Shown: piece by piece, positions 1 to 64,000 of the stretch
How the letters are laid out: each line of letters starts with the position of its first letter
Position numbering within the stretch: the stretch's first letter is position 1
Assembly (NCBI RefSeq): GCF_037975245.1
Contig: NC_092563.1
Coordinates: forward strand, 10,033,001-10,097,000
Direction of reading: 5' to 3'
Source: Apostichopus japonicus
Lineage: Eukaryota > Echinodermata > Holothuroidea > Aspidochirotida > Stichopodidae
Length of the DNA stretch: 64,000 nucleotides
The notes under the pieces: generated by a model
Told to the model about the DNA's origin: nothing
Database searches by the model: none
The model's input: the letters and a program-made list of their open reading frames with translations, nothing else
Program-made: the position numbers and the translations under genes

Positions 1-857
1 TGCAACAAATGAATACAAAAATCAATTGTTTATTTAACAGATATGATATTAATATATATGTGCCTTTGTTCATGTCAGGTCACGTGATAAAAAACCGATG
101 CCTTTAGACCGACACCTTCAGTATAAGATATGCAGTTAATCTAATTGTAGAATAGTGAATATGACTGGAGCAGGAGAATTCATGCTTGTTATCATCCCCT
201 GTTTCATTGTTGTGTGTTTATTCGTGTTTGTGTTTGTGTTTACATTGTGCATGAAGTTACATTATTAATTAAGTGCCTAATAATTGCAACTGCAAGTAAT
301 AATGACTAACAATAAAAATAACTTGATATATGCATTATTCTTCTTTATATTTGATGCCAACTGACAATATTATTTTTCTCTATGGAAACTTGGTAGATAC
401 AATAAAATGCAATATTTATATCTTATAAACTATATTGAAGATTCTGTTTTAATATTTATATCATATACAGTTATGTAGTTTTACTATTTAATTAATATAA
501 TAATGGATACATTATGCCTTTGCTCTATTTCATGAAATACAGATGATAAATGCTCAATGTAAATTGTTGACAAATCTTGCCTTACAGAAAATTACAATAC
601 GTATCAATATACAATAAATTTACCTATTTTAAGAATTTCATCTGATGCATCTACAATTATCGATAAAGGATACGATATTTATCAGGGCTGAATCTGTTTA
701 TACATGTTTAAATTGACAAGTCTGATGCGGTTGAAACTGTAAATACTGTTGTAATTATTAATATGTTTATTTTAACGTTATGCATGCCAGGTGCCACTTC
801 GGTAGTACTTGAATAATGTTTGTACAAACAGCGGGACATTGTGCAGTTGACTTATGG
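1..857. other. AT-rich noncoding, nothing recognised
   Basis: AT-rich sequence with no convincing coding region, RNA gene or terminal-repeat structure on either strand. Confidence 0.4.
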
Positions 858-1133
858 TTACGCTTGTCTGAAGAAGGAGGAGTTGAGGGGGAGTTGAAGG
901 GGAATGAACTTTTCTGTTTCGTTTGTGAGTTTTGGTTGCTGCGCATGGCTAACAATACGTATGTTCACATCTCTTTGTAAGATTTTCTTCTTTCGAAGTG
1001 GTTTCCAGATATAACTGCATGGGATATAGATTAATACAAATGAGGTAGCTAGGATAAGTAAGGTTTGATAGGACCATGCCTGCTGAATAACTGCTCTACA
1101 AAACCTCTGCTGGGAAAGACAGGCAATTGTCAT
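858..1133 (-). CDS. possible signal-anchor exon, unrecognised protein
   Basis: A 91-codon open frame starts with ATG at 1133. It has a short basic N-terminus and one strongly hydrophobic stretch (about residues 21-43, around TLLILATSFVLIYIPCSYIW), followed by a basic stop-transfer-like cluster (KPLRKKK). This is the layout of a type II membrane protein such as a Golgi transferase, and every recognisable gene here is a minus-strand type II sulfotransferase. No catalytic exon can be linked to it: downstream on this strand lies outside the window. A GTAACC after residue ~90 could be a splice donor. It may be a first coding exon or a chance frame. Confidence 0.2.
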   Translation of the reverse strand: MTIACLSQQRFCRAVIQQAWSYQTLLILATSFVLIYIPCSYIWKPLRKKKILQRDVNIRIVSHAQQPKLTNETEKFIPLQLPLNSSFFRQA

Positions 1134-1380
1134 CTAAAATTAGTGGTAGTGCAAAAGTACTTATTGTTAGTGGCAATGCATGTGCCTATAGGTTGTTTCT
1201 AACCATGCATCATTCTGTTACACCTGGCATGCAATACTACTCAGTCTTTAGAGATCCAGACGGTAACATCAGTCTGTAAATACTAACCGTTCAGTTTAAA
1301 CGAATGTGGATACCTTTTAATGTCATTACAAATATTCTAATGTCGTTTGTTTCGTTACAAATCTCTTGGGTACACACTGA

Positions 1381-2644
1381 ATTACTATGTATGCTGATAG
1401 TTCTTGCAGGAAAAAAATTCAGATTGATGGTATGAAAGCCACTGTAAACATCAACCAAATATAATTAACCATGAGAACAACTTGTTAGAATCGACTGGAC
1501 TAGAGGGTTCCAACTGATATTGATATCGCGGGTTGCAGCTTACATGATAATACATCGTGATTTGTTGTGAGGTATACATTGCTCACCAATATACTGGACT
1601 ACTGAGATCATTACGTCATCTCCTCAGTCCAAGACCAAATTCGATATGTATTGTTGTTGGACATAATGTCAAACACACAAATACAAATGTATGACTATTA
1701 AACATCCAGCTTGAATAATTAATTGATTCAATTGGGGGGGGGGGGGGATACAAAGCAAGAATCGTCTTCCTCTATATATACTTAAAACAATATTTTGTCT
1801 CTCTTGGTGTTTTTTAATATTTAAATGTTTGCTCCTTCTTCTTCTTCATCCATTCGCTGTATATATTTGGACTTTTGGTCAGTATTTCTTGCTATCGTTT
1901 CTTTTTAACGTTGGAACACTTATGGTGCAATGTAATATACAATTTCAGTAAACAAAATCATTCTAAATAATCGTTTTCTTTTGTTTTTATCATAGTATGG
2001 AAAATGGATTACTATGTATGCTGATAGTTCTTGCAGGAAAAAAATATTAGATTGACAGTTTGAAAGACACTGTAAACATCAACCAAATATAATTAAACCA
2101 TTAGAAGAACTTGTTAGAATCGACTGGACTAGAGGGTTCCAACTGATATTGATATCGCGGGTTGCAGCTTACATGACAATAAATCGTGATTTGTTGTTAG
2201 GTATATTGCTCACCAATCTACTGCTGGACTACTGAGATCATTACGTCATCTCCTCAGTCCAAGACCAAATTCGATATGTATTGTTGTTGGACATTATGTC
2301 ATACACACAGATTTATATCATGATATTAGCGTATATGACTATTAAACATCCAGCTTGAATAATTAATTGATTCAATGGGGAAATACAAAGCAAGAATCGT
2401 CTTCCTCTATCTATACTTATTAAACAATATGTTGTCTATCTTGGTGTTTTTTAATATTTAAATGTTTGCTCCTTCTTCTTCTTCATCCATTCGCTGTATA
2501 TATTTGGACTTTTGGTCAGTATTTCTTGCTTTCGTTTCTTTTTAACGTTGAAACACTTCTGGTGCAATGTAATATACAATTTCAGTAAAAAAATCATTCT
2601 AAATAATCGTTTTCTTTCGTTTTTAGAATAGTATGGAAAATGGA
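1381..2644. repeat. tandem duplication, two ~630-bp copies
   Basis: The segment starting ATTACTATGTATGCTGATAG at about 1381 recurs at about 2009. The homology runs to ATAGTATGGAAAATGGA near 2007 and again near 2644. The copies are about 627 and 637 bp and differ by scattered substitutions, a poly-G run at 1734-1746 found only in the first, and small indels. No gene is visible inside. Confidence 0.85.
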
Positions 2645-2801
2645 CAACCGAGACATTGTTTTTTTCTTCCCGTTCAGCATCTCGAAAGATACTGTTTGCG
2701 AACCCTTCTGATCTCATGTCCTTGTCCTTATCTAAGTCCAATGCAATCACCACGTGACCGTACAAATTTATTATCCCTTCATTGAAAAATAATAATTGCA
2801 C
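2451..2801 (-). CDS. open frame of unknown status
   Basis: A 116-codon open frame whose first half (about 2640-2800) is unique sequence and whose second half runs into the tandem duplication. There is no ATG at its start; a TAACTAG acceptor-like site lies just upstream. The unique part is charged (ALDLDKDKDMRSEG) but matches no family I recognise. It is probably chance, though a single short exon near 2640-2800 cannot be excluded. Confidence 0.12.
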   Translation of the reverse strand: MQLLFFNEGIINLYGHVVIALDLDKDKDMRSEGFANSIFRDAEREEKNNVSVVHFPYYSKNERKRLFRMIFLLKLYITLHQKCFNVKKKRKQEILTKSPNIYSEWMKKKKEQTFKY

Positions 2802-2904
2802 TAGTTACTAAATTGAAGATGTTGAGCTGAAAAATCTTGTTGTTAAATAGTTCAAGAGTTGCTGTAATTCGTGTTATCTCTTAGCTTTACCACTATGTAC
2901 CTGT

Positions 2905-3180
2905 GTCCCATAGCTTTAGAGCCGTTGAGGCGACATGATGACACGACACAAGCTTTCCACAATTCACGATCGTCAGCTGTTCTTATGAGCTGGTTGAAGT
3001 CCATCCCAGTCCAGGTTTTTTAACCGGCCTACCTCTCCTTCGTACCCCATCTGTCCCTCCTTGCAATATAGTGTTTGCAAGGCTGTTCTTCTGTCTAATT
3101 ACATGACCACATCACTGAAGTTTCCTTCTTTTCACCACTGAAAGGAAGGGTTCCTGCTCCCTTATGAAACTCTCCATTAT
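2905..3180 (-). pseudogene. LINE reverse-transcriptase C-terminal relic
   Basis: Reading the minus strand with frame changes gives a string typical of the C-terminal tail of RTE/Jockey-type LINE polymerases: a VIRQKNSLANTILQGG-like stretch, then a basic RRRGRPVKK motif, then WTGMDFNQLIRTADDRELWK. This order (tryptic linker, R-x-RGRP, then a W...A.DR..W segment) is characteristic. Frame shifts and stops show it is dead. The insertion ends were not found. Confidence 0.6.
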
Positions 3181-3399
3181 TTGCCATTCTTGCTTGTTTG
3201 TGGTGTGCGTTGTGCGTTGTGCTTTGTGCGGTGTGCGGTGTGCGAAGTGTAATGGATGGTAATGGATCTGGAGAAGTCTCAAGTGAATGGTGACACTCAG
3301 AAAACATTAAGAGCTGTTACTTGGATTTAAATAGTTAACATTAGCTATTCTCTAAGTATGTGCTTCAAAACCAGTTCACTGATAATATGGCTTTGAATA

Positions 3400-3600
3400 A
3401 TGTTTACGATCCTCATTATGCAGAGTAGATGGTAATTCCAATAGCACTGAGACTGCCCTTGTCTTTGACCATATTGACATCATATGGGTCAAAGAGACTG
3501 AGGACCTTGTCCAGCTCTTGGACCCGACATATGGTAAAGTGTTTCCTCAGCCTTCGAAGAGTGAAACCTGCTTGCCATCCATGGTTCATGGTCCATCCAT
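3400..3600 (-). other. open segment, possible exon, unrecognised
   Basis: One minus-strand frame reads about 63 codons (from EYYGWTMNHGWQAGFTLRRL to a TAA near 3417). A second frame in the same place is also open for 42 codons after a TTTTTAG acceptor-like site. No family is recognised, and the two competing frames mean neither is convincing. Confidence 0.12.
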
Positions 3601-3635
3601 AGTACTCGAATGATTATCTAAAAAGGAGCAAAATA

Positions 3636-6600
3636 GTTAACACTAATGGTGACATACACACAACATAAAGAGCTGTTACTTGGATTTAAATAGTTAACAT
3701 GAATGGTGACATACACAGAACATAAGATCTGTAACTTGAATTTGAATAGTTAACATTAATGGTGACATACACAGAACATAAAGAGCTGTTACTTGGATTT
3801 ACATAGTTAACATTAATGGTGACATACACAGAACATAAAGAGCTGTTACTTGGATTTACATAGTTATCATTAATGGTGACATACACAGAACATAAAGAGT
3901 TGTTACTTGGATTTACATAGTAACATTAATGGTGACATACACAGAACATTAAGAGTTGTTACTTGGATTTACATAGTTAACATTAATGGTGACATACACA
4001 GAACATAAAGAGTTGTTACTTGGATTTACATAGTTAACATTAATGGTGACATACACAGAACATAAAGAGCTGTTACTTGGATTTACATAGTTAACATTAA
4101 TGGTGACATACACAGAACATTAAGAGTTGTTACTTGGATTTACATAGTTATCATTAATGGTGACATACACAGAACATAAAGAGTTGTTACTTGGATTTAC
4201 ATAGTTAACATTAATGGTGACATACACAGAACATAAAGAGCTGTTACTTGGATTTACATAGTTAACATTAATGGTGACATACACAGAACATAAAGAGTTG
4301 TTACTTGGATTTACATAGTTAACATTAATGGTGACATACACAGAACATTAAGAGTTGTTACTTGGATTTACATAGTTAACATTAATGGTGACATACACAG
4401 AACATAAAGAGTTGTTACTTGGATTTACATAGTTAACATTAATGGTGACATACACAGAACATTAAGAGTTGTTACTTGGATTTACATAGTTAACATTAAT
4501 GGTGACATACACAGAACATTAAGAGTTGTTACTTGGATTTACATAGTTAACATAAATGGTGACATACACAGAACATTAAGAGTTGTTACTTGGATTTACA
4601 TAGTTAACATTAATGGTGACATACACAGAACATAAAGAGCTGTTACTTGGATTTACATAGTTAACATTAATGGTGACATACACAGAACATTAAGAGTTGT
4701 TACTTGGATTTACATAGTTATCATTAATGGTGACATACACAGAACATAAAGAGTTGTTACTTGGATTTACATAGTTAACATTAATGGTGACATACACAGA
4801 ACATAAAGAGCTGTTACTTGGATTTACATAGTTAACATTAATGGTGACATACACAGAACATAAAGAGTTGTTACTTGGATTTACATAGTTAACATTAATG
4901 GTGACATACACAGAACATTAAGAGTTGTTACTTGGATTTACATAGTTAACATTAATGGTGACATACACAGAACATAAAGAGTTGTTACTTGGATTTACAT
5001 AGTTAACATTAATGGTGACATACACAGAACATTAAGAGTTGTTACTTGGATTTACATAGTTAACATTAATGGTGACATACACAGAACATTAAGAGTTGTT
5101 ACTTGGATTTACATAGTTAACATAAATGGTGACATACACAGAACATTAAGAGTTGTTACTTGGATTTACATAGTTAACATTAATGGTGACATACACAGAA
5201 CATAAAGAGTTGTTACTTGGATTTACATAGTTAACATTAATGGTGACATACACAGAACATTAAGAGTTGTTACTTGGATTTACATAGTTAACATTAATGG
5301 TGACATACACAGAACATTAAGAGTTGTTACTTGGATTTACATAGTTAACATAAATGGTGACATACACAGAACATTAAGAGTTGTTACTTGGATTTACATA
5401 GTTAACATTAATGGTGACATACACAGAACATAAAGAGCTGTTACTTGGATTTACATAGTTATCATTAATGGTGACATACACAGAACATTAAGAGTTGTTA
5501 CTTGGATTTACATAGTTAACATTAATGGTGACATACACAGAACATAAAGAGCTGTTACTTGGATTTACATAGTTATCATTAATGGTGACATACACAGAAC
5601 ATTAAGAGTTGTTACTTGGATTTACATAGTTAACATTAATGGTGACATACACAGAACATAAAGAGCTGTTACTTGGATTTACATAGTTATCATTAATGGT
5701 GACATACACAGAACATTAAGAGTTGTTACTTGGATTTACATAGTTAACATTAATGGTGACATACACAGAACATTAAGAGTTGTTACTTGGATTTACATAG
5801 TTAACATAAATGGTGACATATACAGAACATTAAGAGTTGTTACTTGGATTTACATAGTTAACATTAATGGTGACATACACAGAACATAAAGAGTTGTTAC
5901 TTGGATTTACATAGTTATCATTAATGGTGACATACACAGAACATTAAGAGTTGTTACTTGGATTTACATAGTTAACATTAATGGTGACATACACAGAACA
6001 TAAAGAGCTGTTACTTGGATTTACATAGTTATCATTAATGGTGACATACACAGAACATTAAGAGTTGTTACTTGGATTTACATAGTTAACATTAATGGTG
6101 ACATACACAGAACATAAAGAGCTGTTACTTGGATTTACATAGTTATCATTAATGGTGACATACACAGAACATAAAGAGTTGTTACTTGGATTTACATAGT
6201 AACATTAATGGTGACATACACAGAACATTAAGAGTTGTTACTTGGATTTACATAGTAACATTAATGGTGACATACACAGAACATAAAGAGTTGTTACTTG
6301 GATTTACATAGTTATCATTAATGGTGACATACACAGAACATTAAGAGTTGTTACTTGGATTTACATAGTAACATTAATGGTGACATACACAGAACATAAA
6401 GAGTTGTTACTTGGATTTACATAGTTAACATTAATGGTGACATACACAGAACATTTAGAGTTGTTACTTGGATTTACATAGTAACATTAATGGTGACATA
6501 CACAGAACATTAAGAGTTGTTACTTGGATTTACATAGTTAACATTAATGGTGACATACACAGAACATTAAGAGTTGTTACTTGGATTTACATAGTTAACA

Positions 6601-7172
6601 TTAATGGTGACATACACAGAACATAAAGAGTTGTTACTTGGATTTACATAGTTAACATAAATGGTGACATACACAGAACATTTAGAGTTGTTACTTGGAT
6701 TTACATAGTAACATTAATGGTGACATACACAGAACATTAAGAGTTGTTACTTGGATTTACATAGTTATCATTAATGGTGACATACACAGAACATTAAGAG
6801 TTGTTACTTGGATTTACATAGTTATCATTAATGGTGACATACACAGAACATAAAGAGCTGTTACTTGGATTTACATAGTTAACATTAATGGTGACATACA
6901 CAGAACATTAAGAGTTGTTACTTGGATTTACATAGTTAACATTAATGGTGACATACACAGAACATTAAGAGTTGTTACTTGGATTTACATAGTTAACATT
7001 AATGGTGACATACACAGAACATAAAGAGCTGTTACTTGGATTTACATAGTTAACATTAATGGTGACGTACAAAGAACATTAAGAGTTGTTACTTGGATTT
7101 ACATAGTTAACATTAATGGTGACATACACAGAACATAAAGATCTTTTACTTGGATTTACATAGTAACATTAC
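3636..7172. repeat. 57-bp minisatellite array (~62 units)
   Basis: About 3.5 kb of tandem units of 57 bp (core GGTGACATACACAGAACAT followed by AAAGAGTTGTTACTTGG and ATTTACATAGTTAACATTAA). Common variants are AACATAAAG/AACATTAAG, GAGTTG/GAGCTG, GTTAACAT/GTTATCAT and a shortened CATAGTAACATT. The first units (3636-3780) and the last (about 7060-7172) are more diverged, as expected at array edges. An isolated related half-unit lies at 3285-3345. Because 57 is divisible by three, one frame stays open as a 19-residue repeat; I treat this as an artefact. Confidence 0.97.
4008..5190. repeat. higher-order repeat, 570-bp period
   Basis: Within the 57-bp array a block of ten units recurs with the same order of variants. 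For example, the TTAAGAGTTG/GTTATCAT unit pair at 4120-4155 reappears at 4690-4725, exactly 570 bp later. The two blocks appear identical from about 4010-4590 against 4580-5160. Further shorter reiterations (two- and three-unit blocks) follow to about 6200. Confidence 0.85.
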
Positions 7173-7189
7173 TTGGTCCCCAAATATGT

Positions 7190-9369
7190 GTCTCTATACT
7201 ATTCCACTCATATAGATGTAATGAAACACTTTTGTAACTTTACCTTGGCTACACTGAAGTTTTTGTTATGGGGTTCAGAGCTCAATAACTGAACAAACTG
7301 TACAGTCTGTATACATTGCGGAGGTGGGAGGTGATACATGTTTAATCTATTCGTAGAAACCTTGGATTTTGACCCTAGTATGTGTCCATGAATGTTCTTT
7401 TACATCAGACCATGGTATATGCCCATCATAATTGGGGGGGGGGGTGCTGAATCTGTCCCAGTCATCTGAGGTCAATTGTAAGGCGTTCTTGAAATTCACA
7501 AAAACTCAACTTTGTCTAGAGTTGAGTTGGCTATGGTACATGACGTGATGTAGTCAATATGTTCGGGGGATTTTAGAATTTGCCTTGAGAAAGGGTCGTG
7601 TTAGGCCTTTTTAGATACATGTTCTCACTGCTGTATATCACTTTCTAATTGTACTGAACTGATCTCTCTCGCTCTATTTAATTCATTCATTGTTGTACGC
7701 TATTTTATATTATTTTGTGTCTACTGGTTTCAATTTGAAGACTTGTGACAAGTCCAGAATGCCATATACGCGTAGCCTGATTTAAACATTCCTTTCTATC
7801 AGAACAATAAAAATGAGGAGTGCAAAAAAAATACTAACTTATCATTTCGACAGCGGGAGAGATCATGATTACGTTTCTGACCCCATATTTATAAGTAGAG
7901 ATGCGCTGTATGATGTTTGCTAGATCATTCAGATGGCGATCTTTTGAATTTAGCAACAAACATAAAATGTTGCCGAGTAATCAAAGTTTGATTGTCGCAT
8001 ACTTTATAATCCTTAGAGTATCATTAGGGTACACAAACACTTTTCGATATTAGAATTGAAATATCTTGACGAAAAACGTTAAACAGACTGATTATTCACA
8101 ACTTGCGGAGACAAAGATCGTCACAGCCGATAAACGGGCATTTAGTTATTTCGCGCCTAAAGAGTGGAAGTTATTGCGTATAATGAAATATTCATATTGC
8201 ACCATCTAACATATCAATGTTAAATAGTTACTTGTTATTTTGTCAGTACCGTATCTTTGTGTATGTTATCTTATCTTGTTATTCGTTCTCGTTTTAAATG
8301 CACGTCCTTTTTCCAGCGTTTATTTTTTTCTTGCGGAGGAGGAAGAGGGGGACAGCGTTTTTGTATTTCGTTAAGCGCTCTGAGATTTTCAGTGTCGATG
8401 GAAGGCGAAACAAAAGGAAAAAATGCTGTTTAAATTATGACATGAGCTGAAACATGTCAATATATTAAATCGGTTTCTACATCATCGGTATATATCCTAC
8501 ATTACAGACTCAATTGATGTCAGTGCACTCAGGACGGTTAATGTTATTATATAGTTCTATTGTAAACGATACATTGGTTTTATCGATACACAAGTATTCC
8601 TCTCTCACAGTTTGTTCAAGTTTGTTCAAACTGTCTGAGTGCTCGAGAACACAGAAGACAAATGTAAGGATACACTCAAACAGAATTGTCAACGACAAGA
8701 TAGATAGATGAGGGTTATGTTTGTTTCTGTGGTTTCATATTTTGTAGGGGTCTGTCTGAGTGGGTATGAAAACATCGCTAATATTTACATTGCAACATGC
8801 ACGACTTGATAAAAAATAGATGCGTATAACTTGATCGTATTAGTCTAAACAGCATTTCATGGATTATAGAAATGGGAAAACTTGGCCCCATATGAGAAGC
8901 ACATTGTATATACAATCTTTCAGTTGCATAAACCGATACTGCAATTGTTTTCCTGGTACAATCGTATATATACCTGTTAAAAGTTCAAGTAAGGTAATTG
9001 TCGTAACCTTTGAGCAATAAAACAATTAACCTTGGCACAACTCGCTAACAGAAGGAAATGGATCGGCCTCTCAGACACCGTTACAGCTTCCGAGTGGGCT
9101 CCGTACAGTATATGTAGGCCTACATGCCAATAAGAACCCGACGAGTTAGAAGGGGGACATCACGTGGACCCTCAAATAGACTGGCTAAATGCATTGGATA
9201 ACACCGTATATATAGCACTAATACCGCCAACGTTTAAAACGTTGCCCAGGGATGTTCGTACCACTACAGTGTATTCTATGCACATATATAGATTGCCATA
9301 AATTGCTCCTAGAAGTTACAGTCAGTTACCACTTATATATAGTATAATTTGCATATGTCGTATAGCTGA

Positions 9370-9370
<1 letters not shown>
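7190..9370. other. noncoding, nothing recognised
   Basis: About 2.2 kb without a convincing exon, RNA gene or repeat structure. It contains a poly-G run at 7434-7444 and short open frames on both strands at 8510-8711 that overlap antisense to each other and look accidental. Confidence 0.4.
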
Positions 9371-9371
<1 letters not shown>

Positions 9372-9404
<33 letters not shown>

Positions 9405-9421
9405 CTATGGATCATACCTGA

Positions 9422-9500
<79 letters not shown>
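9372..9500. repeat. (TA)n microsatellites
   Basis: Two long TA runs (about 9372-9402 and 9422-9494) separated by a 19-bp spacer. They give long artefactual YIYIYI reading frames on the minus strand. Confidence 0.97.
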
Positions 9501-10430
9501 TATATATTGCTGGCGAATACTTTCAAAAATATTGAAATTTGCAAAGAAGTTACAGACGGCTGAGTGAGAGCCGGTGTGGCAGGGAATAGTGTCCGGCTTG
9601 TACGGATGATAGTATATAGAGTCGTGTTTGCTATGATGCAACATGATCTTTTTTTTTCTTTACGAGTCATTTTACACCGATTTGTTTGGACAAGATAGTT
9701 CCATACATATATAACGATATACTCGTAGATATTATACGGGTAAAAGTCTGAGCTTAGTGCATGAAGTTGTGTGCCCAACAAGTAAGACACAAATTTAGGA
9801 TGTCCAGCCAGTACAAGCCAACAGGCAGTGTTTGTTCTTTTATTCCTTTGAGCTAATTCAATTGAAGATCACTTCGTGAAAAAATGCTTTTAATTGTTGC
9901 TGCGGAAATAAAGCGTTTGCCCTGTATGGGAGAGAAGAGCTCTGTGGTGTGTGTGGGGGTGGGGGGGGGGGTGGTGTTGATCATTATAACCTATTGGTGC
10001 TCATGAAATATGTTTTTCTTTTGTCAAACGCTTTTGCTGTTGTTGATATAAAAAACATGGTATATCCATATACTCGAGATTTATTTCTTCAGAAACCCAA
10101 TAAATAAGAATATAGTAAAACAGAAAGATTAAACACAGGTCTTAACGTATAGTTGTAACTATACCATCATAACATAAACCTCAACGATATAGCTAGTGTC
10201 ATATAAATTTACGACCACTTCGCGGTTATATACTATCACAATTCATTAACAAAGTTAGAAAGCATTGAACAACCTTATATTGAATATATTTGTCATGTGC
10301 TCCTACTTTACACTATATATAGAAACCTGCAACTTTCCTCGTTTGTTATTTGATTACACGTTTGTGATTTGATAACAAATTGCTAGGAGCAATTTGGGGG
10401 AGCGACATCGATGAATTCAGAACACAGATG
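9501..10430. other. noncoding, nothing recognised
   Basis: No gene or repeat family recognised. A G-rich/GT run at 9947-9974 is the only notable compositional feature. Confidence 0.35.
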
Positions 10431-10561
10431 ACCAATATATACATATACACATATGTGTATATGTATTTATGTATTTATATATATATAGCCTATATAGCCT
10501 TTATATATCCTACATATATATAGCCTATATATATAGCCTATATATATAGCCTATATTTATA
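10431..10561. repeat. AT-rich low-complexity with TATATAGCC repeats
   Basis: Short runs of ATAC/TATA repeats followed by several copies of TATATATAGCC, ending at the terminus of the adjacent MITE. Confidence 0.8.
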
Positions 10562-10862
10562 CAGGGATGTGCCCACGCTGGGCGGCACTGGGCGGCCCCG
10601 CCCAGCAATAAAAATTACTGCCCAGCACTGTCTTAAAAATTGTGAATCCCGCCCAGCACTATTTTCATCTAAAATCCCGACATTCCTAACTATATATTCA
10701 ACAAAAATGAAAAAAATGTAAATTGTTAGCAAAACTAGTACTTGTGTATGTGCTTAATAAGCTACACAAGTGCCAGCATTTGGCATCTGAGCACCTTCAA
10801 AAATCGACCCCAGGACGGCGATCAGTATACCCGGCACTCAGGAAATCCTGGGCACATCCCTG
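10562..10862. mobile_element. hAT-like MITE, 301 bp
   Basis: Near-perfect terminal inverted repeats: CAGGGATGTGCCCACG at 10562 and, read from the other end, CAGGGATGTGCCCAGG ending at 10862. The CAG start is typical of hAT-superfamily termini. The flanks are both AT repeats (TATTTATA / TATATATA), so an 8-bp target duplication is plausible but not provable. It is internally rich in CTGGGCGG/CCGCCCAG palindromic motifs and encodes no transposase, so it is non-autonomous. Confidence 0.85.
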
Positions 10863-12350
10863 TATATATATTACAACATGAGAAGAGATGTCCTTTAGCC
10901 CTGAGAATGAATACAATATTAACATTAATGATGTCTTCTTTTGGAGTCAGAGGACCATTCTCTATAATCCTCCAGGCACACTCCTTTAAGGCAGCATTAT
11001 GCATACTTGTTTGTACCACACTTGAACGTTTGTGATTACATAAACTAAATGTGAGACCTGGAATGTGCGACTCGTAACGCGCTTTGTGTACTCTAGACCA
11101 CTTACAAGCTCAATACAAATATGGTAATAGAGACTGAATGCCTATGACTTTGAAGAACTCTAGATGTGTTGCAATCAATAATCCAATGCCGTGCACTAGT
11201 GTTAAACAGTATCCGTACCATCGGTATATGTAGGCTAGACCATGCATGTGTATTCAGGGGAGAACGTGCCTAACCTATCTGTTTAGGCTAAACAGACATG
11301 TTTATCATTTCATGTAATCTCCAAAATGTCTACATTAAACGAAAACAAACGACGCAAACCTAAGAAAAGTTTCGAGGAGAAGGACATTTCAAATAATGCT
11401 CACATTTTGTGGAGACGCTGTGAGAGGAAGAGGAAGAGGAGGAGTCTTCTAAGGCAACTAAACATAACAATCACGAATCTCTCAAGTACCGGAAGAGTCT
11501 GTGCCTACTTAAGATTTGGCTCATACCACATTATCTTCCAAAAACAAAATCCAATCCCTTCCTCCTTAAATATAGGCAGACCAAGTATCAAAGGTTCATG
11601 TTTAGTTCATATTAGTTCATGTCATTAGCTCATAATTTCTACTGACTTCATGCGGCCATCTCATAGAGGACACAGATATGCTTCTTCCTACATTCATGAG
11701 GAAATTTAAATACAATAAAGTTATATGGCATCAAAATCCATAACTATAATGCACATGCTAATGAATAATGGACGGAGCTATAGAGGGAGTTCCCTGTTGA
11801 ACAACTGAAGGTAATAATAATAATATGGAGTAAATGCTTTAAACTATATATGACAGTGGTAAATGAAAAGCGGATATATCAGAGGTGATGAAAGGATGGA
11901 GGTTCTATTTCATCCATTTTAAATGGTAGAGATTTGTGCACGAATCTTAGAGTGATATGACCAAATACACATAACAGTTAATGTCTTGAAATCACAAAAG
12001 AGTACCGTGATGAATTTGATTTAGTCAATTACCGTCGCATTGGAAACACATATGAAAAGCTAAGAGAATCATTGTATGACCTTCTCACCGGTTGGAAAGA
12101 ACTGATACCCACTCCACCCACTCCACCCACTCCACCCACTCCACCCCTGCTTCCATGCTTTAGTGATTTCCACCAGTACGCAAAGATTCTTGAAAGCCAT
12201 AATTAATATTCACGGAGTTCAAACATTAAATTACATTTATAATGTAGATAACTACAAAGAATTATTTATATCCGAAAAGATATATTAAGGCTGGTGTGAA
12301 ATTCTTCATTCCTTCAATATCAGCGCCACATTTGATCGATTTAATGACAT
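10863..12350. other. noncoding; (CCACTCCAC)n microsatellite at 12109-12147
   Basis: Mostly unique noncoding sequence downstream of the UST-like gene. A 9-bp CACTCCACC microsatellite of about four units lies at 12109-12147. A 100-codon plus-strand frame at 11326-11628 has no recognisable features. Confidence 0.4.
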
Positions 12351-13484
12351 TTAAGTATTTGGCAATACATTAAACATTTTTCTAATTTTCCAATAGAAAC
12401 CATAATCTGGCCATATATGCTGCTGTAACTCTTTGAATAAATCTTCTGTAACGTGCGGTCGATTTTCTCCCTCCAGTGGGCTTTTCTTTGATCGAAATGC
12501 TTCAAAATCATCATCGTGAGCAAAAACGTCTAAAATTCCTGAGAAATAGTTCGGTAAAGTTTTCTCTAAGAGTTTTAAAAATGGCTCAAATTCTTCTAAG
12601 TGTCCAATCGCCGTATACTTTTTGGCTACATCGAGAGATGTCTGTAATGGCACATTAAGGTTAAGAGACTTACACTTGGCTGAATCAGAACAGAAATGTT
12701 GTAACAAAAACGACTGGACTTGGTTTCCATAGCATTCGGGTAAATTTTGTTTGAAGCAACTTTCAAAAGAGATCGGTTTAGTCCTCATTCGTAAGCCTTT
12801 TGGAAGTGCATACTGTAGTTGCGCATCTTCTCCCATGTGATCAACACGATAATTCTCAATTAATCTACTAGCTGGATCACAAATTAATGAAATGTAGTGC
12901 ACTTTCCTATCTTCAATAATTGGCACTGAACCTCCGCGTTCCACGAATAAAAATAGAGGCTTCGGTGATTTTAAGATAAATTGTTTCGTGAAGATTTCAA
13001 GTTGGGAAGAAGATTTAGAGTCAGACGTGTTGGGTAAAGAGGGGTACTGGTCTGTAAATTCAGCTACGTGTAAGAAACGAGGTTTACCATCAGATCTGAC
13101 AAGCTTCTCGACCAAACCAGGGAAAATATCTCCACCACAAAGAGGAATAGATTGAAATATGATAGTTGTGTCGTCATAGCTCCTTATACGCCTGAAAAAG
13201 TTGGACAGAAATGAAGTCTGCATTTCACGAACTCCATCCGAGTTATAGGCTTTCACATTTACTTGTCGAGGGTTAAAGTGACCAGTTGGAAGTGGATTAG
13301 CTTGTCCAGACGCAGAGAAGTAGCGTGCATACCTGACTGGGACGGGAATAACGTTAAAACTGAGAGCATAAGAGGCTAATGCTATTGAGACAAGTGACAG
13401 AATCAGAGCAGTAATGGAGCAGTTTAAAGCGCAGCGTAAAAGCCCGAGTTTAAAGACCTGTATCGGAGGTGCTTGGGTCGACAT
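12351..13484 (-). CDS. uronyl 2-O-sulfotransferase-like protein, probably catalytically altered
   Basis: Intact 377-codon single-exon frame; the ATG at 13484 is the first after an in-frame TGA. The N-terminus has one hydrophobic span (about residues 17-44), giving a type II Golgi topology. The C-terminal half follows the HS2ST/UST family (Sulfotransfer_2): HYISLICDPASRLIENY (about 196-212), cysteines at 243, 251, 265 and 271 in the family's FxSC...PECYGNQ...FC pattern, then GHLEEFEPFLKLLEKTLPNYF (about 295-314). Enzymes of the family transfer sulfate from PAPS to the 2-O position of uronic acids. Key positions look lost: the PKxGS/T 5'-phosphosulfate loop is IPLCGGD (Leu for Lys, about 113-119), the His-containing strand is LFVERGGSV (about 179-187), and the RDP of the 3'-phosphate site is CDP (202-204). 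It may be a non-catalytic relative or have changed substrate. It is shorter than typical UST. Confidence 0.85.
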   Translation of the reverse strand: MSTQAPPIQVFKLGLLRCALNCSITALILSLVSIALASYALSFNVIPVPVRYARYFSASGQANPLPTGHFNPRQVNVKAYNSDGVREMQTSFLSNFFRRIRSYDDTTIIFQSIPLCGGDIFPGLVEKLVRSDGKPRFLHVAEFTDQYPSLPNTSDSKSSSQLEIFTKQFILKSPKPLFLFVERGGSVPIIEDRKVHYISLICDPASRLIENYRVDHMGEDAQLQYALPKGLRMRTKPISFESCFKQNLPECYGNQVQSFLLQHFCSDSAKCKSLNLNVPLQTSLDVAKKYTAIGHLEEFEPFLKLLEKTLPNYFSGILDVFAHDDDFEAFRSKKSPLEGENRPHVTEDLFKELQQHIWPDYGFYWKIRKMFNVLPNT

Positions 13485-13686
13485 GATTATTACTTTAAAA
13501 CGAAACCGACGATTACTTCAAAATAAAACCGTTCGAATGTTCTGAGGAAATGGGTGTTTTTGCGTAATGCTAAAGGATGTCACTAAAAGAAAGAAGTGAA
13601 TGCCCGTCATAGCTTGAATGGAATCCGGATTGAATGTTTTATTCTAATATCACAAAGTCCTAATCGAAATAAGTCCCCAAGACCAC

Positions 13687-13769
13687 AGCACCGACTTGTA
13701 CACATGCCTCCTCCAACACCTTATATAGCACCGACCTGTACACATGCATCCCGGTCCAGCACCTTATAA
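13687..13769 (-). promoter_or_regulatory. possible TATA motifs in a short duplication upstream of the UST-like gene
   Basis: A ~43-bp segment (AGCACCGAC[T/C]TGTACACATG ... ACACCTTATA) is tandemly duplicated, 200-290 bp upstream of the ATG at 13484. On the gene's strand each copy carries a TATA-like element (TATATAAGG near 13719-13727 and TTTATAAGG near 13761-13769). Position and orientation fit a core promoter, but no transcript evidence is available. Confidence 0.25.
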
Positions 13770-15818
13770 ATCAGGTATTGTTACAAAGGAATCAAAGTAG
13801 AAGCGTGCTTGACGCATAAAGACTGAAATAAATGAGACGCACGTGTAACGGAATACGGTTTATCTTGTTCTCCTACGTTAGGCGTTCCCCTGGTAGACAG
13901 CATATATCTGTCGAACACACCGATTGTTAATGTCTAGATGAAGCGGAAACCAGTGCTGAAATGGCAGACGAACATGATGGTATCCTAACACGAAACGATT
14001 AACATGGATACCGGCAGATTAAATTACAGGCCTTTATATTGTATAAATCCAATCCTATCGAATGCAGAATAGTTACAGTGCCATCTATTTGATTCTCCTT
14101 GATCGTTATGCAATTTATCAAGCAGGTTTAAACAACACGACCTGTGTGATCCTTTAGTAGGCGCCTTCTCTCTACCAAGTATGCTATGGTTTCCAGGAGG
14201 TGTTCAAAACGAAATGAAGGCAGGATGGAAATGTTTATAACCTATGATGATTATGTACTTGGCTGGCATTTATTAGTACAGAGATATTGCTGCCTTACAG
14301 TGTACATGTGTCTTCCGAATCGCGTCCAGTGATAATGCCGTAGCATTCCTGTATTATAGAATCTACCACAAACTGGTGACGACAGTTTAGATGCCACTGT
14401 CCTCTTGCAGTACGCGATACCGGAAGCTCAAATGACTGTGTCCTTCCGCGTTGACTGGTCCACACGAATAGCATCAACAAAATGCCAGTCGGTTACCATT
14501 TGCTTTCCTGAATTGGCCAATTTTGTAGCTTGTAAGAGTTAGGAGGTCTAAAGGTTCGTCTTGAAGCAAACAGGCATATTTGAAGAGTAAACAAGACGGA
14601 ATAGGTCACGGTATGCTTAAGGTTGTCACGCCGGAAGAGTCTTACATGCGGATTTGTGGGGATCAGAGATTGCCTAACTATTTAGGTCATTGGGTTAAAG
14701 AAATTAAGCTTGCTAGAAAGGTTTATACATGGTCACTCTTGCTCAAAATCTTCCAAGAGTATTTTTATGTCACTATGGGTGTAGTTAATCTCACAAAAAA
14801 ATGAATTATCTTTTTGATAATCATTAAAAAAAAAAATTGCGAATAAGCGTAAAATAATGAGTAAATCAGCTCCCGGAAGATACTGTTGATTGTTTTTTGC
14901 AATGTCAGCATTCTTTAATATGGATTGAATAGAGACATCACAGTGTCCATCACAGTGTTATATTAATCCCCAAAATGTGAAACTCTGTGTGCATCTCAAG
15001 AACATGAGGTTTGAAAAACATAAGGTCGAACGTAACAATTAACGTATGCACGTTACGCGTATAAAAAAGATTCTATATTTCTTGGTATTAACGCACAGTG
15101 CCTGTATTTTACAACCAGTGCTTCAGTTTCGTCTGTGATAGCATAAATTAAAACAAAGATGTGGAATAAACAACTGACTTTTTCTTGTAGCATAAAAGAA
15201 ATAGAAAAAAAAGAAGTGTCACCAATGAGATTAAGTAAAGTGAAATGTGGTGATGGGCACATTCAAAGACTTTAACGGTGAAGTTCAGTAATATCTAACC
15301 ATACGACCAAACAGTTTCAAGTCCGTACTACGAAAATTGAATCGGGCTACGAAGGCTGGTTATAGACTCGAAGATCCTATCAATTTAGCATAACATACGA
15401 CACTGACTTTTTATATACAAGAACGGAGGAGCCCACTTGGAAGTGTGGTGGGGTTATAGATATATATTCCTCGAACTTTGACCTCGTGAAGTCAATCAAA
15501 TAATAGAGCAACGACGGACTGTGTAATAGGTATCAGAAGCTATCAAAAGTGGGGGAGGGGTTAATTTTAACTATTTTATCTCGAACTTCAAAATTCGAGT
15601 CTTATTTCGAGCTCTTGATATCTTTTTCAAAAAGTCAACTGTTTTATCTCACAACGTCCTCGATATTTTCCGATATGATATGGATATTTCTACTTATTTC
15701 ATGAATTGTAAAAATTGCATCTCAAAAATTTGTTAAATAAGTTTCAATATGAACTTTTCTTGAAACTAAGGATAGTGTAGGCATGTAAGCGTAACGAAAG
15801 GTCCAAATTAACCGCTGA
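13770..15818. other. noncoding, nothing recognised
   Basis: About 2 kb with only short frames lacking features. No RNA gene, inverted-repeat element or tandem repeat was noticed. Confidence 0.35.
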
Positions 15819-15825
15819 ATGACTG

Positions 15826-15882
15826 AATGCCTATTGCTAAAAGGGGACATGTCAATTGTCTTTACATATAGGACACTGATTC

Positions 15883-15915
<33 letters not shown>

Positions 15916-16365
15916 TATACAGTTCTATGCCTTTGCTAGAATGGGACGTATCAATTGTCCTTACATACTATAGGACACTGATTCACATATACCGTTGTGT
16001 GTCTTTGCTAAAATGGGACAAGTCCATTGTCCTTACATGCTATAGGACACTGATACACATATACAGTTTTATGTATATTGCTAGAAGGGAACATGTCAAT
16101 TGTCCTTACATACTATAGTACTCACATCAAATATACAGTTGTATGTCTTTGCTAGAAGGGGAACATGTCAATTGTCCTCTGTTGGACACTGACACATATG
16201 CAGTTGTATGTCTTTGCTAGACATGTCAATTGTCCTTACATGCTAAAGGACACTGATTCACATATACAGTTGTATGTCTTTCCTAGAATGGGACAAGTCA
16301 ATTGTCCTAACATACTATAGGACACTGACACATATACAGTTGTATGTCTATTGCAAGAAGGGATT
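15826..16365. repeat. ~76-bp degenerate minisatellite (7-8 units)
   Basis: Repeated units with the order TGTCTTTGCTAGAATGGGAC, A[T/A]GTCAATTGTCCTTACAT, ACTATAGGACACTGATTCAC, ATATACAGTTGTA. Units vary in length through small deletions, and the first contains an expanded (AT)n run at 15883-15920. Single-unit divergence suggests an old array. Confidence 0.9.
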
Positions 16366-16652
16366 ATATCGTCAGCACTGACCTTTTACAAAGACATCCA
16401 CAATAAACCACATCATAAGAGTACAAACAATTCCAGAAATTGCTGAAACTCAGTTGACCACAAAAGGACTTGTATTTGAGCAGCAAATGCCACGCAAATA
16501 TGACTGCGAAGCTAAACCAGAAGGTTAGTATCACCACGATATTGCAAAGACAAGGTTTAACCCTGTAACTTGAAAAAAGATGCAGATTCTTAAACCATGA
16601 ATGACAATCATATAGGTTAAGAAAGATTTCCAACATTTGGGGGAGCTGAGAT

Positions 16653-17117
16653 CAGGCGCATAGCCAGGATTTTGTGAAAAGGGGGGGGGGGGTGGGTTGG
16701 GTCAGGTTGGAAAGACCCAACGGTCGATTGGATGATGCATTGGGTCTTTTGGGTGGGAAAAATGGATGATGGTATAGGTTGAATTGGGCTTTGGAACAAC
16801 ATTTTCCACTCAAGCTGTCCTACATTAAGTAATAATGAGACAAACATCTCTACGGTGGGTGCGCGCCGAAAAATAGCAGTTTATAAGACATCATAGTAAT
16901 GTCTTACGTCATCTTACATTGCAAAAATTGTCCATTAAATCAAAATTCCCTCCTAATTCCTCTCATCTCATCTCATCTCATCTCATCTCCTTCCTTTCCT
17001 TTATATTTTAGTACATTTTTTATTTTTTCGATCCACTCATGGGTAGGGGGAGGGGGTTGTGACACCGGACCTTCCTCCTCCCCCCCCCCCAACCGCCGGT
17101 GGCTACGCGCTTGCCTG
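16653..17117. mobile_element. degraded hAT-like MITE with poly-G core
   Basis: Starts CAGGCGCATAGCCAGGATTT followed by a poly-G run. It ends GGTGGCTACGCGC..CCTG, roughly the reverse complement of the start. It resembles the better preserved elements at 24231 and 27119 in design (GCGTAGCCAGG/GCGTATCCAGG termini and internal G/C runs). Target duplications were not identified. A (CTCAT)n run lies at 16965-16988. Confidence 0.45.
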
Positions 17118-17362
17118 AGACCGAAGGCCTCATCAAATCGCAAAGTGCCAAGAGGGGGACTTCATTAGGCTGTTTTTAAACCATTCTTCGGTAGGGGGTG
17201 TGAGATCGATTAATAAGTCATGGACCATGAGTCACTCTTATGACGTACCGGGTATCTGACTATATTTCTTTCACATTAGAATAATTACGGTAACTTGCCT
17301 GCTTTATAGTCGCACGTGTTGGTGAAACGTTAAGTGGTATCATTATTTTGAGGGAGAAAGTA

Positions 17363-17777
17363 TGAGCGTATCCAGGATTTGTAACAGATGGAGCGTTATT
17401 GGATGGTCGTCGTGGGGGAGGGGTCTAAGCGGAGGGGTTCCCCTTTGGAAAAGTTTTTCTTTTGGAAGAGGGCTTAGATACAAATGGTGCCATCAATACA
17501 ATTTTTTGATATCTTGTATTGAAAAATGAGTTTAAATTTGTCATGATAATAAAATCAAATGATGATAATGATTATTTCAATACCTCTTTGGCTATTTTTA
17601 TACATGTTGAGATCTCCTCCAATTATTGGGGGGGGGGGGCTGAAAGTTATCTAATCCTTCCGTCAAATTATTGGGGGCTTAGCATCCCTATTCCCTCCCC
17701 TTTTCATAAGCCTATGACAATCATCATCCAATCTATAACAACAAGTAGGTTATATGCATGCCTATAGCCTGGATACC
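17363..17777. mobile_element. possible degraded MITE related to the 27119 element
   Basis: The left end TGAGCGTATCCAGGATTTG matches the CGTATCCAGGATTTT terminus of the element at 27119-27673. The right side ends CTATAGCCTGGATACC, a partial inverted copy. There is a poly-G run inside (17628-17640) and no protein-coding capacity. Confidence 0.4.
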
Positions 17778-18180
17778 ATGCACTATTGCGTATAACCGAA
17801 TAACACACATACCTTCAAATTGATCAATACCAAAGCCCATAACACGAGTGGCACTATTGAGGCACACAATCTAAGTAGCATGTACTAGTGCCTGCAGCAT
17901 GAACAACATTCATACTCATAACATGAATAACACTCACGCTCAACGCTTTAAATGATGGATTTCTCACAAAATTCATTTTGATGTATTATAGACCATTAAA
18001 ACCCACTGCTATCAGTCCAGGTTGTATTTCTATACTAATTTTCAGATATTGAGCATATTTTAAATATGAATATCTTGAAAGTATAGGGGTAGTTGTAGAG
18101 ACATTGTTTACACTCCAACTTGACTTATTTCTGTTACATTGACATATCGTTACATTCTGTTACATTAACACATTGACATA

Positions 18181-18435
18181 TAACACACGGAGTGTTAGCT
18201 GAGTGGTTGACGCCGGTGCCTTCCAATCATAAGGTCCCCAGTTCGAGTCACTCTAAGATTAATGTACTGCATGTATGTCGTCCAGTTACAGTTGTTGACA
18301 ATTCATAATCATGGACGTTAAATATGAATCTAAGAGACTAACTTCGATCAGCTTGCGGCTTTGATAAGCCAATGAGGCTTCTTCGCGAGTTCCTGCTTGC
18401 AGGAGTATCTAAAATACATACATACAAATACATAT
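18181..18435 (+). mobile_element. tRNA-derived SINE
   Basis: The tRNA-like head carries an A box (TAGCTGAGTGGTTGACG, 18195-18211) and a B box (AGTTCGAGTCAC, about 18240-18251) at normal tRNA spacing. A unique body and an AAATACATACATACAAATAC-type simple tail ending near 18435 follow. This is the structure of a Pol III-transcribed retroposon. Confidence 0.7.
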
Positions 18436-18660
18436 CCAAACTAACATGCTGCGTAAATTCATCCCTTAATGAAAACAGTTCAGTCTGCCTATCTGGCTGG
18501 CCTCAGTGAAGTCTTGAAGTTAAGCCGGCCGGATATACAGTAGCTCTCCGCCGTCTTTGAGTAACCCTGTCCTATGTTGCAAGAACTAAATGTAAGAGCC
18601 GTGCGTCGTAATCAACCATGCCCCTTGCCCTATGAGTGCGCATACTTTGATGGGTGCAGG

Positions 18661-18680
18661 CGAGGGAGAGGGGGGGGGGG
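18661..18680. repeat. poly-G tract
   Basis: A G run of about 15 bases in a purine-rich context, one of more than 20 long G or C runs in the window. Most other runs lie inside MITEs or noncoding spacers. Confidence 0.9.
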
Positions 18681-19099
18681 GGGGTGAGGGGAGGGAGAGA
18701 TTAGCTAGTCTAACTCTTCAATGAACCTCGTTTAGCAGTAAATGTTAAGCTGTCTGTGTGCGTCGTTTGTATATATACCTACAAACCTTCGTATAATGTG
18801 TAACATAATCTGCAACATTTTGTTTAACTTGGGTGAAATGCACAATACTTCGAATACTTCTGTATTGATAAGAAGAAAAGGACTCAAAAGGAGATACGTT
18901 GTATAATTCAATAATCCCTTGGAGATATATTTTCGTCATTGTTGAACGAGCGTAAACGGTTAGTACAATCTAAATGAGGCCTACTTGTTGGTTTATTGAC
19001 TTGTCCTATTTACTAATTCGTCTGATTGTAGGAACGTAATCTACCCTGTGAACTGTTGAACATTTGATTAGACGGGTATGGAGCGCCAAGTGAGCAAAA

Positions 19100-19347
19100 A
19101 GTCCTGAAATCGACATATGTCGAATGAAATTGACATGTATGTCAGTTTCCGGTGCACTCATTGGGCACAAGGCGTCATATATCATCGTGTACGAGAATTT
19201 GACAAATTAATTCGACATATGTCGATTTCTTTCCTATACATCAGTATCTTCCAACCAAGAGCGTTATGGATTATCATGTCCTCCATTTTGAGTGCGAGAA
19301 ACTGAAATACACTATAGTAATTCGACATATGTGTCGATTTCAGGACT
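19100..19347. mobile_element. 248-bp MITE with CGACATATGTCG palindromes
   Basis: Terminal inverted repeats of about 25 bp: AGTCCTGAAATCGACATATG at the left and the same sequence (with a 2-bp CA insertion) read inward from 19347. The palindrome CGACATATGTCG(A) occurs at both ends and again near 19200-19215. No transposase and no clear target duplication. A related but decayed CGACATAT/TCGATTTAAA series lies at about 32045-32115 and in its paralogue near 46670-46740. Confidence 0.8.
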
Positions 19348-21714
19348 AATGGCACAAGCTAGGCGCACCATAGACGCGCCTCTCGGAACTGTTTACGAAA
19401 TGAAATTATTGTGATTAGTTGAGTATGAATCAAGTACTTAATGTGCATTTATATTTTACATATTTATGTGGATATACAGAAACTAACCCAATTCCCTTTC
19501 TCTGTCTTGTTTTATCTTACTATCTAATTTTCTGCGTGGTATTCTACTTGTGGAAGCACCAATGCTTCCTGTAACATTACAAGTATGTCATATTGTTTTA
19601 CTCATAAAGTATATGTTTATGCAATGGAAAAGATATTTAACACAGGCTTGTAACGGGGTATATTGTGTATTCAACATTTAGCAATCAGTTCTACATTTAT
19701 CTGCGTGAAGTTGGTTTACTTGCTAGAATTTTGACACGTAAAGCGTGAAAGAAATGTCGTGTAAATGTCAAACATGAGATGTTATCTTTAATATTAGCAT
19801 GCTGAAGGTGTCGTTTAACGTATTTGGAGCACTTTATTTGTGGCCGTGGGTTGAAATGGCCTCTGCCATTTACAAATCAACCCCAAAGTACCAAGAAAGC
19901 AAATAAGGTAAGGTCAAAGTCTAAACTTTGATGACGTTGAAACGAGACCTTTCCATATAGTCCGTGGGTGTATCAAGTTTTATCAGTTAATACACTTCTA
20001 AATACACCAAAGCTGTTCCACTTAAGAGTGTACTTAAACTATAAGAGAACCAGCACTTCAGAGACTAGCCATGCATGACGTGGCAGACCCGTTTAAACTT
20101 ACTCTGACGTTGTTTGGCATTGTATACATGCAGGAATGAAAAACAAACGCATGGCTTGGGCTTCGTATGGGTGAACTATTTAAACAGAGGCAAACCATAT
20201 AGACGAAGAGAAGATCATGAAGATGCCACGTGACAAGTCGATGTGCTCTCTTTTGGCGATTAGCCCTAAAATAAACCCCTACAATTAGAACCTGACAAGC
20301 TAAATGAGTCGGCAGAAATCGGTTATTCGCATATGATGTATGATCAGGCAAGGAAAGTCTTTTGAGGAAATATTGGCCTGGGATACAGGCTGAACCCTTT
20401 ATTTTTATCGTTAGTTCAAGTACACGATGTTACTGAAATGCCTCGAAACGTTTGCTGTTTCTTTCATAATGGAAATATGATACTTTTTCTCCTTATTTTC
20501 TTTCACTCTGTTATATAAATTGATGTAATGTTAGCATTGGTCGGAAAAGTTGCTTGAAGTGTCGGATATCGGTAAAAATAAGTATTACAGGACTTGATTA
20601 AAAGAAAAATGACTTTTGGTAGTAAATCGCATTCAAGTTTAGATGACAACCAGAAAGTTTGTCTCGTTTACGTTTTGTTTTTAGCTTCTAAACTTCAATG
20701 ATCACACGTTTAATTTTAAATTAGTTTTTTTTTCCTTCGGTCAAGTTTACCTTGGTAACCGAATATTACTTAGAGTGCAAATGCAAATGTAAATGCAAAT
20801 AATTTAACTAACGCCATCTAACTTTAAACAATTGTACTAATCAGTTTTGTAGCTCTAGAGACCGGGGATGCAGTCCATTCTGCTCAACCCTCGGGGACGG
20901 TTGTGAAGGATTAAGAATCGTTTCATGTTTAATACCGCAATTAAAATAGGTGACCATAAATATGTGATAATTTCAATTAACATGTTACTCCGATTTTGTC
21001 GAAATGGTGCCAAATAATGATGAACAGAACATCACTTTATCTTGCAAAAATTCCGCTAAAAGGCAACAGTGTCTTTCGGTTGTAAAATTTAAATTTTCTT
21101 GAAATTGGGTGTCCATTCAAATTGAGTTTTTGTTTTTCTTCTATATGCGGCAGAGCAAGTTAGCAACCGTATGTGGTGTAACGAGCTATTACCATCGAGA
21201 GGGAGTGTGCAGGTACAATAGGAAGCATATTCTACAATAGTATATTGAATTTCGTGTGTTTGGCAAACTATTCTACGTTCAAATCCGTGACACCTTCTGT
21301 AAGAAAATCATCCTGTTTTTTTCTCTTGCACATTTTGTGATTTTACTCTCATTATAATATCTGCTCCTTCCTGTGCTGGACTAATCTAGATATACTCAAA
21401 TTTCAATATTCAATGTCCACGATCGTTCTTCATAAAGCAGCTCCGTCCGTAGAATGTTTTTCATTTTCGTTTTTATAACGTTCAACTTACAATTAACTTA
21501 TTTTCTGATAAGGCTATCTTTCCAATTCGTTGGCTTGGGAAGATTAAACAGCTGGGTACGAAAGTCCTCTCGATGTAATTGTGACTCTTGCATATATATA
21601 TTACGTCCCATCTTTATATTATTTGAGCTGACCTGTATTTTACCTATACATTTTTAAGTTGTTTAAGTTAAATTGTACAAACCTAATCAACTGGTATCTT
21701 TGTACTTGAGGACA
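19348..21714. other. noncoding, nothing recognised
   Basis: No exon, RNA gene or repeat family recognised. A 97-codon minus-strand frame at 20058-20351 has no features. Confidence 0.35.
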
Positions 21715-22205
21715 AATGGACTAGAACTTATAGTCTTAAACTCCAACGAACTAAGGCCTTGGTATTACGGTGTAGGATTTAACTACAACGGAGTAGTACT
21801 TAGATTCAACGGAGTAGGACTTATATTCAACGGAATAGGATTAGGCACAAAAAGAAGGAGTAAAAGTTATAATCAACGGACTAGGATTTAGCTACAACCT
21901 AGTATAGGACTTAGATTCAACGAACTAGGATTTAGCTACAACAACTGAGTAGGACGTAGATTCAACGGACTAGGGTTTAGCTTCAACGGACTAGGATTTA
22001 GCTACAACGGACTAGGATTGAGCTACAACGGAGTAGGATTTAGATGCAATGGACTGGGATGCAGCTACAACTGAGTAGGACTTAGATTCAACGGACTAGG
22101 ATTTAGCTACAACTGAGTAGGATTTAGCTACAACGGAGTAGGATTTAGATGCAATGGACTGGGATTTAGCTACAACTGAGTAGGACTTAGATTCAACGGA
22201 CTTAA
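21715..22205. repeat. irregular ~21-bp minisatellite
   Basis: About 20 imperfect repeats of ACGGACTAGGATTTAGCTACA and the variant ACGGAGTAGGACTTAGATTCA. In several places the two types alternate to give a 42-46-bp secondary period. An accidental plus-strand frame (21673-21891) runs into it. Confidence 0.9.
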
Positions 22206-22420
22206 AAGGATCACAAGAAACTGGGATGACAAGGTCCCTTACATCTACTCGGACTGTGGTAATGACTGACCCAATTCACTGGAAAGGCCTTCTGCTTGAG
22301 AACCATAAAAAACATTGAAATAATCATTACAGAAAATTACCACAGGCATATAGCTCTCGTAGACAATGAACTTAGAAACCGTGGGTTATTATACAAAATG
22401 TCACTTTGTAAGAAAATGAA

Positions 22421-23131
22421 AATAAGTCTACCATTTCCTGGCCATTCTGCTTAAGTTTACTCCAGACAAATATTCGAACTTGCAAGAAACCTCCCTAGAC
22501 GCTGTGCCACGTATGTTATGATGATATTAAATTATAGGGTATTGTGTGGAGTATAGTTACTATTTATTTATTTGTTTGCCACAAAAGTACAAAGTGGAGT
22601 TATAAGTGAATTGACAACATTAATGATACAGAATTGATTTATGTTGAAAATCGAAAGAATGTTATAGCTTCAACGATTCACATGGTTCGAATGCGTAAGT
22701 TTCGCATAATTAGTGGTTATGTATAGTGTACATATAAATCTGACATATTCTAGTGTGCGAATGAAAGGTTCTTGCACTAACTCACATTCTCACAAACATT
22801 CGAACCATTAAAGCCGCAATTGTAGCATTTGGGTATAGTCATATCTCGTCATACCGAACAAGCAATTTTATATTTCACGTAAAATAATTCAAGGACGCCC
22901 TCAACTTATAGAAGGACAATCAAAACTAATTGTCGATTCATACAATTCCTGCGATTCCAATGTAGAAGAAATATTGTGTTTCATACGTAATGGTAATGTT
23001 TTAGGCTTTTTGTGCAAATCTTCGAAGATTTATTCTAATAACAACATTCCTAGTGAGATGTTGGTGGAATAAGGTAGCAAATTATTAAGAGTTTTATCTG
23101 TAAGATTTTAACGGTCGAATGTGGTACCAGA
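22421..23131 (-). repeat. inverted copy of the CHST15-flank repeat (28703-29354)
   Basis: Reverse complement of the segment downstream of CHST15-like copy 1. For example, TTAGGCTTTTTGTGCAAATC at 23002 is the complement of 28826-28845, and the edge at GGTACCA (about 23128) matches 28707. A third copy in the duplicated locus starts near 43364. The two nearer copies form a fold-back of about 0.7-kb arms around a 5.6-kb loop. Nature unknown: a dispersed repeat or an inverted local duplication. Confidence 0.85.
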
Positions 23132-24230
23132 CTTTCAAAGTATATAAACTTTCTCGTATTAAACAATTGATTAATCTTTGGTCTTCGAGGGACCTTACAC
23201 AAATAGGCAAAATACTTACTATTAAAACATTTGCTAATTCCCAACTTGTATATTTGTTCACGATGCTCCCTAATCCACCAGATCGTTTTATGAAGGCTCT
23301 TAATAAGTTATTCTATAATTTTATATGGAGTAATAAACCTGATAAGGTTAAAAGGTCAGTTCTTTGTAATGATAAAGGGAAAAGGGGATTAAAAATGATA
23401 AATGTTAATACATTTGCAAATAGTTCGAAGACAAGTTGGGTGAAATTATATGTTGATGACTTAGAAAGACCTTAGAAGACTTTGTTTACTTATGCTTTGC
23501 GTAACTATGGTGAAAATGTCTTTTATCATGAATTTTAGAAAGGGTAATATTAATTTATCTATTTGTTTTGTCCAGGAAGTTTGTGATGCCTGGGCAGAGT
23601 TTAGTTTTTCCATTCCTGAAGTGGAATATGTTAATCAATGTGTATTAAATAATAGTAATTAGAATTGATAACCGTATTATTTACTTTGATGTTTAAAGCA
23701 AAATAATGCGTGTAACATTGGTGACTTTTTTACGCGGAATGGCCATGTTCTCGTATATCGAGATTTTATTAATGAATATAACATTAATTTCCCGTTTACT
23801 TATTATTATGGTATAGTTTCAGCGGTTCCTGTTAGGTGGAAGGTAAATTTAGGGAAAAACAACGTTCATATCTAAATGAGTGTTGTCTATTAAAATTGTC
23901 TCTACAGAGAGCAGCAAATATTGTATATAGATCAGTTCGTTTAAAAATGTATGTTGCTCCTAGTTCCTTCCAAACATGGGAAGAAAAGTTTTCTTGTAGA
24001 AATTTAATTGGAGTTTTATTTCTCTCTACCTTTTATTGTAGTGCGGGAGGCTAAAATTCAGTATATTCAGTTTTGTTATTTGCATAGAATTATTGGAACA
24101 AATGATTGTTTGTCTATCTTAATCTTAGAGATACCCCTCTTTGTTCTTTTCGTGGTTTGGAATACGAAACATTGGAACATTTATTTTGGAACTGTTCGTT
24201 GGTTAGCAAATTCTGGGATGACATTTGTGG
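23132..24230 (+). pseudogene. L1/Tx1-like LINE ORF2 3' portion (5'-truncated)
   Basis: Plus-strand frames with shifts encode the region downstream of the reverse-transcriptase core: YKLSRIKQLINLWSSRDLTQ, then ILTIKTFANSQLVYLFTMLP, NKLFYNFIWSNKPDKVKRS and KRGLKMINVNTFANS (23140-23430), followed at about 24050-24225 by LHRIIGTNDCLS and ETLEHLFWNCSLVSKFW. This is the linker plus C-terminal HxxC-type segment seen in L1/Tx1-clade ORF2. Stops and frame changes (23475, about 23540, 23840, 24050) show it is inactive, and the upstream polymerase domain is missing. The reading resumes after the MITE insertion, from 24613. Confidence 0.85.
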
Positions 24231-24612
24231 CAAGGGCGTAGGAACGGGGGGGGGGGGCTGGGGGCGCAAGCCCCCAGTGAAAAATATGGATGGGCGGAAG
24301 TATCATTCCGCCCCCCCCCCCCCCCGCTTCGCAAGTCAGAAAACCCCTTTTTCATTTCCAAATGAGAAAAAAATCTTATTTGGAGCACCAAATTGCATCT
24401 AAGGCCAGGTGAAAATGCAAAATTATTTACAAAATGGAGCGGGTGTTGAAGTGTGCTATATTGCACCAAATTGAACCTGAGGCCACCTGGAAATACAAAA
24501 AAAAAATCCAAAGGGGAGGGGGAAACCCCCTCCCATTAGACCCCTCCCCCAAACCGGCCATCAGTCTTCAGCCCCCCCCCCCCCCACTCAAAAGTACCTT
24601 CCTACGCCACTG
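24231..24612. mobile_element. hAT-like MITE inside a LINE, 8-bp target duplication
   Basis: 382 bp flanked by a perfect 8-bp direct repeat ATTTGTGG (24223-24230 and 24613-24620). Terminal repeats are CAAGGGCGTAGGAACG at the left and, read inward from the right, CAGTGGCGTAGGAAGG. An 8-bp duplication and CAG-type ends define the hAT superfamily. The interior has long G and C runs and no coding capacity. It interrupts the LINE reading exactly at its FWDDICGKG segment. Confidence 0.93.
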
Positions 24613-25265
24613 ATTTGTGGTAAGGGTTTGAGAGAGACCCGTGAGATGGATTTATTCACTGTGAATTTTGGGGTAACACAAGAGGGAGAATCTTTAATAA
24701 TTATTTCCGTTTTCAATGCTAAATATTTTATATTTATTTGTAAACATAAAGGGGTTCCTCCCGATGACATATGTGGTTCCAGTTTGGTATCATTTTGTCC
24801 ACGTTAAAGATAAGAGAAGAATAAGTTTCCTTAAATTTTGTTCAAAAATTTTCAGGCTTAATTATGAGAATCTTGTATATAGAGTCAATGAATCTGCTAG
24901 GAATGAATTTGTAAAAGTATTCAAACTAATAACGAACATCCTCTACATTCCAAGCTCAACTCTCTGTGCAATAAAACAAATTATAATTTGAGAAATCCAA
25001 ATATCACGCCATGTTTTAGAATTATACTCTTTAAGAACTCGTTTATTTACAGAGCACCCCTTTTTGTACAAAACGGCTCCTTAGATCCTTTGTTGTAGCT
25101 TTTTGATAATTTTGATTACTTTTGTAATGCTTTTCATCGTTCATTATTATCTTAATCTCATAAACTTTATATGTCTTAACCTGTAGTTTTGATGTTCTGT
25201 ATATTGTTATATTTTTATCCTATTTATAAATTTCTCTGTAAATTAATACTGGAATAAAGAAATGA
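24613..25265 (+). pseudogene. LINE ORF2 C-terminus and 3' end
   Basis: After the duplicated ATTTGTGG the LINE reading continues (GKGLRETREMDLFTVNFGV, then IIISVFNAKYFIFICKHKG to about 24790) and decays. The following AT-rich stretch with AATAAAG at about 25252 looks like the LINE 3' UTR and polyadenylation signal. Confidence 0.6.
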
Positions 25266-26507
25266 TCAACATAATTACGCTTATTTAGGTTTGTAATTGA
25301 GGTTGCTGTGTCTATTTTGAAGAAGAAAAACAGAACAAATTTGAAATGATTGTAAAATATGTTTTTTTTATCTAGTGTGCGTGAGGGTACGTACGAGTTG
25401 TTTACATTATGTTCACTCACAGTTTATTATTATTAAGATGGTGTAAAAAAATTTACTTACATTTTTGTGCTCAATTGTTTTTCACAAAGCAATGGCTTAA
25501 GGGTAATGAACGCATAAATGAGATGCAAAAAAAAAAAATGTTTATGAGCCTCTCATGATTAAAGAGTCATTTCTCAGCAAAGAAATATAATAATATCGAA
25601 ATCAATCTTGACTGAACACAATATAGTTGTTAACAAGTTTTACTTTATCTTCTAACGTTTTTGAAGAATTGACTCTGCACCCAGGCCGTAACTCTTTGCT
25701 GCTCTTGGTCCTTCCTCATTGTGTTTAACCCATGCAGTGCTTACCGGCTCTGGGTTTCAACTCCCTGCTCACCATTGTCACAGCAATTCACAGCCCTCCC
25801 CCCCCCCCCCTCTCTCCATTAGTCCATTAGTGGACCCAGAAAAACGTTCAAAATATGGAAAGGCAAGGAGTCGAGAGAAATTGAAGTAAAAACTTGACAA
25901 AAATGTTATTTTTCGGGCCGATTCGCGCGCACCCATTGCATACCATTTTCTCATTATTTCCTGTTGGACAGCTTGAGAGGTAATCCCCGAAGAATATGCT
26001 GCCCCCCCTCCCCCAACCCTGAAATGAAAGTCTACGTCCCTGTTTGATGTGTTATAAGGCTCATATGGATCACAGTACTAACGTCCATAGTTCCAGTTAC
26101 TAATAGCTTGTCTTCCTATAACTGCTCCATATTTAGGAGTCTTCTTTGTGTTATGCTTAACCGTACATGCTGTGACACTTTTCGTGAACATATTAAACAT
26201 TATTCCCAACAGAATGGCGATATATTGGGTATAGTGTAGTTTCCCTGACCACATGGATGTTGTGTGTTAATATTACAGCGTATAGTTCTCAACTATAGCA
26301 AGGTTGGTACACTAACAACACAGGCCATTTTTGAGCTGCCCAACTAACTAACAAAGAAAAGTACGATAACTTTTTACACAGCTTTTAGAATTAATCGAAA
26401 AGAACTGTACAACTAGCAAATTAAGAAGGGAAGGTCACGCAACGGAGGATTATTCACAGAGTGGATTTTAACTTATCACATTACACATTAGAACCATGTA
26501 CAGGTTT
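25266..26507. other. noncoding, nothing recognised
   Basis: No gene recognised. It contains a C run at 25798-25811 with degraded MITE-like GGGCCCCCC context at about 25790-26040. Confidence 0.35.
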
Positions 26508-27049
26508 GTATCACGTGACTGGGAAAGTTGAATTTAATCCTTGGAGTTCTCTTACAATAAACTCAGAAACTTTCCGGGTTTTTTTTCTTTCTTTTTTTTA
26601 CCATTCAAAATTTAATGACTGTAAACAGTAAAGAAAATTGCCTCATTTATTAAACTGGATCGGTTTAATCCAAATACATTGATAATAAAGATCGAGTCTT
26701 TAAATAACATATGGTTTGCTTAAACCAAACAATGAACCTTCCGAAAGATAGACACTTCCTCCCAAAAACAAACTTGATGATATGGCATTGTTATATCACG
26801 AAATAGCAAATAGAATAAAAGCACTATTTCAGTAAAACTTCAATATCATAAACTACGGTAATATAGCTAGTCATAAACTACAATATCATAAACTAAGGTA
26901 TTATAGCTGGTCAGTTGAAAAGCATATGTAAACAGCGCCCGCATTCGTTCTCGGATATATGTTCAAATCATATCCACAGCGCCGTTTGAAGAAGACTGTA
27001 TAATTATAACTATTTCAAGAAGAATCATGGGTTGAGCTTACTATGCTAC

Positions 27050-28316
27050 TGTAATATTATAACGAGCCCACGACTTCGGCATGTAATGTTATAAAGGGAC
27101 TCGCGAGAGAGAGGTACTCAGGGGCGTATCCAGGATTTTCCAATAGGGGGGGGGGGCGTCAGGCATGAATGATGGCCGTCCTGGGGGATGGGTCTAAGGG
27201 GAGGGGTGTACAATTTTTGCTTTCGAAGAAGGGCTGACATGCAAAATGGTGTCATATGCATGGGCGGCGATCCGTACTTCCGAGTGGGGGGGGGGGGGAT
27301 ATGACCTTGTTGACTATCTAAGCGTAGCGCCACCATGGGTTGGCGCGAAGCGTACAAGAACATTTTGGGATTAACAAACCCTCTAGATGGCCGGAAACGG
27401 CACTTCCCGAGGTTTCCAAGCGGCATATACCCAACTTTAAAATAGGGATGTCATGTCCGAAATATCTCATAATCAGGATCCAAAATACTTTTTTTTTTAA
27501 ATTTCGGGTGTTATTTTGGGAAATTGCCCCTGTCAATCTTGTTTCAGGCGCAACGTTAGAATGTTCGAGAGCTCTTTTATATTATTCGATTTTTTTTTTG
27601 CTAAACTTTTTTGTTTTTGGTGACGGCCAATAGGGGGCACGCGCCTGTTGCGCCCCCCCTGGATACGCCCCTGGTACTGGGGTATCTTGATGCCGTATTT
27701 TACGCTTCTTCAGGAGACGTCTCCAACGGGCGATAAAGGAAAACACTGATAGTTCTCACAAAAACAAGTTGACAAGATAGGATTTGATTAGTGATTCGTT
27801 ATAATTTCTTCTCTGTCAATTCTCTTCTCTAATTATATGAAATGATTAGTTTGCCGGCAAAATAAAATCAAAAATACGATGATCTGACTCCGTCAATTAC
27901 GCAACTCGAAGTCACGAACTTGCGGGACCATGCCGCTTTTAGAAAACACTCCAGCGAAAATCCTACTGCGCATAGTCAGAAGGCAGTTGATAACCTGCCC
28001 ATCCTGCATTAACTAACGATATAAAAATCAGTGCATAAAGCACTGATCTGCCCTGATTGGTTGGGAGTTTGGAAGTCCACCCTTTTTATGGAAATTACCC
28101 CATACCACGTGAGAAGAGCCTTCTCGAATGTTCCACAGATACATCGGATCTATTTTGGGGAAAAAGGCCCTGTAACATGATTCAATAAGATAGTTAAAAC
28201 GTCTCGTGGGAAAACTGAATCCTCGACCCAGTTAATATTTAAAGGGCCTGTACGGTCTCTCGATGGAGTGTTCCAGGAACATTAAAGAGGGCAGTATTAC
28301 TATTTCATAACACTAC
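27050..28316. mobile_element. 1.27-kb insertion specific to copy 1
   Basis: Absent from the paralogous site (copy 2 reads straight through CTATGCTACCAATCTTACGC near 42950). It is bounded by CTAC at both ends (27046-27049 and 28313-28316), compatible with a 4-bp target duplication, although a deletion from copy 2 between short repeats would look the same. It contains the MITE at 27119-27673. No coding sequence was recognised. Confidence 0.55.
27119..27673. mobile_element. hAT-like MITE, 555 bp
   Basis: Perfect terminal inverted repeats of at least 15 bp (CAGGGGCGTATCCAGG / CCTGGATACGCCCCTG). The flanks share GTACT (27114-27118 and 27674-27678), shorter than the usual 8-bp hAT duplication. Internal poly-G runs sit at 27147 and 27286. 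Non-autonomous. Confidence 0.88.
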
Positions 28317-28702
28317 CAACCTTACGCTGGATCCCATGCCACTGTTATTATGTAAATACCCAGTAAAAAAGAATGAAATGAAAAAATAAAATAATAATGA
28401 AAGTGCAGTTTTGGCCAGGTTTTGGAGACGTCTCTCAAATGCTTCGGATTAACAATACTTGTTGTTCGACTTTCCACGTGAAATTAGATGTATATGCAAT
28501 GATAAAATTTACAGACTCGTTCAATATCATCTTCTTTGATGTAGAGTTGTGTGTGCGTAAATTTCTGTTTATTCATGGTGTATATAAAACTACAACGTGA
28601 AGGAACGTGAAGGAAATTTGAAAAAGGATGGGGCAATATTTCAAGAGCTTGATTATCAGACATTTAGAAGAGCCGAATGCTATATTTTTAGTTGAAGTTT
28701 TC

Positions 28703-29354
28703 ACAACCGTCTGGTACCACATTCGACCGTTAAAATCTTACAGATAAATTTTTAATAATAATTTGTTACTTTATTCCACCAACATCTCACTAGGAATGTT
28801 GTTATTAGAATAAATCTTCGAAGATTTGCACAAAAAGCCTAAAACATTACCATTACGTATGAAACACAATATTTCTTCTACATTGGAATCGCAGGAATTG
28901 TATGAATCCACAATTTGTTTAGATTGTCCTTCTATTATTTTACGTGAAATATAAAATTGCTTGTTCGGTATGACGAGAAATTACTATACCCAAATGCTAC
29001 AATTGCGGCTTTAATGGTTCGAATGTTTGTGAGAATGTGAGTTAGTGCAAGAACCTTTCATTCACACACTAGAATATGTCAGATTTAAATGTACACAACA
29101 TAACCACTAATTATGCGAAACTTACGAATTCGAACCATGTGAATCGTTGAAGCTAACATTCTTTCGGTTTTCAACATGAATCAATTCTATATCATTAATG
29201 TTGTTAATTCACTTATATATGTACTCCACACAATACCCTATAATTTAATATCATCATAACATACGTGGCAAGGCGTCCAGGCAGGTTCCTTGCAAGTTTG
29301 TATATTTGTCTGGAGTAAACTTAAGCAGAAATTGCCAGGAAATGGTAGACTTAT
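28703..29354 (+). repeat. CHST15-flank repeat, direct copy
   Basis: Segment from GTCTGGTACCACATTCGACC to AATGGTAGACTTATC, present inverted at 22421-23131 and again in the duplicated locus from 43364. It lies just downstream of the CHST15-like gene's 3' end and may be a mobile repeat of unknown class. Confidence 0.75.
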
Positions 29355-29394
29355 CTTCTTTTTTATATGTTTATGTGTATACATATATAATATG

Positions 29395-29478
29395 TGCAAA
29401 AACTTCCAGCCTCCACTGGGATTCGAGCCCGGACCTCCCGTTAACATGCGGACACCCTAACCACTAGGCTATGGACGT
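29395..29478 (-). mobile_element. tRNA-like SINE head
   Basis: On the minus strand an A box (TAGCCTAGTGGTTAGGGTG, ending near 29470) and a B box (GGGCTCGAATCCC, 29418-29430) occur at tRNA spacing, followed downstream by a simple AT tail. In the duplicated copy (44075-44110) only the A-box half survives and the rest has been replaced by TA microsatellite. Confidence 0.65.
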
Positions 29479-29539
29479 TGATTGTATGTCCAGAGGTTCG
29501 AAACCGGTAAGGAAGGTCGTCATTCACATTACATACACA

Positions 29540-29572
29540 TTGTGTGTATATATATATATATATATATATACA
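29540..29572. repeat. (TA)n microsatellite with downstream CATACCCCG repeats
   Basis: A TA run followed by about five copies of a TACCCCGTTTATA-like motif (29573-29640), shared with copy 2 at 44177-44275. Confidence 0.85.
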
Positions 29573-29980
29573 TCCCGTTTGATCATACCCCGCTATCATA
29601 CCCCGTTTATATACCCCGTGATATTTACCCCGTTTGTATATCCGATACAATGCTTGATACACACAATAGTGTCTATAATATTATAAAAAAACTTATAAAT
29701 AATGGGATCAGCATTTAGTCCTAGACTGAGGAGCTGACGTCATCAATAATTTAGTCTTAAAGGAGCATATGTTAAATATCTTACAACCATAATAAAACCA
29801 AAGCACAAGCACTCATTCGTAGTTGTTGTTGACTATGACATATCAGGATGATGAATTCTGTCATAAAGTCATCACTGAAAACATGTATTTGGTTCAGTAA
29901 TACAGTATTCTATAGAATATTAATCGTCTTTGCTTTAATTGTGCTCGTTCTAAGAAGCTGCCATTATTGGTAGTTGAAAT

Positions 29981-30171
29981 TTAATAGTCCCACAAGAACC
30001 TTGTGTCGTTCAGTAATTCAGCTAGTTTGTGGTTCAATGGTCGGTAGAAATCTTGAAGCATTTTCTTAGTATCTGGTCGTATTACACCTGCTCTTTTTTT
30101 CTTCCTCTCCGTCTGTGAATTTTGAACCCCTCTGCTAACAATCCGCTGTATTATTTCATCTGATGGCGTAT
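29981..30171 (-). CDS. CHST15-like copy 1 exon F (C-terminus)
   Basis: 191 nt from CTCCATAG to the TAA stop. It encodes TPSDEIIQRIVSRG, a basic RKKKRAG patch, then LQDFYRPLNHKLAELL and the terminal FLWDY. The DFYRPxN motif is the family's C-terminal hallmark. Confidence 0.92.
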
Positions 30172-33100
30172 CTATGGAGAATACGATGACAAAGTGCTAT
30201 GAATCTGTTACGCTGTTAAATGAATGACATTTATTATTGTTATAGCATATACGTTTAATTTGGCAGAAGGTGTGTTAACTGTTACTTACTTAAATTTAAA
30301 AATTCCGATAACATTTTGTACTGGTTCACGGAGTCACTCATCCATTCGCTAAGCATCATTACGTGGATTTTTTCCCGACCATAGGCTTCTATCCAATCAC
30401 GTAGAAAATAGTAATACATGCCCCTGAAGAGCTTCTGTAAAATAAGAAAATGTTTAGTTGGTCACCGCATTGTATACACCTTTACATTACCAGCGACATG
30501 TATCCAACATTGAATTAGAAGGTTAATCATGTCTCCCTAAAAAGATAACCAAAACTCAATTTCAATTAATAAACTTAGTTTATGTACGTGATAGAGGCCA
30601 TTTTGATGAACAACTACATGTGCAATACAAAATTCAACCATATACTGCATTACATAGCACACAACACACATGCACCGGTCTTAGAGGATGTTATATTCGA
30701 CAAACATATTATATAATGTATAGGCTGCATCTAAAACCAGATACGTTTTAAGAAAAAGTCGCCCAGGAAAGAACCTGGGCACGAAAACCAAACTACCGAA
30801 CGACTGATCCGCTCTCCAGCCCAGTCCTCTTGCATCGGGACTGTGACTGTGTGATCATCGTCGAGTGTGCATCACCATTCCCCTCGAAAGGGAACAGATA
30901 CTACACATGATCTTAGCAAAAAGGCCGAGAAGCGATCCATCTAAAACCAGATGGACAGCCTGAGAGTACCTCAGACTAAAGCCATCATCAGCAAAGTTCA
31001 GTGAACAATTTAAGAAAATGAAATTGACTGTGAAATCTGATTGACCAATTGGTCAAGAGAACATGAAAAGCGGAACATGGCGAAATCGTATTGGTCCAGC
31101 TCTTGTGACAATCACCGCTTTTGATAATCATCACGAATCGGGGAATCTGAATTAACATAACTGTCCATGACTGTCAATAACTGCCAGAACATGGCATTTA
31201 TTTTGCAGTAGGCTAGGAAATGAAATTGTACGCTGAAATTACAGCAAGAAAGCTGGATTAGACCCCGATGTGAATTGATATACTTTCCTGGATATTAACA
31301 AGCATGTTCAATACGCCGAGCCACTATTGTTGGTGCTAAGGATAAAGTTTACACTTGAAGAGAATATTCGGAAACTCCTTCCAAGTGTGACGGTCAAGCT
31401 GAAGCGATAAAGCTTGGTAGCGATGGGAGTGTATCGTACGCAGAGGTGTGTCATACCGTTTTGATGCTAGATACTTGATTCCGACTAAAGGTGAAGTCGA
31501 CCTGTGCTCGTGCACACCCCCCCCCCACCCCCGTGTAAAAGGTGTGTGAATTTTGCTTAATTATGTTATTGCTGGAACTGAAATGAAAACCAAAAAAGCA
31601 TTGGAGATATTTTGAAGAGTATTTGCCTTTACCTATATAATAGAAGCAAACATTATTAATTTTCATTGTCTGGGTAAACTTGGTAGTTTCACTGTTAAAA
31701 TTAACCATGTCATCGGCATCATCTCACATTTTGAAGAAATGATTTTGATTTTGAGATGCTTATGCAAGTTTAAGCTTAGAGCATTTAAACTATTAGTAGA
31801 GTATAATAAACTTACATGTAATTAACAGGAAACCTTTTCTCACACCTCTCGAAAGTCTGAAGTAATTTTTAAACCAGCGTGATGTCCCTCCTCGTGGTTA
31901 CTTGACATTAAGAAACTTAAAACCAATTTTTGAAGGAAATTGTTGAGCGCAGATTTTCACAAACTACCAACAGTTATTTAATTTCCACAATTATCCGGTA
32001 AGGTTATCAAACTAAGGTGAACACTGTTGCAAGTGACCAGTTTAATTCGACATATATCAATTTAAACCGGTATATGTTAATATGAATCGGTATCTGTCGA
32101 TTTAAATTGGTATATGTGGATTCCCCGTGATATGGTAAAGATAGCCCGGCAGCGATTCCCCCCCCCCCCCCAAACAGGTTTGCAATTACAGTACGGAATT
32201 TTCAGCCAATCAGATTGCTCGTGACGTCAGCATCAGTAATGACCATCGTTTGGAAGTTGGAAGACATACACTTAATCAGAAGAATGATAAGGTCCACGGG
32301 TCTTAAACTGTAAAAACATGAATGAGCTTATTGACGTCACTGAAACATGCACGGTGCTTAAGCCGAACAGATTAATATTAATTGTTGATTGACCTGTGAG
32401 TTACGAGGTTTCCTTCCAAATGCCCTAAATTTACTTTCAATGCTTGGAACACATGTTGACCTTACTTATGATACATACGCTACAATGGGTTCGTGTTTAC
32501 TTTATCCAAGATTCGTAAGCGTTGGCTTTAAGTGAAAAAAATTACACAAGGCTTCGGACTTCGGCAGAGTCAAGAAGCAACGGCTGAACACCCACCCCTG
32601 AAGATATTACGTTGATAAACAATACGTTGCTTGAGCCTGACTTGGCATTTGGCCTATTCTAGTGTCATTGATATAACATTGTTTGAAAACCGAAACTGAC
32701 TTGGCATTTGGCCCTTTCTTGCAAGTAGTTCAATACATTGGTCATATAGGCTACTATGGCTGTGAATTGTTGTTATAGACCTGGCATTTGGCATTTCTTA
32801 TCAGTAAACCGTATCAACCAAGTTTAGCTGACAATTTGAACCGGCGTGGCATTGGCCTATCACGTCAACTAACTAAAGTGTAACCGTATACGCGAAGATT
32901 TCTGTGTATATACTCACACATTGAGTTATAGCATATGCACAATACCGGAGGGAATGTTTACTTTCACAGTCTGCGTGACATTCCAGATGTTTCATTGTTA
33001 CACGATGAAAGTCGTCTGCGTTCTTTCCATGGCAGTATAAGTAACTTGAGTACTGTCTGTAAAATAATTAAATTTACCACTTTAGAACTTGCATTATAGG

Positions 33101-35218
33101 CATAATATCTCTTATTTTGCCAATAACATGTTTATTTTCATGTGCTCCAACACCATCATAACAAATCTTGACAAACTACTATGAAAGTAATGAGATTTCA
33201 TCAGTAGACAGAGAAGTGAATGAAAATTGTTACATGAATGTAATACAGTGTAGCACTTGAAGCATAACGTACTTCAACAGGCCATCCGTGTGGGGAACAT
33301 TCAAAGTAACATTCGGGACCTCGCACAATGGGGACCTCGCATGCTAGTTGCATGGACGTACCTCCATGGTATTACCCTGTCGAGATATTCTCATGCTATC
33401 ACTGCGGTCCGTCACAGTCGGACAAGTATACGTTGACGAACTACAAATATTGAGTTCCCACTTACACTGCCATCAGGTATGGTCACCCTCGGACATAGAG
33501 AGACCACCTCACCGTCCCACCCTCAACCAAAGGGAAACCTAACACCTATGGAACACCTTCTTTCATTCTCGTAGACAACCGTCAAGCATAGGTTTATATT
33601 CGGAGGTGGATTAGGGACAAGTTCGTACGTCCTCGCAGATTAGGGGTTCACCCAAGATGACCACTATCTTAGCTCTTGGCACACGGAAAGAATATCAGAA
33701 TAAGTAATCACATTTCAACATGCAATTATCACGGAGACCACTATATAGATTGATATGAAATCATCTTTATCACTTACTACTCCATACATTGATTTCTTCG
33801 CAACAACAAATACAAGAACGAAGAACATACAACACTTACCTACTGACTGGTTCTCGTAAAATGACTACTATTTTAGCATTTGGTTGAAATTCGTGAAGGA
33901 GATCTGCCATTACGAATGGTGGTTCAGTTGCCTCCGGGTATAAGGTCATCCAAGCCTCTCCTATGTCATAAGAAGTTGTAACGGAGCCATCGCCTGTGAC
34001 AATACAAACAGCGTCATTTTAACCACGAGAAAAATCCTCCTCTAATATCACAAAATCCTCAAGATCTAACCATTATACCTGTTACAAATGGCAACATTTT
34101 TATTTTCCAAGGTGAATGAAGTTTCAAACTGAATTACGGGCTCTCTGAAGTTCACGAATATTCACACATCTCTCTTTTCTTTGGTGGTGGTGGTGGGTAG
34201 GGGGGGGGGGGTCTCCTATATATTTTCCAGATATACAACGACTGAACCATTTCACACGCTAAATTCTTATTGAGATTGGTCGATGAAAGAAACTTTAGTT
34301 ATACAATTGAATATGGACTTCTTTGGACTTAAAAGTTCTCAAGGCCACGCTTAACCACCCACATAGTAGTGTTTGGTACACTATGATAAAGAAAAGGCTC
34401 CAACTCGAGTCTGGACTGTAGTTAATAAAATGTCGTATAGGGTGATTGTTTTACTCACCGAGGACTTTGTCTCTATTTTGCTGTATGCTGTTTACACCAA
34501 ACGTGCTAAACCAATTCAGGTACCATTCAAATGGTGCGTCATTCCCAGCACCCGTCATTTTCCGAATCTTTAACACTGAAAATAAAAATTCATATTCCAC
34601 CAAACAATTGATATGCACATATAGAAAAATGATATAGATCTGAAACCTACTAAGGTGGATCTCGAAAACAATCATGATGTGCTTTCGACTCTTGGGTGGT
34701 ATTGTGCCGACATCCATTGCATGCATGTAGTGTGGTGTTTATCTTTATAGCGTATGCTAACCTATACAAATCGGTTTGTTATATTTTCTTAAAATGTTCC
34801 AAGAATGATAGCAGTCAAAAGTAGAATGGCAAGCTGACATTGAGCGTAGCACCTCTTAAGTCCCCGATTCCGAACCTTCACACGCTATCACCTATTCATG
34901 CTTTCCAGACATCGACACATGTTTCTGGTTTGAAAAGAGTAAGCAAATATTAATAAGCTATTGATTTTCGACATACTTACCTTCTCTGCGGTGTATTGGC
35001 AGGCCTGTCCATCCTAATCTCCGTTTAGACCACCAGTGGGGTTCCTTTGGTGTTCCCTGGATTTGAGGATGCTGCACAAGTTTTGACCATAAATCTGTAG
35101 TACCACATTTTGGCATTCCAATCAGATAGAAATAAGGTATACATCTTAACCTTGACTTTTCGTACCAACACGGATTCTTATAACGTTCATCAAACCTTTT
35201 TGGAAACTTTCGAAATAG
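29981..35218 (-). CDS. CHST15-like (GalNAc 4-sulfate 6-O-sulfotransferase) gene, copy 1, exons A-F
   Basis: Six minus-strand exons encode 327 residues covering the whole catalytic domain: A 35218-34981, B 34575-34459, C 33993-33840, D 33056-32918, E 30434-30290, F 30171-29981 (stop TAA 29983-29981). All junctions are AG/GT and all phases fit (0, 1, 1, 2, 0, 1 entering A to F). The family (CHST15/GALNAC4S-6ST) transfers sulfate from PAPS to C6 of 4-sulfated GalNAc, making disulfated chondroitin (CS-E type) in the Golgi. Visible signatures are YFYLIGMPKCGTTDLW (5'-PAPS loop), KEPHWW, GDGS...W, VVILREPVSRQYSSYLY (3'-phosphate site), FLNL and DFYRPLNHKLAELL...FLWDY at the end. No frame breaks. 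A stem exon lies upstream (37479-38009), but the connecting splice is unresolved. It is the tandem paralogue of the gene at 44626-64000. Confidence 0.93.
30290..30434 (-). CDS. CHST15-like copy 1 exon E
   Basis: 145 nt between TTTTACAG and GTAAGTAAC. It encodes KLFRGMYYYFLRDWIEAYGR, then KIHVMMLSEWM and KMLSEFLNL, the family's region following the acceptor-binding part. Confidence 0.92.
30743..30937 (-). mobile_element. U2-snRNA-headed retro-insert, copy 1
   Basis: The minus strand from 30936 begins ATCGCTTCTCGGCCTTTT and continues through TAAGATCATGTGTAGTATC, matching the first ~45 nt of U2 snRNA including the GUAGUA branch-point recognition segment (the usual GGCUAAG is here TGCTAAG). After CTGTTC the sequence is no longer U2. 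It forms other hairpins, ending in GCCCAGG-TTCTTT-CCTGGGC (30761-30780) and an A/T-rich tail. The insert is bracketed by a perfect 15-bp direct repeat CATCTAAAACCAGAT (30728-30742 and 30938-30952), the mark of LINE-type retroposition. It lies in the intron between exons D and E. It may be a U2-derived SINE or a chimeric retrocopy. Confidence 0.85.
32918..33056 (-). CDS. CHST15-like copy 1 exon D
   Basis: 139 nt between ATTTTACAG and GTGAGTATA. It completes the Arg of EPVSR and continues QYSSYLYCHGKNADDFHRVT, with four cysteines, to YCAYAITQC. It ends in phase 0. Confidence 0.9.
33240..33720. other. intronic segment shared by both gene copies, unrecognised
   Basis: GC-richer than its surroundings and nearly identical in copy 2 (48220-48675). 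It contains a frame encoding IRVGNIQSNIRDLAQWGPRM-like sequence on the plus strand but also stops. It may be an old transposon relic; no family assigned. Confidence 0.3.
33840..33993 (-). CDS. CHST15-like copy 1 exon C (3'-phosphate site)
   Basis: 154 nt between TTGTCACAG and GTAAGTGTT. It encodes GDGSVTTSYDIGEAWM ... PPFVMADLLHEFQPNAKI and VVILREPVSR. Copy 1 has Tyr in SYDIGEAW, where copy 2 reads SWDIGENW. Confidence 0.92.
34459..34575 (-). CDS. CHST15-like copy 1 exon B
   Basis: 117 nt between TTTTCAG and GTGAGTAAA. It encodes VLKIRKMTGAGNDAPFEWYL through NRDKVLG, the variable linker between the PAPS loop and the GDGS motif. Phases match exons A and C. Confidence 0.88.
34981..35218 (-). 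CDS. CHST15-like copy 1 exon A (5'-PAPS loop)
   Basis: 238 nt between TTATTTCAG and GTAAGTATG. It begins LFRKFPKRFDERYKNPCWY and carries IPYFYLIGMPKCGTTDLW with the Lys-containing PAPS loop, followed by KEPHWWSKRRLGW. All key residues of this loop are present. It ends in phase 1. Confidence 0.93.
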
Positions 35219-35369
35219 CTGAAATAAAACAAACATTTAACATCTTTTGCGTATTCACACCCATCACCTCCCATCGCTCCTACGCTGCAGGTATTATCAA
35301 GATTGACAAATTCATGGCGTCCACGGTCGGCGCTATCATTCTCTTACAGCTCATCATAGCGAAATCAGC

Positions 35370-36655
35370 TTACCATAGTACATATTAGTTTACCATAGTA
35401 CATATCAGCTCACCATAGTACATATCATCTTACCATAGTACATATCAGCTTAAAATAGTACAAATCAGCACACCATAGTACATATCAGCTTACCATAGTC
35501 CATATCAGCTCACCATATTACATATCAGCTTACCATGTTACATATCAGCTCACAATAGTACAAATCAGCTCACAATAGTACATATCAGCTTACCTTAGAA
35601 CATATCAGCTTACCATATACATATCAGCTTACCTTAGTCCATATCAGCTCACCATATTACATTTCAGATTACCATATTACATATCAGCTCACCATAGTAC
35701 ATATCAGCTTACCATGGTACATCTAAGCTTACCATAGTCCATATCAGCTTACTATGGTACATATCAGCTTACCATAGACATAACAGCTTACCATAGTACA
35801 TATCAGCTCACCATAGTTCATAACAGCTTATCATAGTACATATCAGCTTACCATAGTACATACCAGCTCACCATATTACATATCAGCTCACCATAGTACA
35901 TATCAGCTCATAATATTACATATCAGCTCATCATAATACAAATCAGCTCACCATAGTACATATCAGCTCACCATAGCACATCTCAGCTTACCATAGTCCA
36001 TATCAGCTCACCATATTAAATATCAGCTTACCATGTTACATATCAGCTCACAATAGTACAAATCAGCTCACAATAGTACATATCAGCTTACCTTAGAACA
36101 TATCAGCTTACCATAGTACATATCAGCTTACCATAGTACATATCAGCTCACCATAGTACATACCAGCTCACCATATTACATATCAGCTCACCATATTACA
36201 TATCAGCTCATAATATTACATATCAGCTCACCATAATACAAATCAGCTCACCATAGTACATATGAGCTTACCATAGTCCATATCAGCTTACTATAGTACA
36301 TAACAGCTTACCATAGTACATACCAGCTCACCATAGTACATATCAGCTCACCATAGTACAAATCAGCTCACCATAGTTCATATCAGCTTTTCATAGTACA
36401 TATCAGCTCATCATAGTACATATCAGCTCACCATAGTACATATCAGCTCACCATAGAACATATCAGCTCACTATAGTACATATCAGCTCATCATAGTACA
36501 TATCAGCTTACCATAGTACATATCAGCTCACCATAGAACATATCAGCTTACCATAGTACATATCAGCTCATCATAGTACATATCAGCTTACCATAGTACA
36601 TATCAGCTCACCATAGTACATATCAATACCATAGTACATCTAAGCTTACCATAGT
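35370..36655. repeat. 20-bp minisatellite (~64 units), intronic
   Basis: Tandem repeats of CACCATAGTACATATCAGCT with variants TACCATAG, TCATAG, ATTACATA and CAAATCAGCT. It lies in the interval between the stem exon and catalytic exon A of CHST15-like copy 1, so it would be transcribed if that exon link is right. Longer blocks are reiterated: the series around 35500-35600 resembles 36000-36100. Confidence 0.97.
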
Positions 36656-36738
36656 ACACACATTGACCTTTCTGCGCGTAGTGTAATACCTTTGTCTTCA
36701 GCCGAACATTTAAGGGAGAAAAGCGCAACTATCATCGC

Positions 36739-36981
36739 CTAACCTACTTGAAAGAAATGTTTAGGATTCACTATAAAATTCCGTTCATTATTGCCCACCC
36801 CCCCTCCCACCCGCTCCCCCATAACAGCCAAACAGCTAACATTAATTTGACTTTGTCTGAGTAAGAGAGAATTGAAGAAACCTTTAAGTCGTCCTTCATA
36901 CACTTGTCTGAAGACCAAAAACATAATCATAATGATGATGAAAATAAAACTACATAGCCACAAGAGTAATTGGGCTTTCAA
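36739..36981 (-). CDS. possible alternative signal-anchor exon
   Basis: A minus-strand frame beginning ALKAQLLLWLCSFIFIIIMI after a TGAATAG acceptor-like site, with about 20 strongly hydrophobic residues followed by RQVYEGRLKGFF. The frame has no ATG start. Its opening (xLKxxLL) resembles the start of the stem exon at 38009 (TLKGILLG), so it might be an alternative or duplicated membrane-anchor exon of the CHST15-like gene. No clear splice donor is visible; the G/C-rich later part looks noncoding. Confidence 0.22.
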   Translation of the reverse strand: MKAQLLLWLCSFIFIIIMIMFLVFRQVYEGRLKGFFNSLLLRQSQINVSCLAVMGERVGGGVGNNERNFIVNPKHFFQVG

Positions 36982-37478
36982 TGCGGCTATTCAATACTTT
37001 GTTTCTTTTCTTTATTCAACGTCACATCGACAGATGTCTTCGATGAAGTGATAATGCTAATAACCCAGCTCCGTCGACAGTCGGAGGAAAAACATTCAGT
37101 CGGGAGATTAATCATAGCTCAGAAGTATTTATCAGCATAAAACTTTGCGTTTACACCTAACTATAGTCCTAATTAATACTCTAAGCAGACCTCAGAAATG
37201 CAACATTTGACCTCTAAACTTTCACCGCACTCCATGCAATTTTGGACCCGCCTACAGCCCGTCTCATGGCGGATCTTGTCCTTAACTCAGTCGGGCAAAA
37301 TTGCAACTTGCGCCGCCCAACCCCCCCCCTTCCCCTCTCCGCCGGTTGGTTATAAAGAGGTCGCGTAATGTGATATGTACTTAACTAGGTTGTTCAGCCG
37401 CTGTGACTGATAAAGCTCAAATGCTTACATGTCGAAACCCCAACAGTGTGTGTTATATTCTATAACACCACCAACTAA

Positions 37479-38009
37479 TCATATGCCCAAGTTAATCCTC
37501 CTAAAGGCCGCATTCTGATCAAAATCAGAAAGGTTATCCTTGCCATAAATGATCCAATTGTAATTAATATGCTGTTGCTCTTTATGTTTTTGCGCAGACG
37601 TATGAGTTACTATTCCAATCGTTATTTTATAACGAAATGGTTTTCCTATAAAATATACCTCTGGATCGAGTTTCCGAATATCATATGTGTGTGGATCGAG
37701 TACATCCATGCTAACTTTTCCTATTATTTCCTTTGAGCCTGCATTATTATTTCTGTCTGAGAGCAATGTTGTAATGTTTGGTGGGAATTCACCAACGTTG
37801 ATGACCTCGGTTCTGTTGTCACGCTGTCTATATGGGGACGTTCCATAATCTTCTTCATAATATGATAATTCTTTATAAAGTTCAAAGTTTTCTCCATAGC
37901 CGTTTCTTGAGCCTCTACTCTCCTTCGGTGATCTAGGCGACATTAACTGCATTGAATAAACAATAATGAACGCCAGCGAGCCCAGAAGAATGCCTTTCAA
38001 TGTTTTGTC
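37479..38009 (-). CDS. probable N-terminal anchor/stem exon of CHST15-like copy 1
   Basis: Open minus-strand frame of about 177 codons starting after a CTCATATAG acceptor at 38010, with no ATG, so a further 5' exon is expected. It begins DKTLKGILLGSLAFIIVYSM, a short signal-anchor, followed by a polar stem with N-glycosylation sequons (NRT, NIT, NLS) and the segment VLDPHTYDIRKLDPEVYFIG. Orientation, position 2.3 kb upstream of exon A and type II topology suggest the stem of the same protein. The 3' splice donor is not obvious: the frame ends at a TGA near 37479 with no good GTRAG before it, although a GC-type donor (TATG|GCAAGG) is possible. Confidence 0.5.
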   Translation of the reverse strand, partial: DKTLKGILLGSLAFIIVYSMQLMSPRSPKESRGSRNGYGENFELYKELSYYEEDYGTSPYRQRDNRTEVINVGEFPPNITTLLSDRNNNAGSKEIIGKVSMDVLDPHTYDIRKLDPEVYFIGKPFRYKITIGIVTHTSAQKHKEQQHINYNWIIYGKDNLSDFDQNAAFRRINLGI

Positions 38010-41000
38010 CTATATGAGACGAAATCAAAATTAAATATATAAATAAATAATAAGAAACTGAAAATTACAAAGTATGCATTGTCACATAATAAATAACATT
38101 TCTCATTAAATGACAATACATTATCTGCTTCTCTTCTAGCTTTGAACAATGTCAGTCATTACCGAATCTTATAAGTATTGGGAGCTTAAAGTAAACCTGG
38201 CTGTTGCAGGTTTAAGCCAATTCCTGGAACAATAAGCATACTAACGTTATCATCAATGTAGCCCTAACGACGTTATAGGCATCCTATAGGTATCCATTAA
38301 TGAGCCTACACACGCATCAATTAATAGCGAAACAGCCATCAACTGAGCGCTAAACTTTGAGAATGTTTTTAAGTTAGGAAAAGCTAATACTGTAGTTGCA
38401 AATTTTGAAGAAAAACTATATTCAAAGTTTTTCACCTTGTTTTCTCACAAATATTGTCAATTCGTTTTTTTCATCATATTTTTTAAAGGAAGAAGTCAGA
38501 AGCCAGTGAATAGCATTAGTATACCTTGCATATCTCTTACCTGACCGTCAATTAAGAGAGACAATGGCGTGATTACAATTTTGTTATAAAAGGTGGTTAT
38601 GATGTTAAGTCATCCAGTGAAGGGTGTCCCCCCCCCCATCTTTGGACATTTTGGTGAAATGTAGGTCGCTTAGATGAAAAATATTGCTTTGTGTTTTGCA
38701 CCTTTGGAAACAACGTTGAAGAATCTCCAATTGGTTACGTTGTATCGAATGTACATGTTATATCTTTATGTACTGTACACTAGGAATGTTTGTAATATTA
38801 TGTCTGCAAGTAGAGTAATTAAATCACATTTCTATCGTAATTAGTAAATATGGGAATATGTATAAAATATAAATGGTTCCAATTATTGCCATCTGCTGCC
38901 CTTTTGACATGAAAACATTGAGCTTATTGAAGACACATGCACAAATAAAGTATGCTTTTATCATTATGGCCTACAGCGATTTTAAAGCATTCAACTTTGT
39001 TTACGTAACCCTTCTGAAAGTGACCTCTGACCTACCGTACAGTACACCGAAACGGTTCCAGTGGTATTTCAACCAACTGCTGTTTACCCAAATTAGTTTA
39101 ACAAGGATTTCAGTCTTTAGTTTTCTACTAATCTCAAAGCAATGATTCTTGGCATGCCCCGCCCCCCTTCCTCCACCAATCCTATACCCCCAACATAGAA
39201 AAGTAAAGCAGTATAGCATTGCTGTAATTCGTGAAGACATCAATCAAAAGAGAAAGAAGTGTATTTAACCTAAATTACGAAATCACAAACTCACCTGTGA
39301 CCAGATGGTTTCATATTGATTTCACCAAATTTAAACAAATTTTATATCCACTATACAAGATTCCGTAAAGATTTGGTTGTCAAATTTTTTGACAATATAT
39401 AGAAATCTTATGAGAGTTTAAGGTTTGCCTTTGTTCATGGCTTGTTATCAATTGAAAGACATTATACATGGGCGAACGAAAGTATATAATAAGTTGTTTA
39501 TACTATTTCTTTATCTCAAACAGACAATCCATATTAAAGAAAGCAGTACGTAAATATGAGTGTACATAAATGGACTGAGAGATGTGTTGCTCGGCAACCA
39601 TCTATCTCAAGGAGGATCGAATTGATCATTATTGATTAGCACAAGTTTTGTCTCATTTCCTACCGTAACGGTATATTTACAACTAGTTACCGATGCACGC
39701 TATACGCTCATTAATGGTAGCGAGAATGTTGGGAAAATACTAGAGCACCTTGTTGATCATGCCGAGATATCATGCACTGAACTTTGATTTCTAATGTAGA
39801 AACGCAGATGCCTACAGTGTTAAGATTATGGAACAATACGTTGTTACAGTAGAATACTTCCCAAAAATGGGGAGGGTAGGGTGGGGGCAGAATATATTTA
39901 GTTAGAATATATTTAGTCAGAATATATTTAGTTTTTTATAGTCTATACTCTAGCGGCCTTGGTAATTGACCATCTATAGTGTGGAAGTCAGTAGAGCAAT
40001 TAATTGTGCATAGTACCTCACCTAAAGAAATCTGATTTTATGTTATGAGTGTAGCGAACAATGACAGCTAGCTTCAATTAAGTTTTAGTACATTAGATTT
40101 AGCTATTTACGACTATCATGTTTGGTCAAGTTTTAGGACAAGCAACGGCGACAAACAGACACGCCCAATAGATTACAGACTGAATGAAAGTTACCTGCTT
40201 CAGTTATTAACTACGTTATTGTATACTGCCAAGCAAATTGATTGATTAACGCGAATGAAACTCGTTGGGATGAATAAAGCGAATTATTTCAACCCTACAG
40301 TTTAAAGAGGTATTCCGAAAAGCTCTGGGCTTTCTTATCTTCACCGGTCCAATATGTGTTGACTGAATTTAAAGAAATATGTGCATATATAAATTTACAT
40401 ATAATACAACCTCTCATATTTGCTGCATTACTACGTAGGCTATCCGTGGTTATGATCCATAGTTCACCGACTACCTGTTATTTGCAAGGTATTATTTCAT
40501 GTCTTGTAATTAAGAATCGTATTAACTAGTAAGTGTAGGCTACATGTATAGTTGCAAGAAATGATTACTTGTATCAACAGCACAAAGTACAACATCAGCG
40601 ATAAAATGAAAACACGTAATTGGGCACGATGCATTGGATATCAAATATAAAATTATTATTGCGCTCCCGCTCCCCCACTTTCTCTTGACCAGAGACAACA
40701 TCGAGCGGGATTTGTTCTGAAACAGTGTGTAATCGGAATATTAAGGCCACAGTATCCGTTTGAACTCTACAGCTCCTTCGGTAACTTCACTCTGCCCACC
40801 CTGTTATTGCTTTTGTCATGTAAAGTTCTTCTTGGTCGACCCAGTTACGATTTGGGTAGACAACTATGTAATACATTATATATTTCCACGAAGTTATCCG
40901 TGGTCGAGTATGGCAATGTTAGGCTAGGTGAACTGATGAAAAATGCAAGATATGAGTGTATACGGACCACCTATATTACCAGTGACGAACTTATCGCAGC

Positions 41001-42371
41001 CATCGGGACCTGTTCATGAACGATGTTACCCGTATCGGAATCACCAAGTCCTGGATTTAAACTCTACGTATATAGTTCAACATGATATTACTGAGATCAA
41101 ATGGTATACAATGGACCCTCTCCGTCATTTAGGTTTACTATTATCGCGACTTACCTTCATAATGTACCTTGTTACGTACTATAGGCTGCTCAAAGTTCTC
41201 GTGTTGTTTCCCGACATCAAAATGCTGCAGTACAGTTAGTCACAGACAAGAGAAACTAGAGAAACTAGTAAATTCTAAATCTCATTGCCGGCAAAATAAA
41301 GTCATTCCTAGTACCACGATTACACGCTATCAATGCGAAGTATGTCGATATATATTACGTACATATTCAGTTTACATAAAAATGCACGCTTCGTTGAACT
41401 ATAGTTAAACTATAAACACGGAGAGACAAACTATCTTGCTATTCAGTGCCTCACAAAAGGACGTTTTTACTGTGTAACACTTGCACGGTCGGTAGATCGA
41501 GCCGACTTCTATGGCAGGCTTTGTATACGAAGACAATCAATAAATATCTGTTAGACAATGGTTAGACGTAGTCAGCTTCATTGAGCCGGAACTACGCAAC
41601 TAAGTGCCATATGTACAGGCAAGACTATCAACTGCATGTAGCCGGGATAGGATATACTTATTGAACTTTAATATAAATCTACCTATGATATTGTGGGCTT
41701 GGAAAGTGACGCGTTTAGTGCGTAAGTGAAGCAAGTATATAAAGTATATAAAGTTATATAATAGTTTTTTTATAATAGTTAATTATAAATTAGTTAATTG
41801 TAAATTATATTTATATAATAGTAAATTATATCAAGTTATATAAAGTATATGAAGTTGTCAACATTTAACGAGAACTTGAGCCATATTTTGTCCAATATAT
41901 TCTCGCCGGTTCTCTCACGCAAAGAGAACATGTTCAAGGTACCCGTGGAAATCGCTTTAGTGCATGCAAATGACAAATACAAAAATCAAGCAATTCAGAA
42001 AGATTCATTTAGCTTAAAGGTTTGGTTTCACATAAGGAGCGCCGGGGAAGGGGTGACGTACAGGTATTTTGTAACTACCTGGTCCTATTCTACAATTTGG
42101 AGTGTTATACGGTATATGACACATTTTCCTGTTACACGGAACTTTTCGTGCAAGTGCCCAGGCTCAGTTTAGCTTATAAGAAGAGAAAGGGGATATCACA
42201 CACGTACAACCTACCGGCGTGAATCAGGTAATACCCCCCCCCCTCCCCACACCGGCAGTAGTATACAATACATGACCTCTTGCAGAAGCACATTGACTTA
42301 TAATTACACCTGCTCAATGATCGAATGGCCGACCCCCAGATTTGACATCTTTGGAAAAGATACAGTGTTGC
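38010..42371. other. intergenic or 5' intronic, nothing recognised
   Basis: About 4.3 kb between copy 1 and copy 2. No coding exon with recognisable features was found. It contains a C run at 38627-38637, three AGAATATATTTAGT repeats at 39888-39930 and an AT-rich low-complexity stretch at 41735-41860. The missing first exon of copy 1 should lie here. Confidence 0.4.
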
Positions 42372-43864
42372 ATCACGTGACTGGGAAAGTTGAATTAATT
42401 CGTTTGAGTTCTCTTTATAGTAAACTCAGTAACTGACCGTTTTACTTCTTTTTTTTACCCTTCAAACTTTAATGACTTAAAAAATAAACAGTAAAGAAAA
42501 TTGCCTCATTTATTAAACTGGATCGGTTTAATCAAATACATTGATAATAAAGATCAGTCTCTAAATAACATATGGTTTGCTTAAACCAAACAATGAACCT
42601 TCCGAAAGATAGAAACTTGCTGGCAAAAACAAAATTGATGATATGGGCATTGTTATATAACGAAATTTCAGCAAAACTTCAATATCATAAACTACGGTAA
42701 TATAGCTAGTCATAAACTACAATATCATAAACTACGGTAATATAGCTAGTCATAAACTAAATTTCATAAACTACGGTAATATAGCTAGTCATAAACTACA
42801 ATATCATTAACTAAGGTATTATTGCTGGTCCGTTGAAAAGCATCTGTAAAGAGCGCCCGCATTCGTTCTCGGATATAGGGTCAAATCAACGCCGTTTGAA
42901 GAAGACTAAACTATTTCAAGAAGAATCATGGGTTGAGCTTACTATGCTACCAATCTTACGCACGATCCCATGCCACTGTTATTATGTAAATCGCAAGTAA
43001 GAAAGAATGAAATGAAAAATAAAATAATAATAATAATGAAAGTGCAGTTTTGGCCAGGTTTTGGAGACGTCTCTCAAATGCTTCGGATTAACAATACTTG
43101 TGGTTCGACTTTCCACGTGAAATTAGATGTATATGCAATGATAAAATTTACAGACTCGTTCAATATAAATAAATTACCTCATCTTCTTTGATTTAGAGTT
43201 GTGTGTGCGTAAATTTCTGTATATTCATGGTGTATATAAAACTACAACGTGAAGAAACATGAAGGAAATTTGAAAAAGGATGGGGCAATATTTCATGAGC
43301 TTGATTATCAGACATTTAGAAGAGCCGAATGCAATATTTGTAGTTTAAGTTTTCACAACCGTCTGGTACCATATTCGACCGTTAAAATCTTACAGATAAA
43401 TTCTTCATAATAATTTGTTACTTTATTCTACCAACATCTCACTAGGAATGTTGCTATTAGAATAAATCTTCTAAGATTTGCACAAAAAGCCTAAAACATT
43501 ACCATTACATTTGAAACACAATATTTCTTCTACATGGAATCGCAGGAGTTGTATGAATCGACAATTTGTTGGCGTCCTTGAATTATTTTACGTGAAATAT
43601 AACATTGCTTGTTCGGTATGACGAGAAATTACTATACCCAAATGCTTCAATTGCGGCTTTAATTGTCCGAATGTTTGTGAGAATGTGAGTTAGTGCAAGA
43701 ACCTTTCATTCGCACACTAGAATATGTCAAATGTATATGTACACTACATAACCACTAATGATGCGAAACTTACGCATTCGAACCATGTGAATCGTTGAAG
43801 CTAACAAGATTTCAGTTTTCAACATGGATTAGTTCTGTATCATTAATGTTGTCAATTCAATAAT

Positions 43865-43979
43865 AAGTGTATATATAATATATACATATATATACATATA
43901 TATGTATATATACATTTATACATATATACATATACACATATACACACACATATACATATACATATACATAAACATATAC

Positions 43980-44032
<53 letters not shown>
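43865..44032. repeat. (TACATA)n/(TA)n microsatellite
   Basis: Expanded run of TATACATA and then TA dinucleotides that interrupts the CHST15-flank repeat and removes the B-box half of the adjacent SINE head relative to copy 1. Confidence 0.95.
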
Positions 44033-44036
<4 letters not shown>

Positions 44037-44625
44037 AAATTGTAGTGAGTTGTAAAATCCAGAACAGTGAAAAACGTTAACATGCGAACACCCTAACCAC
44101 TAGGCTATGGACGCTGATTGTATGTCCAGTAGTTCGAAACCGGTAAGGAAGGTCGTCATTCACATTACATACACATTGTGTATATATATATATATATATA
44201 TATATACATCCCGTTTGAGCATACCCCGCTATTATACCCCGTTTATATACCCCGTGATATATACCCCGTTTGTATATCCGATACAATGCTTGATACACAC
44301 AATAGTGTCTATAATATTATCAAACTTATGAAATAATGGGATCAGCATTTAGTCCTAGAGTGAGGAGCTGACGTCATCAATAATTTAGTCTTAAAGGAGC
44401 ATTCCAGAGATTCAGCATATGTTAATATCTTACAACCATAATATAACCAAAGCACAAGCACTCATTCGTAGTTGTTGTTGACTATGACATATCAAGATGA
44501 TGAATTCTGTCATAAATCACTGAAAACATGTATTTGGTTCAGTGATACAGTATTCTATAGAATATTAATCGTCTTTGCTTTAATTGTGTTCGTTCTAAGA
44601 AGCTTTCATTATTGGTAGTTGAAAT

Positions 44626-44816
44626 TTAATAGTCCCACAAGAACCTTGTGTCGTTCAGTAATTCAGCTAGTTTGTGGTTCAATGGTCGGTAGAAATCTTG
44701 AAGCATTTTCTTAGTATCTGGTCGTATTACACCTGCTCTTTTTTTCTTCTTCTCCGTCTGTGAATTTTGAACCCCTCTGCTAACAATCCGCTGTATTATT
44801 TCATCTGATGGCGTAT
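44626..44816 (-). CDS. CHST15-like copy 2 exon F'
   Basis: 191 nt, same boundaries and frame as copy 1 exon F. One clear replacement (ERKKKR to EKKKKR) in the basic patch; the DFYRPLN motif and terminal FLWDY are kept. Confidence 0.9.
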
Positions 44817-47800
44817 CTATGAAGAATACGATGACAAAGTGCTATGAATCTGTTAAGCTGTTAAATGAATGACATTTATTATTGTTATAGCATATACGTT
44901 TAATTTGCCAGAAGGTGTGTAAACTGTTACTTACTTAAATTTAAAAACTCCGATAACATTTTGTACTGGTTCACGGAGTCACTCATCCATTCGCTAAGCA
45001 TCACCACGTGGATTTTTTCCCGACCATAGGCTTCTATCCAATCACGTAGAAAATAGTAATACATGCCCCTGAAGAGCTTCTGTGAAATAAGAAAATGTTT
45101 AGTTGGTCACCGCATTGTATACACCTTTACATTACCAGCGACATGTATTCAACATTGAATTAGAAGGTTAATCATGTCTCCCTAAAAAGATAACCAAAAC
45201 CCAGTTTCAATTAATAAACTTAGTTTATACGTGATAGAGGCCATTTTGATAAACAACTGTGCAATACAAAATACAACCATATACTGCATTACATAGCACA
45301 CAACACACATGCACCGGTATTAGAGGATATTATATTCGACAAACATATTATATAATGTATAGGCTGCATCTAAAACCAGATACTTTTTAAGAAAAAGTCC
45401 CCCAGGAAAGAACCTGGGCACGAAAACCAAACTACCGAACGACTGATCCGCTCTCCAGCCCAGTCCTCTTGCATCGGGACTGTGACTGTGTGATCATCGT
45501 CGAGTGTGCATCACCATTCCCCTCGAAAAGGAACAGATACTACACATGATCTTAGCAAAAAGGCCGAGAAGCGATCCATCTAAAACCAGATGGACAGCCT
45601 GAGAGTACCTCAGACTAAAGCCATCATCAGCAAAGTTCAGTGAACAATTTAAGAAAATGAAATTGACTGTGAAATCTGATTGACCAATTGGTCAAGAGAA
45701 CATGAAAAGCGGAACATGGCGAAATCGTATTGGTCCAGCTCTTGTGACAATCACCGCTTTTGATAATCATCACGAATCGGGGAATCTGAATTAACATAAC
45801 TGTCCATGACTGTCAATAACTGCCAGAACATGGCATTTATTTTGCAGTAGGCTAGGAAATGAAACTGTACGCTGAAATTACAGCAAGAAAGTTTGGATTA
45901 TACCCCGATATGAATTGATATACTTTCCTGGATATTAACAAGCATGTTCAATACGCCGAGCCACTATTGTTGGTGCTAAGGATAAAGTTTACACTTGAAG
46001 AGAATATTCGGAAACTCCTGCCAAGTGTGACGTTCAAGTTGAAGCGATAAAGCTTGGTTGCGATGTGAGTGATATCGTTCGTAGAGGTGTGTCATACCGT
46101 GTTGATGCTAGATCCTTGATTCCGACTAAAGGTGAAGTCGACCTGAACTCATGCACCCACCCCCACCCACCCCCACCCCCACCCCCCCAAGTAAAAGGTG
46201 TGTAAATTTTGCTTAATTATTTTGTAGGTGGAACTGAAATGAAAGCCAGAAAAGCATTGAGATATTTTGAAGAGTATTTGCCTTTAATAGAATCAAACAT
46301 TATTAATTTCCTTTGTCTAGGTAAGCTTGGTAGTTTCACTGTTAAATCGAACCATGTCATCGGCATCGTCTCAAATTGAGATGCATATGGAAGTTTAAGC
46401 TTACAGCATTTAAACTTTTAGTAGAGTATAATAAACTTACATGTAATTAACAGGAAACCTGTTCTAACACCTCTCGAAGTCTGAAGTAATTTTTAAACGA
46501 GCGTGATGTCCCTCCTCGTGGTTACTTAACATTAAAACTTAAAACCAATTTTTGAAGGAAATTGTTGAGCGCAGATTTTTACATACTACCATCGGTTATT
46601 TTATATCCACATTTATCCGGTAAGGTTATCAAACTAAGGAGAAAACTGTTGCAAGTGACCAGTTTAATTCGACATATACCAGTTTAATCTGGTTTATGTT
46701 AATATGAATCGGTATCTGTCGATTTAAATTGGTATATGTGGATTCCCCGTGATGTGGTAAAGATAGCCCGGCAGCGATTTTTTCCCCAAACAGGTTTGCA
46801 ATTATGAAATTTTCAGCCAATCAGATTGCTCGTGACATCAGCATCAGTAATGACCATCGCTTGGAAGTTGGAAGACATACACTGAATCAGAAGAATGGTA
46901 AGGTCCACGTGTCTTTAAAAGTCGAAACATGAATGAGTTTATTGACGTCACTGAAACATGCATGGTGCTTAAGCCGAACAGATTAATATTAGTTGTTGAT
47001 TGACCTGTGACACTTAGTTAAGTCTAGTTACGAGGTTTCCTTCCAAACGCCCTAACTTTACTTTTTATGCTTGGAACACATGTTGACCTTACTTATGATA
47101 CATACGCTACATTGGGTTCGTGTTTACTTTATCCAAGATTCGTTAGCCGTTCAATTGAAATCTGAATTCGTTCGTGGAATGGGTACTTTAAAGTCAACTT
47201 CACGACGTGAGTTCCCGAGTCTTGAATGAATATACGCAAAACAAGACAACAGCAAAAGTTTGAATCGGTACAGGACGTGAGTGATTTGCCTGACTATGTA
47301 AGTACTCTAGTAAGTCTAAATTCCCTGTCTAAAATTTGGAAAATGGTACGCTTCAGTGTACAGTTAGATCTCGAGAAGAGAGGACGTATTTGCCGCTTTA
47401 GAAAATCATTGTGCTTTAGCTATTGTGTGTGCTTACTGAACGGGTAGCGCGCAGCTGATAGCTGTATAGCATTATAAATTCCAAACAGTATTTGGCTGAT
47501 TAGAGCAAGAGATTTAAGCCACGCAGTATTTGGCTGACGTTGGCTTTAAATGAAAACAAAATGACACTAAATTAAACTACAAAAACTATACGTTGCTTGA
47601 GACTGACTTGGTATTTGACCTATTCTGTCAGTGATATTACATTGTTTGAAAACCGAAACTGACTTGGCATTTGGCCCTTTCTTGCCGTAGTCCAATACAT
47701 TGGTAATATAGGCTACTCTGGCTGTGAAATGCTGTTATAGACTTGGCATTTCTTATCAGTAAACCGTATCAACCAAGTTTAGCTGACAATTTGAACCGGC

Positions 47801-50800
47801 ATGGCATTGGCCTATCACGTCAACTAACTACAGTGTAACCGTATACGCGAAGGTTTCTGTGTATATACTCACACATTGAGTTATAGCATATGCACAATAC
47901 CGGAGGGAATGTTTACTTTCACAGTCTGCGTGACATTCCAGATGTTTCATTGTTTGACGATGAAAGTCGTCTGCGTTCTTTCCATGGCAGTATAAGTAAC
48001 TTGAGTACTGTCTGTAAAATAATTAAATTTACCACTTTAGAACTTGCATAATAGGCATAATATCTTTTATTTTGCCAATAACATTTTTATTTCCATGTGC
48101 TCCAACACCATCATAACAAATCTTGACAAACTACTATGAAAGTAATGAGATTTCATCAGTAGACAGAGAAGTGAATGAAAATTGTTACATGAATGTAATA
48201 AAGTGTAGCAATTCAAGCATAATGTACCTCAACAGGCTATCCGTGTGAGGAACATTCAAAGTAACATTCGGGACCTCGCACAATGGGGACCTCGCATGCT
48301 AGTAGCATGGACGTACCTCCATGGTATTACCCTGTCGAGATATTCTCATGCTATCACTGCGGTCCGTCACAGTCGGACAACTATACGTTGACGAACTACA
48401 AATTTTGAGTTCCCACTTACACTGCCATCAGGTATGGTCACCCTCGGACATATAGAGACCACCTCACGGTGCCACCCTCAACCAAAGGGAAACCTAACAC
48501 CTATGGAACACCTTCTTTCATTCTCGTAGACAATCGTCAAGCATAGGTTCATATTCGGAGGTGGATTAGGGACAAGTTCGTACGTCCTCGCAGATTAGGG
48601 GTTCACCCAAGATGACCACTATCTTAGCTCTTGGCACACGGAAAGAATATCAGAATAAGTAATCACATTTCAACATGCAATGATCACGGAAACCACTATA
48701 TAGATTGATATGAAATCATCTTTATCACTAACTACTCCATACATTGATTTCTTCGCAACAACAAATACAAGAACGAAGAACATACAACACTTACCTACTG
48801 ACTGGTTCTCGTAAAATGACCACTATTTTAGCATTTGGTTGAAATTCGTGAAGGAGATCTGCCATTACGAATGGTGGTTCAGTTGCCTCCGGGTATAAGG
48901 TCATCCAATTCTCTCCTATGTCCCAAGAAGTTGTAACGGAGCCATCGCCTGTGACAATACAAACAGCGTCATTTTAACCACGAGAAAAATCATCCTCTAA
49001 TACACTCTAAACACAATCTAGTCAAGCGAGGCTAAAGTCTAGTCATATCGACTGGTTTACGTTAGTCAACGATTATCCCGCCATAATCTTGGTAGAGATG
49101 CCTTCACGACTAACCCAAAAGGTCGCCTGACCAGAACATAATGGTCACAGTTCTATTTTAATCTGGTCCTACAATAAATGTCAGCACTGGGACGAAACTC
49201 ACTAGTCAATCAGGTTGATATATTCGTCACATGAAAAAGCGCGGGGAAATATTAACAATTGTAGCGCCACGGTACGGCCTAGCGTACTGCACTGAACTAT
49301 AGTACATTGTACACATACGTACACGACGAGCAAGGAACGTACAGCAGGGAGTTAGCAGCCAGACGGTTACGGTACGAAAAATCAAAAAAATATGATCATC
49401 CAGTGATATTGTCAGTAACCATTGCAAGGTTAGTATATTAGACCAGTTTTCTTTGGGCCTTTGGCCAGTGTCGTTTGTTAGTCACTTAAAAAGTATATAG
49501 TATATTAGACCATAAAGTGTGTATTTTCGATTATTCCAACTTGTGTACGAACAAGCTAAGATCTAGGTCCTAGGCTAGGCCTATCATGCAGTAGCTATAG
49601 GCGAATTGCCTAACGTTAAACCTAATGACGTTACAGACCGGCAGCCCAGGGCACTTTGATCAAACGAACGAGGTACCAATATCTGAGTATTGGAACATTT
49701 GTGGAAAAACCCAGTATATCCAAAAGTGGATGTCTGCCGTGGTTTTTCGCTCTGCTGCATGTGGCCCCTGGGGCCGGTTAAAGGGGGCCCAAAAATGCAT
49801 CTGATCAAACGAACGAGGTACCACTCGAAACCAATGTCAACTTAATGCATGAATGCCACATAGTACTGAATGGCCCATGCCAGACAAATTTTCTGCTGCA
49901 AAGGGCCCGCCAGACGCCCAAGAAGGGCCCCTAAAAAAATGCATCTGATCAAACGAACGAGGTACCACTTGAAACCAATGTCAACTTAATGCATGAATGC
50001 CACAAAGTACTGAATGGCCTATGCCAGAAAATTTTCTACTGCTAACGGCCCGCCAGACGCCCCCAAATATGGCCCAAAATGCCCATTATCGTATCATTGA
50101 CCCAGATTAAATATGCAAGGTACCACTCAAAACCGGTTTGGAACCACACAAAAACAATATTAAATGCAAAAGTACTTTCCACAGAGTAAAGAACTGCCAA
50201 TGCAAGACAAATTTTCTTCTGCATAGGTCCCACCAGATAGAAAGAATAGGTGGCCCAATGTGGCCCTATATATGGGCCTAAAGAATTGGATATATGTGCC
50301 TTGTAACATGACATTTCAAGCTCATGGTTATATTGTTTCCAGCATAAATTGGAGTTACTGTACACAAGACCAGTGTTTTATCTTATTTAGCTATTCGCTG
50401 CTCTAAGCAAAATAAAGATAACACTTTCACCTAAGCCTCTAAATATTTTAGGATTTGCTGGCCTGGGCAAAAATTACAGTTCCCCACATTATAATTCTAA
50501 CACTCTGAGGAAGAGTCTTGCCTGGCTTGGATCCACAGAACTACGGTTGGAAGAGCAAGAATGGGTGCTACAGCCCTGACTGGTTTGAGGGACCGGCTCT
50601 CCCAGATCATCTATTCCAAGAGGGGGAACTGAGCGAAGATTTTCAAAGTAGCCGACCAGACGTGGCTTCCGAGTTTGATGCCGATGATTCAAGTACTGAA
50701 CCATCTTGGAGTGATGACTCCGACGATGAAACATAGATTTGAGCTTCCAATGTCTTTTTAGAATCAAGTTCATGGGAATACTTAATTTTCATAAACTTAC

Positions 50801-53800
50801 TAATGATTCTTTTGAGATCTGTCTGAATGACAAATGCAGTGTCTTTTTACATCACACACTCCAGTGTTTAATCACTGTCAAGAGACATGAATTCTCAGTT
50901 CTTATGCTTCGAACCTAACATGTGTCATGTTCAGAGTAATCACATAGTGATCTTTTGTTACTATCTTTGCCAATTATGATTTTAGTACATTTTAAACTAG
51001 CAAGATGACTTTCTTGAAAGGTAAAAGATTCCTTCATAGATGAAAACAAAAACCCTCATCTAGCATTCATATTTCTGAAAAATGGATGCCACATCTATTT
51101 GTTGGACTTGTTACAAGCTATTCGAATTGAATTAGTGTAATGATGGAAGTTCTAAAAGACCAAGATGGAGTAATATAGGCCAATTACTCATTTTATATTT
51201 TGTATCAAGGAATGGAGTCATACGTGGTGATATCAGTATTTGTTTGTTCAATCTTAGCATTTTAAGTCCTTTAAAGAGTGTACCTAGCATAAAGGTACAT
51301 ATACATTTATATGCTTCAATTATGTATCTTTCAAAAACCATATTGGACAGTTTCAACCCAAACCTTTATCGTTAAGTACACGTTATAAAGCATTTTCACC
51401 ATTGTTTGATAATTGTTTCTTTGTCTGAGCTTAAGAAACAAAACAATCTCTTTTGTTCGACTACATGTATGTCTTAAGATGACACTTAAGCGTTCTTTCT
51501 CAAGATTTTAAACTTTGTAGATTTACAATGCTAACGTAAACACAGTGTTTCAAGATACAAAATGATTTTGGGTTTCTTATTTACAATACATAAACTGATT
51601 TTAATCTGCTCCAGTGTTTCCAGCGAAACAAAGTAACTGCCAAGTTAAACACTGCTCACGATACAAAGTACTGTCTGGATAAAAGAAAAAAGAATGGATA
51701 AAAGGAAAAAGAATGGATTTGAGAATGCATTATAACTGTCAGGATCTCCCTCAAAGACTGAGTTCGCGTCATTTTTGTTTTGCTCAATGAAATGTTCAGT
51801 AATTGATACACCTACTAGTATACTAATCTCATTATTCCATGGGCCTATGTAGCGGGAAGGAATTTGAATAATTCAGGATGTTCTTGATTGTTATAGATTG
51901 GTTTCTTGTGGTATCTTAACTATTTAAACTGTATACTTTTTTTTACGTGTGGTGTCCACTTTGCAGAAGAAAATTTGTATTGTATTGGCATTTCTTTACT
52001 CTGTGGAATGCTACAAATGTCATGTCACAAGACACATATAGTCTGCATCGATATACAATTCATTAGGCCCATATAGGGCCGCATTGGGCCACCTATACTT
52101 TCCATCAAGTGGGACCTATGCAGAAGAAAATTTGTCTTGCATTGGCAGTTCTTTACTCTGTGGAAAGTACCTTTGCATTTAATATTGGTTTTGTGTGGTA
52201 CCAACTATGATTGATCATGGCCCATTTGGGGGCCCTCTTTTAGTGTGTCTGTTAGCCCGTTTGTAGCAGAAAATTTGTCTGGCATGATGATTTCCATAGT
52301 CTGTAAGATCAACCCGAACATTCCAAACCGATTTTGAGTGGTACCTTGCATATTTAATCTGGGTCAATGCTACGCTAACGGGCATTTGGGCCATATTTGG
52401 GGGCGTCTGGCGGGCCATTAGCAGCAGAAACTTTGTCTGGCATAGGCCATTCAGTACTTTTTGGCATTCATGCATTAAGTTGACATTGGTTTCAAGTGGT
52501 ACCTCGTTCGTTTGATCAAATGCATTTTTAGGGGCCCTTTTGGGGCGTCTGGCGGGCCCTTTGTAGCAGAAAATTTGTCTGGCATGATGATTTCCATAGT
52601 CTGTAAGATCAACCCGAACATTCCGAACCGGTTTTGAGTGGTACCTTGCATATTTAATCTGGGTCAATGCTACGCTAATGGGCATTTGGGCCATATTTGG
52701 GGGCGTCTGGCGGGCCCTTAGCAGCAGAAAATTTGTCTGGCATAGGCCATTCAGTACTTTGTGGCATTCATGCATTAAGTTGACATTGGTTTCAAGTGGT
52801 ACCTCGTTCGTTTGATCAGATGCATTTTTTTAGGGGCCCTTCTTGGGCGTCTGGCGGGCCCTTTGCAGCAGAAAATTTGTCTGACATGGGCCATTCAGTA
52901 CTATGTGGCATTCATGCATTAAGTTGACATTGGTTTCGAGTGGTACCTCGTTCGTTTGATCAGATGCATTTTTGGGCCCCCTTTAACCGGCCCCAGGGGC
53001 CACATGCAGCAGAGCGACCACGGCAGACATCCACTTTTGTATATATATTGGGTTTTTCCACAAATGTTCCAATACTCAGATATTGCTACCTCGTTCGTTT
53101 GATCAAAGTGCACTGGGCTGCCGGTCTATTAAGCTGCCTTGTAGTTGTAGTAGTTGTACAGCACAGTTTATCGTAACAGTAGGCCTCCGTATATTTACAG
53201 TATCATGGTGGCCCCGGTATGCACGCGTTTCTCATGTTTGCAATGGATAATTTCTTTACAAAATAACAAACCTAAATTAAACTTAATATTTATAATCTGT
53301 ATTAGAAACTTTAGCCTTAGGGGGATAGGACCTTGGCTATATTATTCTTGAAATATTTTAGGGGGATAAATTCACAGCAGTGTTTCTCTTGCACTTTCAG
53401 GGGGGACATAGCCTAGGCTTAGGTCCTAGGCCATATTATTTATACCTAGATTAGGTGTGAGTTAAGGATTAGCCTCCAATTAGGGTCACCCTAAGATAAC
53501 GAATTAACTAGAATAGTGTGTATGGGATTGTGTAGTTGCGTCCGAAACTGTTACACTAAATAAGCTGATTATTCCTAGGGCCCTATAGCCCCCGCCCCCA
53601 GGCCTAGCCCTAAATAGTTTTCATAAAATACAGAGGCTAGGCCTATGTTTCATACGAAACATCAACTGAACATGACGCCAATCTTTTACTACCAGTTTGT
53701 CCACTGACCATCCTATCCAACAATCCCGTTAACAATTCACAGGAGACTACACTCCCCCTTCCAAAATAAACATTGGGGACCTTGGAGCAATCTAACAGCC

Positions 53801-56800
53801 TATTGCTGCCACAGCTGTGTCATATCAATTTATAGGCCTAGTTGTCAGTAATATAGAGGGGGAATATTTCTGGACAATTGCACTGACTTGTCCGGAATTT
53901 TTGGCTAAAATTTGTTATATATTCTAGCTGCATGAGTTGGGACAATTTTTTCTGCTATTTTTTAATTTGTACAAAACAGTTCCGATTCAGAACAAAGGTG
54001 GGTGGGTGTTTAATTTGTTGTAGCTGTTTGTAGGGAGTCATATAGCCTTGGACTAGGCTTTTTTCAAGATGGAATATTCCTCGCTTTACCTGTGGTACCG
54101 TGAACCGCAGTTGATCCCCCTAGGCTAACCCTAATTCCATTGGAAAAAAAATAGGACATCTTTTACGGGGTGTTTCATTCAACTTTTTGGAAATACAACA
54201 ATTTCAAACATAAATGTATTTGGTTATCATTGTACACTTGACAAATGAAAATGTTGCTACCATAGCGGATTGATTAATGTTTGCACATGTTTCTTTTCCA
54301 TACAGGTATCAAATGCATTCAGGCTTCTGTATCACTGCATAGTAATTTCACTTTCATTTCTACTGTACATTTTAGTAATGGGATGTGATTAAATAGTTGA
54401 ATTGTGACTGGTATCGTACCGTACATGTTTACCCACATGCTGTACAAAATATGCACATGAACATTAGGGATGCGAACAAATGACAAAAGTTGTATGTTTA
54501 TCACATTGGCAGATAGACGTCGTTTAATTGTGGAAGAGGATGCTACTAGCGAAGTGGTTAAGAAAGTCTATTCTTGGCTATTTGAAGATGAAGAGGTACT
54601 GTATTAATATGTCTTTGTAGATATTATTTATTATACAGTAGTCTGCGTAAAAGTAAAATTCAATCATGTGGTTTCAAAAGTTATTGACATTTGAATATAT
54701 TCACTTTATGCCCACCACTTGTTCGAACCACGACTTTGTTTTTCAAAAATCAATTCAAGACAGTGTTGCGCTAAGCAGCGCGATTGCAGGATTCCCACAC
54801 TTTTTTTGCTGATACCGCTATTGGGAATTTGTAGGGGGGATGTTCCCCCTTAAAAAGAAAACCACTTTGTTTTATTCTGAGCTAGAGCCCGATCTATACC
54901 TTTATCAGCAAGATCACTCCGCAAAACCTCATGTCCTCATCCCAAGACTTGGGGAGCCTACTGCTCCTACATTGACCAGCTACAGTAGTCTCTCTCTACT
55001 TCTTTACCAATTCGCATCTTCCATCCCTTTCGACATGTCTAAACCATCTCAATCTACGTCTCTGAACATAATCCCGAATATGTGTTAGTCCTAAGCGATC
55101 TCTTAACTTCTCAGGTGAATTTACCATATGTACTGTATAATCTAATTGATCTCATTTAACCATAGATACTACTTGAATTAAAGCGACTTGAAGGAAAGAC
55201 GACAATGGCACAGTTGCTTGGTGAAGGGCTTTCCAAGTATGGAGATGCCATAATCCGCTGCACTTTGAAGATGAAGCATCCCACTGTCATAGATACATCC
55301 ATGGAGAAGGACGAGGGTGCCCGTTAAGGTACTAAGGTAGTAACAATTCAATCTGTAATTCACTATTCAAGTGATCATCACCCAGGTATGTGCTGGGTCT
55401 TCAAAATGGACTACGAGCAAAGTCTGAGGCAGGGGTGGATGCAAAATATGTCTTGGTAAGGGGTATAACCATTCAGATGTATGGTAGTGAAAAATAAACA
55501 CCTTCATTAGACATTAACGTTTGTCGTCTTGCATCATACAGTCTGAGGAAAATAGGGCGCATCCGTACATACTCAGACTGTGGTAGCACTAAAAGGCTAG
55601 TGCACGCATTTGTCTCTTCACATCTTGACTCTTGCAACAGACTCATTTATGGACTGCCAAATAAGCTCCAGCGTTGTACGAGCTGCCAGGTTGGTTACCT
55701 TATCTAGGAAGTGTGAACACATAACCCCCATCCTTGTAAATCTCCACTGGTTACAAGTGAAGAAGCGTATCATGTGTAAGTTAATGCTTCTGACCTACAA
55801 AATATTAAATAAACTTGCTCCATACTATCTATGTAAACTTCTCAATATCAATGAACCGGTACATATTCTCAGGTCAAATGCTGCTACAACACTTATTGTA
55901 CAAATGTCAGCACCATTACTTACGGTGAGAGTTCTTTTTTCAGCAGCTGCTAAACTCTGAAACCAACTACCACCACATGTTTGAAATGCTAAATCTATAT
56001 GTAAATTTAGGACCTTGTTAAGACTTACTAGCAGAGGGTTGTGTGATTTTAAATTATGCTGATTTATATCAGTGGTTTTTTTTAAATCACTGATTTAAAT
56101 CACTTTTCTAATTCTTGGCAGGAAAAGTTGAATTTGTGGTCAGCATATTCTCTGAAATCAAGCAGTTCCTTATAAAATAGAGTCTCAATCAAGTATCAAA
56201 GCAATTTCAGTAAATCTGGGGGGGGGGGGGGGTTGTATTTTCAGGGAGAAAAATCCTTGTCACATACACCGGTATGGCATGAGGCCTATCATGCTAAAAC
56301 AAATTGAACAATTCTAGAAATTGCCTGCTAGAATCCCCTCAGAGTTCAGTTAAGTTCAGTAGAATAAGGATCAGGATGGACCCTGTGAAAGACCCTGTAC
56401 CACAGATAACCCAGACTGCCAGATATGATCATGGATGAACACAATCAAGTGCTCAGATGATAACGAGACAGGCTGTGTATTGACGGTAGATTGCATAAAT
56501 TATGGCTGTGAAGTACTTCATTTGGTACAAACAAGTGTCTGTGTTCAACAAAGGGAAATTGGTACAGTATCATGGGCCCCTTAGTGGAGGGGATAAAGGG
56601 CCTAATTTTGAAATTATATTCAAGACTGTTGACTTCCCTTGATTGTCCCGAAATCAAATTAAATCATTGGGCTGACTGCTCGTATGTGATATGGGTGGGT
56701 ATAGATGTTTTTGGAAGATTTACGTAACATTTGAGAGGAAATTGAACTTTTGATTATTGCAAAATTTATTCGATTATTAAAAAAAAAAAAAAATCAACTC

Positions 56801-59800
56801 TGAATTAGCATTTATATTTGCAATATGGGTAATGTTTTGTATAATTATATTTTTTCTGTGTGCAGTGCATTGCAGCATTGTGGTCTTGGACGGAATGCCC
56901 TATATAAAAACGTTTTATTATGATTAAGGTTATTATAACATGTTTGAAGTTATGGATATGGATATAGAATGTCTATTCCAATTTCCAAAAATATATTGTT
57001 CAATATGCAAATCCATGGGTGGAAGTAGGTGGTATGTGACAACCTGCCCCCACTTCTCCCTATATGCCTATATGTATTATAGGCTACACGATATGCAGTT
57101 TGATCCATTTATATGATGCAATGTTACATTGTTACAAGCTGAGTATATGGAAATCTAGTCTACTTACTCTACTTTGGAAACAAGAGGCATTTCAATTTAT
57201 CACTGTCTGCATATTCTCAAATAATATCTTCCTTGTTCAACTTTCACACTAGTTCATGCTCTGTTGCCAGCTGAATCCTGAGGTTCAAATTTTCATGTGT
57301 CAATCTGCTTGCTAGTCTGCTCTCTATTATCTTCATTTTACTGAAGACCTCAGAATATGATATATGGTTGTTAATTCAGGGAAAACATGTTCTCGGACTT
57401 CAGGAATCTGTAGGTATCAATGAAACCTATCTGCTTTGGGTCCAAGATACGAGTTTGACAACTGATACATATTCTTGACAAATGGAGCAACTCTTTCAAT
57501 ACAATCTCAGTATTTGATATTTTTCCATTAATGTTTCTATATTTTGCTTCAAATGTTCCTTATCAGTTATCATTGTCTTGAATCCCTCAAGCTGAAACAA
57601 TGACATGGATGCAATCATTTTTTATGGCCCATGCCAGTAGGGGCCCACGACAAATAACTGAACAATTGGCATAACTTAAAGATGCTTGCTTGGGTTGAGC
57701 TCATACTTGATATTAGTTAGCTAAGTTGCCTAGACCTTATCAAATGATACAAATATCTTTGCTGAAAATAAGACCTGTGATGTATTTAGTACTCTACTTT
57801 AATATTATCACCTAAGCAATTTATCGAGTATTGAGTATTGCTCTCCGGACTGCAGATGAGTGAATCTGTGATATTTTTGTCCTATCGATGTTACGAAATA
57901 TGACATAATATCACTCTTCTGAAATGTCATGATGTTATGAGTGCTTTAACATTCTGTTGTTGATTTTTCTTTTAGAGTCTAGAATGCATGCAGCAATTCT
58001 GTCAGTTCCGACTCTACTGAATGAGAAGTTGGGTGCTATGATTGTATTTGCAGATGAGGATAGTGTAAGTACCCAATGTATTATTTAAATCAACAGTATG
58101 TAAACTATGGGTCAAGGCCATCAGAGGTGGTCTGATATTGTATGTTACAGTGTCGAGGGTTCATCATGATAGTGCCCTGGTAGTGTTTCCTTTGGGGTAT
58201 TCAGCAATTTTAGGTCTGATGCCATATGGGCTATTTCAGGAAATAACTCAAAATTAATATTTTCCTACAGATTGTATGGTCACAATGCTTAGAGTTTAAT
58301 TGTCACGATAGTGTTTTGGTAGTGCTCCTTTGGGGTGTTTGGAATTTTAGGCCAAAGGTCATGTATGGGCCATATGGGCCATTTTGAACTCCTGAACTCC
58401 GCCTGAAATCACACAAAATGTTTCTTTTCCTATGAATTCTATGGTGCAGTGTTGAGCATTTTTCACACTGGTACTTAGGTAGTGCCTCCTTTGGGTTTTT
58501 AGGATTTGGGGGCCTAAGTCACCTGTAGACCATATGGGCCAATTTATGAAATCACTCAAAATGATACTTTTCATACAAATTTGCCCTAAAATTGGTTTAG
58601 CCCTAACATTTGTTGGGGCATCTTTTGGCATCCTTATTTCTGGGGGCCTTGAAATATTTGGGCCCTGAAAACCTTCTGTCTGCAACAAAGGCCCGCACAT
58701 CTGATCATTATTCCCTAACTAAATATCACATGTATGACCTGGGAGTGTTCATAGCTGTAAATATAGTAAGGGCATCATCACAAAGGTAGAATAGACTAGT
58801 ATGTATGTGATAACTGGAACAGAATGTTGGACAGATTTCAATCTGTAGTTGCAGTAACCATAACCCAATGTGGATTTCCTGATCAGCCCCAAGTGTATTA
58901 AAATCATCTAGTGGAATGAATCCCTACCATGATGTAATTAGCTGTAACAAGATGTCATAACTCATGGCAAATATTCATTTCTCTCTAAAATACACGGAAC
59001 CAGTGCACCATTTAGCTCTGTTGTTTCATTTATACTCTGCTATTATTTATATCATCAAAAATAGTATTACTTGTAGTGAATACGATGTACTGTAAATTGA
59101 TTTGAAAAAATATTTAAGAAATTATTTATTTTGATTCCTTCGTTGGTGGAGTACATTTGTTTGTTGGTCACTCATGGCCATCACGGTCGATCAGCCACCC
59201 CTCCCATTTTCTGAAACTGGAAAGCGCTGTATATTGAATACATATACCTTAATATCTTTGCAGGTTACAGACTTGTCAGACGTGCCAGTTTATATCCAGG
59301 TGTTGCATATATATATATATCCATGTGCAATTATTTGGCAGTGTTCTATGTCCTAAATATGGCATAGAGCCTTTGCTGAAGAAAACCCTTCAGTTTTTAA
59401 AAAAATCATTTTGAATGTTGATGATACTACACCGGCAGATAAATCAGTCAATAAAATTCTGGAGAAACTAAACATGCAAATCGCTAAAAATTGATGGCCT
59501 AATTACTGCTCCAGTCACCTACCATTTTTTGTACAGTTTTTTTGGCTCAAACTGTCATCACATTTATAACATAGAATACTGCCTATCAATTGCACTAGCA
59601 TATATGAGTCAAAATAGGCTAAGGTGTTATAAAACTGTAACTAACTTGCAAATAATAAGTCATTGAAAATTTTTTCATTATCATTTGAGCTGTTGCGTGT
59701 GTTAGTTTTGACTTACAAAATGTTGTTATTTTTGGTTACGATGCCGAAGGCCGAGTAACCTATGCGATCAAGTTGGCGTGTGTGAGGGTGCGTTTGTTTG

Positions 59801-62800
59801 CTATCTGACCGAGGACTTGAACAAAGCAATTTCAGGTCCTCGGTTGTGATTTCTAAAGAATCACCACGTCCTCGGAAGAATTCTATTGTATGGGGTATTG
59901 TTAAGGTTAGGGTACGTGGATTTGAACAATGGAAAATACAATGGGGTCCTCAGTCTGAATTTAATGCAAACATGTGTGTGTGGGTATGCGTTTATTTTGC
60001 TATCTGACCGAGGACTTGAACAAAAGAATTTCAGGTCCTCGGTTGTGATTTCTAAAGAATCACCACGTCCTCGGAAGAATTCTATTGTATGGGGTATTGT
60101 TAATGTTACGGTACGTGGATTTGAACAATGGAAAATACAATGGGGTCCTCGGTCTGAACGAAACACAAACATGTGTGTGTGTGTGTGTGATGTGACAGCT
60201 TGCTCGTAAACACGATATCTCAACAACGACACATTGGATCAATGTCATATTGGACTGGTGATGTGTGGATGGTCCCTATTGTTTTTGTTCTCCATCACAT
60301 GAATATTAATAAGTGGGTAGGGCTTAAAGTAAAATTCTTAAAATGTCAATATCTTCGCAACGGTATGTCCGATCTGCTTCATACTTGGTATGGTGATGTA
60401 AGTGGTTCATTGTCACATGACAATGGAATTTCATCTAATTAATATTCATGAGTAGGTGGGGCTTAATCCTTAATTGCTAGAAATAGCTTGTATACCTGAA
60501 ATCTTAGAAATTAAATGTTGAATTACTGTCATTTTGAACTAGTACATGCTCCATGATTAGTAGATGTTCCCTATTGTTTTTGTTGTTCATGACATGAATA
60601 TTAATGAGTAGGCAGCAGTTAAAGTGAAATTCTTAAAATGTCAATAACTTTGCAACGGTATAACCGATCATCTCCATACTTTGTTGATTGGTGGTGGATA
60701 ATAATAGTTACATTTTCATGTGAAAATAACATGTAACCTCATTAATATTCATGTGTTTGTTGGCCATATAGCATTTGTTTTCCCGAATTCCTAAACTCCT
60801 GTCATTCGTCACGTTTGACATGTTTTCCTGGTTCCTGGGAGCTTGCTGATCTTATCTATATTTGTTTTGCTTTATAAAACCATGAAATTGGCTAGCCAGG
60901 CCATTAAAGGAATAGTCCAGTGACAAATTAAACTGGACTGAAAAAAAGTAACCTTTGCAATTAAGTTGGCATATGTGTATGTTGTGATGAGTTGGCATGT
61001 TTGTATGTTTTGATCAAGTTTGCGTGTGGGTATGGGTGTATATGTATGTTGCATAAATAGCTGGCTCAGACAATTAAAGGGATAGTCTATAGTGAAAATA
61101 GTAAATGAACTTAATAATCTGGTATTACTGTACATGTACCTATAGAGTATAGGGAAATCTTATGTGAGTGGGGTAGATTAATGTGTTGGTAGTAAGGTGT
61201 GAAACTGGTAAAATCTGATGGGTGTCAGGTGGGGGGGGGGTTGTCAGATGAGTAGGGTGATATTGGGATCAGGGTTGTAGGATGGTAGGTGAGGCTGCAG
61301 GTGGTATGATGGTAAGGGTTCCGCTCTGGGTTGGGGATATGGGTTGTGTCGTATGATCCCCATGTGTTTGTCTGGAGAGGGGGTGTGGGGTGGTGAAATG
61401 CCTAGAGTCAACTATATCACTTTTTTTCAACTTTATATGTACATCGATAAAGGCATTAATTTTTGGTTTTGCTTACGATGGCCAGGTAATCTACAGTTGA
61501 GCATGTTTGCAAGTGTATGTATAATCTTAAAAACAATATATTTAATTACTGTAAATGTATTGAATAACTTGTAGATATGCTACATTATCATTACATGGAC
61601 CTCATTGTTTTTTGTTGTCCAGTACATGAATATGTGGGTGGGGCTTGTAATCAAATTCTTAAAATGTCGATATTTTTTTTCAAATATATGTCTGATCACC
61701 TTCATACTTGGTAGGTTGGTACAGTAGTGCCACATGAAACTGAGATTTCATTTATATTCATGAGTGCAACTGACAACTTTATGTCTGATCAGCTTCAGTT
61801 TGGTTTCAGTTGTCTGGCAATAAGTACAATACAGGTATATAACAATAACAAATTCTGACTTATCTTATTTCATAAACTCTCATCGGCATCAGAACCACTA
61901 AACCTTTGGGTTTTCTGGTTCTTCAATTACTGATGAAATCAGACACTCTTTTGTGCTTACTATTGAGGTGAAGCATATGTAGTGTTTAAGAGAAAATATA
62001 AAATGTGATTCCAAATTAATACAGAAATTCTTGCTTTCTTTTTTTCATGTGAGAGGGCTTGATGGTCTAGCAGTGGTTAAGGCCCAATCAGGTTTTATAT
62101 CCAAGAATTGTTCCCACCAGTTAGCTCAACAGACAGCTTTGTACCTATAAGGGAGTTGTCGCAGGTTCGAATCCGTGGTGGGTCATATAAAACTAGTATA
62201 GAAAAACTACTTTTATCCATGGGCAAGACTAACTGGATTAGTCAAGTGACTGCTGGACTAATCATTTAGGTCGCTTGACAAAAGCCTGGTCGATAGAGCA
62301 TTGTTGAATGACTTGTAAAAACTGGTCATGTGACTAATTGAATTAGTCAATTGACATCTTGACTAAGCGTTTAGGTCGCTTGACTAAAGCCTGGTCGATA
62401 GAGGCATAATTGAATGACTAGTAAAAACTGGTCATGTGACCAGGTTTACTTAGTCATATGACCAGAACTATTTGGTCACTGGACCAAAAGTTAGTCAAGT
62501 GACTAGAATTAATTGGTCGATAGAAGCATTGTCTGGACTAATGTACTCTAGTCATCTTGACTAGAGTATGTTTACAGTGTATCACTAAATCCTCAAGATC
62601 TAACCATTATACCTGTTACAAATGGCAACATTTTTATTTTTCAAGGTGAATGAAGTTTCAAACTGAATTACGGGCTCTCTGAAGTTCACGAATATTCACA
62701 CATCTCTCTTTTCTTTGGTGGTGGTGGTAGGGGAGGGGGAGGGGGTCTCCTATGTATTGTCCAGATATACAACGACTGAACCATTCCACACACTAAATTC

Positions 62801-64000
62801 TTATTGAAATTGGTCGATGAAAGAAACTTTAGCTATACAATTGAATATGGACTTCTTTGGACTTAAAAGTTCTCAAGGCCACGTTTAACAATATGTCTGA
62901 TTACAACCTAGAACACCCAAAGGTTGGCAAAACTAGTACTGCGGATCAACGGAGACTCGAGTCACTGATTTAATTATCGAAAGTATTACAATTACCGTAA
63001 AATTATCTAAGTAACAAGTCAGAACACGATCCAAAAAGTTTCATAGTTACCAAGCTTGACGCATCCTTGTGACCCCGACGGGGCGTTCAAGGGACTACGT
63101 CCCCGGGCCAGGTCGATAATAAGGGGGTCCGGGAAAATATAGAGTGGTCCTGGAATACGGTGGGGTCCGCAAAATATGGAATAAAGTATAGTGTAGTCTT
63201 ATTTCATAGTATGCTGTACCACCTAAGGAAAAATTCGACAATTCGTAGTGGAATAATTATCTGCTGGGCCCGATCTGGCCTTTCGACGCCTCCGGGCTCC
63301 TTAACCACCCACATAGTAGTGTTTGGTACACTATGATAAAGAAAAGGCTCCAACTCAAGTCTGGACTGTAGTTAATAAAATGTCGTATAGGGTGATTGTT
63401 TTACTCACCGAGGACTTTGTCTCTATTTTGCTGTATGCTGTTTACACCAAACGTGCTAAACCAATTAAGGTACCATTCAAATGGTGCGTCATTCCCAGCA
63501 CCCGTCATTTTCCGAATCTTTACCACTGAAAATAAAAATTCATATTTCACCAAACAATTGAGATACACATACTTCTATTGACTTCAAATGCCATTGGACC
63601 TGCAGAAAAATGATATAGATCTGAAACCTACTAAGGTGGATCTCGAAAACAATCATGATGTGCTTTCGACTCTTGGGTGGTATTGTGCCGACATCCATTG
63701 CATGCATGTAGTGTGGTGTTTATCTTTATAGCGTATGCTAACCTATACAAATCGAAGTTTGTTATATTTTCTTAAAATGTTCCAAGAATGATAGCAGTCA
63801 AAAGTAGAATGGCAAGCTGACATTGAGCGTAGCACCTCTTAAGTCCCCGATTCCGAACCTTCACACGCTATCAGCTATTCATGCATTCAAGACATCGACA
63901 CATGTTTCTGGTTTGAAAAGAGTAAGCAAATATTAATAAGCTATTGATTTTCGACATACTTACCTTCTCTGCCGTGTATTGGCAGGCCTGTCCATCCTAA
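44626..64000 (-). CDS. CHST15-like gene, copy 2 (5' end outside window)
   Basis: Paralogue of the gene at 29981-35218. Minus-strand exons: A' 64000(+)-63964 (partial), B' 63525-63409, C' 48948-48795, D' 48011-47873, E' 45079-44935, F' 44816-44626 (stop TAA 44628-44626). Every complete exon has the same length and splice phase as copy 1, with no frame break, so the gene looks usable. Product: Golgi PAPS-dependent GalNAc-4-sulfate 6-O-sulfotransferase type. Substitutions include SYDIGEAW to SWDIGENW (exon C), FHRVT to FHRQT (D), VMML to VVML (E), ERKKKR to EKKKKR (F) and VLK to VVK (B). The intron between B' and C' carries a 13.6-kb insertion, making it about 14.5 kb. The PAPS-loop codons of exon A' are beyond the window. 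Confidence 0.9.
44935..45079 (-). CDS. CHST15-like copy 2 exon E'
   Basis: 145 nt between ATTTCACAG and GTAAGTAAC. Encodes the same KLFRGMYYYFLRDWIEAYGR segment; VMML is changed to VVML and other changes are synonymous. Confidence 0.9.
45382..45576 (-). mobile_element. U2-snRNA-headed retro-insert, copy 2
   Basis: Same element as at 30743-30937, with the same 15-bp flanking repeats (45367-45381 and 45577-45591). It therefore inserted before the segmental duplication. Only a few differences were noticed, in a hairpin arm and the tail (CGAAAGGG versus CGAAAAGG; GTCGCCC versus GTCCCCC). Confidence 0.85.
47873..48011 (-). CDS. CHST15-like copy 2 exon D'
   Basis: 139 nt between TTTTACAG and GTGAGTATA. 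Identical motif order to copy 1, with Val to Gln in FHR(V/Q)TMKH. Confidence 0.88.
48795..48948 (-). CDS. CHST15-like copy 2 exon C'
   Basis: 154 nt between TTGTCACAG and GTAAGTGTT. Keeps GDGS and VVILREPVSR. The segment after GDGSVTTS reads WDIGENW, differing from copy 1 YDIGEAW. Confidence 0.9.
50506..50736 (+). CDS. acidic C-terminal exon-like ORF inside the fold-back element
   Basis: Open plus-strand frame encoding about 72 residues: LPGLDPQNYGWKSKNGCYSP then DWFEGPALPDHLFQEG, ending in an acidic tail STEPSWSDDSDDET and a stop at 50734-50736. It has no ATG at the left edge, so it reads like a last exon. It is the only non-repetitive coding-like piece between the arms, so it could be the 3' end of a transposon-encoded protein. 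The YGW...W-x-GPxLP layout resembles tails I associate with transposon-borne CXC-type proteins, but this is only an impression. Confidence 0.4.
50740..52039. other. unique AT-rich spacer of the fold-back element
   Basis: No exon or repeat recognised between the acidic ORF and the right arm. Confidence 0.35.
52255..52865. repeat. 300-bp tandem duplication in the right arm
   Basis: TTGTAGCAGAAAATTTGTCT occurs at 52261 and 52561, exactly 300 bp apart, with the intervening sequence repeated nearly identically. Divisibility by three yields a spurious 186-codon minus-strand frame with two matching halves. Confidence 0.92.
54513..54595 (+). CDS. exon-like segment 1, unknown protein in the giant element
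   Basis: 83 nt between CACATTGGCAG and GTACTG encode 27 residues (RRRLIVEEDATSEVVKKVYS then WLFEDEE). It ends in phase 0, compatible with the next segment at 55166. Family unknown. Confidence 0.35.
55166..55327 (+). CDS. exon-like segment 2, unknown protein in the giant element
   Basis: After AACCATAG the frame reads ILLELKRLEGKTTMAQLLGE, then GLSKYGDAIIRCTLKMKHPT, and reaches TAA at 55325-55327. A GT follows immediately (AAG|GTACTA). Phase 0 matches segment 1. The amphipathic Leu/Lys pattern suggests a helical bundle. No family recognised; could be captured host exons or element-encoded. Confidence 0.35.
   Translation: MLLELKRLEGKTTMAQLLGEGLSKYGDAIIRCTLKMKHPTVIDTSMEKDEGAR
55530..55970 (+). 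pseudogene. CR1/L2-type LINE C-terminal fragment
   Basis: Two plus-strand frames together read the tail of a CR1-like polymerase: LRKIGRIRTYSDCGSTKRLV, SSHLDSCNRLIYGLP and LQR (55545-55670), then RAARLVTLSRKCEHITPILV, LHWLQVKKRIMCKLMLLTYK and LNKLAPYYL (55680-55840). One frameshift and a premature end make it dead; the upstream polymerase core is absent. Confidence 0.85.
57976..58064 (+). CDS. exon-like segment 3, unknown protein in the giant element
   Basis: 89 nt between TTCTTTTAG and a consensus GTAAGT donor encode SRMHAAILSVPTLLNEKLGA then MIVFADEDS. It ends in phase 0. Good splice signals on both sides raise it above chance, but no family is recognised. Confidence 0.4.
58150..58570. repeat. 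~140-bp degenerate tandem repeat (3 units)
   Basis: Three diverged units with the order GATAGTG..TGGTAGTG, CCTTTGGGGT, TTTTAGG, CATATGGGCCA and AAATCACTCAAAAT. No coding content. Confidence 0.8.
59264..59494 (+). CDS. exon-like segments 4 and 5, unknown protein in the giant element
   Basis: 59264-59299 follows TATCTTTGCAG and encodes VTDLSDVPVYIQ before a GTGTTG donor, in phase with segment 3. A further open stretch from about 59365 encodes FAEENPSVFKKIILNVDDTT and NKILEKLNMQIAKN, ending at TGA 59492-59494. The junction between the two is not phase-consistent with the visible AG sites, so the second part is less certain. Confidence 0.25.
59801..60195. repeat. 199-bp tandem duplication
   Basis: CTATCTGACCGAGGACTTGA at 59801 and 60000. 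Each unit contains CCTCGGTTGTGATTTCTAAA and GAATTCTATTGTATGGGGTA and ends in a TG-rich run. It gives artefactual frames on both strands. Confidence 0.93.
60220..61790. repeat. dispersed ~230-bp repeat, 3 diverged copies
   Basis: Copies at about 60240-60475, 60555-60770 and 61600-61780 share CCTATTGTTTTTGTT, CATGAATATTAAT, AAATTCTTAAAATGTC and TTCATACTTGGT motifs in the same order. Between them lies G/T-rich noncoding sequence (60870-61340). Confidence 0.75.
62050..62190 (+). mobile_element. tRNA-like SINE fragment
   Basis: A-box-like TGGTCTAGCAGTGGTTAA (62063-62080) and B box GGTTCGAATCC (62163-62173). The spacing is longer than in a tRNA, so the head is altered or partly duplicated. It lies just inside the subterminal zone of the giant element. 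Confidence 0.5.
62200..62579. repeat. right subterminal repeat zone of the giant element
   Basis: Dense array of TAGTCAAGTGAC, GGTCATGTGAC and GGTCGATAGA motifs in both orientations, with two partly repeated ~130-bp blocks (TTAGGTCGCTTGAC ... AAAACTGGTCATGTGAC). These may be transposase binding sites. Confidence 0.8.
62890..63300. mobile_element. 411-bp insertion specific to copy 2, TTAAC flanks
   Basis: Copy 1 reads GCCACGCTTAACCACCCAC at about 34346; copy 2 is interrupted there. TTAAC is repeated on both sides (62885-62889 and 63301-63305). The insert has no obvious terminal inverted repeats. Its 3' half is GC-rich with GACCCCGACGGGGCG and CGTCCCCGGGCC palindromes. The TTAA(C) target recalls TTAA-specific DNA transposons, but the class is unassigned. 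Confidence 0.65.
63409..63525 (-). CDS. CHST15-like copy 2 exon B'
   Basis: 117 nt between TTTTCAG and GTGAGTAAA, separated from exon C' by the giant insertion. Encodes the same linker as copy 1, with VLK changed to VVK. Confidence 0.87.
63964..64000 (-). CDS. CHST15-like copy 2 exon A' (partial)
   Basis: Only the last 37 nt are inside the window, next to the GTAAGTATG donor. They match the end of copy 1 exon A (RLGWTGLPIH..REG). Confidence 0.8.

Follow-up and report, generated by a model that had tools for sequence, protein, structure and literature searches.

A family of DNA transposons of about 10 kb without recognisable genes in the genome of Apostichopus japonicus

Results

The insertion in the window and its empty site

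The window, a stretch of 64,000 nucleotides of Apostichopus japonicus DNA, carries at positions 49003-62579 an insertion with the ends CACTCTAAACA...TGTTTACAGTG, flanked by a TA target-site duplication (49001-49002 on the left and 62580-62581 on the right). A paralogous segment with an unfilled target TA at 34046-34047 is present in the same window. The left flank (47583-49002) aligned with 32617-34047 at 96.1% identity and the right flank (62580-62889) with 34046-34355 at 95.5% identity, and the two alignments overlap by the TA at 34046-34047 and nothing more. An earlier note on this DNA had claimed an element with boundaries known to the base and an uninterrupted paralogous site; both claims are borne out, and the element is real and complete. 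With the nested insert counted in, it measures 13,577 bp, and its assignment to the plus strand is arbitrary. The terminal inverted repeats of 24 bp, CACTCTAAACACAATCTAGTCAAG at the 5' end (49003-49026, plus strand) and CACTGTAAACATACTCTAGTCAAG at the 3' end (62556-62579, minus strand), match at 21 of 24 positions.

The length of 13.6 kb, taken in the earlier note as that of the element, is not its natural size. The window copy is this long because an unrelated element of 3,495 bp sits at 49634-53128, and the length of the family (hereafter family A) is about 10.1 kb. This nested element is foreign to family A, with ends (C/T)AGACCGGCAGCCCAG, long inverted repeats and a 3-bp duplication, TTA. 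Pfam matches in its repeat region are weak, Ntox24 being the best of them (E 0.0088, under the cut-off); they fall in tandem repeats and were set aside as chance matches.

A putative host exon on the minus strand (48795-48948) has a weak match to Sulfotransfer_3 (PF13469, E 0.0045, 17.7 bits against a curated cut-off of 27), and its 3' splice site, judged by eye, lies 54 bp away from the insertion point. Of two sulfotransferase-like paralogues in tandem, one may have received the window copy in a putative intron. One other copy, at C3:10202281, is a duplicate of the entire site of the window copy, with 300-bp flanks that are 100% and 99.7% identical. The likely order of events at this locus would be insertion of the family-A element, entry of the second element into it and then duplication of the filled gene copy.

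Copies of family A across the genome

A search of the 671.6-Mb assembly holding the window revealed 28 two-ended copies of family A, mostly similar in length, along with one 5'-truncated copy and one lone 3' end. The same ends are therefore shared by many other copies, the absence of which had been named in the earlier note as fatal to its reading. The median length of the 29 intervals is 10.2 kb. Identity among 18 aligned sequences ranges from 98.5 to 99.8% (median 98.9%) and branches of the tree are mostly terminal, with three close pairs. All 28 two-ended copies, scored in three batches (20 copies, the window copy and 7 copies), have a perfect 2-bp target duplication which extends to 3 bp in none; no target duplication was seen for the 5'-truncated copy. 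The ends read CACTC or CACTG in every one of the 28 except c14 (TACTC and TTGTA), and the A at position five of the plant motif CACTA is lacking. The earlier note had expected copies with TA duplications. The duplication itself is universal, but TA is found at only 17 of the 27 independent sites and is not obligatory.

Subterminal repeats

The 3' subterminal region (62227-62579) is an array of tandem units of about 105 bp with palindromic (T/C)(A/G)GTCAnnTGAC(C/T)(A/G) motifs, two units being present in the window copy against three in most of the listed copies. The last 360 bp contain 18 half-sites of the type [AG]GTCA/TGAC[CT] (mean 2.3 and maximum 7 in 300 dinucleotide shuffles) and six occurrences of the 14-bp palindrome [TC][AG]GTCAnnTGAC[CT][AG] with at most one mismatch. 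The 5' subterminal region (49003-49262) has AGTCA/TGACT half-sites and no full palindrome; the six half-sites in these first 260 bp equal the shuffle maximum (mean 1.4, 300 shuffles). The interior (53130-62219) has 28 half-sites (mean of 40 shuffles: 37.8), and the palindrome at this tolerance is absent both from it and from the 5' 260 bp. By these counts the array is strong in the 3' region, whereas in the 5' region it is weak.

Coding content

The interior of family A (53132-62226) is apparently non-coding, and outside the family-A copies it does not recur over long stretches. None of the six frames of the window copy matched a Pfam family at E<=1, in agreement with the earlier note that no transposase is recognisable; the sensitivity of Pfam is limited here, as a 388-residue open frame elsewhere in the window also had no match. 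Cargo genes, which had been suggested as an alternative, were likewise not seen in this search. The longest open reading frame in the sequence used as a stand-in for the family is 125 residues (shuffle maxima: mean 114, highest 225), and individual copies have frames of up to 197 residues (nine copies examined), lengths that lie inside the shuffle range. The stand-in has 11 frames of at least 80 residues against 5.6 in mononucleotide shuffles, and this excess and the frames of up to 197 residues leave some possibility of small exons. Among 10 widely open frames, eight were tested for an excess of variable sites at third positions and none had it. Rfam gave three matches in the window and none within the element. 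A conserved 119-residue frame at 55601-55960 was considered as a cargo gene and rejected; it reads as a frameshifted LINE remnant, with DCA16 as the only Pfam match (E 0.014, below the cut-off). Family A looks non-coding, and with about 10.1 kb, 28 two-ended copies and no detectable coding content, the very long and apparently non-autonomous family that had been proposed is upheld.

An internal module (56099-56795) is 85-92% identical to seven other loci. In one of these, L097, its counterpart is followed about 1.4 kb downstream by transposase-like frames. L097 was rejected as an ancestor of family A: only one of the seven loci has a transposase match within a few kb, a second one, on C17, being about 14 kb off.

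Two further families and the search for an autonomous partner

Two further families, B and C, have a terminal core and a subterminal motif in common with family A. In family B, 25 of the 30 intervals are 4.2-4.9 kb long and a 2-bp target duplication is present in all 14 copies checked (TA in six and non-TA in eight). The non-TA targets in families A and B are TG, CA, AA, TT or CT, and the duplication is still a perfect 2 bp. Two family-B copies that were examined have no open frame longer than 130 residues, and 5.4 kb at one family-C end contain none of at least 100 residues. A family-C locus gave a match to PF02187 (GAS2, E 1.9e-6, above the cut-off) in a frame read through stops, in which no stretch passed alone.

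Matches to CACTA-type transposases were found at 68 places in the genome, by a Transposase_21 search and through relatives of one transposase fragment. They include open frames of 699 residues and one score at eight places and of 820 residues and one score at three. None of the 68 is located inside the 29 family-A or 30 family-B intervals, or within 20 kb of these intervals or of the 15 family-C ends. The surroundings of L055, one of the three places with the 820-residue frame of the same length and score, have no recognisable terminal inverted repeat or motif, and both the family repeat and the motif are absent around L097. A loose pattern (CACTSTAAA, a gap of 0-14 and AGTCA) performed no better overall than its reversed control (256 forward and 224 reverse matches against 255 and 274); among the matches listed, from C1 to part of C7, none is near the 699- or 717-residue transposase places on C2, C4 and C5.

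Discussion

We consider family A to be, probably, a young, non-autonomous cut-and-paste DNA transposon of about 10 kb and of the CACTA/EnSpm type. Its inverted ends start with CACT and its 2-bp target duplication lacks a strict sequence (all 28 copies of A and all 14 of B that were checked), as is typical of CACTA/EnSpm elements. The earlier note had suggested a CMC (EnSpm/Mirage) relative. In Mirage and Tc1/mariner elements a TA target is generally considered obligatory. Family A is similar to these in its short terminal repeats and its TA at 17 of 27 sites, but the other 10 sites differ; these non-TA targets speak against Mirage and Tc1/mariner and favour animal CACTA/EnSpm-type elements. 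The EnSpm/CACTA side of the suggestion is therefore favoured over Mirage, and is unproven because no transposase with family-A ends was found. A placement of family A in a different superfamily that makes short duplications (Mirage, Tc1/mariner or ISL2EU-like), with ends that resemble those of CACTA elements by chance, is unlikely. Such an origin would fit the preference for TA (also six of 14 copies in family B), and CACT-like ends are weak evidence by themselves; against it stand the perfect duplications of other dinucleotides in both families, and CACTA elements are described with subterminal repeats in both orientations in PMC8978399.

An autonomous family A, whose transposase would be divided among numerous small exons or have diverged beyond the reach of Pfam, is quite improbable in our judgement. 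The size range of autonomous CACTA elements includes 10 kb, the excess of frames of at least 80 residues would suit such exons, and the B and C sequences examined reveal no partner with shared ends. Yet the window copy has no Pfam match at E<=1, frame lengths and, in the eight frames tested, third positions are unremarkable, and six-frame searches do recover numerous long frames of CACTA type at other genomic locations. Segmental duplication or an assembly artefact in place of transposition deserves almost no credence. The copy at C3:10202281 does duplicate the whole site of the window copy, and for this copy alone the ends are embedded in a larger duplication, as the earlier note had feared; the other 26 two-ended copies have differing flanks and an exact duplication each, and target-site duplications at 27 independent sites refute this explanation for the family.

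Animal CACTA elements with 2-bp target duplications are reported in the consulted parts of PMC1636069 and PMC4298943. The TRC group, e.g. SmTRC1 (PMC1636069), has short terminal repeats and 2-bp duplications as in family A, and the Pfam family of its transposases is present in this genome, whereas family A itself has no transposase. TRC elements start with CCC in contrast to the CACTS-TAAACA ends (CACTS, not CACTA) of family A, and the word 'subterminal' is absent from the main text of that paper. Of the precedents found, the closest to a large animal CACTA family poor in transposase is Spongebob (EnSpm-4N1_HM) of Hydra, an animal CACTA element of 5,836 bp with 2-bp duplications, many copies and, in the portion of PMC4298943 consulted, no intact transposase recognised. 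Unlike family A, its terminal repeat begins with CCC, it is about half as long, and a degenerate transposase with stop codons or frameshifts is suspected there while family A has no trace of one. Plant CACTA elements such as pvCACTA1 (PMC4938662) and Jozin (PMC8978399) have CACT ends and subterminal direct and inverted repeats like family A, in which these repeats are clear at the 3' end, and elements of more than 20 kb are mentioned in the same excerpts; pvCACTA1 is also non-autonomous with a partner not found there, but small. Plant elements start with CACTA and make 3-bp duplications, as opposed to CACTS and 2 bp in an animal host. Titles and the beginnings of abstracts yielded no publication describing family A; Repbase lay outside this search and an earlier deposition there is possible.

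It seems that a CACTA-type transposase produced elsewhere in the genome mobilises family A. Such a Transposase_21/TRC-like enzyme would bind the subterminal array, cut at CACT/AGTG and insert the element into staggered 2-bp targets with a preference for TA. As the cis signals reside in the ends, the interior would be dispensable passenger DNA, possibly a mosaic of older repeats that was bracketed by two such ends before amplification. More tentatively, families A, B and C (the first two of about 10 and about 4.2-4.9 kb, respectively) might make up a clan: large elements in which no genes are recognisable, which have in common only a terminal core of 9-11 bp and the AGTCAnnTGACT-type subterminal motif and which are all cross-mobilised by a transposase from an element that may itself lack their longer ends; we regard this as possible but doubtful. 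If it were true, any genomic stretch between two such arrays would be mobile, whatever its length.

Animal DNA transposons without genes usually span a few hundred bases, and family A is unusually long for one. The existence of 28 near-identical copies of about 10 kb, each with a perfect duplication, suggests an animal CACTA-like system able to move at least 10 kb of passenger DNA, and the cis-end sequences of family A are candidates for a large-cargo vector. With three families that have common ends and no visible partner, the recognition of foreign elements by a transposase becomes testable within one genome.

Boundaries and terminal structure of the window copy

The element at 49003-62579 was taken in the earlier note to be 13.6 kb long with boundaries known to the base. 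These boundaries are exact, as both flanks align to one unbroken stretch around 34046-34047, in a putative paralogous intron of a sulfotransferase-like gene, with a TA overlap there, and the segment is a genuine element bounded to the base. It belongs to an apparently non-coding family of about 10 kb (family A). Its terminal repeats agree at 21 of 24 positions. Subterminal arrays had also been noted, and the 3′ array is clear: 18 AGTCA/TGACT half-sites lie in the last 360 bp (mean 2.3, maximum 7 in 300 shuffles), together with all six occurrences of a 14-bp palindrome. The first 260 bp hold 6 half-sites, equal to the shuffle maximum (mean 1.4, maximum 6 in 300 shuffles), and no palindrome.

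The insertion is real, but 3,495 bp of its length are a nested insert at 49634-53128, whose ends are (C/T)AGACCGGCAGCCCAG and which is flanked by duplicated TTA. By subtraction, the window copy measured 10,079 bp before the nested insertion; a stand-in of 10,081 bp was used in computations. The insert is missing at that point from 19 of the 20 fetched family-A copies. Copy c11 carries a 4,094-bp version at the equivalent point, and c09 holds a 4,131-bp relative at a different position with a TAC duplication. The inverted repeats of the nested element are long and complex.

Genomic copies and target-site duplications

The window's assembly (G000; 671,581,487 bases, 35 contigs) was searched with both ends of family A. 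The first 201 bp matched at 29 places and the last 221 bp, over almost the full query, at 30; these pair up into 28 two-ended copies, one 5′-truncated copy and one lone 3′ end. The 29 intervals range from 9,312 to 19,561 bp (median 10,210). Longer copies contain inserts, which measure ~9.3 kb in c01, 4.1 kb in both c09 and c11, and 3.5 kb in the window copy. Twenty whole copies were fetched, while eight other non-window intervals are known from 50-bp end pieces alone. On contig C7, an element of a related family (family B, 3195444-3200288) sits inside the family-A copy at 3194389-3208661, and the copy at 1244284-1256389 seems to contain ~2.2 kb extra near the point of the window copy's nested element, as read from the late start of its first interior match.

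Perfect 2-bp duplications flank the window copy, each of the 20 fetched copies and seven of the eight others, the single copy without one being the 5′-truncated copy; a 3-bp duplication was found in none. Since c11 and the window copy occupy one common site, there are 27 independent sites. A search for other copies with TA duplications had been proposed; all 28 two-ended copies have a 2-bp duplication, but TA is found at only 17 of the 27 sites, the rest being TG (4), AA (3), TT (2) and CA (1). All 14 family-B copies that were checked (out of 30 intervals) have perfect 2-bp duplications (TA 6, TG 4, CA 2, AA 1, CT 1); two of these 14 have one flanking sequence in common in opposite orientation, and one (L053) lies within a TA repeat, which makes the length of its duplication less certain. 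Insertion thus does not follow a strict TA rule.

Related families

A search with the terminal-repeat pattern (up to 2 mismatches) gave 200 places against 66 with a reversed control, and family B was recognised, beyond A, among the first ~100 of the 200. Family B, with ends CACTGTAAACAWTAGTTAGTCA, has at least 30 paired intervals, which span 3.4-13.5 kb, most of them (25) measuring 4.2-4.9 kb. Family C, with ends CACTGTAAATTTTAATTAGTCA, was found by a second pattern and has 20 ends. No frame exceeds 130 aa in two fetched family-B loci (L053 and L054), and for L053 Pfam gave nothing above cut-off. In one family-C locus, over the 5.4 kb that start at one end, a second end was not recognised, no frame reaches 100 aa and the sole Pfam match above cut-off is GAS2, in a frame that runs through stops.

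Coding content and interior of family A

Scanned against Pfam in six frames, the window copy gave no match at E≤1, in agreement with the earlier observation that no transposase is recognisable. Sensitivity of Pfam in this genome is limited, because the putative host exon, used as a control, scored weakly (Sulfotransfer_3, E 0.0045, below cut-off) and a 388-aa open frame at 12354-13517 had no match at all. The longest frame of the stand-in reaches 125 aa, against a mean maximum of 114 and a highest value of 225 in 200 mononucleotide shuffles; frames of at least 80 aa number 11, against 5.6 in the shuffles. Among nine other copies the longest frame is 197 aa (c19). Ten clusters of frames stay open in half or more of 18 family-A sequences; the 8 of these clusters that were tested have no third-position excess of variable sites, although counts are small.

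The interior was searched as two parts. With 40 of 56 and 40 of 2849 candidates scored, locus counts are lower bounds, and a possible source locus may lie among the candidates beyond these. Among those scored, long interior stretches recur in family-A copies only, including a 3′-only copy near 23.68 Mb of contig C17. Shorter modules, shared with other loci, are 56099-56795 (at least seven loci, 85-92%), 60832-61916 (at least five, ~85%) and parts of 59737-60401 (at least three, 84-96%). We read the interior as a probable mosaic of older repeats.

Age and history of insertion

Pairwise identity among the 18 sequences (the stand-in and 17 copies; c01, c09 and c11 were omitted owing to their inserts) is 98.5-99.8% (median 98.9%, gaps ignored), and BLAST of the 20 copies against the stand-in gave 96.9-99.0% with gaps counted. 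Terminal branches of the tree are long and internal ones short, with close pairs c13/c15, c16/c18 and c03/c08. The possibility that the ends lie inside a larger duplicated segment applies to c11, which lies at a duplicate of the window copy's site; against it as a general explanation stand the 27 independent sites. The 300-bp flanks of the window site are 96.7-97.6% identical to the empty paralogue, and those of the two filled copies (window copy and c11) 99.7-100% to each other. The order at this site would have been gene duplication, insertion of family A, nested insertion and duplication of the filled copy.

The paralogous segments show further length differences (alignment gaps) at 62890-63299 and 47148-47582, possibly smaller insertions. 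Each segment has one U2 snRNA match (30849-30936 and 45488-45575), scoring 46.3 and 46.9, barely above the gathering score of 46. Tandem repeats occupy 3633-7171 (57-bp unit, ~62 copies, 96% matches) and, a little past the first segment, 35364-36658 (20-bp unit, ~65 copies).

Transposase partner and superfamily

Transposase_21 has 20 matches in the genome and a single transposase fragment has 67; merged, these give 68 distinct CACTA-type places, fragments counted. All 68 lie outside the 29 family-A and 30 family-B intervals and more than 20 kb from them and from 15 family-C ends, and five further family-C ends, compared by eye, have none near. The 37-Mb contig C17 holds a striking cluster of 31 of the 68 places.

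Membership of family A in CACTA/EnSpm is favoured rather than proven, because no CACTA-type transposase place lies near any of the family-A, -B and -C ends compared. Two papers on animal CACTA elements report 2-bp duplications (PMC1636069, PMC4298943), as in family A; those on plant CACTA describe 3-bp duplications, in contrast to its 2 bp, and subterminal repeats in both orientations (PMC4938662, PMC8978399). Of the EnSpm/Mirage kinship suggested in the earlier note, the Mirage side is unsupported, as 10 of the 27 sites are not TA, and the EnSpm side is favoured, since CACT ends, varied 2-bp duplications and a subterminal array that is clear at the 3′ end are together consistent with CACTA/EnSpm.
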